Assembly (NCBI RefSeq): GCF_024323335.1
Contig: NC_066585.1
Location: 532,594,582-532,658,581 of the forward strand
Direction: 5' to 3'
Source: Lathyrus oleraceus
Taxonomy: Eukaryota > Streptophyta > Magnoliopsida > Fabales > Fabaceae
Length of the DNA: 64,000 bases
The notes below the pieces were generated by a model. The model was given only the letters and a program-made list of their open reading frames with translations. It was not told the DNA's origin and ran no database searches. The translations under genes and the position numbers were made by a program. Below, piece after piece: positions 1 through 64,000 of this stretch (its first letter is position 1; each line of letters begins with the position of its first letter).

Positions 1-615
1 GACAACTTCCTCTTACTAGGATTTCTGTCTCCTTGTACACAAATTGCCTGTTTATAGGCCCTCTTTCAAAATCAATACAATTTCATTGCCAAAAAGATGC
101 TTTTGTTTTTACCTTTTCTGTTTTGTTTGCGTAAACGTCCATTGATTTAATTTGAAGTGACTTATGCACTTGAATATGATCAATGTTTACCAAAAATGCA
201 TGCCTAAAATAGCAATAGCAATTACTACACGACTTCAGGGTCGAGGAGAAGGTCTAATCGCGCTTCCCCAAGGAGTCCGTTGCTAATCCGATTCCCCGGC
301 AACACCAATTATTCCCCGGAGGAGGTCGGCACCGCCATACCGAAAGGTCATCCCTTCTATCCCCAACCAGGCCCCGTTGGACAGAACACAAATCCCCAGC
401 TAAGGAAGGGCCATCAATACCAATGTCTCCGACCAGCAGACTGAGATCTATTCCCCCAGTAGTGTCCCCTGGAAGAATGTTTCAGACGCCTAATGCATTC
501 ATTATATCATTTCATATTTCATACCTGCATACAGCGCTCACATTTACTTCATTCCGCATCATACACTTTACATCATTTCATATACATGCATATACATGCA
601 TACCAGGTTCGCAAG
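1..615 (+). mobile_element. Interrupted 3' untranslated region of an older + strand Ogre-like element (X), left part
   Basis: There is no credible gene here. The stretch at about 240-480 contains the 'ttccccag/ttccccgg' phrases that recur in the 3' regions of the Ogre-like elements elsewhere in this window (for example 43040-43440). Removing the insertion at 616-35239 and one copy of its target duplication joins this segment to 35240 onward, where the same kind of sequence runs into a polypurine tract and an LTR. I therefore read 1-615 as the upstream half of element X's 3' region. The 65-residue open frame at 423-620 has no recognisable content. Confidence 0.6.
611..615. repeat. Target-site duplication, left copy (GCAAG)
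   Basis: GCAAG stands immediately left of the TGTA that opens the first LTR. The same five bases follow the TACA that closes the third LTR (35240-35244). Five bases is the usual target duplication of a Ty3-gypsy integrase. It shows that the whole 616-35239 block is bounded as one insertion. Confidence 0.9.
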
Positions 616-680
616 TGTAGCGGTGTATTCGTTACTATATGATCTATTGGTTAAATCATAAGCAAAGCATACAATGAATA

Positions 681-697
681 TAGAGTCGCCACCGCAC
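681..697 (-). other. PBS-like core inside the U5 end of the LTR (LTR 1 copy)
   Basis: On the - strand this reads GCGGTGGCGACTCTA. TGGCGACTCT is identical to the first ten bases of the true primer-binding site just outside the LTR. Equivalent copies occur in LTR 2 and LTR 3, and in the LTR of element X at about 38709-38723. Confidence 0.7.
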
Positions 698-3600
698 TTT
701 TATTTATCCTAAGGACTGGTTAAAAAGCGAACAAAAACCTAAGAAGTTTTACACGTAGAAAACTAATAAAAAGATCAGAGATCGGGGTAAGGGGTAAATT
801 ACGCAATGGGAAGGTGTTAGGCACCCAATGCGTCCTAGGTACTCCTAGGGAGCCCTTTTCACACTTGTTGTTTGAAAATATTTATTTGTTTTTTGACATA
901 AGTATTGTGCAAACATGATTGGGATGATGAGGAAAGAATGTACAAATTAATTATTTTTGTGTTCGAACGGATGAACCCGTTGCCTACGTACCTTCCATCA
1001 AAGGTAAGGATCAAAACGCCGTAGTTCGGCTAAAAACTTCCAAAAGTTAGTGGATTCAATTTTAAAACAAAAGCTCAAAGGTCTTACGTTACCCACGGGA
1101 GAAAACTCAACCTTGTATAACAACTAGTCCACCATGTGAGAAAAGCTTCCACTTGCCAGAGAGGGGTTAACCCTATAATAGGCAAGGAAGACTTACAATT
1201 CATCTACTAAGGACAAATAGGTGAGATTAATATCAACCAACTAGGGTAAATCAAACCTACAGCTAATGTATGAAAACTTAACAAACATGGACAAAGCCAC
1301 AAAATCATTTGAATGGGTGAAGTTATTTGGATTATTTACAAAAAGGTCAAAGTATGATTAAAGTCAATTCAAAATGAAGTATTTACAAAAATGAAGTTTG
1401 GAAAAATCATGGACTTAAGGTCCAAGTTTCTAATTTGAAAAGAAGGTGAGAATGTTTGCACAACACTTATTTCAAAGTTTTAACATGTGTGAAAAGGTAG
1501 GACACAATGGGGTGAATGGATAATGGTGGAATGTAATACTTCTTAGAAGGGTCCACCTCTTGAAATCATATAGAAGATGATTCAAGTGGGTCCTTAGGAA
1601 TAGGCTACAAATGAGCAATGAACATGGTAACAGATGAAAGTAAATAAAAGCGGATACTGGATGCCACTCAATGGTCTTATACCTGTCTCCTAAAACAAGT
1701 AAGGATATCAGAAGCCACTCTATGGACTTACACTAATCTCCATCAGAATACAACAAAAACAAAACGGGGAAGTCAACTGCCAATCTATCTGGACTTATGT
1801 TAACCTCCACAGTATGATCCTAGGAAAACAAATGCCACATCACAGGGACTTACAATGAATCCTCACATACAACAATAAATGCACCAGGCAATGGGTATGA
1901 GTGACCAATGAGGTCTTACACTCTACCCCTTCCATGTCATGGGAACAGATGCCAGCTTACAGGGACTTATAACTGGTTCCTCAATGGGTAATCAAACAAA
2001 TCAGATAGGTATGAAATAATGGACATGCTACAAGGAGCGATGAATGATATTAAATGCACTAAGGCAAGCAAGCAATCATGTACAAATGAGTAATAAATCA
2101 CAAATAGTCATGTAGCACACTCTATAGCCAAACAAGGAGGCTCAATCAAAAGGGTTTGACTATGAAAGTCCACTGTAATAGGTAAGTGTCGCTCTTAACC
2201 TGGCCATTGAGGGGCTCAGGTGAAGCAGATGAAAGGATATGAGGGGTGTGCCTCATTGCTTCTATCTCAAGTTCGAGAGAGCATGTAAATATAAGAATGT
2301 GGGGGAGTTCAGAAAGATGGAACTCTTTCCCCAATTAGACTCGATAGATCTTGGGCTTGGATCTCAATGCTACAACCATGTAATGGGAGCAAGGAGAAGA
2401 CTCACTGAATAGTGGGAGATAGGCTACTTATCTCTACCTTCCACCAATTGCCTTAAATGAGGACTTTTCCTGCTTGGGACAAATATAAACATACACAATC
2501 AATGCCTCTTAAGGAGGACTTCAGACAATTTGCCCGGTCAAATAACAGACCGGGTCTCCAGACTACATGAAGAAGAAGGTGCAATACCTCAATGCCAATT
2601 TCTATTTAAGCAAAGCAATGCAAGTTCTTAAGAGAACTGAGCAACTAAAGGGTACCTGGAAACGATCAAGTATAATCAGCATCCCATTCATAAACAGATA
2701 ACAACATAAGAATCAATTAACAAAGCACAATTATACAAATAATGATGTGCATAGCACAAGGCTCACATGAACCAAAATCCTACAAAACAAGTTGGTTAGT
2801 GTATAAGTCAAGTGACACAATCCAAAATGTGGAGCAAATCCCTTAATCATTATCTTTAACCTGAAAAGGCACAATCACACTCAAATGTAAGTACTATGAC
2901 CACTAGGACTAGCCTAGGGTCAAAAGGATGGAAAAATCCTAAAACAGCAACCAATTCATGATCAAAATCAAGTTATTTCTATAACAAAGGGATCCCAATT
3001 GGTCCCATATTCAAACTATGCTCCTATTTTAAATTATGCAACTTGGAAGGCAAAAGGTGCAAACATGGATCACATATGAATGGCCAGAATGATTACATCC
3101 AAAAAAATATCAAAACAACACAGTAAATTCCATAAAAATTATATCCTAAATAGAGGACATTCAACAAGCTACATGTCAATTTTCAAGCAATTTGGATTAG
3201 TGGAACTATGGGAATTAATTCAACATGTCAAAGCATGCAAAAACGCAACCAAATAAGGTCCAAAAATATGCACCAACTTCAATTAAATGGTAAACAGTAA
3301 TGGTACATGGGAAATTAGTAGGACCAAATCCAAATGCAAGCTTAAGGTGTCAAAAACTACTCTACCAAATTTCATGGTCATTGGATAAAGTATGCGGATA
3401 TGGCAGCATATATACAAAGGTGTCACCAACAAGGTCCAAAAAATGATAGGCAGAATATAAAATTCCTAATCAATTTGGAAATGGATTGTAAAAATCCACA
3501 AAAATTCACAGTGAATATTAACATGTTAATGGTGCTACATGCAAAAAAATTAAGGCCATTGGCCAAGGGGAAGCATGGTAAAAAATTCAGGGAACACAGC

Positions 3601-4867
3601 ATATCACATTGTGTCACATATTTCCACACTCAAGTTCAATAATTCATAGCTAAAAGCCCAGAGGTCCAAAAAATGCAAATCCTATGTCAAAAATTCCATA
3701 AATGAGTTAAGATTCTACATCTAAAATTTCAATTAATTTGGATTATGTATGGTGATTATATAATTAAAATGGTGAGACATGTGAATTTTGTGTACATTAG
3801 AAAAATCTCTATGGCAATTAAATTTTTCACCAAGCAACATTTTATTTTTTTTGATTCTATAAAATAATAGGGAAAAAAAAGAAGATTAACAAAAAAACCT
3901 GAATTTATTTGGATTATTATTGGTGGTTTTATGATTTTTTGAAGATTTAAATAATTTATTGAATAATTATTTAATGTTAATTAGGATTAAATATTGCAGC
4001 AGTGGCAGAACCGTGAATATCTAAGCCAAGCCAAGAATGCACAGTGGCGTTTTAATGTGGTGGCGGCTTCTAACTGGTCCATGCTAGCGCCAAACTGAGA
4101 TTTGAAAATGGCCAGGAAGTGAAGTGGATTGAACGCAGCAAATTCCCAGAATTTCTCGTTCTTCACCGCATGTTCATCGCAAGCTCCAATGCCAGCTTCG
4201 GTCACGGGAAAATCTTCACCAAATCGTGCGAACCTTATACCGTTGGAATCGTCTCGCCGTGTACATCTCAACTATGTAATCAATTCCACCTAACTCCTAA
4301 CACAGCTCACGGATCGATCGAATAAAGGTTTCGCGTCAAAGCTTCGAGTTCGGATTTCTCAACCTATAGTCCACCGTTTCACAAACCGAGCCTAGCATGA
4401 TAAACTACATCTAACAAACTACCACACGCATATGAACATTTATCAATTCTTGAGATTTGAAAATTTACCGTCGTTTGATGACAGTGATGAATCGTGAGGT
4501 ATTGGCGTGTGAAAGTCAAAAACAGTTGCAGAATGATCTTCCAGGAGTTGAATGCTATGCTCAAATTCAATCGAAATTGCTTCTAATGCGCGAAAATCGA
4601 ATTCACCATTGATGGAGCTTTCTTGGACAGTTGCGAATGGTGGCTCTTCTCGATTCAAACTTCCAAAACAGATGGAGTAGAGGATGGTGGAAGATCAACA
4701 CAAAAGGAATTTCGAGAATTCGTCAAGAATTGGTGAAGTTTGATCAATTTTTGTGTGAAGTGTTCTTGGTGAAAGATGGAGAAAATGAGAGAATTGGAGA
4801 ATTTCTCTTTTTGATTTTCTGTTGTGATTTGTGAATTATGATTAACCAATGCAATTCTGTTATAGAT

Positions 4868-4883
4868 TATCTATATATACCAA
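4868..4883 (-). promoter_or_regulatory. Probable TATA box of the Ogre LTR promoter (LTR 1 copy)
   Basis: Read on the - strand, GGTATATATAGATAAT lies about 1.15 kb inside the LTR. It is followed by a pyrimidine- and CA-rich leader with phrases such as tctctcattttctcc. This would make U3 about 1.15 kb long and place the transcript start about 30 bases further left, near 4840. The same box lies at about 16431-16440 in LTR 2 and 34092-34101 in LTR 3. No mapped transcript supports it here. Confidence 0.55.
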
Positions 4884-6017
4884 GCTTTTAATCCACCAAT
4901 AAACATGATTAGTGAAAAAAATGGTAATTAGTGAAAATTGGCTTATGTGTGAATTTGCTTTTAAGCTCTTTTTTACTTAGAAGCACATTCTGCAGAATTT
5001 GGATACTTGAAACAAGTCCAAAATATCAATTGGGAGCTGTTGGTATTGGCCTCATTTGCAAATTCCCAATATTTCCAAAAATGGACCATTTTGCCCCTCT
5101 CCTTAAATTGATTCACTTCAAAAATGGCATTTTGCATGGAGCCTTTTCCAAAAAATCCAATTATGCAACTTTGAAGTACACATTAAATGGAGTTTGTGCA
5201 TATAAAGAACTTGCATTTTGGATAAACCACGTGGTAGTTATGCCCTCCCAATTACGGGTCTTTTTTGAAATTCATCTGATCATATCTTGCAAACCACACA
5301 TTGGATTTTTGAGTTCTTGGACTTTTTGGAAAGGTGAGCTCAAGATCTTCAACTTTTATGTTGGACAAATTTTGATTTGAAGCTTTTATCATGAATTTAT
5401 CTTGAGGGGAAAAACTTTTCATTTTGGGCAGCTGAGATTACAGGTCCATTTGCCACTTTGGGAAACTTTCTATCTGAGCTCAATTCCTTCAACCTTGACC
5501 TTTGAAATGACAAATGAAGTTTATATAGACATGAATGAGGTCTTTCTAACCAATTCCAGTCATCAAATCACTGATTATATGCACAGTTGACCACAGTTGA
5601 CTTTTATTGACTTTTGTTTGACTGGGCCAAGTTCTGATGAATTCCAAGCCTTTTTCACATGAGACCTTGGTTCCAAATGATACCACAAGTTATATGAACC
5701 TTTCATGAATGATCATGGTGTCCAAATTCTTCAAGAATGGCCACCATCTATTGCTCAAGGCCTGATTTGACTGTTTGACTGATGATCGCTTCAGCTGCAA
5801 GAAACAAGGTTAGATGACAATATTTTTGTACTTTTGGTTAGTAAACACATGAAAAGCAATGATATACAAGTGCAATACATGCTTGGTGATCAAGAATCAC
5901 ACTCACAAGGTATCCCACCCACTAAGAGGGAAGCTAGGGTATGCATTGATCCTTGAGGCCATGATATGATATGATATGGGCCATGAGGGATCTTAGGGCC
6001 AAAATTGGGGTCTTACA

Positions 6018-6030
6018 GATGCCCCTATTT
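6018..6030 (-). promoter_or_regulatory. Polypurine tract of element A
   Basis: On the - strand AAATAGGGGCATC directly abuts the TGTAAG start of the 3' LTR, the position expected for the plus-strand primer of reverse transcription. The X and Y elements carry the related tract AxxGGGGCAGC next to their own LTRs. Confidence 0.8.
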
Positions 6031-7423
6031 AAGGTCATTCTAGCCGGAGAAGTGAAGTTTAGAAATCTTCATTTCGACGCGGTAGAATGAGCTTAAATAC
6101 TAGTAATGAGACAAATTTTGGTCCCTAAGAGACCTCATGATGCAGATGTATGCATGCAAAAACAAATTCTGTGGGGAATATATGATTCACACAGAAGAAA
6201 AGACGGTCCATCGGAGTAATACACTCATCAGGAACAGAGATTCTAGTAAGACTCTTATTGGGACTCTTATAGGGGATAGTAAGAAAAAGAATGCGTGAGC
6301 AGGACACGACTTTGATTAGGGATACAAAACTGACGCATCGTGAACTAGACACGACTCCGAGTGGGGATAACAGACATCGGACTGGAGAGCTTGCTGGGGA
6401 AGCAAAGGACTCACACTGAGGAATAAAGAATTCCAGAGGAAAATAAATCCATTGGAATGACATAAGCTGACTCAACTTATCCATAAGGATACTTCGGATA
6501 AGATCCGGGCTCGGACCAGGAAAAGATTCACATAGAACCTCCCTGCCGGGAAATGCGTATACTGGGGAATAAACACCCATATAGCCAAGGGTAAAATCAC
6601 CAAAGGAGACTCCACAGGGGAATGCTTAACAAAGAGACTCTCCTGGGAAAAGCAACAGGAATGAGGTGTTACCGGTATAAGGGTAACAAACTCAGGAAGA
6701 ATGAATATCTAAGACCGGTATAAGGGTGAGAGATATCAATCAACCAACATCTGAGAAAGACCAACAAAGGTATAACATAACTCAGAAAAATCTAACTCCA
6801 CAAGGGACCAAGGTCATAATAGGGAGTAGAAAGGAAGGAACACCAGGGATACCGAGGTATATAATAGGTGACCGACCGAAACGTGGATTGGTATATATGC
6901 CAAAACACTCATCATCCGAAAGGAGGGCTTGAAACAGCAAAACCATTTATAGGATGGACATTCGAGTCCACAACGGGAAAGCGAATCTTACTCAACTGGG
7001 GACACAAACCCAAAGAGTGCATGAGATACAATATCCATTACCGGCAGACCGTGGATAAGAATACTCGCATGAGATATATTATCTATTACCGTCAGAACAT
7101 AGATAATAAACTCGCATGGTAAGAAACACCAGAGATACCGAAGTATATAATAGGTGATCTACCGAAACGTGAATTGGTATATATGCCAAAACACACATCC
7201 GAAACACAACTGGTTAAAGGATGAAATATTCGATTCTACAAAGAATACGAATCTTACTCTACTGGGGAAAATCAACAAAGGACTCCAACCAAAGAGCGCA
7301 TGAGACATATTATTCATTACCGGCAGACCGTGAATAATATACTCGAAAGGAAAAGACACCAGAGATACCGAGGTATATAATAGGTGACTAACCAAAAAGA
7401 GAGACAATCGATACCAAGCATCC

Positions 7424-7427
7424 GGGT
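7424..7427. other. Internal deletion junction in element A (GGGT microhomology)
   Basis: Element A passes directly from sequence equivalent to B 18981-18987 (tccgggt) to sequence equivalent to B 25089 onward (tgtacctgaac). In B both breakpoints carry GGGT (18984-18987 and 25085-25088). The deletion removes about 6101 bp: the protease half of gag-pro, the integrase remnant and most of the 3' repeat region. Confidence 0.9.
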
Positions 7428-9417
7428 TGTACCTGAACGGCACAGCTCTATCAGAAGAATACGGCATAGGGCCGGCAGGTTTAATCACAAGTGAAGGAGA
7501 AGTCTTCGGCTTGCTGCTATCATAGCGAATAACAACAGGCTCTGGTAATTTGAACACTGGAGATATAACATTTACTTCAGGTTCATCTTCATCAACATTG
7601 CGATTCTGGAGAATCTCAATCGTTCCTTCGTCTAACAATTCTTGCAACTCTCTTCGTACCTGATTGCACCCCAGACGGTTCGCCGAACAGATACGGCACT
7701 TATCATGGTCGTGTACCATATGGCTGTACTGGCACAGCAGGCGATGTAACTCCACCAACGATTGTCGCAATATGACTCACATATTTGACTTTATATTTCC
7801 CAGGGCATCCCTGGACCATATTCACAGATTTCCCATGCGAAGGCAATGGGTTTTTGGTAACATTTGGGCCCGAATCTTCGAAGCTCAAAATTCCACATCT
7901 CATCAGGTCTTGAACCTTTGTCTTGAGTGGATAACAGTTTTCTATGTTATGGCCCGGAGCTCCGGAATGATATACACAATGTTGATCTGGTTTGTACCAC
8001 CATTGTGGATTCGCAGGAATAGCAGGAGGATCCCTGGGAGTTACCAACTTCCTCTCCAACAGGGAGGGATAAAGCTCAGCGTATGACATGGGGATAGGAT
8101 CGAAACTGATCTTTTTCCGGTCATAATTCAGATTTGCTTGATTTGTTGTGCTTCCACGAGGCTGGTAGGCCTGTTGCTGTGGGCGTTGCTGTTGCTGATA
8201 CTGCGGTTGCTGATATTGTTGCTGAGGTTGATACTGCTGAGAATTGTCTTTGAAGACAGGCGCAATATGGGCCACCTGATGTTGATGACCTGCACGGCGA
8301 ATCGGTTTCCCCTGAACCGGAGGTTTTCTTGATCTATGGGACTGCACATCATGTGCTTCCCCATCCTTCTTCTTAGCAAAAGAGCCATACCTCTTGCTAG
8401 AAGAGCCTTCATCTTTTGCTAAACGTCCTTCACGGACACCCTCTTCAAGTCTCATCCCCATATTCACCATCTCGGTGAAGTCTGAGGGAGCACTAGCCAC
8501 CATTCGCTCATAATAAAATGAGCTAAGAGTTTTAAGGAAAATCTTAGTCATTTCTTTCTCCTCGAGCGGTGGAGTGATCTGCGCTGCAAGCTCTCGCCAC
8601 CTCTGGGCGTACTCTTTGAAGGTTTCTTTATCCTTCTGCGACATAGACCTGAGTTGATCTCTGTCAGGCGCCATATCGACGTTATATTTGTATTGCTTGA
8701 CGAAAGCCTCGCCAAGGTCGTTGAAGGATTGGATGTTGGCACTGTTCAGGTTCATATACCACCGAAGCGCAGCGCCGGACAAGCTGTCCTGGAAGTAGTG
8801 GATCAAAAGCTGATCGTTGTCGGTCTGAGTGGACATCTTCCTGGCATACATAACCAGGTGGGCAAGAGGACAGGTGTTCCCTTTGTATTTCTCAAAGTCA
8901 GGCACTTTGAATTTGATCGGTATTTTTACACCTGGAACCAGGCAGAGCTCGGCAGCAGACTTGCCGAATAGATCTTTTCCTCTGAGGGTCTTCAATTCCT
9001 TCCTCAGCTCGAGGAATTGGTCATTCATAGCGTCCATTTTCTCATTAACGTCCGGGCCCTCAGATGGCTCGGAATGATAGATGGGTTCATCTGCCCTTGG
9101 CAAGGTATGCACTACAGGAGGAGCAGCAGTGAGGACCGGGCTAGATGCCGGCATATGAACGAAGGTCGGAGCAGGGATGTCTGGCATGAAACCTGGAGGC
9201 ATGCCCAAGGGTACCCGACGGGCATGGCATTGGGCATAAACTGAACATTGGCAGTAGGCACAACAGAAGTAGCAACCTCTGAAATCACAGTCCTCTGGAC
9301 GGGAGATGCAGGCGGTTGAGCTGGTTGGTTCTGAGCAGCAAGAAGTTGCTCCATCAGGGCGCCAAGCCTGGCGACTTCATCTCTCAGTTCTCTGTTCTCT
9401 TGTTCAAGCTGATCCAT
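7428..9417 (-). pseudogene. Broken gag-protease ORF of element A (gag part only)
   Basis: The frame starts MDQLEQENRELRDEV at 9417, exactly as in element B. A base is lost in the C-run near 9205 (ccc here, cccc in B), shifting the frame into the 9208-7703 segment. That segment keeps the retrotransposon gag core and the QQ-rich linker. A second indel near 7770 (one extra base relative to B 25429) shifts the frame again. The reading then runs into the deletion junction at 7427, so the aspartic protease with its LVDTGSS site is absent. The product could not be a normal Gag-Pro. Both indels are small, and the rest is almost identical to B, so the decay is recent. Confidence 0.9.
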
Positions 9418-9708
9418 TACTCTTGCAGAATTGGCTCGGGTATAATACCGGTGAGTCAGCTTGTCTTCAAAATAAATGAAGAGCAGAGTCAGGACAAGAA
9501 GACCAGAAACAAGGTACCTGCTTATGCGACATGATGCATGACATGCTTGTGCAGATGCTTTGTTTTATTTTCAAGGAACCCTTAGGGTTTTATTTGCAAT
9601 ATTTTGAATATTTGAGCATTTTTAATTCACATGGAAAATCTCATTCAATATATTCAACAAAGGAGTACAGCATATTCACTATTACAAAGAGGAAAGGAAA
9701 ATAACATC

Positions 9709-11156
9709 CTATGGATCCCTAGGAGCTCTGGATGCTAGAAGACGAGAGGCACACAACTTCTTGATCTCTCTCTCATAAGCTGCTTCCATATCCGCCTTTG
9801 CCTTGGCAAGCTGATCATACTTCCTCTTCCAGAATTTGGAAGACTGAGGAAGTAAAGAAGTCCATGCATCATTCGGATCGTCGATCACCTGATGCTCAAG
9901 AAACTCTATCAGAGCGTCTTTCTCCTTAATCTGTTGCAGCAATTCTTCTCTTTCACGGATCCAAGCACGTGAAAGGTCCTCTTCTCTCAACTCCTCTACA
10001 CGTTGGATAGGGAGGGTTGAAGGCCCAGCCACATCCAAAGGTGCAGGTCTCGGATAATCATAAGGCATCAGATAAGTGGCAGCTCTCTGTCTGACCCAAG
10101 AAGTATAAGGCTCCAAAGCAATGCAATTCTTCGGACCCAATTCATTCCTACTCTTCCTTCGGATATTGCGCCAAGCACGGACGAATCTGGCTTTCAAGCC
10201 TTGGGAATCTTTACCCTCCTGAAAGAATACACCTTCTAACAGAATGTTATGAGGTTTATCCTTTAGGGGGAACCCAAGCTGACGACGTGCAAGTGTAGGG
10301 TTGTAGCTGATCCCACCACATGTACCAAGAAGAGGCACATTCGGGAATTCACCACAAGAATCAATAATCTGCACAGTATCATATACGCGATCGTACCAAG
10401 AGATATCATCATTAGTGAGAGACATAAGCCTCTGTGACCAACGTAGACATCCCTTATTCTCCTTAAAAGCAATGGTCTGCGGCAAGTGCGAAATAAACCA
10501 CTTGTACAGCAAAGGTAGACAGCAGACAATAACTCCACTACCCTTCATATTCCTCAGGTGCAGAGAGAAATAGGCATCACCCAACAAGGTCGGAACCGGA
10601 TTAAGAACCGAGAAGATCCTAATAGCATTCATGTCCACGAACTTGTCGAAGTTGGGAATAGTACTAAGCCATAGATGAGTAGCACAAACAAAGCCTCGAA
10701 GGCATCTTCGCTCCTGGCTTCTCCATAGAAGGTAGCTTGAGCGACAAGGAACTCTGAAGAGAAACCCTTAATCCCACCTTTGGTAATCAGATTGGCTTTG
10801 ATCAAAGCTTCATCTATATGCAACAGACTAGCAATCTCCTTAGCAGAGGGAATACTCTCTAGGCCACTGAACGGCACCAGATCCAGAATAGGAATCCCAA
10901 TAAGGTGAGAGTATTCTTCCAAAGTAGGCAACAGCTGGAAGTCCGGAAATAAGAAGCAGCGATACAGCGGATCATAGAACTGGGCAAGAGTGTTCATCAA
11001 TCCCTCATCCACCTGAGTAGTCAACAGCGGCAGAAGCTTCCCATATCGAGCCTTGAAACCCAGGGGATCTAGTACATAAGATGTCAGATTCCTTAACTTT
11101 TTTACATCAGGTTGTCTAAAGCTGTACTTCTTCGTATGCCTCTTTGGTCTTTCCAT
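9709..11156 (-). pseudogene. Broken ORF1 of element A
   Basis: This is the copy of the B ORF1 (482 residues, 27370-28818). It starts MERPKRHTKKYSFRQ at 11156 but loses one base in a G/C run near 10656 (gttggga here, gttgggga in B). The frame breaks after about 165 residues, and the C-terminal part is readable from about 10638 to 9709. One substitution (S for N near residue 12) also separates the two copies. The protein is otherwise the upstream ORF typical of Ogre-like elements, whose function is not established. Confidence 0.9.
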
Positions 11157-12152
11157 GTCTGAAAATTTTGCAAATAAACCCTTTTAAGTTCCTTGAAAAT
11201 TTTCTCTTTTTCTTTTTGATGACATGAAATGTAGATGAATGCATGAATGTATGAATGCAACAATCACACTCAAGGATCAAGCAAAGCACACCAAACAAAG
11301 GTCGTGGGAAAGCTCATTGTATCCCTAATATCAATCATCCATTTTGGTGGATTTAGGTTTTCACCTTATCGACACCCAAGTTCCATTGATATTAACGGTA
11401 CATGAACCGGCTCAAACATCCTTAATATCAACCAGCCGCTTTGGTGGATTTTAGGTTTTACACCTGATCCGGGATCCATTGATATTAACGATATTTGAAC
11501 GACTCAACCACGAATCACGGGTTTGCTGAGAGTCACGAGCATGGAGTCTTGGTTAAGAACCACCCAAAGGGAGTGTACTAGGGTTTAAACCTGCCAGACA
11601 TGTTCTACCAGAGGTTCCCATAATCATCGTCCCATCTCTCGGATATTATCGGAGGAACGAATACTCGTATTCCAAAAATATTCTCGAGAGAGACTCTTAT
11701 GAGTGTAGTATCGCGTGACAATCGCATCAGAACTTACATCTGAACGACCTCCGCACTACGTCCTAAAAATAGGCCAAGATGGGTTTGGTAAACTAAGGTC
11801 CTTGGCTTCTAAGGCACATGATTGAAAGAATAATGCCTAACCACAAATGACTTGTGTGACATTATTAATCCAACATGACCTCCACCAAGTGAATGGACTC
11901 GCAAGTCAACTGGCTAAGGACTACTCCACACCAGTCAACAAGACTATGCCATTCTCCTATCCTAGAGTGCACTCGAGTTCGGGTATAGAACTCATCTCAC
12001 AGAGATCACCAAAGCAAATAGCAATTGTATATCAAGCAATTCACACATTACAATCAATACAGTTATCCCAAATTGTACAAAAATATGTCAAATAACAAGT
12101 AATAATATATCACACAAAGGTGAAAAGTAGGCAATACCACCAAGGATGATCA
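11157..12152 (-). mobile_element. 5' untranslated leader of element A
   Basis: This is non-coding sequence between the primer-binding site and ORF1, matching 28819-29814 of element B. It contains a two-fold degenerate repeat with 'ttggtggatttaggtttt' and 'ccattgatattaacg' at about 11330-11490. The 82-residue + strand frame at 11847-12095 recurs in B and has no recognisable content. Confidence 0.75.
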
Positions 12153-12170
12153 TCCCCAGCAGAGTCGCCA
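12153..12170 (-). other. Primer-binding site of element A
   Basis: On the - strand TGGCGACTCTGCTGGGGA begins six bases (GAAAAG) after the end of the middle LTR. The same sequence serves element B (29815-29832), and nearly the same follows the Y LTR at 48114. I recall this as the tRNA-Arg-type site of Ogre elements, but no tRNA sequence is available here to confirm it. Confidence 0.8.
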
Positions 12171-12176
12171 CTTTTC

Positions 12177-15100
12177 TGTAGCGGTGTATTCGTTACTATA
12201 TGATCTATTGGTTAAATCATAAGCAAAGCATACAATGAATATAGAGTCGCCACCGCACTTTTATTTATCCTAAGGACTGGTTAAAAAGCGAACAAAAACC
12301 TAAGAAGTTTTACACGTAGAAAACTAATAAAAAGATCAGAGATCGGGGTAAGGGGTAAATTACGCAATGGGAAGGTGTTAGGCACCCAATGCGTCCTAGG
12401 TACTCCTAGGGAGCCCTTTTCACACTTGTTGTTTGAAAATATTTATTTGTTTTTTGACATAAGTATTGTGCAAACATGATTGGGATGATGAGGAAAGAAT
12501 GTACAAATTAATTATTTTTGTGTTCGAACGGATGAACCCGTTGCCTACGTACCTTCCATCAAAGGTAAGGATCAAAACGCCGTAGTTCGGCTAAAAACTT
12601 CCAAAAGTTAGTGGATTCAATTTTAAAACAAAAGCTCAAAGGTCTTACGTTACCCACGGGAGAAAACTCAACCTTGTATAACAACTAGTCCACCATGTGA
12701 GAAAAGCTTCCACTTGCCAGAGAGGGGTTAACCCTATAATAGGCAAGGAAGACTTACAATTCATCTACTAAGGACAAATAGGTGAGATTAATATCAACCA
12801 ACTAGGGTAAATCAAACCTACAGCTAATGTATGAAAACTTAACAAACATGGACAAAGCCACAAAATCATTTGAATGGGTGAAGTTATTTGGATTATTTAC
12901 AAAAAGGTCAAAGTATGATTAAAGTCAATTCAAAATGAAGTATTTACAAAAATGAAGTTTGGAAAAATCATGGACTTAAGGTCCAAGTTTCTAATTTGAA
13001 AAGAAGGTGAGAATGTTTGCACAACACTTATTTCAAAGTTTTAACATGTGTGAAAAGGTAGGACACAATGGGGTGAATGGATAATGGTGGAATGTAATAC
13101 TTCTTAGAAGGGTCCACCTCTTGAAATCATATAGAAGATGATTCAAGTGGGTCCTTAGGAATAGGCTACAAATGAGCAATGAACATGGTAACAGATGAAA
13201 GTAAATAAAAGCGGATACTGGATGCCACTCAATGGTCTTATACCTGTCTCCTAAAACAAGTAAGGATATCAGAAGCCACTCTATGGACTTACACTAATCT
13301 CCATCAGAATACAACAAAAACAAAACGGGGAAGTCAACTGCCAATCTATCTGGACTTATGTTAACCTCCACAGTATGATCCTAGGAAAACAAATGCCACA
13401 TCACAGGGACTTACAATGAATCCTCACATACAACAATAAATGCACCAGGCAATGGGTATGAGTGACCAATGAGGTCTTACACTCTACCCCTTCCATGTCA
13501 TGGGAACAGATGCCAGCTTACAGGGACTTATAACTGGTTCCTCAATGGGTAATCAAACAAATCAGATAGGTATGAAATAATGGACATGCTACAAGGAGCG
13601 ATGAATGATATTAAATGCACTAAGGCAAGCAAGCAATCATGTACAAATGAGTAATAAATCACAAATAGTCATGTAGCACACTCTATAGCCAAACAAGGAG
13701 GCTCAATCAAAAGGGTTTGACTATGAAAGTCCACTGTAATAGGTAAGTGTCGCTCTTAACCTGGCCATTGAGAGGCTCAGGTGAAGCAGATGAAAGGATA
13801 TGAGGGGTGTGCCTCATTGCTTCTATCTCAAGTTCGAGAGAGCATGTAAATATAAGAATGTGGGGGAGTTCAGAAAGATGGAACTCTTTCCCCAATTAGA
13901 CTCGATAGATCTTGGGCTTGGATCTCAATGCTACAACCATGTAATGGGAGCAAGGAGAAGACTCACTGAATAGTGGGAGATAGGCTACTTATCTCTACCT
14001 TCCACCAATTGCCTCAAATGAGGACTTTTCCTGCTTGGGACAAATATAAACATACACAATCAATGCCTCTTAAGGAGGACTTCAGACAATTTGCCCGGTC
14101 AAATAACAGACCGGGTCTCCAGACTACATGAAGAAGAAGGTGCAATACCTCAATGCCAATTGCTATTTAAGCAAAGCAATGCAAGTTCTTAAGAGAACTG
14201 AGCAACTAAAGGGTACCTGGAAACGATCAAGTATAATCAGCATCCCATTCATAAACAGATAACAACATAAGAATCAATTAACAAAGCACAATTATACAAA
14301 TAATGATGTGCATAGCACAAGGCTCACATGAACCAAAATCCTACAAAACAAGTTGGTTAGTGTATAAGTCAAGTGACACAATCCAAAATGTGGAGCAAAT
14401 CCCTTAATCATTATCTTTAACCTGAAAAGGCACAATCACACTCAAATGTAAGTACTATGACCACTAGGACTAGCCTAGGGTCAAAAGGATGGAAAAATCC
14501 TAAAACAGCAACCAATTCATGATCAAAATCAAGTTATTTCTATAACAAAGGGATCCCAATTGGTCCCATATTCAAACTATGCTCCTATTTTAAATTATGC
14601 AACTTGGAAGGCAAAAGGTGCAAACATGGATCACATATGAATGGCCAGAATGATTACATCCAAAAAAATATCAAAACAACACAGTAAATTCCATAAAAAT
14701 TATATCCTAAATAGAGGACATTCAACAAGCTACATGTCAATTTTCAAGCAATTTGGATTAGTGGAACTATGGGAATTAATTCAACATGTCAAAGCATGCA
14801 AAAACGCAACCAAATAAGGTCCAAAAATATGCACCAACTTCAATTAAATGGTAAACAGTAATGGTACATGGGAAATTAGTAGGACCAAATCCAAATGCAA
14901 GCTTAAGGTGTCAAAAACTACTCTACCAAATTTCATGGTCATTGGATAAAGTATGCGGATATGGCAGCATATATACAAAGGTGTCACCAACAAGGTCCAA
15001 AAAATGATAGGCAGAATATAAAATTCCTAATCAATTTGGAAATGGATTGTAAAAATCCACAAAAATTCACAGTGAATATTAACATGTTAATGGTGCTACA

Positions 15101-17577
15101 TGCAAAAAAATTAAGGCCATTGGCCAAGGGGAAGCATGGTAAAAAATTCAGGGAACACAGCATATCACATTGTGTCACATATTTCCACACTCAAGTTCAA
15201 TAATTCATAGCTAAAAGCCCAGAGGTCCAAAAAATGCAAATCCTATGTCAAAAATTCCATAAATGAGTTAAGATTCTACATCTAAAATTTCAATTAATTT
15301 GGATTATGTATGGTGATTATATAATTAAAATGGTGAGACATGTGAATTTTGTGTACATTAGAAAAATCTCTATGGCAATTAAATTTTTCACCAAGCAACA
15401 TTTTATTTTTTTGATTCTATAAAATAATAGGGAAAAAAAAGAAGATTAACAAAAAAACCTGAATTTATTTGGATTATTATTGGTGGTTTTATGATTTTTT
15501 GAAGATTTAAATAATTTATTGAATAATTATTTAATGTTAATTAGGATTAAATATTGCAGCAGTGGCAGAACCGTGAATATCTAAGCCAAGCCAAGAATGC
15601 ACAGTGGCGTTTTAATGTGGTGGCGGCTTCTAACTGGTCCATGCTAGCGCCAAACTGAGATTTGAAAATGGCCAGGAAGTGAAGTGGATTGAACGCAGCA
15701 AATTCCCAGAATTTCTCGTTCTTCACCGCATGTTCATCGCAAGCTCCAATGCCAGCTTCGGTCACGGGAAAATCTTCACCAAATCGTGCGAACCTTATAC
15801 CGTTGGAATCGTCTCGCCGTGTACATCTCAACTATGTAATCAATTCCACCTAACTCCTAACACAGCTCACGGATCGATCGAATAAAGGTTTCGCGTCAAA
15901 GCTTCGAGTTCGGATTTCTCAACCTATAGTCCACCGTTTCACAAACCGAGCCTAGCATGATAAACTACATCTAACAAACTACCACACGCATATGAACATT
16001 TATCAATTCTTGAGATTTGAAAATTTACCGTCGTTTGATGACAGTGATGAATCGTGAGGTATTGGCGTGTGAAAGTCAAAAACAGTTGCAGAATGATCTT
16101 CCAGGAGTTGAATGCTATGCTCAAATTCAATCGAAATTGCTTCTAATGCGCGAAAATCGAATTCACCATTGATGGAGCTTTCTTGGACAGTTGCGAATGG
16201 TGGCTCTTCTCGATTCAAACTTCCAAAACAGATGGAGTAGAGGATGGTGGAAGATCAACACAAAAGGAATTTCGAGAATTCGTCAAGAATTGGTGAAGTT
16301 TGATCAATTTTTGTGTGAAGTGTTCTTGGTGAAAGATGGAGAAAATGAGAGAATTGGAGAATTTCTCTTTTTGATTTTCTGTTGTGATTTGTGAATTATG
16401 ATTAACCAATGCAATTCTGTTATAGATTATCTATATATACCAAGCTTTTAATCCACCAATAAACATGATTAGTGAAAAAAATGGTAATTAGTGAAAATTG
16501 GCTTATGTGTGAATTTGCTTTTAAGCTCTTTTTTACTTAGAAGCACATTCTGCAGAATTTGGATACTTGAAACAAGTCCAAAATATCAATTGGGAGCTGT
16601 TGGTATTGGCCTCATTTGCAAATTCCCAATATTTCCAAAAATGGACCATTTTGCCCCTCTCCTTAAATTGATTCACTTCAAAAATGGCATTTTGCATGGA
16701 GCCTTTTCCAAAAAATCCAATTATGCAACTTTGAAGTACACATTAAATGGAGTTTGTGCATATAAAGAACTTGCATTTTGGATAAACCACGTGGTAGTTA
16801 TGCCCTCCCGATTACGGGTCTTTTTTGAAATTCATCTGATCATATCTTGCAAACCACACATTGGATTTTTGAGTTCTTGGACTTTTTGGAAAGGTGAGCT
16901 CAAGATCTTCAACTTTTATGTTGGACAAATTTTGATTTGAAGCTTTTATCATGAATTTATCTTGAGGGGAAAAACTTTTCATTTTGGGCAGCTGAGATTA
17001 CAGGTCCATTTGCCACTTTGGGAAACTTTCTATCTGAGCTCAATTCCTTCAACCTTGACCTTTGAAATGACAAATGAAGTTTATATAGACATGAATGAGG
17101 TCTTTCTAACCAATTCCAGTCATCAAATCACTGATTATATGCACAGTTGACCACAGTTGACTTTTATTGACTTTTGTTTGACTGGGCCAAGTTCTGATGA
17201 ATTCCAAGCCTTTTTCACATGAGACCTTGGTTCCAAATGATACCACAAGTTATATGAACCTTTCATGAATGATCATGGTGTCCAAATTCTTCAAGAATGG
17301 CCACCATCTATTGCTCAAGGCCTGATTTGACTGTTTGACTGATGATCGCTTCAGCTGCAAGAAACAAGGTTAGATGACAATATTTTTGTACTTTTGGTTA
17401 GTAAACACATGAAAAGCAATGATATACAAGTGCAATACATGCTTGGTGATCAAGAATCACACTCACAAGGTATCCCACCCACTAAGAGGGAAGCTAGGGT
17501 ATGCATTGATCCTTGAGGCCATGATATGATATGATATGGGCCATGAGGGATCTTAGGGCCAAAATTGGGGTCTTACA
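12177..17577 (-). repeat. LTR 2 (middle, shared: 5' LTR of A and 3' LTR of B)
   Basis: This LTR is 5401 bp, TGTA to TACA. It has a polypurine tract on its right (17578-17590) and a primer-binding site on its left, so it works as both the end of B and the start of A. At the variable sites I found, it agrees with LTR 3 where LTR 1 differs and with LTR 1 where LTR 3 differs. It therefore looks like the unmodified ancestral sequence. Confidence 0.95.
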
Positions 17578-17590
17578 GATGCCCCTATTT
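17578..17590 (-). promoter_or_regulatory. Polypurine tract of element B
   Basis: AAATAGGGGCATC on the - strand abuts the TGTAAG of LTR 2, identical to the tract of element A. Confidence 0.8.
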
Positions 17591-20500
17591 AAGGTCATTC
17601 TAGCCGGAGAAGTGAAGTTTAGAAATCTTCATTTCGACGCGGTAGAATGGGCTTAAATACTAGTAATGAGACAAATTTTGGTCCCTAAGAGACCTCATGA
17701 TGCAGATGTATGCATGCAAAAACAAATTCTGTGGGGAATATATGATTCACACAGAAGAAAAGACGGTCCATCGGAGTAATACACTCATCAGGAACAGAGA
17801 TTCTAGTAAGACTCTTATTGGGACTCTTATAGGGGATAGTAAGAAAAAGAATGCGTGAGCAGGACACGACTTTGATTAGGGATACAAAACTGACGCATCA
17901 TGAACTAGACACGACTCCGAGTGGGGATAACAGACATCGGACTGGAGAGCTTGCTGGGGAAGCAAAGGACTCACACTGAGGAATAAAGAATTCCAGAGGA
18001 AAATAAATCCATTGGAATGACATAAGCTGACTCAACTTATCCATAAGGATACTTCGGATAAGATCCGGGCTCGGACCAGGAAAAGATTCACATAGAACCT
18101 CCCTGCCGGGAAATGCGTATACTGGGGAATAAACACCCATATAGCCAAGGGTAAAATCACCAAAGGAGACTCCACAGGGGAATGCTTAACAAAGAGACTC
18201 TCCTGGGAAAAGCAACAGGAATGAGGTGTTACCGGTATAAGGGTAACAAACTCAGGAAGAATGAATATCTAAGACCGGTATAAGGGTGAGAGATATCAAT
18301 CAACCAACATCTGAGAAAGACCAACAAAGGTATAACATAACTCAGAAAAATCTAACTCCACAAGGGACCAAGGTCATAATAGGGAGTAGAAAGGAAGGAA
18401 CACCAGGGATACCGAGGTATATAATAGGTGACCGACCGAAACGTGGATTGGTATATATGCCAAAACACTCATCATCCGAAAGGAGGGCTTGAAACAGCAA
18501 AACCATTTATAGGATGGACATTCGAGTCCACAACGGGAAAGCGAATCTTACTCAACTGGGGACACAAACCCAAAGAGTGCATGAGATACAATATCCATTA
18601 CCGGCAGACCGTGGATAAGAATACTCGCATGAGATATATTATCTATTACCGTCAGAACATAGATAATAAACTCGCATGGTAAGAAACACCAGAGATACCG
18701 AAGTATATAATAGGTGATCTACCGAAACGTGAATTGGTATATATGCCAAAACACACATCCGAAACACAACTGGTTAAAGGATGAAATATTCGATTCTACA
18801 AAGAATACGAATCTTACTCTACTGGGGAAAATCAACAAAGGACTCCAACCAAAGAGCGCATGAGACATATTATTCATTACCGGCAGACCGTGAATAATAT
18901 ACTCGAAAGGAAAAGACACCAGAGATACCGAGGTATATAATAGGTGACTAACCAAAAAGAGAGACAATCGATACCAAGCATCCGGGTAAACGAAAGACAA
19001 CTCAAAGGATAGATTGCAAGCATCCGGCAATTATCCGACAACAAAGATATTCGACTCCGCAAAGGGAAATAACGAATCTTACTCGACCAGGGAAACACAA
19101 AAGGCTTCAACTGAAGAGTGCATGAGATATATTATCCATTACCGTCAGAACGTGGATAGTATACTCGCATGGAAGATTATCCACAACCGGTATAAGGGTT
19201 AAGAAAGGATAAATCGACCGAAAAGAGAGGCATCGAGATACCAAACAGGCATATAATGATGACCAATCAAAGGGAGTAACAACATTACCAACAAAAGGGT
19301 AAATGAAAGACTCACTGGGGATAAATTGCAAGCATCCGGCAATTATCCGCAAAAGCTGGGAATACATTGATAAACAATCGATGATCCGGGGAACAAATCA
19401 CTAACAACCGGTGAAAAGACCCACTGGCGACTTCAAAAGGATAACATTGCAAGCATCCGGCAATGATCCAGAAGACTGCTGGGAATACAAGTGCTTACTC
19501 AAGAGCAACTAACCAAAGCAGGGAGGAATATCAACATCGAATATTGAATAAAGATAACCACAAAGAGATTAGGGTTTACATCTACCGAATACGGGGCAGA
19601 AGACCAAAATCGGGCTGAGAAAACAAGGGGTTTAACAATACCGACTACTAGGTAAGAAACCAAAGACTCAGCTGAGGATAAAATTGCTAGCAACCGGCAA
19701 TTATCCACATGTATCATAAGATACAACTCTGCTAGAGAGAGAAAATCACAGCGACAAAGGATTTACAACTACCGAATACGGGGTAGAAGACCACAAACTC
19801 CACTGGGGGTATAAATCACCATAGGGAACGCAAAATCTCTGTTAGGGATAAAATCACAACAACAGAAAATCCACCATCGACCAGATCGAACCACAAAGGT
19901 TACCGCTGCTAGGGGAAAAGAGATGGGACTCACAACTACCGAATACGGGGTAGAAGCCATACTCTGATGGGAATAACCACAAATTGGGGTTTACATCTAC
20001 CGAATACGGGGTAGAAAACCAAAAACTCTGCGTGGGGATAGAATAAATCACGAATCCGCACGAGAAACCAAAAATGAGGTGTATAACAGACCACAAACTC
20101 TGTTGGAGAGTAGGGAATTAGGATTTACGACTACCGACTATCAGGTAGAAAACCAACAACTCTGGCTGGGGGCTAAAAGGTATATAACCACAAGTTCTGC
20201 CAAGAAAGCCAGGAAAATAGGACTTATAACTACCGGTATAAGGGTAGAGGCCCAAAATCGACTCTTGCGGAGGAACGAAAGGTATATAACCACAAATTCC
20301 GCCAAGAGGAAAAGGAACAATAGGACTTACAACTACCGGTATAAGGGTAGAGGCCCGAAACTCCGCTGGGGATAACCCACTGGGAAGCACGATATAGACG
20401 ACAAACGTCAATTCGGGAATAATCCGAAAAGACAGACTGAATCAAGACACGTCCTAATGAGGATATAACTCAAATAGGAACATCCATCCCAATATATGTG

Positions 20501-22640
20501 TTGGGAGGAAACGGAAGAAACCGTCATCCACGAGGGTATATCTCAGTGGGGAACTGTAGAAGAAAAGACAGACACTTTCTGCTTATGGGCTGACTCTATA
20601 TGGAGAGATTTTAAACCCGACATCTGCTTAGGGAGATCTATAAAGATCTATGTCACCATAGCAGGGAACAACAAACAAAGGATATATGGCAAAAATGCAA
20701 CATGAATATCTGAATGTTTTATGAATATGCATGAATATGCGTGATTCATGCTTGATGAATGCTGACAAAACAGACATTACTAACACAACAGGCCCAGGAA
20801 TCAAACGTCCGGTATTACACTTCCAGGGGAAAACCAACTGGAAAGCCAATTCTGCTGGAGATCTATATGCTATAAAGCAAAGATCTGCGGGTATTGCTAG
20901 GAAGCAGAAGCAAAAGAATCAGAGATGTCAAAAGAATACCAAATCTCTGAGTAATGGATCAGCGATCGTCCCAACTGGGCACAGAAAGTCACAACAGGCA
21001 AAGAGCCACAAAGACAAATCTGTTGGGGAACAAGAGAATCTCAAAGTTCTGCAGGGGATCCTAGCAAACACTGCTATGGGAACGGATCCAACATAACTCC
21101 ATTGGGGAACAACCCACTGAGGGAGCAAAGGTCACCTGGATAGAGTCTGGCTGCACAAGCAACTCTACTGGGGATATCATCAATTACTCTCTTGGGGAAC
21201 AACCCACTGAGGAAGGAAAGCACCAAACAAGTAGATTCTACACCAAACCACTCTACTCGGGGCGAACACATATCTGATGGATCACATCAGCAGATTATGC
21301 AACAAAATCCGCTCTACTGAGGATCAAAGAGTAATCAGGAAATCAATACAATCTCTGGATGACGGAGCCATCGACCGACCATACCGGGGATTGAAGGAGG
21401 TTCAACAGGCAATACTGCCACAACAATCGCTCTGCAGACAAATGCTGGAGAAAGATGGATGAAAATACCGGGATATCAACCCGATCAACCACGGAGTAGG
21501 AAAATAAATCCTGCTCTGCTGAGGAAAACAACCATTCTGATAGAGGGAAAGTAAACACCTCCACTGACGACTTTGCCTGGGAAAAGGTAAAGTATCGGGT
21601 ATCAAACCACTGACTTACCGAGTCTTTCAAAAGGAAAGCGACCGTGCTGAGAAAACAGATAAATCCGCTGGCAACTGCGCTGGGGAGAGTGACAACAACT
21701 CTGCTCGCGACTTGGATGGGGATATCAATAACGGCTCTACTGTGCCAAGGAGACAAATAAAGTATGGGCATAGCGACCCACTGGAGAAAGTGGCGAGGCA
21801 CCAAGGTGGCAAACCATCAACTGCCGAATCTTCCACAAGGAAAACATCCATGCCGGGGAAAACTGCTGTTGGAGAAAACTGAGTCTTCAACAACACTCTG
21901 CTTGGGAAGAACCCCACCAACAACTCGACTTGCAATTATGCTGGAAACTCACTTGGGGAGAAATATGGGATACGGGGATATCAACCCACTAACCACAAGT
22001 ATTCTGAATGACTGAGCAATCAAGCCGGGGAGAGACTACTGCTGGAGAACAGACTGAGTCTTCAACACACAACTCTGCTTCGGGGAGTCAGAATCCACAG
22101 AAGCTCTGCTTAGGGAACAACCCCAACAACCAAATCTCTGCTTTGGGGAACAACCCCAACAACCAAATCTGGAGAAGAAGGATACAAACCAAACCAGGAG
22201 TATGAACAAATGTCTTACCTGTTGGAAACCATGCCACCCTTGGGAGAGCACTGAGAAATTCTTTGAGTATCCTTTTATCATTGTGAATGTTCACTTTGTT
22301 TAAAACAATAATCTTTGAAAAATTTTGTTTTTAAAACAATGATATTTTTATCAATTAAAACATGCAAAACATTTGTTGATTTGAAACAAATAAGAGTGCA
22401 AATAATTGGATAAAAGCTCAAATTTATTTGATGGAATGGTAGTCTGCAAATGGCAAGACTCCATAGATCTGTACAAATTTGAAATCAGTGATATATATTG
22501 GAAGAGGGCTACATTGAACATAATGATCCTTTCTCTACCAATTTGAATCTCGATGTATTCGAAGCTTCAGTTGACGACGAATCGAGAATTTTCTGACGAA
22601 AGGACAGCTGGTGAAACAGAAAGTCTTGTCAGGATGCAGT
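17591..22640 (-). repeat. Repeat-rich 3' untranslated region of element B
   Basis: This is five kilobases without a credible gene. On the + strand it is a patchwork of short degenerate phrases. 'accggtataagggt' and 'accgaatacggggtagaa' dominate 18.2-20.4 kb, with one clear pair of about 120 bp at 20216-20356. 'ctctgctggggaacaaccc' and 'ccactgaggga' dominate 20.8-22.2 kb, with a roughly 31-bp direct repeat at 22105-22165. Repeated 3' regions are typical of Ogre-like elements. Many short open frames run through it because of repetition. None resembles a protein. Confidence 0.8.
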
Positions 22641-22850
22641 TACTTGCCGAATCCCTAACTTTTGCCCAGATTGCCCCAGGGTGAGGTACTCAATCTAGCG
22701 GGATGCAAATATGCTTTTTTTATCAAGTCTCTAACTTTTGCCTGGATTACCCTTGCGGGTTATCCACCGAGACGCTCATTTTTGCCTAAGCCGCCCTTTC
22801 GGGTTTTCAACTTAGCGAGCTATTCTGTTTTTCATTTGCATATACTTTTT
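22640..22850 (-). other. Conserved post-pol motif block of element B
   Basis: Read on the - strand, this stretch just after the integrase stop carries repeated units of the form 'aaaacccgaaagggcggc..aggcaaaa'. The core 'cccgaaaggg' is a small hairpin. Related units occur just after the Y pol gene on the + strand (42000-42180), although the two elements are otherwise diverged. The function is unknown. Confidence 0.6.
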
Positions 22851-22854
22851 TTTC

Positions 22855-23193
22855 TTAGGCAAAGTATCTCTTAACTGCATCTGAATTCACAGGACGAGTG
22901 AAATCCTCCCCATCCATTGTTGTAAGCATCAAAGCTCCGCCTGAAAAGGCTCTCTTAACAACATATGGACCCTCATAGTTTGGAGTCCACTTGCCCCTGG
23001 AATCGGGCGCGAAAGACAAAACTTTCTTGAGCACAAGGTCACCTTCTCTGAACACGCGAGGCTTGACCTTCTTATCGAATGCTTTCTTCATTCTCTGCTG
23101 ATATAATTGGCCATGACACATGGCAGTTAAACGCTTCTCTTCAATCAAATTCAGTTGGTCATAACGACTCTGAACCCATTCAGCATCAGTCAA
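22855..23193 (-). pseudogene. C-terminal fragment of retrotransposon integrase (element B)
   Basis: The readable stretch is 112 residues, from about DAEWVQSRYDQLNLIEEKR to VNSDAVKRYFA. It aligns with the last part of the Y integrase (ending at 41966), sharing HGQLYQQRMK, RGKWTPNYEGP and FSGGAL. A stop codon lies immediately upstream in the same frame. The zinc-binding HHCC region, the DDE core, RNase H and RT are all absent. It is therefore a deletion remnant and not a functional ORF. It marks where pol ended in the ancestral complete element. Confidence 0.85.
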
Positions 23194-23769
23194 CTAGGGA
23201 CTTGAGGGTATCAGGCTTCTTTTATTCTTTTTTTCTATTTGAAAATTTTTTCCTGATTTTTGCTTTTACTTTGATTTTTCACCCTCTTCTTTTTTTTTTT
23301 TTTTTTTTTTTACATTACATTTGTAATGCCCCAGTTTGACTGTTTTGCTGATTCTCATAATACAGCTGAATGAGCTTCTTTTCGTGCTCAAGAAGGTGGG
23401 TAATCTCATCAGGAATCCCCTTCAACATCATCTTCCTCTGCCTCGAATACAAGGAATTCAAATTTGGGAGATGGCGTTGGATCATTATGTTCAATGGGTT
23501 TAGAAATCCCTGCATAATGATTCTGGATAATGAAAAGCTTTTGTATTTAAACAAGCAAATCATTTATGCAGATGAAAAAGCTGTTTTTGTTTTTCCAGGG
23601 TTTTTTGTGATCACTGATTTCATGCAAAAGCAAAAAGTGAAAACAAATGGAGAAACAAATGTTTGACAATGCATTAATTGAATGAAACATCATTGTATTA
23701 TGCTTTGCCAACAATGTCATCACTTCTCCTTTTGGCATGGGAGAAGGGTTTTAAACAAAGTGAGCATAT
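23194..23769 (-). mobile_element. Spacer at the pol deletion site of element B
   Basis: This is 576 bp between the gag-protease stop and the integrase remnant. It includes a run of about 27 T on the + strand near 23288-23314. An 82-residue - strand frame (23315-23563) is not recognisable. In complete Ogre elements an intron is reported between protease and RT, so part of this may be intron sequence. I cannot delimit splice sites with confidence. Confidence 0.5.
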
Positions 23770-26700
23770 TTACTCTGATCTATGGATAACTGTAGGAACA
23801 TCCACAGCGACCCAATTGTGGCAGACACCACCAGGAATAACAAAATTGCTCATATCCTCTGCATCTTCTTCAATGATAGCAGCGGCTTCCTCTTCATCAG
23901 GCTGATCATCATGGATGAATCCTCCACTCGTGAACAGACCATACTCATTATATGCCCCAGAACAAAAGCCAATGCCAGCCCGGGATTTATTGTCTTCTAG
24001 CTCAATCACCTTCCCTAAACCAGCGACTGCACCACATTCAATGGCCAGTTTTGCATCACGGTAGGAAGCGAATGATGGAGACTTCTTCTCTATAGGTTCA
24101 TCAATAGATAAAGCTTGGAATGGAGTTCCAACTTCATCCTCTGCATCGATATATGAGAAAGAAGACAAGTGGCTAACCAGGAGAGCCTTTTCTCCCCCTA
24201 CCACAACCAATTTCTTATTCTTAACAAATTTCAGCTTCTGGTGTAGGGTGGATGTCACGGCGCCAGCTTCGTGAATCCATGGTCTGCCAAGGAGACAGCT
24301 ATATGATGGGTGGATATCCATTACCTGGAAGGTGACCTGGAAATCACTCGGGCCTATCTTGATAGGGAGATCAACTTCCCCTATCACGGTCTTGCGCGAC
24401 CCATCAAAAGCTTTCACAACAACCCCACTCTGCCTCATAGGAGGACCTTGATATGACAATCTGGAGAGTGTGGATTTAGGCAACACATTAAGAGATGATC
24501 CAGTGTCCACCAACACGTTGGACATAGCATCAGATTTGCAGTTCAGAGATATGTGTAGAGCCATGTTGTGGTCTCTTCCCTCCTCAGGGAGATCAGCGTC
24601 ACTGAAGCTCAAGGTGTTGCAAGCAGTAATATTTGCAACTATACTGTCAAATTGTTCAATAGTGACGTCGTGATCAACGTACGCCAAGTCCAGGACTTTC
24701 TGCAGAGCCTCCCTATGGGGTTCTGAATGCAACAGCAAGGATAGTATGGAGATTTTGGATGGCGTGTGTAGAAGCTGGTCTACGACGTTATACTCGCTTT
24801 TCTTGATGAGCCTCAGCATCTCATCAGTTTCTTCATTCGAAATGCCACTCGGGCCAGCAGAAGAAGTAGGAGTTTTCTGTATTGAGGAGGGTCTGGCAAC
24901 ATCAAGTGCCGGATTCTGGATATTGACAGCAGTCCCAACTGGACGTTCAGCAGACTCAGATGCGACAGGGGCCTTAGCAGGCGCAGAGAACACTCGACCA
25001 CTCCGGGTCAGGCCGCTTACATCGGCAATATTAGTCACAGCAGTTGAAGGCAAAGGCACTTCCACCCCATCTTGCACGGCAACTGGGTTGTACCTGAACG
25101 GCACAGCTCTATCAGAAGAATACGGCATAGGGCCGGCAGGTTTAATCACAAGTGAAGGAGAAGTCTTCGGCTTGCTGCTATCATAGCGAATAACAACAGG
25201 CTCTGGTAATTTGAACACTGGAGATATAACATTTACTTCAGGTTCATCTTCATCAACATTGCGATTCTGGAGAATCTCAATCGTTCCTTCGTCTAACAAT
25301 TCTTGCAACTCTCTTCGTACCTGATTGCACCCCAGACGGTTCGCCGAACAGATACGGCACTTATCATGGTCGTGTACCATATGGCTGTACTGGCACAGCA
25401 GGCGATGTAACTCCACCAACGATTGTCGAATATGACTCACATATTTGACTTTATATTTCCCAGGGCATCCCTGGACCATATTCACAGATTTCCCATGCGA
25501 AGGCAATGGGTTTTTGGTAACATTTGGGCCCGAATCTTCGAAGCTCAAAATTCCACATCTCATCAGGTCTTGAACCTTTGTCTTGAGTGGATAACAGTTT
25601 TCTATGTTATGGCCCGGAGCTCCGGAATGATATACACAATGTTGATCTGGTTTGTACCACCATTGTGGATTCGCAGGAATAGCAGGAGGATCCCTGGGAG
25701 TTACCAACTTCCTCTCCAACAGGGAGGGATAAAGCTCAGCGTATGACATGGGGATAGGATCGAAACTGATCTTTTTCCGGTCATAATTCAGATTTGCTTG
25801 ATTTGTTGTGCTTCCACGAGGCTGGTAGGCCTGTTGCTGTGGGCGTTGCTGTTGCTGATACTGCGGTTGCTGATATTGTTGCTGAGGTTGATACTGCTGA
25901 GAATTGTCTTTGAAGACAGGCGCAATATGGGCCACCTGATGTTGATGACCTGCACGGCGAATCGGTTTCCCCTGAACCGGAGGTTTTCTTGATCTATGGG
26001 ACTGCACATCATGTGCTTCCCCATCCTTCTTCTTAGCAAAAGAGCCATACCTCTTGCTAGAAGAGCCTTCATCTTTTGCTAAACGTCCTTCACGGACACC
26101 CTCTTCAAGTCTCATCCCCATATTCACCATCTCGGTGAAGTCTGAGGGAGCACTAGCCACCATTCGCTCATAATAAAATGAGCTAAGAGTTTTAAGGAAA
26201 ATCTTAGTCATTTCTTTCTCCTCGAGCGGTGGAGTGATCTGCGCTGCAAGCTCTCGCCACCTCTGGGCGTACTCTTTGAAGGTTTCTTTATCCTTCTGCG
26301 ACATAGACCTGAGTTGATCTCTGTCAGGCGCCATATCGACGTTATATTTGTATTGCTTGACGAAAGCCTCGCCAAGGTCGTTGAAGGATTGGATGTTGGC
26401 ACTGTTCAGGTTCATATACCACCGAAGCGCAGCGCCGGACAAGCTGTCCTGGAAGTAGTGGATCAAAAGCTGATCGTTGTCGGTCTGAGTGGACATCTTC
26501 CTGGCATACATAACCAGGTGGGCAAGAGGACAGGTGTTCCCTTTGTATTTCTCAAAGTCAGGCACTTTGAATTTGATCGGTATTTTTACACCTGGAACCA
26601 GGCAGAGCTCGGCAGCAGACTTGCCGAATAGATCTTTTCCTCTGAGGGTCTTCAATTCCTTCCTCAGCTCGAGGAATTGGTCATTCATAGCGTCCATTTT

Positions 26701-27078
26701 CTCATTAACGTCCGGGCCCTCAGATGGCTCGGAATGATAGATGGGTTCATCTGCCCTTGGCAAGGTATGCACTACAGGAGGAGCAGCAGTGAGGACCGGG
26801 CTAGATGCCGGCATATGAACGAAGGTCGGAGCAGGGATGTCTGGCATGAAACCTGGAGGCATGCCCCAAGGGTACCCGACGGGCATGGCATTGGGCATAA
26901 ACTGAACATTGGCAGTAGGCACAACAGAAGTAGCAACCTCTGAAATCACAGTCCTCTGGACGGGAGATGCAGGCGGTTGAGCTGGTTGGTTCTGAGCAGC
27001 AAGAAGTTGCTCCATCAGGGCGCCAAGCCTGGCGACTTCATCTCTCAGTTCTCTGTTCTCTTGTTCAAGCTGATCCAT
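23770..27078 (-). CDS. Gag-protease polyprotein, Ogre-like (element B, intact)
   Basis: This is one open frame of 1102 residues. It would make the structural Gag of the virus-like particle and the aspartic protease that matures it, in the cytoplasm. Residues 1-35 form a heptad-like coiled coil (MDQLEQENRELRDEVARL). A retrotransposon gag domain follows at roughly 130-300 (with FKVPDFEKYKG and LRWYMNLNSANIQSF). A Gln-rich linker lies near 380-420. An atypical knuckle-like motif, CVYHSGAPGHNIENC, falls near 490-505. The protease has LVDTGSSLNVLP near residue 857 and the downstream SCLLGRPW. The chosen start is the first Met; element A shares it, and it lies 291 bases downstream of the ORF1 stop. 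The frame ends in an acidic tail and stops before any RT. An intact frame in an element without polymerase suggests recent loss or selection for providing Gag. Expression is unproven. Confidence 0.9.
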   Translation of the reverse strand: MDQLEQENRELRDEVARLGALMEQLLAAQNQPAQPPASPVQRTVISEVATSVVPTANVQFMPNAMPVGYPWGMPPGFMPDIPAPTFVHMPASSPVLTAAPPVVHTLPRADEPIYHSEPSEGPDVNEKMDAMNDQFLELRKELKTLRGKDLFGKSAAELCLVPGVKIPIKFKVPDFEKYKGNTCPLAHLVMYARKMSTQTDNDQLLIHYFQDSLSGAALRWYMNLNSANIQSFNDLGEAFVKQYKYNVDMAPDRDQLRSMSQKDKETFKEYAQRWRELAAQITPPLEEKEMTKIFLKTLSSFYYERMVASAPSDFTEMVNMGMRLEEGVREGRLAKDEGSSSKRYGSFAKKKDGEAHDVQSHRSRKPPVQGKPIRRAGHQHQVAHIAPVFKDNSQQYQPQQQYQQPQYQQQQRPQQQAYQPRGSTTNQANLNYDRKKISFDPIPMSYAELYPSLLERKLVTPRDPPAIPANPQWWYKPDQHCVYHSGAPGHNIENCYPLKTKVQDLMRCGILSFEDSGPNVTKNPLPSHGKSVNMVQGCPGKYKVKYVSHIRQSLVELHRLLCQYSHMVHDHDKCRICSANRLGCNQVRRELQELLDEGTIEILQNRNVDEDEPEVNVISPVFKLPEPVVIRYDSSKPKTSPSLVIKPAGPMPYSSDRAVPFRYNPVAVQDGVEVPLPSTAVTNIADVSGLTRSGRVFSAPAKAPVASESAERPVGTAVNIQNPALDVARPSSIQKTPTSSAGPSGISNEETDEMLRLIKKSEYNVVDQLLHTPSKISILSLLLHSEPHREALQKVLDLAYVDHDVTIEQFDSIVANITACNTLSFSDADLPEEGRDHNMALHISLNCKSDAMSNVLVDTGSSLNVLPKSTLSRLSYQGPPMRQSGVVVKAFDGSRKTVIGEVDLPIKIGPSDFQVTFQVMDIHPSYSCLLGRPWIHEAGAVTSTLHQKLKFVKNKKLVVVGGEKALLVSHLSSFSYIDAEDEVGTPFQALSIDEPIEKKSPSFASYRDAKLAIECGAVAGLGKVIELEDNKSRAGIGFCSGAYNEYGLFTSGGFIHDDQPDEEEAAAIIEEDAEDMSNFVIPGGVCHNWVAVDVPTVIHRSE

Positions 27079-27369
27079 TACTCTTGCAGAATTGGCTCGG
27101 GTATAATACCGGTGAGTCAGCTTGTCTTCAAAATAAATGAAGAGCAGAGTCAGGACAAGAAGACCAGAAACAAGGTACCTGCTTATGCGACATGATGCAT
27201 GACATGCTTGTGCAGATGCTTTGTTTTATTTTCAAGGAACCCTTAGGGTTTTATTTGCAATATTTTGAATATTTGAGCATTTTTAATTCACATGGAAAAT
27301 CTCATTCAATATATTCAACAAAGGAGTACAGCATATTCACTATTACAAAGAGGAAAGGAAAATAACATC

Positions 27370-28818
27370 CTATGGATCCCTAGGAGCTCTGGATGCTAGA
27401 AGACGAGAGGCACACAACTTCTTGATCTCTCTCTCATAAGCTGCTTCCATATCCGCCTTTGCCTTGGCAAGCTGATCATACTTCCTCTTCCAGAATTTGG
27501 AAGACTGAGGAAGTAAAGAAGTCCATGCATCATTCGGATCGTCGATCACCTGATGCTCAAGAAACTCTATCAGAGCGTCTTTCTCCTTAATCTGTTGCAG
27601 CAATTCTTCTCTTTCACGGATCCAAGCACGTGAAAGGTCCTCTTCTCTCAACTCCTCTACACGTTGGATAGGGAGGGTTGAAGGCCCAGCCACATCCAAA
27701 GGTGCAGGTCTCGGATAATCATAAGGCATCAGATAAGTGGCAGCTCTCTGTCTGACCCAAGAAGTATAAGGCTCCAAAGCAATGCAATTCTTCGGACCCA
27801 ATTCATTCCTACTCTTCCTTCGGATATTGCGCCAAGCACGGACGAATCTGGCTTTCAAGCCTTGGGAATCTTTACCCTCCTGAAAGAATACACCTTCTAA
27901 CAGAATGTTATGAGGTTTATCCTTTAGGGGGAACCCAAGCTGACGACGTGCAAGTGTAGGGTTGTAGCTGATCCCACCACATGTACCAAGAAGAGGCACA
28001 TTCGGGAATTCACCACAAGAATCAATAATCTGCACAGTATCATATACGCGATCGTACCAAGAGATATCATCATTAGTGAGAGACATAAGCCTCTGTGACC
28101 AACGTAGACATCCCTTATTCTCCTTAAAAGCAATGGTCTGCGGCAAGTGCGAAATAAACCACTTGTACAGCAAAGGTAGACAGCAGACAATAACTCCACT
28201 ACCCTTCATATTCCTCAGGTGCAGAGAGAAATAGGCATCACCCAACAAGGTCGGAACCGGATTAAGAACCGAGAAGATCCTAATAGCATTCATGTCCACG
28301 AACTTGTCGAAGTTGGGGAATAGTACTAAGCCATAGATGAGTAGCACAAACAAAGCCTCGAAGGCATCTTCGCTCCTGGCTTCTCCATAGAAGGTAGCTT
28401 GAGCGACAAGGAACTCTGAAGAGAAACCCTTAATCCCACCTTTGGTAATCAGATTGGCTTTGATCAAAGCTTCATCTATATGCAACAGACTAGCAATCTC
28501 CTTAGCAGAGGGAATACTCTCTAGGCCACTGAACGGCACCAGATCCAGAATAGGAATCCCAATAAGGTGAGAGTATTCTTCCAAAGTAGGCAACAGCTGG
28601 AAGTCCGGAAATAAGAAGCAGCGATACAGCGGATCATAGAACTGGGCAAGAGTGTTCATCAATCCCTCATCCACCTGAGTAGTCAACAGCGGCAGAAGCT
28701 TCCCATATCGAGCCTTGAAACCCAGGGGATCTAGTACATAAGATGTCAGATTCCTTAACTTTTTTACATCAGGTTGTCTAAAGTTGTACTTCTTCGTATG
28801 CCTCTTTGGTCTTTCCAT
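27370..28818 (-). CDS. Ogre-type ORF1 protein of unknown function (element B, intact)
   Basis: This 482-residue frame lies upstream of gag, in the place where Ogre-like elements carry an additional ORF. It begins MERPKRHTKKYNF, a basic N-terminus. A globular region follows that resembles the plant proteins I know as DUF7745-like, with FYDPLYRCFLFPDFQLLPTL near residues 60-85 and LLGTCGGISYNP near 285-295. The C-terminal 90 residues are charged and predicted helical or coiled-coil (REREELLQQIKEKDALIEFL). No enzymatic motif is visible. The frame is uninterrupted, while the copy in element A has a frameshift. The role in the life cycle is not established, and the family assignment is from memory of sequence style only. 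Confidence 0.85.
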   Translation of the reverse strand: MERPKRHTKKYNFRQPDVKKLRNLTSYVLDPLGFKARYGKLLPLLTTQVDEGLMNTLAQFYDPLYRCFLFPDFQLLPTLEEYSHLIGIPILDLVPFSGLESIPSAKEIASLLHIDEALIKANLITKGGIKGFSSEFLVAQATFYGEARSEDAFEALFVLLIYGLVLFPNFDKFVDMNAIRIFSVLNPVPTLLGDAYFSLHLRNMKGSGVIVCCLPLLYKWFISHLPQTIAFKENKGCLRWSQRLMSLTNDDISWYDRVYDTVQIIDSCGEFPNVPLLGTCGGISYNPTLARRQLGFPLKDKPHNILLEGVFFQEGKDSQGLKARFVRAWRNIRRKSRNELGPKNCIALEPYTSWVRQRAATYLMPYDYPRPAPLDVAGPSTLPIQRVEELREEDLSRAWIREREELLQQIKEKDALIEFLEHQVIDDPNDAWTSLLPQSSKFWKRKYDQLAKAKADMEAAYEREIKKLCASRLLASRAPRDP

Positions 28819-29814
28819 GTCTGAAAATTTTGCAAATAAACCCTTTTAAGTTCCTTGAAAATTTTCTCTTTTTCTTTTTGATGACATGAAATGTAGATGA
28901 ATGCATGAATGTATGAATGCAACAATCACACTCAAGGATCAAGCAAAGCACACCAAACAAAGGTCGTGGGAAAGCTCATTGTATCCCTAATATCAATCAT
29001 CCATTTTGGTGGATTTAGGTTTTCACCTTATCGACACCCAAGTTCCATTGATATTAACGGTACATGAACCGGCTCAAACATCCTTAATATCAACCAGCCG
29101 CTTTGGTGGATTTTAGGTTTTACACCTGATCCGGGATCCATTGATATTAACGATATTTGAACGACTCAACCACGAATCACGGGTTTGCTGAGAGTCACGA
29201 GCATGGAGTCTTGGTTAAGAACCACCCAAAGGGAGTGTACTAGGGTTTAAACCTGCCAGACATGTTCTACCAGAGGTTCCCATAATCATCGTCCCATCTC
29301 TCGGATATTATCGGAGGAACGAATACTCGTATTCCAAAAATATTCTCGAGAGAGACTCTTATGAGTGTAGTATCGCGTGACAATCGCATCAGAACTTACA
29401 TCTGAACGACCTCCGCACTACGTCCTAAAAATAGGCCAAGATGGGTTTGGTAAACTAAGGTCCTTGGCTTCTAAGGCACATGATTGAAAGAATAATGCCT
29501 AACCACAAATGACTTGTGTGACATTATTAATCCAACATGACCTCCACCAAGTGAATGGACTCGCAAGTCAACTGGCTAAGGACTACTCCACACCAGTCAA
29601 CAAGACTATGCCATTCTCCTATCCTAGAGTGCACTCGAGTTCGGGTATAGAACTCATCTCACAGAGATCACCAAAGCAAATAGCAATTGTATATCAAGCA
29701 ATTCACACATTACAATCAATACAGTTATCCCAAATTGTACAAAAATATGTCAAATAACAAGTAATAATATATCACACAAAGGTGAAAAGTAGGCAATACC
29801 ACCAAGGATGATCA
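28819..29814 (-). mobile_element. 5' untranslated leader of element B
   Basis: This is about 1 kb between the primer-binding site and ORF1, with no gene. It holds two degenerate copies of a block containing 'ccattgatattaacg' and 'ttggtggatt' (about 28990-29160). The sequence is the same as in element A. Confidence 0.75.
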
Positions 29815-29832
29815 TCCCCAGCAGAGTCGCCA
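29815..29832 (-). other. Primer-binding site of element B
   Basis: TGGCGACTCTGCTGGGGA on the - strand, six bases downstream of the end of LTR 3. It is identical to the site of element A. Confidence 0.85.
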
Positions 29833-29838
29833 CTTTTC

Positions 29839-32800
29839 TGTAGCGGTGTATTCGTTACTATATGATCTATTGGTTAAATCATAAGCAAAGCATACAATGA
29901 ATATAGAGTCGCCACCGCACTTTTATTTATCCTAAGGACTGGTTAAAAAGCGAACAAAAACCTAAGAAGTTTTACACGTAGAAAACTAATAAAAAGATCA
30001 GAGATCGGGGTAAGGGGTAAATTACGCAATGGGAAGGTGTTAGGCACCCAATGCGTCCTAGGTACTCCTAGGGAGCCCTTTTCACACTTGTTGTTTGAAA
30101 ATATTTATTTGTTTTTTGACATAAGTATTGTGCAAACATGATTGGGATGATGAGGAAAGAATGTACAAATTAATTATTTTTGTGTTCGAACGGATGAACC
30201 CGTTGCCTACGTACCTTCCATCAAAGGTAAGGATCAAAACGCCGTAGTTCGGCTAAAAACTTCCAAAAGTTAGTGGATTCAATTTTAAAACAAAAGCTCA
30301 AAGGTCTTACGTTACCCACGGGAGAAAACTCAACCTTGTATAACAACTAGTCCACCATGTGAGAAAAGCTTCCACTTGCCAGAGAGGGGTTAACCCTATA
30401 ATAGGCAAGGAAGACTTACAATTCATCTACTAAGGACAAATAGGTGAGATTAATATCAACCAACTAGGGTAAATCAAACCTACAGCTAATGTATGAAAAC
30501 TTAACAAACATGGACAAAGCCACAAAATCATTTGAATGGGTGAAGTTATTTGGATTATTTACAAAAAGGTCAAAGTATGATTAAAGTCAATTCAAAATGA
30601 AGTATTTACAAAAATGAAGTTTGGAAAAATCATGGACTTAAGGTCCAAGTTTCTAATTTGAAAAGAAGGTGAGAATGTTTGCACAACACTTATTTCAAAG
30701 TTTTAACATGTGTGAAAAGGTAGGACACAATGGGGTGAATGGATAATGGTGGAATGTAATACTTCTTAGAAGGGTCCACCTCTTGAAATCATATAGAAGA
30801 TGATTCAAGTGGGTCCTTAGGAATAGGCTACAAATGAGCAATGAACATGGTAACAGATGAAAGTAAATAAAAGCGGATACTGGATGCCACTCAATGGTCT
30901 TATACCTGTCTCCTAAAACAAGTAAGGATATCAGAAGCCACTCTATGGACTTACACTAATCTCCATCAGAATACAACAAAAACAAAACGGGGAAGTCAAC
31001 TGCCAATCTATCTGGACTTATGTTAACCTCCACAGTATGATCCTAGGAAAACAAATGCCACATCACAGGGACTTACAATGAATCCTCACATACAACAATA
31101 AATGCACCAGGCAATGGGTATGAGTGACCAATGAGGTCTTACACTCTACCCCTTCCATGTCATGGGAACAGATGCCAGCTTACAGGGACTTATAACTGGT
31201 TCCTCAATGGGTAATCAAACAAATCACATAGGTATGAAATAATGGACATGCTACAAGGAGCGATGAATGATATTAAATGCACTAAGGCAAGCAAGCAATC
31301 ATGTACAAATGAGTAATAAATCACAAATAGTCATGTAGCACACTCTATAGCCAAACAAGGAGGCTCAATCAAAAGGGTTTGACTATGAAAGTCCACTGTA
31401 ATAGGTAAGTGTCGCTCTTAACCTGGCCATTGAGAGGCTCAGGTGAAGCAGATGAAAGGATATGAGGGGTGTGCCTCATTGCTTCTATCTCAAGTTCGAG
31501 AGAGCATGTAAATATAAGAATGTGGGGGAGTTCAGAAAGATGGAACTCTTTCCCCAATTAGACTCGATAGATCTTGGGCTTGGATCTCAATGCTACAACC
31601 ATGTAATGGGAGCAAGGAGAAGACTCACTGAATAGTGGGAGATAGGCTACTTATCTCTACCTTCCACCAATTGCCTCAAATGAGGACTTTTCCTGCTTGG
31701 GACAAATATAAACATACACAATCAATGCCTCTTAAGGAGGACTTCAGACAATTTGCCCGGTCAAATAACAGACCGGGTCTCCAGACTACATGAAGAAGAA
31801 GGTGCAATACCTCAATGCCAATTGCTATTTAAGCAAAGCAATGCAAGTTCTTAAGAGAACTGAGCAACTAAAGGGTACCTGGAAACGATCAAGTATAATC
31901 AGCATCCCATTCATAAACAGATAACAACATAAGAATCAATTAACAAAGCACAATTATACAAATAATGATGTGCATAGCACAAGGCTCACATGAACCAAAA
32001 TCCTACAAAACAAGTTGGTTAGTGTATAAGTCAAGTGACACAATCCAAAATGTGGAGCAAATCCCTTAATCATTATCTTTAACCTGAAAAGGCACAATCA
32101 CACTCAAATGTAAGTACTATGACCACTAGGACTAGCCTAGGGTCAAAAGGATGGAAAAATCCTAAAACAGCAACCAATTCATGATCAAAATCAAGTTATT
32201 TCTATAACAAAGGGATCCCAATTGGTCCCATATTCAAACTATGCTCCTATTTTAAATTATGCAACTTGGAAGGCAAAAGGTGCAAACATGGATCACATAT
32301 GAATGGCCAGAATGATTACATCCAAAAAAATATCAAAACAACACAGTAAATTCCATAAAAATTATATCCTAAATAGAGGACATTCAACAAGCTACATGTC
32401 AATTTTCAAGCAATTTGGATTAGTGGAACTATGGGAATTAATTCAACATGTCAAAGCATGCAAAAACGCAACCAAATAAGGTCCAAAAATATGCACCAAC
32501 TTCAATTAAATGGTAAACAGTAATGGTACATGGGAAATTAGTAGGACCAAAGCCAAATGCAAGCTTAAGGTGTCAAAAACTACTCTACCAAATTTCATGG
32601 TCATTGGATAAAGTATGCGGATATGGCAGCATATATACAAAGGTGTCACCAACAAGGTCCAAAAAATGATAGGCAGAATATAAAATTCCTAATCAATTTG
32701 GAAATGGATTGTAAAAATCCACAAAAATTCACAGTGAATATTAACATGTTAATGGTGCTACATGCAAAAAAATTAAGGCCATTGGCCAAGGGGAAGCATG

Positions 32801-35239
32801 GTAAAAAATTCAGGGAACACAGCATATCACATTGTGTCACATATTTCCACACTCAAGTTCAATAATTCATAGCTAAAAGCCCAGAGGTCCAAAAAATGCA
32901 AATCCTATGTCAAAAATTCCATAAATGAGTTAAGATTCTACATCTAAAATTCAATTAATTTGGATTATGTATGGTGATTATATAATTAAAATGGTGAGAC
33001 ATGTGAATTTTGTGTACATTAGAAAAATCTCTATGGCAATTAAATTTTTCACCAAGCAACATTTTATTTTTTTGATTCTATAAAATAATAGGGAAAAAAA
33101 AGAAGATTAACAAAAAAACCTGAATTTATTTGGATTATTATTGGTGGTTTTATGATTTTTTGAAGATTTAAATAATTTATTGAATAATTATTTAATGTTA
33201 ATTAGGATTAAATATTGCAGCAGTGGCAGAACCGTGAATATCTAAGCCAAGCCAAGAATGCACAGTGGCGTTTTAATGTGGTGGCGGCTTCTAACTGGTC
33301 CATGCTAGCGCCAAACTGAGATTTGAAAATGGCCAGGAAGTGAAGTGGATTGAACGCAGCAAATTCCCAGAATTTCTCGTTCTTCACCGCATGTTCATCG
33401 CAAGCTCCAATGCCAGCTTCGGTCACGGGAAAATCTTCACCAAATCGTGCGAACCTTATACCGTTGGAATCGTCTCGCCGTGTACATCTCAACTATGTAA
33501 TCAATTCCACCTAACTCCTAACACAGCTCACGGATCGATCGAATAAAGGTTTCGCGTCAAAGCTTCGAGTTCGGATTTCTCAACCTATAGTCCACCGTTT
33601 CACAAACCGAGCCTAGCATGATAAACTACATCTAACAAACTACCACACGCATATGAACATTTATCAATTCTTGAGATTCGAAAATTTACCGTCGTTTGAT
33701 GACAGTGATGAATCGTGAGGTATTGGCGTGTGAAAGTCAAAAACAGTTGCAGAATGATCTTCCAGGAGTTGAATGCTATGCTCAAATTCAATCGAAATTG
33801 CTTCTAATGCGCGAAAATCGAATTCACCATTGATGGAGCTTTCTTGGACAGTTGCGAATGGTGGCTCTTCTCGATTCAAACTTCCAAAACAGATGGAGTA
33901 GAGGATGGTGGAAGATCAACACAAAAGGAATTTCGAGAATTCGTCAAGAATTGGTGAAGTTTGATCAATTTTTGTGTGAAGTGTTCTTGGTGAAAGATGG
34001 AGAAAATGAGAGAATTGGAGAATTTCTCTTTTTGATTTTCTGTTGTGATTTGTGAATTATGATTAACCAATGCAATTCTGTTATAGATTATCTATATATA
34101 CCAAGCTTTTAATCCACCAATAAACATGATTAGTGAAAAAAATGGTAATTAGTGAAAATTGGCTTATGTGTGAATTTGCTTTTAAGCTCTTTTTTACTTA
34201 GAAGCACATTCTGCAGAATTTGGATACTTGAAACAAGTCCAAAATATCAATTGGGAGCTGTTGGTATTGGCCTCATTTGCAAATTCCCAATATTTCCAAA
34301 AATGGACCATTTTGCCCCTCTCCTTAAATTGATTCACTTCAAAAATGGCATTTTGCATGGAGCCTTTTCCAAAAAAATCCAATTATGCAACTTTGAAGTA
34401 CACATTAAATGGAGTTTGTGCATATAAAGAACTTGCATTTTGGATAAACCACGTGGTAGTTATGCCCTCCCGATTACGGGTCTTTTTTGAAATTCATCTG
34501 ATCATATCTTGCAAACCACACATTGGATTTTTGAGTTCTTGGACTTTTTGGAAAGGTGAGCTCAAGATCTTCAACTTTTATGTTGGACAAATTTTGATTT
34601 GAAGCTTTTATCATGAATTTATCTTGAGGGGAAAAACTTTCCATTTTGGGCAGCTGAGATTACAGGTCCATTTGCCACTTTGGGAAACTTTCTATCTGAG
34701 CTCAATTCCTTCAACCTTGACCTTTGAAATGACAAATGAAGTTTATATAGACATGAATGAGGTCTTTCTAACCAATTCCAGTCATCAAATCACTGATTAT
34801 ATGCACAGTTGACCACAGTTGACTTTTATTGACTTTTGTTTGACTGGGCCAAGTTCTGATGAATTCCAAGCCTTTTTCACATGAGACCTTGGTTCCAAAT
34901 GATACCACAAGTTATATGAACCTTTCATGAATGATCATGGTGTCCAAATTCTTCAAGAATGGCCACCATCTATTGCTCAAGGCCTGATTTGACTGTTTGA
35001 CTGATGATCGCTTCAGCTGCAAGAAACAAGGTTAGATGACAATATTTTTGTACTTTTGGTTAGTAAACACATGAAAAGCAATGATATACAAGTGCAATAC
35101 ATGCTTGGTGATCAAGAATCACACTCACAAGGTATCCCACCCACTAAGAGGGAAGCTAGGGTATGCATTGATCCTTGAGGCCATGATATGATATGATATG
35201 GGCCATGAGGGATCTTAGGGCCAAAATTGGGGTCTTACA
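29839..35239 (-). repeat. LTR 3 (right; 5' LTR of element B)
   Basis: This LTR is 5401 bp, TGTA to TACA. Its private differences from LTR 2, found by eye, are near 31227 (G to C), 32551 (T to G), 32950 (one T lost), 33679 (T to C), 34375 (one A gained) and 34641 (T to C). On the - strand it would supply the promoter for element B. The candidate TATA box is at about 34092-34101. Confidence 0.95.
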
Positions 35240-35244
35240 GCAAG
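35240..35244. repeat. Target-site duplication, right copy (GCAAG)
   Basis: This follows TACA of LTR 3 directly and matches 611-615. Confidence 0.9.
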
Positions 35245-35700
35245 CATAAAACATCTCATGCATCATGACATTGCATGAGGCTAACGTTATTTTTCAGGTT
35301 AATTATCCTCTTGATACAATCAAAACAAAGGTCCATTCGGACAGACATCTGTATCAGTTACATTCAGGATTCAACTACACCTTTCAAATATACTCCATGT
35401 CAACATTCATTCTGGCATTCTCCCAATGGTGGCATCTCTAAGCCCACCCCAGATATTCTCTGCAAATATTATCAGATACAGCCTAACGTACGGTTCATTC
35501 TGATTCAGCCCAACATATGACTCTTTCAACTCAGATACGGTCTAACGTACGATCCATTCTGACTCTCAGCAACTCCAATACGGTCTAACGTACGACCCAT
35601 TTGGACCTCCAGCTCAGATACGATCTAGCGTACGATCCCTTCTGATCTTCAACGACTCAAGTATGGTTTAATGGACGACCAAGTTAAACCTTCATTTTCT

Positions 35701-36148
35701 CAGGTGCTACCTTCGGACAGGTACATTCCTGAATGGTAGTCTAGTATACGACTACTCCCTTTCTCAGGTGCTACCTTCGGACAGGTACATTCCTGAATGG
35801 TAGTCTAGTATACGACTACTCCCTTTCTCAGGTGCTACCTTCGGACAGGTACATTCCTGAATGGTAGTCTAGTATACGACTACTCCCTTTCTCAGGTGCT
35901 ACCTTCGGACAGGTACATTCCTGAATGGTAGTCTAGTATACGACTACTCCCTTGCTCAGGTGCTACCTTCGGACAGGTACATTCCTGAATGGTAGTCTAG
36001 TATATGGCTACTCCCTTTCTCAGGTGCTACCTTCGAACAAGTACATTCCTGAATGATAGTTTAGTATATGGCTACTCCCTTACTCAGATGCTACCTTCGG
36101 ACAGGTACATTCCTGAATGGTGGGCTGGTATACGACTATTCCCTCTTC
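35701..36148 (+). repeat. 64-bp tandem repeat array in element X, about 7 units
   Basis: Units starting caggtgctaccttcggacag begin at 35701, 35765, 35829, 35893, 35957, 36021 and 36085, an exact period of 64 bp. The first four are almost identical and the last three drift (for example tatatggcta for tatacgacta). Tandem repeats in this place, between pol and the 3' LTR, are known in Ogre-like elements. Confidence 0.95.
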
Positions 36149-36601
36149 GGCAGATTCCGCCTAGCAGACGGCACATTCTGCAACTCAGATACGATCTAGC
36201 GTACGATCCATTCTGATCTTTCATCCCCAGCAAAGTCATCCGCCTAATGAACAGCTCACTCTGGTATTCAGACACGATCTAACGTATGATCCATTCTGAT
36301 CCCTTATCCCCAGCAGTATAGCATACTCTAACTCCCCAGCGAAGTCAACAGCATAATGGAGGGTTCACTATACGGTCTGATGTATGACCCGGTGTGACAC
36401 CCATGTCTCTAGATATCGTCTAACATACGACACAATCTGGAAATTTCCTCAGCAAGTTTCTTGGATGGCATCTCTAAGCCCATCTCCGTCAAGACTGATG
36501 GACAAGCGCAAATTTTCGGGGCATTATAGTGTTCAATAATCTTTCACCTCCAGACCACGAACGACACATGCCATTCTACTCTCTCGGTGCAAGAATATTG
36601 A

Positions 36602-36612
36602 ACAGGGGCAGC
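36602..36612 (+). promoter_or_regulatory. Polypurine tract of element X
   Basis: ACAGGGGCAGC abuts TGTC at the start of the LTR. It has the same form and position as the tracts of the other elements here. Confidence 0.75.
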
Positions 36613-38778
36613 TGTCATACCCCAAAATTTGCCCATTGAAATTACAAAGCATTTTCCAAGACCCTCTGACTTGTTCTGCAAGGCACTGATATCAAATGGA
36701 CAAAAGCCCAGCTCACAGCAGGCCTAATCCAAAGTGGCCCAAAATAGCTTGCTCGCTAGGCGAGCAATTCCTTCGCCTAGCGAATATCTCAGCATGCCAC
36801 TCGCCCAGCGAAGCATCAGGTCCAGAAAAAGCCCAAACCTAGTTTGCTCGCTAGGCGAGCAATTCCTTCGCCTAGCGAAGCTTGCGAGAATTTGAAAATT
36901 TGGACCTCATTTTAAGCCCATTAGGTCACCATTGCCACTACTATAAATACATGCTCTTCTGCCACGAACAAGAACACACAGAGACGGACGAAGACGGACG
37001 GAAACACGCATCCAGAGGGAGAAACACAGAAACCCTGCTGATCCAAAGAGTTCAGAAGGCGGAAACCCTGAAGGCCGCTTACCCGTGCCGAAGCTACCGC
37101 CGCCCAACTCAATCCGGCTCGCCAATTCAAGGTTGCAACTCGATTTGCAAACAGGTTTGCCTCACTATTATCGTTTTAGTTCTTAATTGGCATATGATAT
37201 CACTTTAGGATATTAATTGACACATGATTATCACTTGGCATTCTTATTTTGCATGTGATACCGCATTAGTGTCTTAATTTGCATGTGACATCGTTTTGTA
37301 CTCTCTTTTGGCATATGGTACCACTTCATGTTCTTAATTAGGGGAGGATATCATAATTGAATTCATAAACATTTTGAAGCTTTGCATGAGAATTTAAATG
37401 TGCTTGAACATTGTGAAACTGAACCATATAATTATGTGTTAGAGGCCATAGGCCATGCTGCTGATTGAGGTCATAATTTCAAACCCGTGGCCGCTCGCTA
37501 GCTCATCGCTAGGCGAGCCCGCAGCGAGCCTTCGCTGAGCCTTCGCTAGGCGAAGCAGAAGCGAACAGGACAGGGGCTGCTTTGTCCCTTTGTTGCCCGT
37601 TTTATACTTACCTAATCATGACTCTGCATCATTTTGCTTAAATTCCTGGCTGTTATATTCATTTTGTGATGCAATTTCCAATTGTGTTTATCTCAATGCT
37701 ATAATCTGTGTGTTAATGGTGTAAAGGCTAGCATACTTCCGAAGAAATAACCGGCTAGGTACACCGCTTTATGCATGGGAAGACTTTCATGGAGATGGAC
37801 TCTAAATTATGTCACTTTAATGTGAAAATTCATATTGGTTGCCTAACCAATTTTAATGTATTGATCTTTAATGTGTTGATTTTAATGTATCGATTCAATG
37901 CGGTATCACCATAATTACCTAATGAACTTAAAACATGGACTTTAAATAAATGATATCGGACCTCTCTTTATTACCCCACGGTTACGTAATACGGTCATGT
38001 CCCGCGAATATGGGGATATCCTTAGCAAAGACCCTTCGGTAAAATCATCATAGTCCCTCGGATGTTGCCTTCGAAAATACGATTTTGTCCCTCAATGACC
38101 CTTCGGTGTAGCCTACGGTTAAATGATGATAGTCCCTTCGAATGCTAAGGTATCCTCACAACTGTTGCCTTCAATGACCAACCGATGACCCTACGATGAC
38201 CCTCCTACATCCCCAGGATAAAACTACTTACTTCTCAATAGTAAGGACAGTTTTACCCTCATAAGGATAGGAAATGCCCGGAAAGACCTCGGACAGGTAT
38301 AACCTTAATTGCTCATTCATAACAAAAATGCTTTTCACACCCCACACCTTTCAAACGTCTTCTTTTGGAAAATCACCACTTAGCATACATCCGTACTAGG
38401 ATCATTGCCAAGTTATATTTTTCTAAGCTACTTTCAAAAAACTAAATGAGATAACCACTTTGTATACATTCATGCAAGAATCATTACAAAGTTAAATTCT
38501 CCTTTTCAAACATTTTTCATACATTTCTCAACCACCTTTTTCAAACAAAGAAAACATAAATGATTGAGCAATTAAGAGCCCATGGAGAACCATGGATACA
38601 AAGGGTGCTAATACCTTCCCTTTGTATAAAGTACCTCCCGAACCTAAGAATTTAAAATTAAGGTCTTTCCTGTTCTTTTTCACCTTTCCTTATGGGATAA
38701 AAGAAAAGTCGGTGGCGACTCTTGCTAACCGCGACATTGCGATTACAAATCCAATAAAGTCCAGTTCACCGTATGACA
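36613..38778 (+). repeat. LTR of element X (2166 bp)
   Basis: It begins TGTC and ends GACA, a perfect short inverted terminus, with a polypurine tract on its left. A TATA box (CTATAAATAC, 36941-36950) is followed by an ACA/GA-rich leader, giving a U3 of about 330 bp. The LTR contains clusters of 'gctcgctaggcgagc' motifs and, at 37190-37340, about four diverged 45-50-bp repeats around 'ttgcatgtgataccactt'. Near its end are the conserved block 'gggtgctaataccttccctt' and the PBS-like GGTGGCGACTCTT. It differs from the Y LTR and from the A/B LTRs, so it is a separate family. Confidence 0.8.
36941..36950 (+). promoter_or_regulatory. Probable TATA box of the X LTR
   Basis: CTATAAATAC lies about 330 bp into the LTR and is followed 20-40 bases later by 'cacgaacaagaacacacag', a plausible transcript start region. 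Supported by sequence only. Confidence 0.6.
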
Positions 38779-38784
38779 CCTGGT
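38776..38784 (+). other. Recombination junction: X LTR end joined to Y pol at TGG
   Basis: The LTR ends ..tatgaca, then two bases (cc), then tggtcttatcaag, which encodes WSYQ of RT. In an undeleted element, TGGCGAC of the primer-binding site would stand there. The three bases TGG are common to both sides, so the joint looks like a microhomology deletion removing leader, ORF1, gag and protease. Confidence 0.75.
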
Positions 38785-41700
38785 CTTATCAAGATATGCC
38801 AGGGTTGGATATCGATATCGTTGTGCACAAGCTACCGTTGAGAGCCGATTGTCCTCCAGTGAAGCAGAAGTTGCGCAGAACTCGGCCTGACATGGCGATG
38901 AAAATTAAATAGGAAGTGCAGAAGCAGTGGGATGCTGGTTTCCTTGCTGTCACTAATTATCCGCCTTGGGTTGCATACATTGTGCCAGTGCCGAAGAAGG
39001 ATGGGAAGGTAAGAATGTGTGTGGACTACCGGGATTTGAACAGAGCTAGCCCGAAAGATGATTTTCCATTACCTCACATCGATGTGTTGGTAGATAATAC
39101 AGCTCAATTCTCGGTGTTTTCTTTCATGGATGGCTTTTCTGGCTATAATCAAATCAAAATGTCGCCAGATGATATGGAGAAAACAACGTTCATTACACCG
39201 TGGGGCACTTTTTGTTACAAGGTGATGCCATTCGGTCTCAAGAATGCCGGTGCTACTTATCAGAGAGCTATGGTGACTTTGTTTCATGATATGATTCATC
39301 ATGAAATTGAATGCTATGTTGATAACATGATAGCAAAGTCCCAGACGGAAGAGGGGCATTTGGTAGATTTGGCCAAGTTGTTTGACCGGCTGAGACAGTT
39401 CAGACTGAGGTTGAATCCGAACAAGTGTACTTTCGGAGTGCGGTCCGGTAAATTGCTGGGGTTCATTGTAAGTGAGAAAGGAATCGAGGTTGATCCTGCT
39501 AAAGTAAAAGCAATAAGAGAAATGCCTGAACCGAGAATAGAGAAGGAGGTTCGTGGTTTCTTAGGTAGATTGAACTACATTTCACGGTTCATATCTCATC
39601 TAACAGCCACGTGTGAACCAATATTCAAGTTATTGAGAAAAGATCAAACGGTCAGGTGGAATAATGATTGCCAAGCGGCATATGAAAAAATAAAAGAGTA
39701 TTTGCAAGAGCCTCCGATTCTGATGCCTCCTGTGGAGGGAAGACCGTTAATTTTGTACTTGACGGTCCTCGAGGGGTCTATGGGGTGTGTATTGGGGCAG
39801 CATGACGAGTCTGGTCGAAAAGAGCATGCCATATACTACCTTAGCAAAAAGTTTACCGACTGTGAAACAAGATATTCACTGCTCGAGAAAACTTGCTGTG
39901 CTTTGGTCTGGGCTGCTCACCGACTGAGACAGTATATGCTGGTTTATACCACTTTGTTGATTTCCAAGATGGATCCAATCAAGTACATTTTTGAAAAGCC
40001 AGCATTGACCAGACGGGTTGCGAGGTGGCAAATGATTTTGACAGAATATGATATACAGTATACCTCTCAGAAAGCAATCAAGGGGAGTGTATTATCTGAT
40101 TACCCCGCCCAGCAACCTATTGAGGATTATCAACCGATGAAGTTTGAATTCCCTGATGAGGACATCATGTTTCTCAAATCGAAAGATTGCGAGGAACCAA
40201 TCCCGGAGGAGGGGCCTGACCCTGAATCCGAATGGATTCTGATGTTTGTTGGGGCCGTTAACATGAATGGTAGCGGTGTTGGTGATGTTTTGGTTACGCC
40301 GAAAGGATCCCACATTCCTTTTGCTGCCCGGCTAACATTTGAGTGCACCAACAACGTGGCTGAATACGAAGCTTGTATCTTGGGGATTGAAGAGGCGATT
40401 GATCTGAGGATCAAGAATCTTGTTATATATGGAGATTCAGCTCTGGTTGTGAATCAGGTTAACGGAAAATGGTATACGCATCAATCTCATTTAGTTCCAT
40501 ATCGGGACTATACGAGGAGATTGTTGACGTTTTTCAACAAGGTAAAGGTGCATCATGTGCTCAGAGAAGAGAATCCTTTGGCAGATGCTTTGGCTACTCT
40601 GGCCGCCTTGATTAAGGTACAGTGGTGGAATCAGTTCCCCAGTGTTGAGGTGGGACGTCTGGATAGACCGGCTTATGTGTTTGTTGTTGACACAACGCCT
40701 GATGATGAGAAGCCGTGGTATTACGATATCAAGCGCTACCTAGAGACTCAAGAGTATCCTGAGGGAGCATCCAAGAAGGACCGAAAGACTCTGCGGAGGT
40801 TGGCCATGGTGTTTTACCTGAATAAGGATGGGGTTTTGTATAAGCGGAATTTTGATTGGGTCTTGCTCAGATGTGTTGATGATAAAGAAGCAAGCCAATT
40901 GATGAAAGAGGTTCACGAAGGATCGTTCGGTACCCATGCCAGTGGGAATGCAATGGTGAAGAAGTTGCTAAGGGCAGGTTATTACTGGATGACAATGGAA
41001 GCCCAATGTTTCAATTTCGTGCGGAAGTGTCATAAATGCCAGATTTATGCCGACAAGGTGCACGTGCCTCCGAATCCGTTGAGTTTGATGTCGTCTCCGT
41101 GGCCGTTTGCTATGTGGGGCATTGATATGATTGGAAAGATTGAGCCTACGGCTTCGAATGGGCACCAGTTCATATTAGTGGCTATTGATTACTTCACCAA
41201 GTGGGTGGAAGCAACCTCTTATACGAATGTGACGAAACAGGTCGTTGCCAGATTTCTCAAAAGAGACATCATTTGCAGATATGGGGTTCCCGAGAGAATC
41301 ATTACTGATAACGGTTCTAATTTGAACAATAAGATGATGGCAGAACTGTGCCGGGAATTCAAGATCGAGCATCACAATTCTTCTCCTTATCGTCCGAAGA
41401 TGAATGGGGCGGTTGAGGCAGCCAATAAGAATATTAAGAAGATTGTGCAGAAGATGGTCGTGACCTATAAAGACTGGCATGAGATGTTGCCATTTGTATT
41501 GCATGGGTATCGAACTTCGGTGCGTATATCCACTGGGGCGACGCCTTTCTCTTTGGTATATGGAATGGAAGCCGTGCTACCAGTTGAGGTTCAAATTCCC
41601 TCTTTTAGAGTCCTGATGGACGTAAAATTGCAAGAGGCTGAATGGGTAAGGACCCGGTACGAAGAGTTGAGCCTGATTGAGGAAAAGAGGCTGGCAGCCA

Positions 41701-41966
41701 TTTGTCATGGGCAGTTGTACCAGCAGCGGATGAAGCGTGCTTTTGACCGAAAGGTACGACCTCGGGTATATCACGTAGGAGATATGGTGCTGAAAAGGAT
41801 CCTTCCTCCTCAAAACGATCGAAGGGGCAAGTGGACACCCAATTATGAAGGTCCGTTCGTGGTCAAGAAGGTTTTCTCTGGCGGAGCCTTGTTGTTGACG
41901 ACCATGGATGGCGAAGATTTTCTATCCCCTGTGAATGCGGACGCAGTTAAAAAATACTTCGTATAA
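38779..41966 (+). pseudogene. Polymerase (RT, dual RNase H, integrase) of element Y, inactivated
   Basis: This is a pol gene without gag or protease. The frame is open from within the X LTR through WSYQDMPGLD (about 38782), then meets a TAG at 38910-38912 where relatives have Glu. It continues for 1016 residues to 41966. RT motifs are present (VPKKDGKVRMCVDYRDLN, FMDGFSGYNQI, MPFGLKNAGATYQRAM), but the catalytic YVDD reads YVDN (codon 39324-39326, residue 137). A first RNase H is followed by a second, archaeal-type RNase H as in Tat/Ogre elements. Its FDGA reads FVGA (40248-40250), while AEYEA and GDSALV remain. Integrase keeps the HHCC zinc region (HEGSFGTHASG, CHKCQ), D (GIDMIG), D (TDNGSN) and E (NGAVEAANK). 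It ends GGALLLTTMDGEDF. RT is very probably dead. The 5' end is fused to the LTR of another family. Confidence 0.92.
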
Positions 41967-41999
41967 AGAGACCCGCTGGACGAAAAGAATAAAATAGTC

Positions 42000-42180
42000 C
42001 AGGCAAAAATGGGCATCCCGGCGAACAGAAAAAAAAATGAATGAAAAAAGGTTCGGGCAAAAATTAGGGATAAAAAGGAAAATGTACACCCGGCAAGTCG
42101 AAAACCTGAAAAGGCGGCTTGGGCAAAAAAGGGTATCCCGGTGGACTGAAAACCCGAAAGGGCGGTCCAGGCAAAAGAGG
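42000..42180 (+). other. Conserved post-pol motif block of element Y
   Basis: Three or four diverged units of the form 'atcccggtggactgaaaa', 'cccgaaagggcgg', 'tccaggcaaaa' begin about 35 bases after the pol stop. The same motif follows the integrase remnant of element B on the other strand (22640-22850). Each full unit contains a short ACCCGAAAGGGC-type hairpin. Confidence 0.65.
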
Positions 42181-43989
42181 GATTGAAACGAACAACTGCG
42201 TTTGGCATGATCGTTTGCTTTGGTTAAGACACATGGGTAAATCCCCAGTAGGGATCAATCGGGAACGTCTTGTTCAGAAGGCAGAAAGCACGGAGAGTCG
42301 AGGACATAAGGGGTGTAACCGAGTTGGAACTCGATGAGATCACGGGTTTCACGTTGCCATTAGGATAGATTTTTCCTTTTGTGCGCAATTACCTCTTTTC
42401 AGGAATTGCTTCCTCTGTATTGCTCAATTTGAGCCACACTTTTAATCAATAAAATGCATATTCAGTCAAATAATTTTGTTTTTGTTTTTTTCATTACCGC
42501 TTTGATTGCAAAAACATCCAATTATTTGTGATAAAGAATTTTGCATTTTAAGACATACAGGTCCCTTCCAATGCATGCTTATAAGGTTGAAAATTTGAAA
42601 TCTTATTCGGAAGGTTGAGTGACCCAAGTGTTGAAATCTTGACACGCCTAGGGCACGGTTTTATCTAACGATCTCTTTTGCAGGTGCTGTTAGGTATTTT
42701 CCCTCACTTGCAGGTTGTGATGTGGAAGCTTTTGACAAAACAATCCCCGTGGAGGTTGATCAGGGACGAATGGAATTAAAGAATGGTGAGAAAGACGGCG
42801 AGACGTACGACGATCCTAGATATTAATCAAGAAGACTCTTCAAAGTCTGAAGATTGTAAAGTCTGTATAAATCCCAGGAGGTTGCTCTCCGTCGAGTGCG
42901 GAGAAGTTGGGAATACAAGGTGATGAATCAGAAAAGTCCAGACGAGTCTGGGAGTTCTCAGAATTAGAAAACTGACAGTGGATTTGGACGGTGAGTGCCA
43001 TGGTTCGACGAGTCGACGGGTGTTCAGTATCAGACTTTCCTCATCTCCCCGAGCAGAGTAGGGACTAATTCCCCAGCAGATTCAAAGTCTGTATCTTCCC
43101 TAGCAGGGTCAGGATGGTTATCCCCGGCAGTTTTGAGATCGGAGTTCCCTCAGCATCCAGGCCTGAAGGTTGCTATTTCCCAGCGGAGGTATCTAAGGGC
43201 GGTGGTTTCCCAAGCAGAGTCGGGATTGATATCCCCAGCAAGTCAAAGACCGTTGTTTCCCCATAGAGTGTGTTGGTGGTTTATTCCCCAGCGAAGTTCC
43301 CAAGTGGATCGGGTGCAAAGAAGGTTTTCCCCAGCAAGGATTGCCTTTTCCCAGCAGCAGCGCTATTCCCCAGCAGAGTGGAATCGGAGTGTTGGCGAGT
43401 TCCTCAGCAGAGTGCCTCGATCTCCCCAGAAGAGTCCCTTGAGGGGGATACCTTTTTATGCATTCATCATGTAGAAAAGCATAGCATATTGCATAATAAA
43501 TCGCGTAGCATTTCCATGATTATGGAGCATTACGTTGAAAAAATATCATGCATCATTATTGCAAGCATAAGCTAGTCTCAGACCGTGGTTACCGTTTGAG
43601 AGGTGGTTTTGCCCGAAGGTGAAGGTGTTACTCCGAGGAGTTTAGCATCATGATTATGAACCAAAGGTATTCCCCAGTAGTGCGATATTGGAGGAAGAGT
43701 TTCTGTCGGGCAGAGATGGGAATGATAATACAAGAATTTTCGGCTCTTTTCCTTACTTTATTCCCCTCTCTCCCTCCTTTGGTTTGGTTCAAAAAGAAAG
43801 ACAAGAAAGAGATAATCCGCAGCTAAACACGAAGTGTTCGTTGGCTAGGGTTGAATAGAGAGTAGCCGGCTCAAGGCTTGTTATCCCCAACATGGGTCGT
43901 TGGCATGCGTGCCGTCTCATGTATCACTGTTTTGTTATCTCTGCCGATGCTGATAGGCTTGAAGAGTTTTCGGTATCCAGACCGAGGTG

Positions 43990-44335
43990 GCATTCAGGCC
44001 AGTTGTGGTATTCAGACCAGTTTCCGATTTCCAGATCAAAGAAGTTCTCAACAATCAGGACGAAGAACTTGTGGTATTCAGACCAGTTTCTGATTTCCAG
44101 ATCGAAGAAGTTCTCAACAATCAGGACGAAGAACTTGTGGCGCTCAGGCCCATTTCCGATTTCCAGATCGAAGAAGTTCTCAACAATCAGGACGAAGAAC
44201 TTGTGGCGCTCAGGCCCGTTTCCGATTTCCAGATCGAAGAAGTTCTCAACAATCAGGACGAAGAACTTGTGGCGCTCAGGCCCGTTTCCGATTTCCAGAT
44301 CGAAGAAGTTTCCAACAGATCATGTTGAAGTACTT
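43990..44335 (+). repeat. 66-bp tandem repeat array in element Y, about 5 units
   Basis: The marker gaagttctcaacaatcagg recurs at 44041, 44107, 44173 and 44239, with a diverged unit at 44305, an exact 66-bp period. Because 66 is divisible by three, all frames stay open across the array, which explains the overlapping open frames there. Confidence 0.95.
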
Positions 44336-44479
44336 GTGGCAGTCAGGCCAATCTTCCGGTAACCAGACCGAGGCGGGTATTCAAACCGATGTGGCACTCA
44401 GGCCCAGTTTCCGATGTTCAGATCGAATAAGCTTCCGAAGCTCAGGTCGATGCAGCTTGCGGCAGTCAGGCCAATTCCC

Positions 44480-44610
44480 CGGTATTCAGGCCAAAGTGGT
44501 ATTCAGACCAAAGTGGTGTTCAGACCGAAGTGGTATTCAGACCGAAGTGGTTTTCAGACCAAAGTGGTGTTCAGACCAAGGTGGTGTTCAGGCCAATTCC
44601 CCGGTATTCA
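44480..44610 (+). repeat. 17-bp tandem repeat array in element Y, about 6 units
   Basis: Units of the type gtggtattcagaccaaa follow each other from about 44496, with small substitutions (ccgaa/ccaaa, tatt/tgtt/tttt). Confidence 0.85.
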
Positions 44611-44906
44611 GACCGATATTAATACTCTTATATTCCGATGATCAGTAAGCAGACTGGTGAGCGGTGTTCAGGCCATGGTTCTTGTGTTACCAGTTATCCA
44701 GACATTCTGTTTCGGTATTCAGGCCGACTCTCTCCGTGCCAGACGAGTTCTTCCTCCGAGATCGCTTCTTTGCTAATTCTGACAGGCGTTGTTACTTATT
44801 TCCCATCAGAGTGCAAATTGTTCGTCTGTTCTTGGTATTCAATCACTCTTCACCCTGATCATCTGAAAGTCGAGGCTATTCATATCGACAGGTTCACAGT
44901 GGATTG

Positions 44907-44918
44907 AATAGGGGCAGC
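44907..44918 (+). promoter_or_regulatory. Polypurine tract of element Y
   Basis: GAATAGGGGCAGC abuts the TGTAACAC start of the LTR. Confidence 0.75.
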
Positions 44919-47900
44919 TGTAACACCTCAAAATTTGCCCTCCTCTCTTGGGACTAGCTTTGCATATTGCATTTCATTTTTTAGGTCATTAGTCATTGCA
45001 TCTTTGCATATCGTATGGCAACATTGAGCAAGTCATCCTCTTAGGTCTTGATCAGAAGATAAAGAGGTTAAAAGATTCAAGCCTGAGGGTCTCATGAGTT
45101 GATCACTAGCCATCTTAGGGTTTGTGTTTCAAATTAGGGTTTCTTGGTTCCTCAAGGAGAGTGATCATTATCTTGGTTGAAATGGTACATCATTATCATC
45201 ATGGTCTTGTCATCACCAAGAGATTCATTATGCTTGATCAGATTCCTTGAGATTAGGGTTTTGACCTCTGGTCAACCCTAATCATCTGTATTGTGCCAAT
45301 CAGGGCTTGTCATGGAGATGAGGTCTTCATTGAGGTGGGGATCATCATGTGGTTTTATTGAGCTTATGGAAGCTAGGGTTTCATGTTTGGGCCATTTCAT
45401 CAGGAGTTTGAGGCTCAAGATCATCTATGCATAGCCAATTCATCTATCAGTCAACAAAAGTCAACCACCAGTCAACTAATGGATTTGGAGGTGGGAGAGG
45501 GTTAGAAATACTTCATTCATGTCCAAACAAGTTTCATTTGACATTTCAAACATCAACAATGAAGAAAATAAAGTCAGATAAAAACTTTCCAAAAATAGAA
45601 AGTGACTTATAATTCAAAATTGCCAAAAATGGAAAGGTCTTCTCCTTAAGATTACATGTCCAAAAGTGCTTCAAATGAAATTTTGTCCAACATGAAAGTT
45701 GTATATCTTGCTCTCACCTTTCCAAAAAGTCCAAGAACATGAATTTCTCATGTGTGGTTGAGAAATTATGATCAAATCATTGTCAAGATATTTTGAACTT
45801 CAAACTTGGATAACTTTCACACCAATTGGCCAAATCATGTGGGGTTTTTTTTGCTACAATCTTGTTTTAACATGCTCTATCATAATCATTCATTACAATT
45901 CATCAAATCTCATCACACACAAATTGCATTTTTCACTTGAATTGAATTTGAATTTTGGAGGGAAAAGTTGATTTTGAAAAATATGCATTTTCCACACTTC
46001 CAATCAATTGCATTTGGTTAAAAATGATATTTGGAGTGTGTTTGGCTCATAACTCGTGTACTGTAGCAAGGCATTGCATGCATGAAGGTGAATTGATCAA
46101 TTTGCACATACACTTGCATTTTCATTAATCTTGCATTTTGGCTTAACCTTGATTAACAAAGTTGATTAACAACTCATATATATTACAAATCCTAACAGAA
46201 TTTGGATTAACATTTCATTTTGCACCAGATCTAGATCCAATTCCAAAATTGCACAAACTTTTTCTCTCACTTTTTTCTGCAAATCCTTCATAGACCTTGC
46301 CAAGTTCTTGATTCATCCTTGATCTACAAGCATTATTGAAGGTTTTGGAAGCAAGCATTCATCAATTTCGACCAGAATTTGGAACTGTTGGAACAAGCTT
46401 CATCCATGGCAGCTAGTGATTTAAGCAAGATCAAGCAAGGTTGAGCCACGATCCATCATCCATTCACTCACACAAGCCTCGAGGATCATCTGTTTCAACC
46501 TTACAAGTCCAAAAAATCACGATTCCACTTCTGCTCTTCAATTCAGGTGGCTTCTAAGTCATTTGAATTGAGCTTGAGATTTGCCTTGATGCATAGCTTG
46601 CTTGTCTGTTTGCTTGTGTACAGTTAACTGTTGACTTTTAGTTTGTCTGTTTGACTGTTTAAGTTGAATACTGACTGAGTTAGATTGATTTCAGGTACCT
46701 TAGTTGCTATAGTTCATTGTGAACTTGCTTGTGCTGTTGCTTGGTTGTTTAAACCATTTGAGGTATAACATTTCTTCTCCATGTAGTCTGGAAGACCTGG
46801 CCTGTTACTTGGCTAGGCACCTGTCTGAAGTCCTCCTTAAGAGGCAATGCTTGTGCTTGTTTATTTTTGTCCCAAGCAGGAAAAGACCTTTGATAAGGCA
46901 ATTGGCAGATACAAGAGGTGTGTAGTCCACCTCCTGCTATTCTGTATGTCTTCCCTTGGCTCACATTACATGTTGATGCCTTGTGGATCTTAACCCAAGA
47001 TCTGTTGAGTCAGTCATAAGTGTAGAAGGGTTCCAGCTTTCTGAACCCACACTTCCTTTGTCTAAAAGCTCTCCCAGGCCAGGGATAAGAGCTGTGAGGC
47101 ACACCCCTCACTTCCTATTTCATCTGCTTCACCCTAACTCTCAATGTTAGGGTTAAGAGCTAACATCACCTGATACGGTTGGCTTGCTTTTGCAGCCTAA
47201 CCCTTGTGTGAGCCCACTTTGTCTGTATATAGTGTGTGATATTTGTGATTGTTTGCTTTGACTGCTTGTGCTGTTTAGGTTCGGCTTGCTCCCTGTGCAA
47301 GTTAGGATAGAAACCTTAACATAGGGCTATGATGCATGATAACTATTAGGCTCGAGTTAGTCTCCCTAGTAGTTTGTGTCTCCCTTTGTATCTGGTTAGG
47401 ATAGTCTTCCTCCCCTGTTGAGGGGAACTACGTTGCCCTGATCCTCATACCATATGAGGTACGTAGGCAGGAGACCGTGCGAGGTCTCTCCGGGCACCCT
47501 CTTTTTTCTTTTTGTGCGTTTGCTTGACAGTTACTAGGCTCGAGTGCCAGACTCCTTAGTAACTTGTTGTGTGTTAACCTTCTTGTGTGTGTTAGGATAT
47601 GGATGTAAGCCCAGCGATTGGCATTCCGTATCCTACTGTTGTGTGCTTGGAGTCTGACGTAAGTCCAGCGATTGGCAGTCGGTTTCCAGTGTGGTTTGTT
47701 TGACGTCTCAGCGTCTGTGCGTGTGTTTTGTTTCGGCGTGCGTGAGCCGAACTACGGTAGCTCTGATTCTCATTCCAGATGAGATACGTAGGCATAGGAT
47801 GCGATATCCTAGCGAGCCCTTTCCCCCTTCCCACCTGTGTTGTGTGTGCATTCTTTTGAGTTTTGTTTGAGCAACCTTTTTTCTATCTTTCTGAGCGTGG

Positions 47901-48111
47901 ATCCCGTCGAGTACGACGGTTGCGTAGGGGTGCTAATACCTTCCCTTCGCATAACCGACTCCTGATCCCATCTCTCTCTAGTCGCGAGACCATGTCTTTC
48001 CAGGTTTACTTCGAGCGTTTCCTTTCCCTCTTTTGGGATAAATAACGCACGGTGGTGGCTCTGTGTTTGTTTTGTTTTTTAGCCCGCCGGTTGTTTTTCG
48101 CGGATGCGACA
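44919..48111 (+). repeat. LTR of element Y (3193 bp)
   Basis: It begins TGTAACACC and ends GCGACA. On its left are a polypurine tract and the Y 3' region; on its right are a two-base spacer and a primer-binding site. It carries a probable TATA box at 46175-46184, the conserved block 'ggggtgctaataccttccctt' near 47928, and 'gggataaataacgcacggtggtggctctg' in split form near 48034-48062. Its start shares only TGT and 'caaaatttgcc' with the X LTR, so the two are different families. Confidence 0.8.
46175..46184 (+). promoter_or_regulatory. Possible TATA box of the Y LTR
   Basis: CATATATATT lies 1.25 kb into the LTR, about 80 bp upstream of a pyrimidine-rich leader (tttttctctcacttttttctgc). Position and context parallel the A/B LTRs, but the match is weaker. 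Confidence 0.4.
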
Positions 48112-48113
48112 GC

Positions 48114-48130
48114 TGGCGACTCTGCTGGGG
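48114..48130 (+). other. Primer-binding site downstream of the Y LTR
   Basis: TGGCGACTCTGCTGGGG starts two bases after the LTR end. It is the same as the A/B sites except for the following base. Finding it here, after an LTR that also ends a 3' region, means that internal sequence once continued to the right. Confidence 0.85.
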
Positions 48131-48415
48131 AATTAAAGAAGTTGACCTATTGCTGGTCCATCTTCCCTAAGCGAGTCTCTCCTAGCGTTCTAGGATAGTT
48201 TAGGTTGCTTGTGCTGCTCTATTTATTGCATTTATGATTATTATGTTGTGTATATATTTGCATAAATGTTTGCATGCATCATACTATCATTGTGCTGTCC
48301 TCTGTACAAGTGGTTCCTCTGTTTGGGGTGGGTGCTCTAAGTGGGGCTAAAACCCAGGCCCGAGTATACACCTAGGATTAGTGTGGTCTCACGTTCCTCA
48401 CATGCTGGCTGGGGG
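48131..48415 (+). mobile_element. Truncated leader of an Ogre-like internal region
   Basis: This is about 285 bp of GC-balanced sequence after the primer-binding site (for example ggggtgggtgctctaagtgggg, split at 48326-48347). It then changes to AT-rich DNA at roughly 48415. No ORF1 or gag follows, so the element is cut off here. The exact right breakpoint cannot be fixed by eye. Confidence 0.6.
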
Positions 48416-49122
48416 GTAATAAGGAAACAAAATATGTTTCATTAAGTTGATTGATAGCTGTCATATTCTATATTGTATATTATTAACTAGGTGATTTAAT
48501 AGGAAATAGTTTAAAGTCCCTGATATGAAACAGAAGCTGTACTATGTATATATTGTCCATTCTGCTATGTAAAATAAACAATGAATTCCTCCATAATTTA
48601 TTATTATTTATTATTAAAACTAATTCTATAGAATATATATATTTTTTAAAATAATTTTTTTGACCACATTAATTACACAGTGTTACGTGTGATCCATGCA
48701 ACCACTCCTACTTTATGTACAACTTATTTTCATAAAAGATACAAAAGATATTAAAAAGGTGCATGAATTCTGTCATGAAGTCAAGCAAGTTTGACACAAT
48801 GGATTAACATCTGAATTCTGAGTTTGCAAAATACATATATGGACAAACATCTTTAACATGCCTTTTGCACCTTTTAATACTTTTTCTTAAATTATAAAAA
48901 CAAATGCTATTTAAAATACTTTTAAATTCATTTTCTTTAAATAATTATAGATTTAGTATCAAATGACACTCTCAGAAAGAAAGAAAAAAAGTCAAAAAAT
49001 ATAAAAGTTTGAATTTAAATTATGAATAAAAAAAATTTATGTATAATTTTTGTAAGAGTCTTAAATTCTGACCTGATCTGTCAAAATTTTATAAGTCACA
49101 CTTATTTATTTTCAATCAAATT
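48416..49122. other. AT-rich intergenic DNA upstream of the bZIP-like gene
   Basis: I see no gene, RNA or clear repeat here. It is about 75% A+T, with short runs only. Confidence 0.5.
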
Positions 49123-49139
49123 TTATTATATATATATAT
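49123..49139 (+). promoter_or_regulatory. Probable TATA region of the bZIP-like gene
   Basis: TTATTATATATATATAT precedes a pyrimidine-rich stretch (tctatctcacattctctcta). That stretch could be the transcript start and 5' untranslated exon. Confidence 0.5.
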
Positions 49140-49159
49140 GAGATCAAATTTTATCTATC

Positions 49160-49438
49160 TCACATTCTCTCTATCTCTGTTTTCTCTGTAAGTGACTGAT
49201 TTTTTTTTTTGTGTATTTGATTTGTGTGAGAAAATTCAACACTGTCAATTCTAATTAGATTTTCAATTTCTTTGAAGTTCTAAGCATATACTGATTTTCA
49301 AACTCTTGTACAATTTTTTTGGGTACAATCTGTTGTCCAGTTTTAATTTCTGTTATTTAATTAATTTGATCATTATAATTAGCTTAATAATGTGTTATGA
49401 CTATATTATATATTTGATGATGTGACAGCAACAACTCC
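49160..49438 (+). other. 5' untranslated exon and intron of the bZIP-like gene (putative)
   Basis: A donor-like CTCT|GTAAGTG (intron from 49188) and an acceptor GTGACAG| (intron to 49428) bracket 241 bp of AT-rich sequence. The short segment caacaactcc then leads to the start codon at 49439. This is plausible from splice signals and base composition, but there is no transcript evidence. Confidence 0.45.
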
Positions 49439-49981
49439 ATGGATGGAGCATCAACCAAAAAATCCAAAATGATGAGATCTGCTTCAGAAAATGTCTCCAA
49501 AGTTGATTCAAGGAAATCAAAGTTTGCTATCAAGGGCTCAAAGCTTGCTTTAACCGACCCCAAACGTGCTAGAAGGTAACTTTATTATGCATTTTATATA
49601 AATGGATTGTTTATTATTATATCTCTTAATTCTTAATATAAGAAAAACAATTATTTTTAACTTTATCCAAAAATTAACATATCTGAATTTATAATATTAA
49701 ATTTATTAATTTTTCAGTAAATTAATTTTTTTTATAAAATAAAAGGGATAAAATAAAAAAAGAGTGTATTGTGTTAATATGGTCTTAATATTAGAAGAGG
49801 TACTAATATCTCGAATCAATTAGTTTAGTTAATGTAGTGTATTATTTCAAATATTTCTTTATTTTATTATTATTTTTTTATATTAAACTTTTAAAAAATT
49901 ACTTAAATTTAAAATTATTTTTCATAATTTTTTTTTGAAATAATATATATATATATCTTATATATATATATATATAATATA

Positions 49982-50019
<38 letters not shown>

Positions 50020-52313
50020 AATATATATATATGAAAATTGTAATTTGGCTAAATTTTTATTTGAATAATGTATATTTATGATGTAAAATATCAAAATTAA
50101 TCGTTTAATTTATTTAAAAAATAATTTTAAAATATTTAAATATTTTTCAGAAAATCAAGAAAAAATCTAACATTCATAATTAGTTTGTTTATATTATTAT
50201 TATTATAAAAAAAACTTGATCAAATACATTCTATATCATAAATTAAATTGCTGGTGGGCTTAAATCCCTTTATAAACTAATATGCCAAGATGATATTTAT
50301 TTTCTTAAGAGTTTGTTTGGATAGTGTTATCTAAATACATCCAACTATGCAAATTTGTGTGTCAATGTGTTATTTACTTCGGTCACAAATTTGTCTAGGT
50401 AGTGTTATTTAGACACACATTGTTTGTAAAATTAAAAATATATTTAACCAATTAGTGATAACTTAAAACTATATATTCTAGAAATTAAGAATGTTAGATC
50501 CTTAACATTCTAAACTTTATATATAAAATAATGTCCCACTTAAATATATGGATGCTTCGGTGTTAGAATTTTTCTGATATGAATTTCTTTCAATTTAGAT
50601 TGACGTGTCAAACTCATATATCCTATCCAAAAAATGTCCTCCCATTTAATTATTTTGTCTTTGACATGACTTCTTCATTTTAAGGATGATCATGGTAGAG
50701 AACAATCTAATTTTAAATAAACTTGTATAAAATTCATAAATTTTGAAAGCCATTTAATTTATCTGACATGATTTTTGGGTGGATCACTTTGAAGTGGGAA
50801 AAAAGTTTTTAAAAAATCATATCTTATCAAATAAACACAAACTCTGTCATATGCATTTGCTACAAGATGATCAATTTCAGATAAACGCGTTCACTTTTCA
50901 TCTGATGCTTGATTAGTTCACTAGAAATTAAAGCATCATTAATTATATTGTACCGTTCTTTATGAATCTTCTTTATGGTTTGTTAACTCTTTGATAAGAT
51001 ATTGACAAACAAATATATGGTTCTCCTCTTCGAGACCTATCAAAGCTGAAATAACACAAACTATGTACTTACTATCAGCTTTAACATCTACAACTCCATC
51101 AATATATTTTTGCGTAAAAACAAATATCTCCTCGATATGTTTCAGTTTTGGCAAATGTGAGTTAGAGTTTTCTGTCTGAGCACCCTTAATAGATTTTTTT
51201 TGTGGGATTGTGAAATAGAGAATCTGAATAAAGTGATTTGGCATGCTCAAAATATGATTATGAGTGCTCGGTAGAAATACACTAAGAGATAGTTTGACCT
51301 TCTTAAAAACACCCTTAGTTTTTACCGATTCTATGGGAGATTTCATATTAGTGGTTTCTGAAAAAGCTATCTTGTGTGTATGTTATTTGATGTGTAGGTT
51401 CATTATATAACCGCCTTAAAAAAATATCTCTTAAATCACTTCTCATTCTAACATAATAGAAATATTTGATTTACCATCCTTAATTATATCATTATCATCA
51501 TCAAACCAAAGTCTTTTCCAATGCGTATTTATCTCATCCACACATACAGGTCTATCGATTTTCATCTTCTTAACTATTACACAAGCACAAGAAAAATCGT
51601 ATGTTCTTCTAAGTGTACAACCACGTTTGGAGCTATCTGGACCTATTTTCTATTCTTGCACTGTTTCATGATAGATAAAGTTTAATCCTAAACGAGATAT
51701 ATTACTAGTCAACATTGGATACAATTTTTTTGTCCTTTAGTTTACGTTATAATATTAATATGCTTTGACCAAATGATATATGTTATTCTACATATCAATC
51801 ATTTTAGTGACAAATTTACAATATTACTACTAGAAAGTTTATATAATTTATCTTAAATTAATAAAATACTTAACACTTAACACCGTTGTAACACATCATT
51901 TTTATTAATAGAATTTAGATTAAATAAATTAAAATTTATACATTACATAATTATTCATTTGATGCATCAATCATTCATCAATAATTTGTAAATTAATTAT
52001 CATAACACTTCTCATAATTATATTTATTTTTGTGTGACTAATATTTTTTTATGTGATATAATAGGATATTGAGAAAAAGAAAGTTTTTTGAAAGACTAAG
52101 AGAAAAGGAGTCTAATCGTTACCTTTTCAATCTAGAGAAGAGGGTAGCAACATTGCAAAAAATAGCAGACCGCATATTGGCATTCAACTCTAAGCAAATC
52201 GTATGTCTTAACTTTATATATATATATATTATATATATATATTATATCTATATATATATATATCTATATATATATATAATATATATATATATAATATATA
52301 TATATCTATATAT

Positions 52314-52364
<51 letters not shown>

Positions 52365-52485
52365 ATATAGATATATATATATATCTATATATATATAATA
52401 TATAATATATATATATATTATATATTATACTATATATATATATATATATATAGATATATATATAGAATATATATATATATAATAG

Positions 52486-52519
<34 letters not shown>

Positions 52520-52529
52520 TATATATATA

Positions 52530-52591
<62 letters not shown>

Positions 52592-53688
52592 TATATATAT
52601 ATATATATATATATTCTATATATAATATATTTATCTTATATATAGATATCTTTATATAGATATATATATAATATTTATATATATATATATATATATATAT
52701 CTTATATTTATATATTTGTTTAAACATAAAAATTATTTATATGTATTTAATTAAAGGTAAAAGTATGACATTATAATATTAAATTATTATTATTTATTTA
52801 TTTTAAAGACATTCATAAAATTATTATTAGTATCATTTTAATTAATAATAATATTTTATATTCTACTATTATAAAAAATATTTATATAATATTATAATAT
52901 TATATAAATTTGTGATTAAAAATAAAATGATTGATATGATAACATTTGTATTTCTATTTTTTATGATAGAGAAATATTATGAAACACAATGCTAAGCTCA
53001 ATAAATTAAGATTGAAGGTGCAAACTGCGATGGAGCTTAACCGCTCGCGAGAAAGTAAGTTTCTATGGTAAAAAATTTAGACCAATGTTTTGTCATATTT
53101 TTTCTTTTTCTAATTTTACAAAATACAAAAATTAATATGTGATAGATAAATTGTCACATAAAGATTCATTTGCAATGAATAATTTAAAATCATTGCAAGA
53201 TTGTCGATGTTTATATATAACATACCTTTATATATCAAAAATTAATATAATTTAATTGCGTGTATTTAAATTGTCTAATTCATAAGTGGATTTAATCTTT
53301 TGTTGATTCATGAGTTGTTTTTCTTAGGTTAATTTGTAACATGTTCTCTTCCATTAAAATAATATTGCACAATATTATTAATATAAATGTTATTGAACAC
53401 ATTCAATATAAATGGGTATGTGGGTTGTCAGTCTTATGTAATTATCCATATTATAGTAATATTTTTTATTTATTTATAGTAATGCTTAATGCTATGAAAG
53501 AGGAAATAAAAGATATTTTGCGTCTACAACTTTTAAAAGAATTGGGGCATGAATACAATGATGAGACCATGCATGATGACGAGGAAGAGGAAGAAGATGA
53601 GGATAAGGTCATGGAAGATGACGAGGAGGAAGAGGAAGAAGATGAGGATGAGGTCATGGAAGATGACGAGGAAGAGGAAGATGAATAG
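49439..53688 (+). CDS. Divergent group-I-like bZIP protein with acidic tail (4 coding exons, 188 aa)
   Basis: Coding exons are 49439-49575, 52065-52200, 52970-53054 and 53480-53688, with GT..AG introns and matching phases. The sum is 567 nt, ending in TAG. The protein would be a nuclear DNA-binding or dimerising factor. Residues 37-48 (ALTDPKRARRIL) match the conserved lead-in of plant group I bZIPs (VIP1/RF2-like, normally ALxDPKRAKRILANRQSA). The basic region then degenerates: the invariant Asn is Lys50 and the following residues are KFFERLREKE, with Arg58 retained. A leucine zipper follows (LEKRVATLQKIADRI, then NAKLNKLRLKVQTAMELNRSRE), continuing the family pattern. Residues 147-188 are nearly all Asp/Glu in repeats of EDEDxVMEDDEEEE. 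The loss of the key Asn suggests altered or no DNA binding, perhaps a dominant partner for true bZIPs. It could also be a decaying paralogue, but no frameshift or stop is seen. Confidence 0.75.
49940..50032. repeat. Interrupted (TA)n microsatellite in intron 1
   Basis: This is a nearly pure alternation of T and A with a few breaks (ctta, aataat). It can fold on itself. Length is likely polymorphic. Confidence 0.9.
50960..51680 (-). pseudogene. Decayed MULE-type transposase/OTU-domain fragment
   Basis: A 128-residue open frame (51346-50960) ends with VVDVKADSKYIVCVISALIG and EEENHIFVCQYLIKEL. This resembles the OTU-like cysteine-protease domain that follows some plant MULE transposases (typically VxDVxxDGxCGFR..GxxEExxxxVRxxLIKEL), but the DGxCGFR active site is destroyed. 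Further upstream on the same strand, about 51640-51500, another frame reads RRTYDFSCACVIVKKMK and THWKRLWF. This is like the C-terminal SWIM-type end of the transposase and linker. Stops and frame changes separate the pieces. It is a remnant inside intron 1, antisense to the bZIP-like gene. Family identity is from motif memory only. Confidence 0.6.
52201..52969 (+). other. Intron 2 of the bZIP-like gene with long (TA)n tract
   Basis: The intron runs AAATC|GTATGT to GATAG|AGAAAT. Most of 52216-52700 is TA dinucleotide repeat. Open frames through this tract (52069-52398 +, 52536-52727 -) are Ile/Tyr runs and are not protein genes. Confidence 0.7.
52216..52700. repeat. Long (TA)n/(TATC)n microsatellite, about 480 bp
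   Basis: The tract is alternating T and A with occasional C or G (ctatatag, tatcta). Such tracts mutate fast and are hard to assemble, so the length given here should be treated with caution. Confidence 0.95.
53055..53479 (+). other. Intron 3 of the bZIP-like gene
   Basis: The intron has donor GAAA|GTAAGT (a strong consensus) and acceptor TTTATAG|TAATG. It is AT-rich, with no other feature seen. Confidence 0.7.
53566..53688 (+). repeat. Coding tandem repeat for the acidic tail
   Basis: Two and a half copies of a unit of about 54 bp (gatgacgaggaagaggaaga...gaggtcatggaa) encode DDEEEEEDEDxVME. The period is a multiple of three, so copy-number change keeps the frame. Confidence 0.85.
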
Positions 53689-54589
53689 TGTCTATATATT
53701 GGAGACTTTGAAATAAGAAGATCTTTAAATAATATTTAAATTTATTTAAATTCTTTAGTAAGAAAGAATCGTATTGATCGTAGATTATTTTACTTCTCTA
53801 TCACCTCAAATTTCCATTTGTCATGTGTCAAAAGTTTGCTTTTATTGATCATATCATATTCCTTATGTGTTTTTTTATTAAATCTCACTTTGAGAAAATA
53901 TTTGTATCAAATTATAAATCATTTTATATTACCATTGAACAATTGATGTTATTTTTTTATCATATATTTAAATATATATTATTTTTTTCTTTTTTTAATT
54001 TATCTTCTTCTTATCATTAATAATCTTGTAAATTTATTCTTTTCATACAATAATCATTACATTTTTTAATACTTGTACAATGGTCAAAACGATTTAGGGT
54101 TTATTATTAATTGTTCAAATATATTAATTATTTAATAAATTTAAAAAATAATTTTTTTATTATATTAAAAATAAGAGGGATATAATAACAAACATAGTGT
54201 ATTGTATTAATGTGGTGTTAATAAGAATAAGAGGTAGTAATATCTCGAGTGAATTACATATATCTGTTGTGTTAATATGGTGTATTTAGTAAAATTGTAT
54301 AAAGATTAAGCGCTATAATTTAAAATAAGAAGAAAAATATTTATCTATAACTATCTATAAAGAGGATACAAGTATTTGGAGTGATCTATTTTTTTTTTCC
54401 AATTTCATCCTTAATTCAAAATACAAAAATAAATAGTTAAATTTTAAAATTGAGTTGTTACCTTTTCTTCTTCCTAATATACAGTTACTTTTTTCATAAA
54501 TATATTTTCTTAATAATTTTTTTATAAAAAATATAACACATTTATAACTCCTCATTTAATATTTTCAATATAACTCCCTCTCTTACCTA
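53689..54589. other. 3' flank of the bZIP-like gene, AT-rich
   Basis: The 3' untranslated sequence is probably within the first 300 bp. A block at about 54170-54265 resembles one in intron 1 (49745-49845), sharing phrases such as gtgtattgt, taatatctcga and 'gaggta(c/g)taatatctcga'. No gene is seen. Confidence 0.5.
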
Positions 54590-54622
54590 CTAGCGTCCAA
54601 ACGGGCACTCCGTGCCCGTTTG
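54590..54622 (-). mobile_element. Helitron-like 3' end: hairpin plus CTAG (family 1)
   Basis: On the - strand a perfect 11-bp stem (CAAACGGGCAC / GTGCCCGTTTG, 3-base loop, 54598-54622) is followed after a few bases by CTAG, and then T. A hairpin just inside a CTRR end and insertion between A and T are the hallmarks of Helitrons. The element body would extend to the right. Its 5' end was not identified, and no Rep/helicase gene is present, so it is non-autonomous if real. Confidence 0.55.
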
Positions 54623-55670
54623 TCCACTTTTTTTATTGCGCTAACGCATGAAAATATTAACCGTTTCTCTTTTTATAAGTTTGATTTTAATATAAATTAT
54701 TTATATGATGAAATATGGTATTTATTTAGATACATATTAAATTTTGTTTGCAATGTAATATTTTTTGTATTAAATTTTGTTTGAATTGAAAAAACCGCAT
54801 TGTGACGTGACGTTATTCAACCGTTTTTTTTCAAACAAATCAATAATGTGAGTGGAATAATTTGGTGACTTGGAATACCGTATTATGAAAAAAGAAAATA
54901 GGTGACACCAAAATTAAGTTTTGTTTTTATATATTGTTATAGATTGTTCAAAACCATAACAAGATTTAGATAAAATAAGAAAAATATGTTTCTCACAGTT
55001 TATTAAGCAAATAAACATAAACTTTAAAAGAGAAATATTAAGTAACATGGTTGCTTAATAGGAAGGTCAACCATATAATCAAAATCAGAACTCTCTCTCC
55101 CTCTTTTCTCTTTTTTCTGCTATGTGCATCATATAAAAACCAATCAACAACATGTGTATTTGGTTATTAAGTTATCCTTATGTACGCGTGTAATGTTATT
55201 TTGAAAGCGAATTTTATAAGCAATTATGAAAGCAACACAATAATCTCCCAGTATACTTGTTAATTCAATAAACAATCTTTTGAAAAGATAAAAAAAAAAC
55301 ATATAAGAAATAAAAAGGATTACATAATTTCTTCCCTTTATCTCTCTCCGTACACATTAACATCTCCCTCATGTTAAAAACTAAGATTTTCAATAAAACT
55401 TTAAATTATAGTTTTCACTTATTATATGCATAATCCATTCTTGCTCTCTTTTTTCAGTTCAATTGAAATGAACTAGTTTTCCATGACAACATTTTGTAAA
55501 AAACAGTATATTTGAGAGAGAGTTGTTTTGAAAAATTAATGAGAGTAGTTATAGATGCAATTACGGTTTTTTATATAAAATAACTGATTGATTATTCTTT
55601 TAATGAAAGTTGAGGGTAATTAAGGAATAAATTAAGATCATACTAAAATTTTGTATTCGCTTTATCTATA
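54623..55670 (-). mobile_element. Body of the family 1 Helitron-like element and AT-rich sequence
   Basis: The first 230 bp (gctaacgcatgaaaatatt, tataaattatttatatga, cattgtgacgtgacgtta) have a clear second copy at 62360-62590. The remaining sequence to 55670 is AT-rich with nothing else recognised. Confidence 0.45.
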
Positions 55671-55704
55671 CTAGCGTTCAGACGGGCACTCTCGTGCCCG
55701 TCTG
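55671..55704 (-). mobile_element. Helitron-like 3' end: hairpin plus CTAG (family 2)
   Basis: On the - strand an 11-bp perfect stem (CAGACGGGCAC / GTGCCCGTCTG, loop of 4, 55679-55704) precedes CTAG, then TA. It has the same architecture as the end at 54590 but a different stem sequence. The adjoining 'ccgctttttttaatgcgcac' and 'cagagaaaaataa' recur at 62855-62900. Confidence 0.55.
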
Positions 55705-56026
55705 CCCGCTTTTTTTAATGCGCACAGCAGAGAAAAATAAGTGTCAGTTTTTCTTTTTATGAGGTTTCTATTGTAGGTCGCATTAAAAATAATATTATTA
55801 CATTTTGAAAATGGTAAACAAAGATATTCAAAATTATATCGAAGCATGCAAAATACTATTGATACTATGTAATCAATGACGTTCTTTAAGAGGAATGCCG
55901 AACATGAAATCTTTATTCGAAGTATTTTCTTTTTCCCTGCAATTATTTTCCGTAGTAAAGAAAAAATGTAAGATTCTCAAATTAGAATTTTTTTTAGAGA
56001 AAAAGATAGTAAAATTAATAGTAAGT
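55705..56026. other. AT-rich sequence between the Helitron-like end and the CACTA element
   Basis: It probably belongs to the family 2 Helitron-like body. No gene or repeat array is seen. Confidence 0.4.
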
Positions 56027-56043
56027 AGTCACTACGCCAAATA

Positions 56044-56476
56044 AGGGAAAAGAGGGCGCTTATTTTGGCCTATAACAGCGCTTTTAAGCGCCCTCTAAAG
56101 TGGCGCTGGCATAGGTAAAGACAGCGCTTTGTTTTCCTGGAGAAAGCGCTGTCTAAAGTGGCCACATTATAGTGCGCTTTCAGAAAAAAACGCCCTCTGG
56201 AATGGTCCATAAAGGGACACCTTAGAGGGCGCTTTCTGGAAAAAGCGTCCTCTAAAGTTGTCAATGTAAAGTGTTTAGAGGGCGCTTTCAGGAAAAAGTG
56301 CCCTCTAAAGTTGTCAATGTAAAGTGTTTAGAGGGCGCTTTCAGGAAAAAGCGCCCTCTAAAGTTGTCCATGTAAAGTGTTTAGAGGGCGCTTTCAGGAA
56401 AAAGCGCCCTCTAAAGTTGTCAATGTAAAGTGTTTAGAGGGCGCTTTCTGGACAAAGCGCCCTCTAAAGTGTTAGT
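56044..56476. repeat. Left sub-terminal hairpin array of the CACTA element
   Basis: From 56224 a 53-bp unit repeats about five times (agagggcgct at 56224, 56277, 56330, 56383 and 56436). Each unit holds the inverted repeat agagggcgctttc / gaaaaagcgccctct and the linker aagttgtcaatgtaaagtgttt. Diverged units extend left to the terminus. Sub-terminal repeats are where CACTA DNA-binding proteins dock. Confidence 0.9.
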
Positions 56477-56850
56477 TATTTTAAAAAAATTTGTTTGAAA
56501 AACAGTGTATATTTAATTGGTAACCTGTTCGCATGCTGCAAAAGTGTAAAATTCATATTGATTTCATCCTTTAATCCAATGTTATACACCATTAATCCAT
56601 TGATATATACAACATGAATCCATTTATATACAACATTAATCCTCCATATATACAACATTAATATATGATTCTTTGATCAACAATATACAACAACATATTC
56701 ATGATTTAGTAAAAGTACAACAACAATATACACTATTAGTCTCGAAAGATCCATAGCAACCAACACCCAGTGACCACTGTATCCAAAAGTTGTCTAGTAG
56801 TTCTAACAATACTAAACAAAATAACGCCCATCCACCCATGATGAATAATA
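56477..56850 (-). other. Non-coding part of the CACTA element
   Basis: This contains a degenerate repeat of 'atatacaacattaatcca' (56575-56665). No gene is seen. It lies between the ARGONAUTE fragment and the left sub-terminal array. Confidence 0.5.
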
Positions 56851-57589
56851 GCAAGTGTGCATAATAGGCAGGAGGAACTGCATACAAGATAACATTTTTG
56901 TTAAACTAAAGTTTTGTATAGCCTAAAACAAAAACAAGCAAAGGGAATCGAGTAACAAACCTATTGAGACAGATCGAGTACACCTCGCATAACTGAATGG
57001 AAAAAAATAGTATCAGAAGGCTTCTAAAATTAAATGAAAACAGTACAAGTTTAGAAAACATTAATTAAGATTAAAAAAGCAAATCATATCATTACGTTTA
57101 GCACAAGTTATTGGTCAAACTCTGTAGCTGGTCTGCAGTGAATTTATTTTCATCATACAGCACATGATAATGCGTTGGTCGACTAGTCCCCTGCAAAAAG
57201 AACACGTCCAAATGCAAATAACACAGAACTGTCAAAAGGCGATTGAGCAACAAATAGTAAACAATGGCATAAAGTTAAATGACATAGCTAATATTACCTG
57301 AATTCCTGCATGGCTGTTAAGGTAAAAATCAAATTCCCTTGGGTGACAAATGCTGGTGTCTACCACGGTTCCTTTGACAATTTAGAACAACAAAATCAGC
57401 AAAAAGCGATAAATTCAAATGATAATATATACCAGCTGCGTTGAGAAATATATTGAAAAAACCTGGCATAATATTTCCACTTCTATCGGTCTCTTTGGGG
57501 TTGACAGGAAAGAGACGGGTGTGATGTCTCTTTTGGACCACTACAAAAGTAACTTTAGGTAGATACCCATCCTCTATTGAGACACAAGC
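56851..57589 (-). pseudogene. Captured ARGONAUTE PIWI-domain fragment (AGO5/AGO1-like), five exons with introns
   Basis: On the - strand five exon-like pieces bounded by GT..AG read through the C-terminal PIWI domain of a plant Argonaute. 57589-57463: [37 protein letters not shown]. 57371-57298: [24 protein letters not shown]. 57190-57096: [30 protein letters not shown]. 56992-56961: YARCTRSVSI. 56877-56851: VPPAYYAHL. Phases match across all junctions. THYHV is the segment that carries the last catalytic histidine in active Argonautes. The EDGYLPKV start suggests the AGO5 branch of the AGO1/5/10 clade. A TAA (57098-57100) replaces the expected Tyr codon after NNLC. PAZ, MID and the first half of PIWI are absent. 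It lies on the same strand as, and downstream of, the transposase, and so is a host gene fragment taken up by the transposon. Confidence 0.9.
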
Positions 57590-57591
57590 CT

Positions 57592-57685
57592 GATGAAAAA
57601 AAATTAGTTGGTCTTCAGCACTCCAATGTACTTCAAATTTTACACCCTTGTCTCTTGCACGAATGATTGACTTCATAATAGCCAT
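57592..57685 (-). pseudogene. Start of a second CACTA ORF, truncated at the ARGONAUTE insertion
   Basis: The frame [29 protein letters not shown] opens at 57685 and runs without a stop into the ARGONAUTE exon. Its pattern (RxxKGVKxxVxW) resembles the N-terminal part of the second protein encoded by plant CACTA elements (Ptta/En/Spm type), normally several hundred residues long. I infer that the captured sequence replaced the rest. A splice acceptor (ttttcatcag) sits at the joint, so spliced and read-through products are both conceivable. Recognition is tentative. Confidence 0.45.
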
Positions 57686-57808
57686 TTTACCTGTAATAAA
57701 GAAAACAATTAAAATCAGATGACAAATGTAAAAACAATTAAAATCATAAAAGTCATTTTACCTGTAATAAAGAAAACAATTAAAATCATTTGACCTGTAC
57801 CTTTTTCA
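57686..57808 (-). repeat. Short direct duplication in the CACTA element
   Basis: 'ttttacctgtaataaagaaa' followed by 'acaattaaaatca' occurs at about 57688 and again at about 57757, a 69-bp offset. It lies between the transposase stop and the second ORF. Confidence 0.7.
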
Positions 57809-60800
57809 CTAAGTTCTCTTTCTTTTCTTGGTTGGAATATGTTCTACATGTCTCTTAACAACACGGACGGTTAGATTGATCCAAATACCCTCATTATGAT
57901 CATTTCTAATATATGAATCATTTGATATAATATTCTCATCTTGATCATTTCTGGTAAACGATTCAATCTCAACATCAATATCACCTTGATCTCCAGTGTT
58001 TTCATCAATTACTTTGTTGGAAAAAAGAACTATAGACCATTTCGTACTTTTCAAATCATTGACATAGAACACTTGTCTAGCTTGAGAGGCTAGAATAAAA
58101 GACTCATCTTTGTATCCCACCCTATTAAGATCCACTTGCAAAAATCCTGACTTATCCATTCGAATGCCGTTATTATTTTCAACCCACTTGCAACCAAATA
58201 TAGGAATCTGAAACTTCTCATAATCAAACACCCAAATGCGCTCGATAACACCAAAATACGACAGATTTGCAAATTTGGGGTTTAAGTCCTTCACACTTGA
58301 TATGTGCATTGCTTCAGCTACCACGGTGACACCACTATTCTGCATAGTACTTTTATCATGTTGTTCTTTGGTATAAAATGTGTATCCATTAATCGCGTAT
58401 GCGCTATAAGAAAAAACATGGAAACTTGGACCATATGCTAAGCATCTCAACCTTTCTGTTATTGAAGCGGGATCTGAATAATACTTTGAATAAATATGAT
58501 CCTTAACCAAGGTATAAAACATCGATTGTGCTCTCGTACTATCCAATTTTCATTTCTATTGGGATTTAAACCTCGGAGAACATCCTTGTGAATTTCAACA
58601 TACGGCTCAACCTCATTCTCATTGTGCAGAACATACAAATGCACTTGATCCCGTTCGACCCTTGATACTGCCACGATTTTATTTCCAATTAGATTTTTTC
58701 CTTCTTTCTTTTCGACAAGCTGAGACTTGGGGAGTCCGATTGACTGAACATTAGACAAATATTCAGTACAAAACTCAATCGCTTCTTCAACAATGTATCT
58801 TTCAACCATACAACCTTCTGGTCGACTTCGGTTCTTCACGTACCCTTTTAATATTTTCATATAACGTTCAACAGGGTACAGCCATCTCATATAAGCTGGT
58901 CCGCACAATTGTGTCTCTTTCACAAGATGAACAACTAGATGTACCATTATGTCAAAAAATGATGGAGGAAAAAACATTTCAAGCTCACACAAAGTAATAA
59001 CGATTTCTTTTTGCAACATTGGTAAGATCGCAGGATTGATCACCTTACTGCAAATTGACTTGAAGAAAGAACACAACTTAGTTATAGAGCTTCTTACTTT
59101 TTCTGGAAGAATAGAACGTATACCTATTGGGAGAAAATGTTCCATTATAACATGGCAATCATGGGTCTTTAAACTCTTTAACTTGAGGTCTTTCATAGAC
59201 ACAAGTCTTCTAATATCTGAAGAGTACCCTTCTGGAACTTTAACTTCACTTAGAAACTTACACAATGTTTTTTTCTAGATAGAGTATAAGCAGCAGGAGG
59301 TAGATATGTTCGTTTTCCTTTCTTCAAGGGTCCTAATTCAGTTCTTATTCCCATCGCTATCAAGTCCTTTCTTGCCTTAAGGCCATCCTTAGACTTTCCT
59401 TGTATATTGAGTAACGTGCCAATAACACTTTCAAATACATTTTTTTCAATATGCATAACATCAAGAAAATGTCTCACATACAAGGACTTCCAATACGGAA
59501 ATTCAAAAAAAACTGACCTCTTCTTCCACCCACTTTTGACAAGTGTGTGGGCAAAAGGCTTGCCAAACTGAGTATCCAAATCTTTCACCTTTTCAAAAAT
59601 TTGATCACCCGTCAATATAGGTGGAGCTCTGCCTTGTTCTGTCTCTCCATTGAACGCCTTTCTCCATCCACGGTAGTGATGATTTGAATTTAAGAATCTC
59701 CGATGACCGAGAAAGACATTCTTCTGACCAAACTCCAAGCGCTTCCAATCTGTTTTATCTTCACAAATAGGACACGCACATTGACCTTTTATGCTATACC
59801 CTGATAGATTTCCGTATGCTGGAAAATCATTAATTGTGCCAAACAACATCGCCCTCAAGTTGAAACTTTCTTTCCTATATCCATCATAAACCTCCACACC
59901 GGTCTCCCACAAAATCTTTAAATCTTCGATTAAGGGCTTCAAGTACACGTCTATGTCATTCCCTGGTTGTTTAGGTCCAGAAATCAACATAGACAACATC
60001 ATGTACTTACGCTTCATACATAGCCATGGAGGTAGATTATAAATCATAATAATCACAGGCCATGTACTGTGTGAGATACTCTGGATACCGTGTGGGTTCA
60101 TTCCATCAGTAGATAATGCCAAGCGAAGGTTTCTTGATTCTTCTCCAAATTCAGGATAATCATTATCAATTTTCAACCACTGTGGTGAATCTGCCGGATG
60201 TCGATACTTTCCATCTATAATTCTTTCATCTGCATGCCAGGTCAAGTGTCTTGAATCGGTTTCACTACGAAACATGCGTCTAAATCTCGGAATAACAGAA
60301 AATACCACAAGACTTTTGCTGGAGACAACTTGTTCTTATATCGCGAGACACCGCATTTAGGACACTCATTTAACGATGCATACTCATTTCGAAACAAAAC
60401 GCAATCGTTTGGACATGCATGTATCTTATCATAGCTCATGCCAATAGAGCACAACATCTTTTTGGTCTCATATGTTCGATTGGGAAGAACATTATCCTCA
60501 GGAAGCATATCTTTCAAAAGGGCTAATAACTCTGTGAAACTTTTATCTGACCACCCATTGCCCGCCTTTAAGTTGTACAACTTTAATACCGCAGACAATC
60601 TTGTGAATTTAGTGCAACCATCATACAAAGGTTTCTCTGCATCACTTACCAACCTCTCAAACATTTCGGGACAATCCTTAAGATCTCCTTCAAGTGCTTC
60701 TGCAATCTCTTCAACTCGATCACAATCGTATGTATCTGCGCCACTATAGTTTGAGGCATAGGTCGTACTATCCCCCGGTTCAACATTATCGTTACTTTTC

Positions 60801-61024
60801 TCACCATGCAAATTCCGACATGTATAACTTCGATCAATTCCATGCCTCATTAGATGCGATGTCAACTGAACTGCGTCAACCCGTTTCCCATAACAACAAC
60901 CCAAGCAAGGACATATCATTCTACTGGGGTCTTCGGCGTGCGCAACGACAAACTTAACGAATTCTGATACCCCATTCTCGTACTCTCTCGACAATCGATT
61001 GGAAGACATCCATGTATTATCCAT
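57809..61024 (-). pseudogene. CACTA TNP2-type transposase with three frameshifts
   Basis: This is a full-length transposase gene in four frame segments. Segment 61024-60242 starts MDNTWMSSNRLSREYENGV and carries the transposase-associated Cys/His region (CPCLGCC, HLMRHG). Segment 60308-59250 is the Transposase_21 core (LALSTDGMNPHG, GPKQPGNDIDVYLKPL, CACPICED, HFLDVMHIEKNVFESVIG). Segment 59265-58459 is the DUF4218-like part (VIMEHFLPIGIR, FFPPSFFDIMVHLVVHLV). Segment 58546-57809 is the DUF4216-like part (YFGVIERIWVFDYEKFQIPI, FGCKWV) and ends KKRKRT. Frame breaks lie near 60300 (after LSPAKVLWYF), near 59268 (in an A-run) and near 58530 (after CFIPWL). Each can be explained by a one-base indel. 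I saw no in-frame stop inside a segment. Introns were not resolved, but the breaks do not look like splice sites. The protein would bind the element ends and catalyse cut-and-paste in the nucleus. This copy is unlikely to encode it. Confidence 0.9.
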
Positions 61025-61462
61025 TACTAATTAGAATAAACAAAAAACAATTTCAGAAGAGTTCAAACACATTCGGACCTAGGTTTCTAATGATACTGGT
61101 GTTGACACAAAATCATATGTTCATAGGTCGTATAACCCATTGCATCCGCTATCATGGTCACTAAAAACCAACCGTCAATTTCCTATTGCATCCGCTATCA
61201 TGGTCGAAACAAACGTAGAAGGAGGAAACGCGCAGTAATAAGGTAAAACAGAAATTGGGCAAAGCTAAAACAAAGCAATAACATAAAACAGAAATTGGGA
61301 AAAGCGTGTACCTTTGATTGGTAGAAGGAGGAAACGCGCATGTAGATCTAACAGAGGTGGAAGGAAAACGCCTCAGAATCCTAACGTGAAAAAGAACGCT
61401 AATAACAGATAGTGAAATAACAAAACGCGCAGTATGTTATAATTTTAATGTTTACTAAAGGG
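61025..61462 (-). promoter_or_regulatory. 5' region of the CACTA transposase gene
   Basis: This is about 440 bp upstream of the transposase start, with no gene. It contains two copies of 'ttgcatccgctatcatggtc' (about 61139 and 61185) and two of 'aaaacagaaattgg' (about 61247 and 61285). Any promoter must lie here or in the adjacent repeats. No clear TATA box is seen. Confidence 0.4.
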
Positions 61463-62040
61463 GACATTAGAGGGCGCTTGTGGAAAAAAAGCGCCCTCTA
61501 AAGGGGGCCTAAGAGGGCGCTTATGAAAGCGCTCTCTAAGGCTTTCCAGAAGCGCTTTATAAGCTGGAAATGCACGTGGACTTATAACAGCGCTTTATTA
61601 AAAGCGCCCTCTAAGGGTAACCTTAGAGGGCGCTTTCTAAAAAGCGCCATGTATTGTTGTCCCTCTATCTCCTCCTTATTTTTTTCGTTTCACCTTAGAG
61701 GGCGCTTGTGGAAACAAAGCGCCCTCTAAAGGGGGCCTAAGAGGGCGCTTATGAAAGCGCTCTCTAAGGCTTTCCAGAAGCGCTTTATAAGCTGGAAATG
61801 CACATGGACTTATAACAGCGCTTTATTAAAAGCGCCCTTTAAGGGTAACCTTAGAGGGCGCTTTCTAAAAAGCGCCATGTATTGTTGTCCCTCTATCTCC
61901 TCCTTACTTTTTTGCTTCACCTTAGAGGGCGCTTTGTTACAAAAGCGCCCTCTAAAGTGCGCTGTCTATTGCTCCTTATTTTTCGCTTCACTTTAGAGGG
62001 CGCTTTTGTAATAAAGCGCCCTCTAAGGTGCGTTGTCTAT
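61463..62040. repeat. Right sub-terminal hairpin array of the CACTA element
   Basis: Two copies of a 228-bp unit (for example atgaaagcgctctctaaggc at 61522 and 61750) contain several agagggcgct/agcgccctct inverted pairs. Two further single hairpins follow before the terminus. Open frames through the unit repeat the same peptide and are not genes. Confidence 0.9.
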
Positions 62041-62062
62041 TCCAGTTTTTGGCGTAGTGAGT

Positions 62063-62335
62063 GTAATATAATTTTTTTTACCTTATAAAGATTCGAATCA
62101 ATTCTTCGTACATCCCTTTATCAATGCGCTATTGAGATTTAAAAAACTATAAATACATGACGGAATGTCATATCATCAATGAAATACATTTAAAGCATTT
62201 GACTCGCTTGAATATAATATGGGTTATTGTGACCAAAAAAAATGTATACCTGGAGAATGAAGATACTTTATTTTAGTCTAGATTTGGTAGAACAACAACT
62301 ATGAGTTGTTTATGAATTACTTGGATTTTAGAACA
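62063..62335. other. AT-rich DNA right of the CACTA element
   Basis: No gene or repeat is recognised. It is the former continuation of sequence left of 56027. Confidence 0.4.
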
Positions 62336-62590
62336 CGGGCACGTTTGTCCGCTTTTTTTTATTACGCTAACGCGTGAAAATATCAACGTCTTTTTTTATA
62401 AGTTTGATTTTAATATAAATTATTTATATGATAAAAAATATGATATTTATTCATATGCATATTAAATTTTATTTATAATATATAGTATTTGCACATTAAA
62501 TTTTGTTTGAATTGAGAAAATTGCAGTGTGACGTGACTTTATTTAACCGTTTTTTTTCAAGCAAATCAATAAATAACTCAATGTATAAAC
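62336..62590 (-). mobile_element. Second copy of the family 1 Helitron-like sequence (end damaged)
   Basis: This matches 54605-54840 in order (cgtttgtccgctttttttatt, split at 62343-62364; gctaacgcgtgaaaatat; tataaattatttatatgat; gtgtgacgtgactttattta), with about 10-15% difference. Only the inner part of the terminal hairpin (acgggcac gtttg) remains, and CTAG is absent. Confidence 0.55.
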
Positions 62591-62837
62591 TTAAATTCTT
62601 CTTTAATGTTTTTGAATTTGTGTTCTTTAATTTTTTTGGTATGAGGATGTAATGCACAGTACATACACATGGAAACAATTAAACTTCTCTTCAACAACAG
62701 AGTAAGAATGCAACAGTAATAATCATCAATATTCATCTTTCTTTTATGGAAAAACCACTCACGTATTGTTTACCAAAATCCCCTATGGACAAATATCATG
62801 TTATATCAGTATTCCCTTTACTCTCTCTCTCTCTCTC
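62591..62837. other. AT-rich sequence with a CT microsatellite
   Basis: No gene is seen. A (CT)n run at 62819-62838 precedes the family 2 Helitron-like fragment. Confidence 0.45.
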
Positions 62838-62900
62838 TTTCTCTTTCTCGTGCCCGTCTGTCCGCTTTTTTTAATGCGCACAACAGAGAAAAATAAATGT
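62838..62900 (-). mobile_element. Second copy of the family 2 Helitron-like end (partial)
   Basis: 'gtgcccgtctgtccgctttt', 'aatgcgcacaacagagaaaa' matches 55694-55740. Only one arm of the hairpin is left; the other arm and CTAG are replaced by CT repeats. Confidence 0.5.
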
Positions 62901-63259
62901 ATACTACATTTTTTGTGTATTCACCATCTTCTCCTTTCAATTTTCCTTCCCTAGTTAAAACTCTTGACCGATTCGGAAAATGACGATTCACTTTTAAAAT
63001 GGAATCTATAGTGAGAGATTGGCTTTTGGGAATGATCGATTCGGAAAATGATTGTACTTCGAATATATGGATCTTGGAACGAAAATTGAAAGGGAGAGTG
63101 GTATATATGGATAATAGAACAACATTCGAATATATTCTTTTAACATGAATTTTCAAATATGAATTTTCTTTTATGATCAATGAAACCGATACTCAGAATT
63201 TTACCCTCTTAGATGAAGGCCAGTCTGAGAGGGTTACTATGGAGAAGTCGTTTCTATAT
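62901..63259. other. Unassigned AT-rich sequence
   Basis: It contains two copies of 'gattcggaaaatga' (62969 and 63039) and part of a 120-residue - strand frame (63180-62818) that I do not recognise and that ends in the CT repeat. I would not call it a gene. Confidence 0.4.
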
Positions 63260-63545
63260 CATAGATAGATAAAGTTATGTTGTTAAAAATTGACGATTCA
63301 CTTTTAGTTAATTCTTTTATTTGGTACTCGACTTTAATCTGGTTAACTATAATTTGGGAGTTACTTCTTGCCCAGAGGTTGATTGCCTCTATTTCTCTCT
63401 CAAATTTTATCCCTATGATTAGTGCTTCGTATTCAGCCTAATTATTGTTAACTTTGAAACTGAATCATAATGATTACTTAATCACTATGTTGCCTTGTTC
63501 TTCTAACATTATTCCTTCCCCACTCACCTTCAAATTCAAGGATCC
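63260..63545 (-). pseudogene. Decayed Ty3-gypsy RNase H fragment
   Basis: On the - strand the frame reads GIMLEEQGNIVIK, then after a stop SFKVNNN, then after another stop AEYEALIIGIKFEREIEA, then NSQIIVNQIKVEYQIKEL. This follows the archaeal-type RNase H pattern of Tat/Ogre and Retand elements (GIGxVLExPxG.. NNxAEYEALIxGL.. GDSQLVVNQVxGEYQ). The active-site Glu of AEYEA remains. The Asp of GDSQLV has become Asn. No RT or integrase was seen nearby, so it is an isolated old fragment. Confidence 0.65.
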
Positions 63546-64000
63546 TTTTTGCAAATATTAAATTTTAAAATTTAGTTTGATCTAATAAATGTTTGAATGA
63601 CATCAGTTGGAAATAAGCATGATTTAGAGATCACAATCTATAGCATCAAATACATTAATGTAGTGATGTCAAGGTTTAGTCACATTATACGCAAGTGTCG
63701 ATATTTGTGGTGGTCTTATTATTGATTTGTGAGGTAAAAGGATATTGCAATATAAAAATATAAAGATATATAACATTTAAATTCACACCTAAATAATATA
63801 TAATTATGCTAATGTTTCATCTTACATGTTGGCTAATGTTTATGATGACATAATTATTTAGATTCCAACTTTTTGAGAATTATGGAGTCATAATTATGTT
63901 ATTAAAAATTATCATAAACATTATTCAAAAGAATCATGCCATCATAAACATTAGTCATTACTCCAACTTACATGCATGAAATTATGCTAATTACCCAAAG
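63546..64000. other. AT-rich sequence to the window end
   Basis: No gene is seen. 'aatcatgccatcataaacatta' type phrases with 'taattatg' recur at 63780-63970 as weak dispersed repeats. Confidence 0.4.

Follow-up and report, generated by a model that had tools for sequence, protein, structure and literature searches.

A 3'-end segment of pea AGO5 inside ORF2 of a multicopy CACTA transposon family

Five exon-like blocks resembling the C-terminal part of the Argonaute PIWI region lie between the ends of a CACTA element in the pea genome. The question raised by this locus is whether they belong to a genuine Argonaute gene or to a transposon that has taken up a piece of one, and what such a piece could mean for its source. 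The blocks are located in a 64-kb stretch of contig C7 (hereafter the window), and a genome of 3.795 Gb was searched; pea (Pisum sativum, taxid 3888) is listed under its NCBI name, Lathyrus oleraceus. With high confidence, the locus can be read as the result of a single AGO5 capture, followed by CACTA spread and deletions, in which, as coding sequence, the AGO5 piece behaves as a neutral passenger and any activity would most likely be exerted via RNA.

The PIWI blocks and the CACTA element

All five blocks are encoded on the minus strand. Pfam Piwi is matched by the frame containing block A (57589-57463; 6.2e-8), by block B (57371-57298; 1.1e-6, with 28.5 bits against a cut-off of 28.9), and by block C (57190-57096; 3.5e-11). 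Block D lies at 56992-56961, and the truncated block E (VPPAYYAHL) runs from 56877 down to ~56849. The junctions between the blocks are of the GT..AG type and share the phase of the donor gene described below; the Pfam matches of frames A to C and this comparison bear out the initial annotation, which had described five C-terminal PIWI exon blocks in matching phase. Its broader label, AGO5/AGO1-like, can be narrowed to AGO5: the best match of the joined blocks is a pea protein named argonaute 5 (99%), which also removes the suspicion that they resemble Argonaute no better than other proteins. Among PDB entries, they match a chain named argonaute 10 (1.5e-61).

The blocks form part of a captured AGO5 genomic segment (56849..57606, minus strand) that is 97.1% identical to positions 4334-5083 of the donor locus (L023, reverse complement). 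The end of the AGO5 3'UTR (donor 5396-5464) is found at 56777..56843 on the same strand and reaches the common 3' breakpoint discussed below. Sequence of the element itself, likewise on the minus strand, borders the captured pieces: the ORF2 start (57607..57685), which continues as ORF2 in the related copies L014, L012, and L025, is fused to the AGO5 intron tail, and ORF2 resumes at 56728..56776 with a Ulp1-like stretch (GHWVLVAMDLSRLIVYIV), the joined L014 counterpart of which matches Peptidase_C48. The interval originally assigned to the Argonaute fragment (56851..57685) is accordingly AGO5-derived at ~56849-57606, with 56777-56843 to be added, while ~57607-57685 (~79 bases) is an ORF2 exon and not Argonaute. 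A duplication with 71-bp spacing (57666-57794) is present at the ORF2 acceptor site and start, providing two candidate AG acceptors.

The Argonaute content of the window copy is confined to AGO5 residues 822-939, and the copy does not comprise the N, PAZ, MID, and full PIWI parts by which a functional Argonaute gene was defined. Its exon C carries a stop codon (TAA at 57098-57100), where TAC is found in 7/7 other fetched CACTA copies read at this position. A fusion beginning with MAIMKSII and continuing into PIWI sequence corresponds to a database entry of 188 aa named argonaute 5 (P0001); this entry is a transposon piece bearing the name of the host gene.

The surrounding element spans 6030 bp (56030..62059), with its genes on the minus strand. 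Its 12-bp terminal inverted repeats (TIRs) start with CACTACGCCAAA at 56030 and terminate with TTTGGCGTAGTG (reverse complement) at 62059, and a target site duplication (TSD), AGT/AGT, flanks it at 56027-56029 and 62060-62062; the intact termini and target duplication noticed initially are thus corroborated. Subterminal repeats occupy 56086..56471 at one end (AAGCGCCCTCTAAAG type; repeat families D1 and D3) and 61489..62030 at the opposite end (D2-D4). ORF1 consists of minus-strand transposase pieces matching Transpos_assoc (60242..61030; PF13963, 2.9e-16), Transposase_21, i.e., tnp2 (59250..60335; PF02992, 8.4e-94), DUF4218 (58459..59274; PF13960, 1.9e-41), and DUF4216 (57809..58549; PF13952, 1.1e-20). 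CACTA-type TIRs, a 3-bp TSD, subterminal repeats in two orientations, and a tnp2-type transposase together identify the element as CACTA (En/Spm). All four fetched elements with both ends located have 3-bp TSDs, each of them different (AGT, CCT, CTG, ATT).

In the relative L012, ORF1 is a single 944-aa frame, whereas in the window element it is distributed over four stop-free frames, so that either the gene is broken there or introns account for part of the splitting. In the shorter L014 and L024, a long transposase frame is absent, and nothing in these two relatives aligns to the transposase region. Pack-CACTA elements in the strict sense carry host fragments and lack the transposase gene; the window element, which retains transposase remnants, falls outside this class.

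A 240-bp repeat (54611-54846 and 62336-62572, 85% identity) flanks the CACTA element on both sides, with GGGCAC/GTGCCC palindromes nearby, and is perhaps a small non-autonomous element. Direct copies at 616-7427, 12177-18987, and 29839-35240 (99.8-99.9% identity) are separated by gag and DUF7745 frames and probably constitute an LTR retrotransposon (616-35240) in the order LTR-internal-LTR-internal-LTR. On the plus strand, 38913-41963 is open over 1017 aa and encodes reverse transcriptase, RNase H, and integrase domains. Tandem arrays occur at 44003-44358 (66-bp unit, 5.4 times) and 35696-36144 (64-bp unit, 7 times), and the majority of the long inverted repeats reported around 52215-52715 lie over a TA-rich dinucleotide tract of ~500 bp at these positions.

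Donor gene, breakpoints and copy number

From 137 Piwi matches genome-wide, 20 stretches were chosen by hand; they comprise 13 CACTA copies, six further AGO loci, and L023 (on C7), an AGO gene that lacks CACTA ends and contains ArgoN, ArgoL1, PAZ, ArgoL2, and Piwi in order. Its joined exons, some of them taken from the upstream neighbour L029, match the 986-aa pea 'protein argonaute 5' at 98% and AGO5 proteins of Vicia faba, Vicia villosa, and Trifolium at 84%, 80%, and 75%, respectively. Judged by sequence, the donor is this complete AGO5 gene on C7 (L023/L029), the splice junctions and phase of which agree with those of the captured blocks; L023 could, however, be closely related to the true donor allele rather than identical with it. 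As a host fragment is present in the element and its donor remains elsewhere, the case qualifies as transduplication. A tree of PIWI fragments, in which 2 of 17 inner branches were starred, did not assign the donor to a clade, and the full-length comparison gave AGO5.

The captured consensus differs from the donor by substitutions at 5/498 exon, 10/539 intron or 5' flank, and 9/240 UTR bases. At one residue the captured copies encode Ser and the donor Cys; as Ser is also found in the Vicia and Trifolium proteins, the donor probably acquired its Cys later than the capture. A further pea protein named argonaute 5 (P0041) matches a captured piece and has the Ser of the capture at this position.

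The longest copies (L014, L024, L038, and L046) contain donor bases 4188-5464, i.e., 1277 bp with five exons, introns, stop codon, and 3'UTR; the exons encode residues 822-986 of the 986-aa AGO5. In 38/38 examined copies, the 3' breakpoint is at donor base 5464 (14/14 copies compared first, 20/20 hand-picked from 100 listed junction places, all on C1, and 4/4 from a search with the ORF2 side). The 5' ends of these 38 copies, derived from alignments and thus subject to an error of a few bases, are at 4188 (n=4), 4210 (n=15), 4334 (n=10, the window type), 4348 (n=5), and elsewhere (n=4). The segment is located between the N-terminal ORF2 exons and the Ulp1-like ORF2 end, in the sense orientation relative to ORF2. 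The Ulp1-like end matches Peptidase_C48 at 28.1 bits when the L014 pieces are joined (cut-off 20.7) and at 17.1 bits, under the cut-off, when they are not; a Pfam search with the N-terminal ORF2 piece gave no match.

At one join, the donor reads TTTTTGGATGCAG and the joined sequence TTTTGGATACAG; the other side reads AATACTGC with a 7-base filler. Both joins show short stretches of matching bases, which are suggestive of template switching in gap repair. The 1277-bp 3'-end segment of pea AGO5 would have been copied once into the CACTA ORF2, possibly along this route; as an AGO5-free ancestor was not found, we infer both the replaced sequence and the repair mechanism.

The several 5' ends (4188, 4210, 4334, and 4348) could point to independent captures, but the one 3' base common to 38/38 copies and the differences from the donor that copies share (e.g., 14/14 at three sites) make this hardly credible. 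The same low credence applies to a transfer from the transposon to AGO5: the captured region is present in Vicia and Trifolium AGO5 proteins, and the AGO5 gene is therefore the source. A real AGO gene at the locus with CACTA ends from other elements, the objection foreseen in the initial annotation, or a misassembly is contradicted and has no supporting point that we found, as only the last PIWI part is present, the TIRs agree, as do the two TSD copies, the identical join is found hundreds of times, TSDs differ between four elements, and P0045, a pea protein that likewise passes from AGO5 into ORF2 at its end, comes from a differently sized contig (563422397). The original proposal of an Argonaute fragment captured inside one CACTA element is upheld by the TIRs and TSD, the separate complete donor AGO5, and the shared 3' breakpoint.

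The initial annotation had also suggested looking for further CACTA copies with the fragment, and ~770 were found. A 34-base pattern across the 3' junction occurs 767 times genome-wide with at most two mismatches (381+386), and the reversed pattern 0 times. A 50-base exon A piece is found 733 times with at most three mismatches (control 0); the donor, being identical over this piece, should be among them. The window-type 5' junction occurs 157 times genome-wide (control 0). In a search with 851 bases, 40 of 785 candidates were scored, and all 40 match at 99-100% across at least 849 bases. The AGO5-bearing lineage would have reached this number by ordinary CACTA transposition, and the 3-bp TSDs of the four elements with both ends located indicate that they moved as units. 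The donor identity, the ~770 copies, and the neutral coding variation described below go beyond what the initial annotation could see.

Relatives without AGO5 were sought from the ORF2 side. With at most three mismatches, the ORF2 side alone occurs 749 times genome-wide, no more often than the AGO5 junction. Of the 87 such places listed on C1, 80 coincide with an AGO5 junction, four were fetched and bear AGO5, and three lie beside AGO5 hits; no AGO5-free sister or ancestor was found among these close relatives. The absence of AGO5-free members in the ORF2 lineage could reflect more than passive hitch-hiking.

Deletions, fusions and variation after the capture

The shorter copies would have arisen by internal deletions that removed pieces of the captured segment, the window copy being one such derivative; exons C-D are missing in many copies. 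In 15/15 copies of the 4210 type, a deletion joined an ORF2 intron to an AGO5 intron, which produced a hybrid ORF2-AGO5 intron of 161-162 bases (GTACTTACC...TTTCATCAG or near). Exactly this intron is absent in 5/20 sampled copies (L030, L032, L034, L040, and L047), in which ORF2 continues in frame into AGO5, and the intron-free exon-exon fusion is found 116 times genome-wide with at most two mismatches (control 0). A deletion from ~4748 to 5297, covering exons C-D, is common to the five intron-free copies and 11/15 copies of the 4210 type, so that the former probably derive from the latter.

That the intron was lost exactly by copying a spliced fusion RNA back into DNA has about even odds. The competing explanation is a chance deletion between two CAGG microhomology sites: both ends of the intron carry CAGG, and this pair is among 379 matching pairs (4 bp or longer) in a stretch of 762 bp that could produce deletions of 100-250 bp. 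Retention of the exon A-B intron in 5/5 intron-free fusion copies argues against a simple cDNA. If the RNA route is true, the ORF2-AGO5 fusion was transcribed and spliced.

Variation among the copies gives no sign of constraint on a protein. Based on 45 distinct coding changes in 34 of ~770 copies, there are nine synonymous changes, 35 nonsynonymous changes, and one stop, where 333:1098:63 are possible (Fisher P 0.86 for synonymous versus nonsynonymous, stops excluded). Variant density is similar in exons (45/10128 copy-bases) and in introns with 5' flank (41/11464; P 0.33), and pairwise divergence among the 34 copies has a mean of 1.1% and a maximum of 2.8%. With this neutral coding variation, no kept protein function is visible, and the AGO5 piece resembles a young, neutral passenger, which it would be as coding sequence under the single-capture reading. 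Canonical splice dinucleotides are present at 191/192 readable sites in the 38 copies. Changes of the C>T or G>A type affect 20/131 CG and CHG sites versus 28/336 CHH sites (P 0.04), an excess that is a weak hint of methylated copies.

Possible effects on AGO5 and related cases

The AGO5 piece lies in sense within ORF2, so that transcripts could be spliced into ORF2-AGO5 fusions; any activity would most likely be exerted by such spliced fusions and by small RNAs pairing perfectly with AGO5 mRNA. The initial annotation had suggested, tentatively, that transcripts or small RNAs from the piece could act on the host Argonaute gene. By analogy with what has been proposed for Drosophila TART-A/nxf2 and rice miR820/DRM2, small RNAs from AGO5-bearing copies might repress AGO5 in the germline or meristem to the benefit of the element, which we consider unlikely. 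In favour of it, the window copy holds 212/478 21-mers of the captured donor CDS (with 0 in common with eight other AGO loci), and the 38 copies together hold 463/718 21-mers and cover 669/738 donor mRNA-part bases, as compared with 0/1130 for an upstream control. The lack of AGO5-free sisters among the 87 listed C1 places also speaks for such an effect, and the CG and CHG excess is weakly consistent with it through methylated copies. AGO5 is enriched in Arabidopsis stem cells and its maize orthologues act in male gametogenesis, and passages of the same source discuss it as an anti-transposon factor in both settings (PMC11997658). These passages also report, to the contrary, that unstressed Arabidopsis mutants of those AGOs show no obvious transposon release (PMC11997658). 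A single fold of 56841-57606, which would reveal a fold-back like that of miR820, has a z-score of 0.16, and 9/20 shuffles fold at least as well; there is thus no whole-fragment fold-back signal. Antisense RNA would require an extra step given the sense orientation, captured and donor sequences are little diverged, and copies go on losing AGO5 sequence by deletion. The longer chain, in which fusions would be spliced in pea germ cells, the junction copied back (116 copies), and AGO5 lowered by small RNAs from ~770 copies, with weakening of a restraining Argonaute, is rather improbable as a whole.

An effect at the protein level, i.e., an ORF2-PIWI chimera that disturbs AGO proteins or is of use to the transposon, is very improbable. 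In-frame forms do exist (the 188-aa P0001, the 157 window-type junctions, and the 116 exon-exon fusions); a start is read in 9/10 window-type copies, and the frame is open through exon A in six of them (window, L011, L015, L027, L039, and L041); in L021 it is open but truncated. Against this, L036 and L043 are frame-shifted, the changes among copies are neutral, many copies have lost exons C-D, and exon C of the window copy contains the stop. Moreover, the window piece begins past three of the four positions of the Argonaute catalytic set, as judged from the motifs located in the sequence. With an effect on AGO5 that is putative and copies that lose AGO5 sequence, the single-capture reading is best classed as passenger capture with a possible RNA effect.

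Comparable elements are known. In soybean, Zabala and Vodkin reportedly described in 2007 a CACTA element whose gene fragments are spliced into novel combinations of exons; the pea case would resemble it in that captured exons keep their splice sites and differ in the genes captured. Another parallel is a rice CACTA, in which pre-miR820 is derived from OsDRM2 (five copies are described in Nipponbare) and which, like the pea element, carries part of a host silencing gene, exons and introns included, and multiplies along with it (PMC3459959). In rice, the RNA acts back on DRM2, whereas a counterpart acting on AGO5 in pea is putative; rice has a fold-back miRNA against DRM2, whereas pea has AGO5, five exons inside ORF2, and ~770 copies, with no fold-back signal from the whole fragment. 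Drosophila TART-A likewise carries part of a silencing-pathway gene (nxf2), and in both cases the carrying form makes up most or all of the copies seen; unlike TART-A, a retrotransposon with piRNAs, degradome, and population data (PMC7785250), the pea element is a plant DNA transposon. Chenopodium CACTA elements also contain host gene fragments, and ORF2 is described there as open to intrusion, but those fragments lie upstream of ORF1 (PMC8978399), whereas the pea AGO5 fragment lies inside ORF2 and is fused to it. Host gene fragments within CACTA are also shared with the Pack-CACTA elements treated in a 2026 review of plant gene capture, the main text of which has CACTA passages and contains neither 'argonaute' nor 'AGO' (PMC13317346). 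In the open-licence literature, no description was found of an AGO gene captured by CACTA or of the pea AGO5-bearing family.

Among the pea gene models annotated as argonaute 5, some are pieces of the transposon, and AGO counts may therefore be inflated. The exact loss of the hybrid intron may preserve the trace of a fusion transcript that had been spliced. The pea family is a clear natural case in which pieces of a host Argonaute gene are carried by a transposon family several hundred times over, and as the donor, the breakpoint, and the order of deletions are known, it becomes directly testable in a crop whether transposons take up silencing genes in order to evade silencing.
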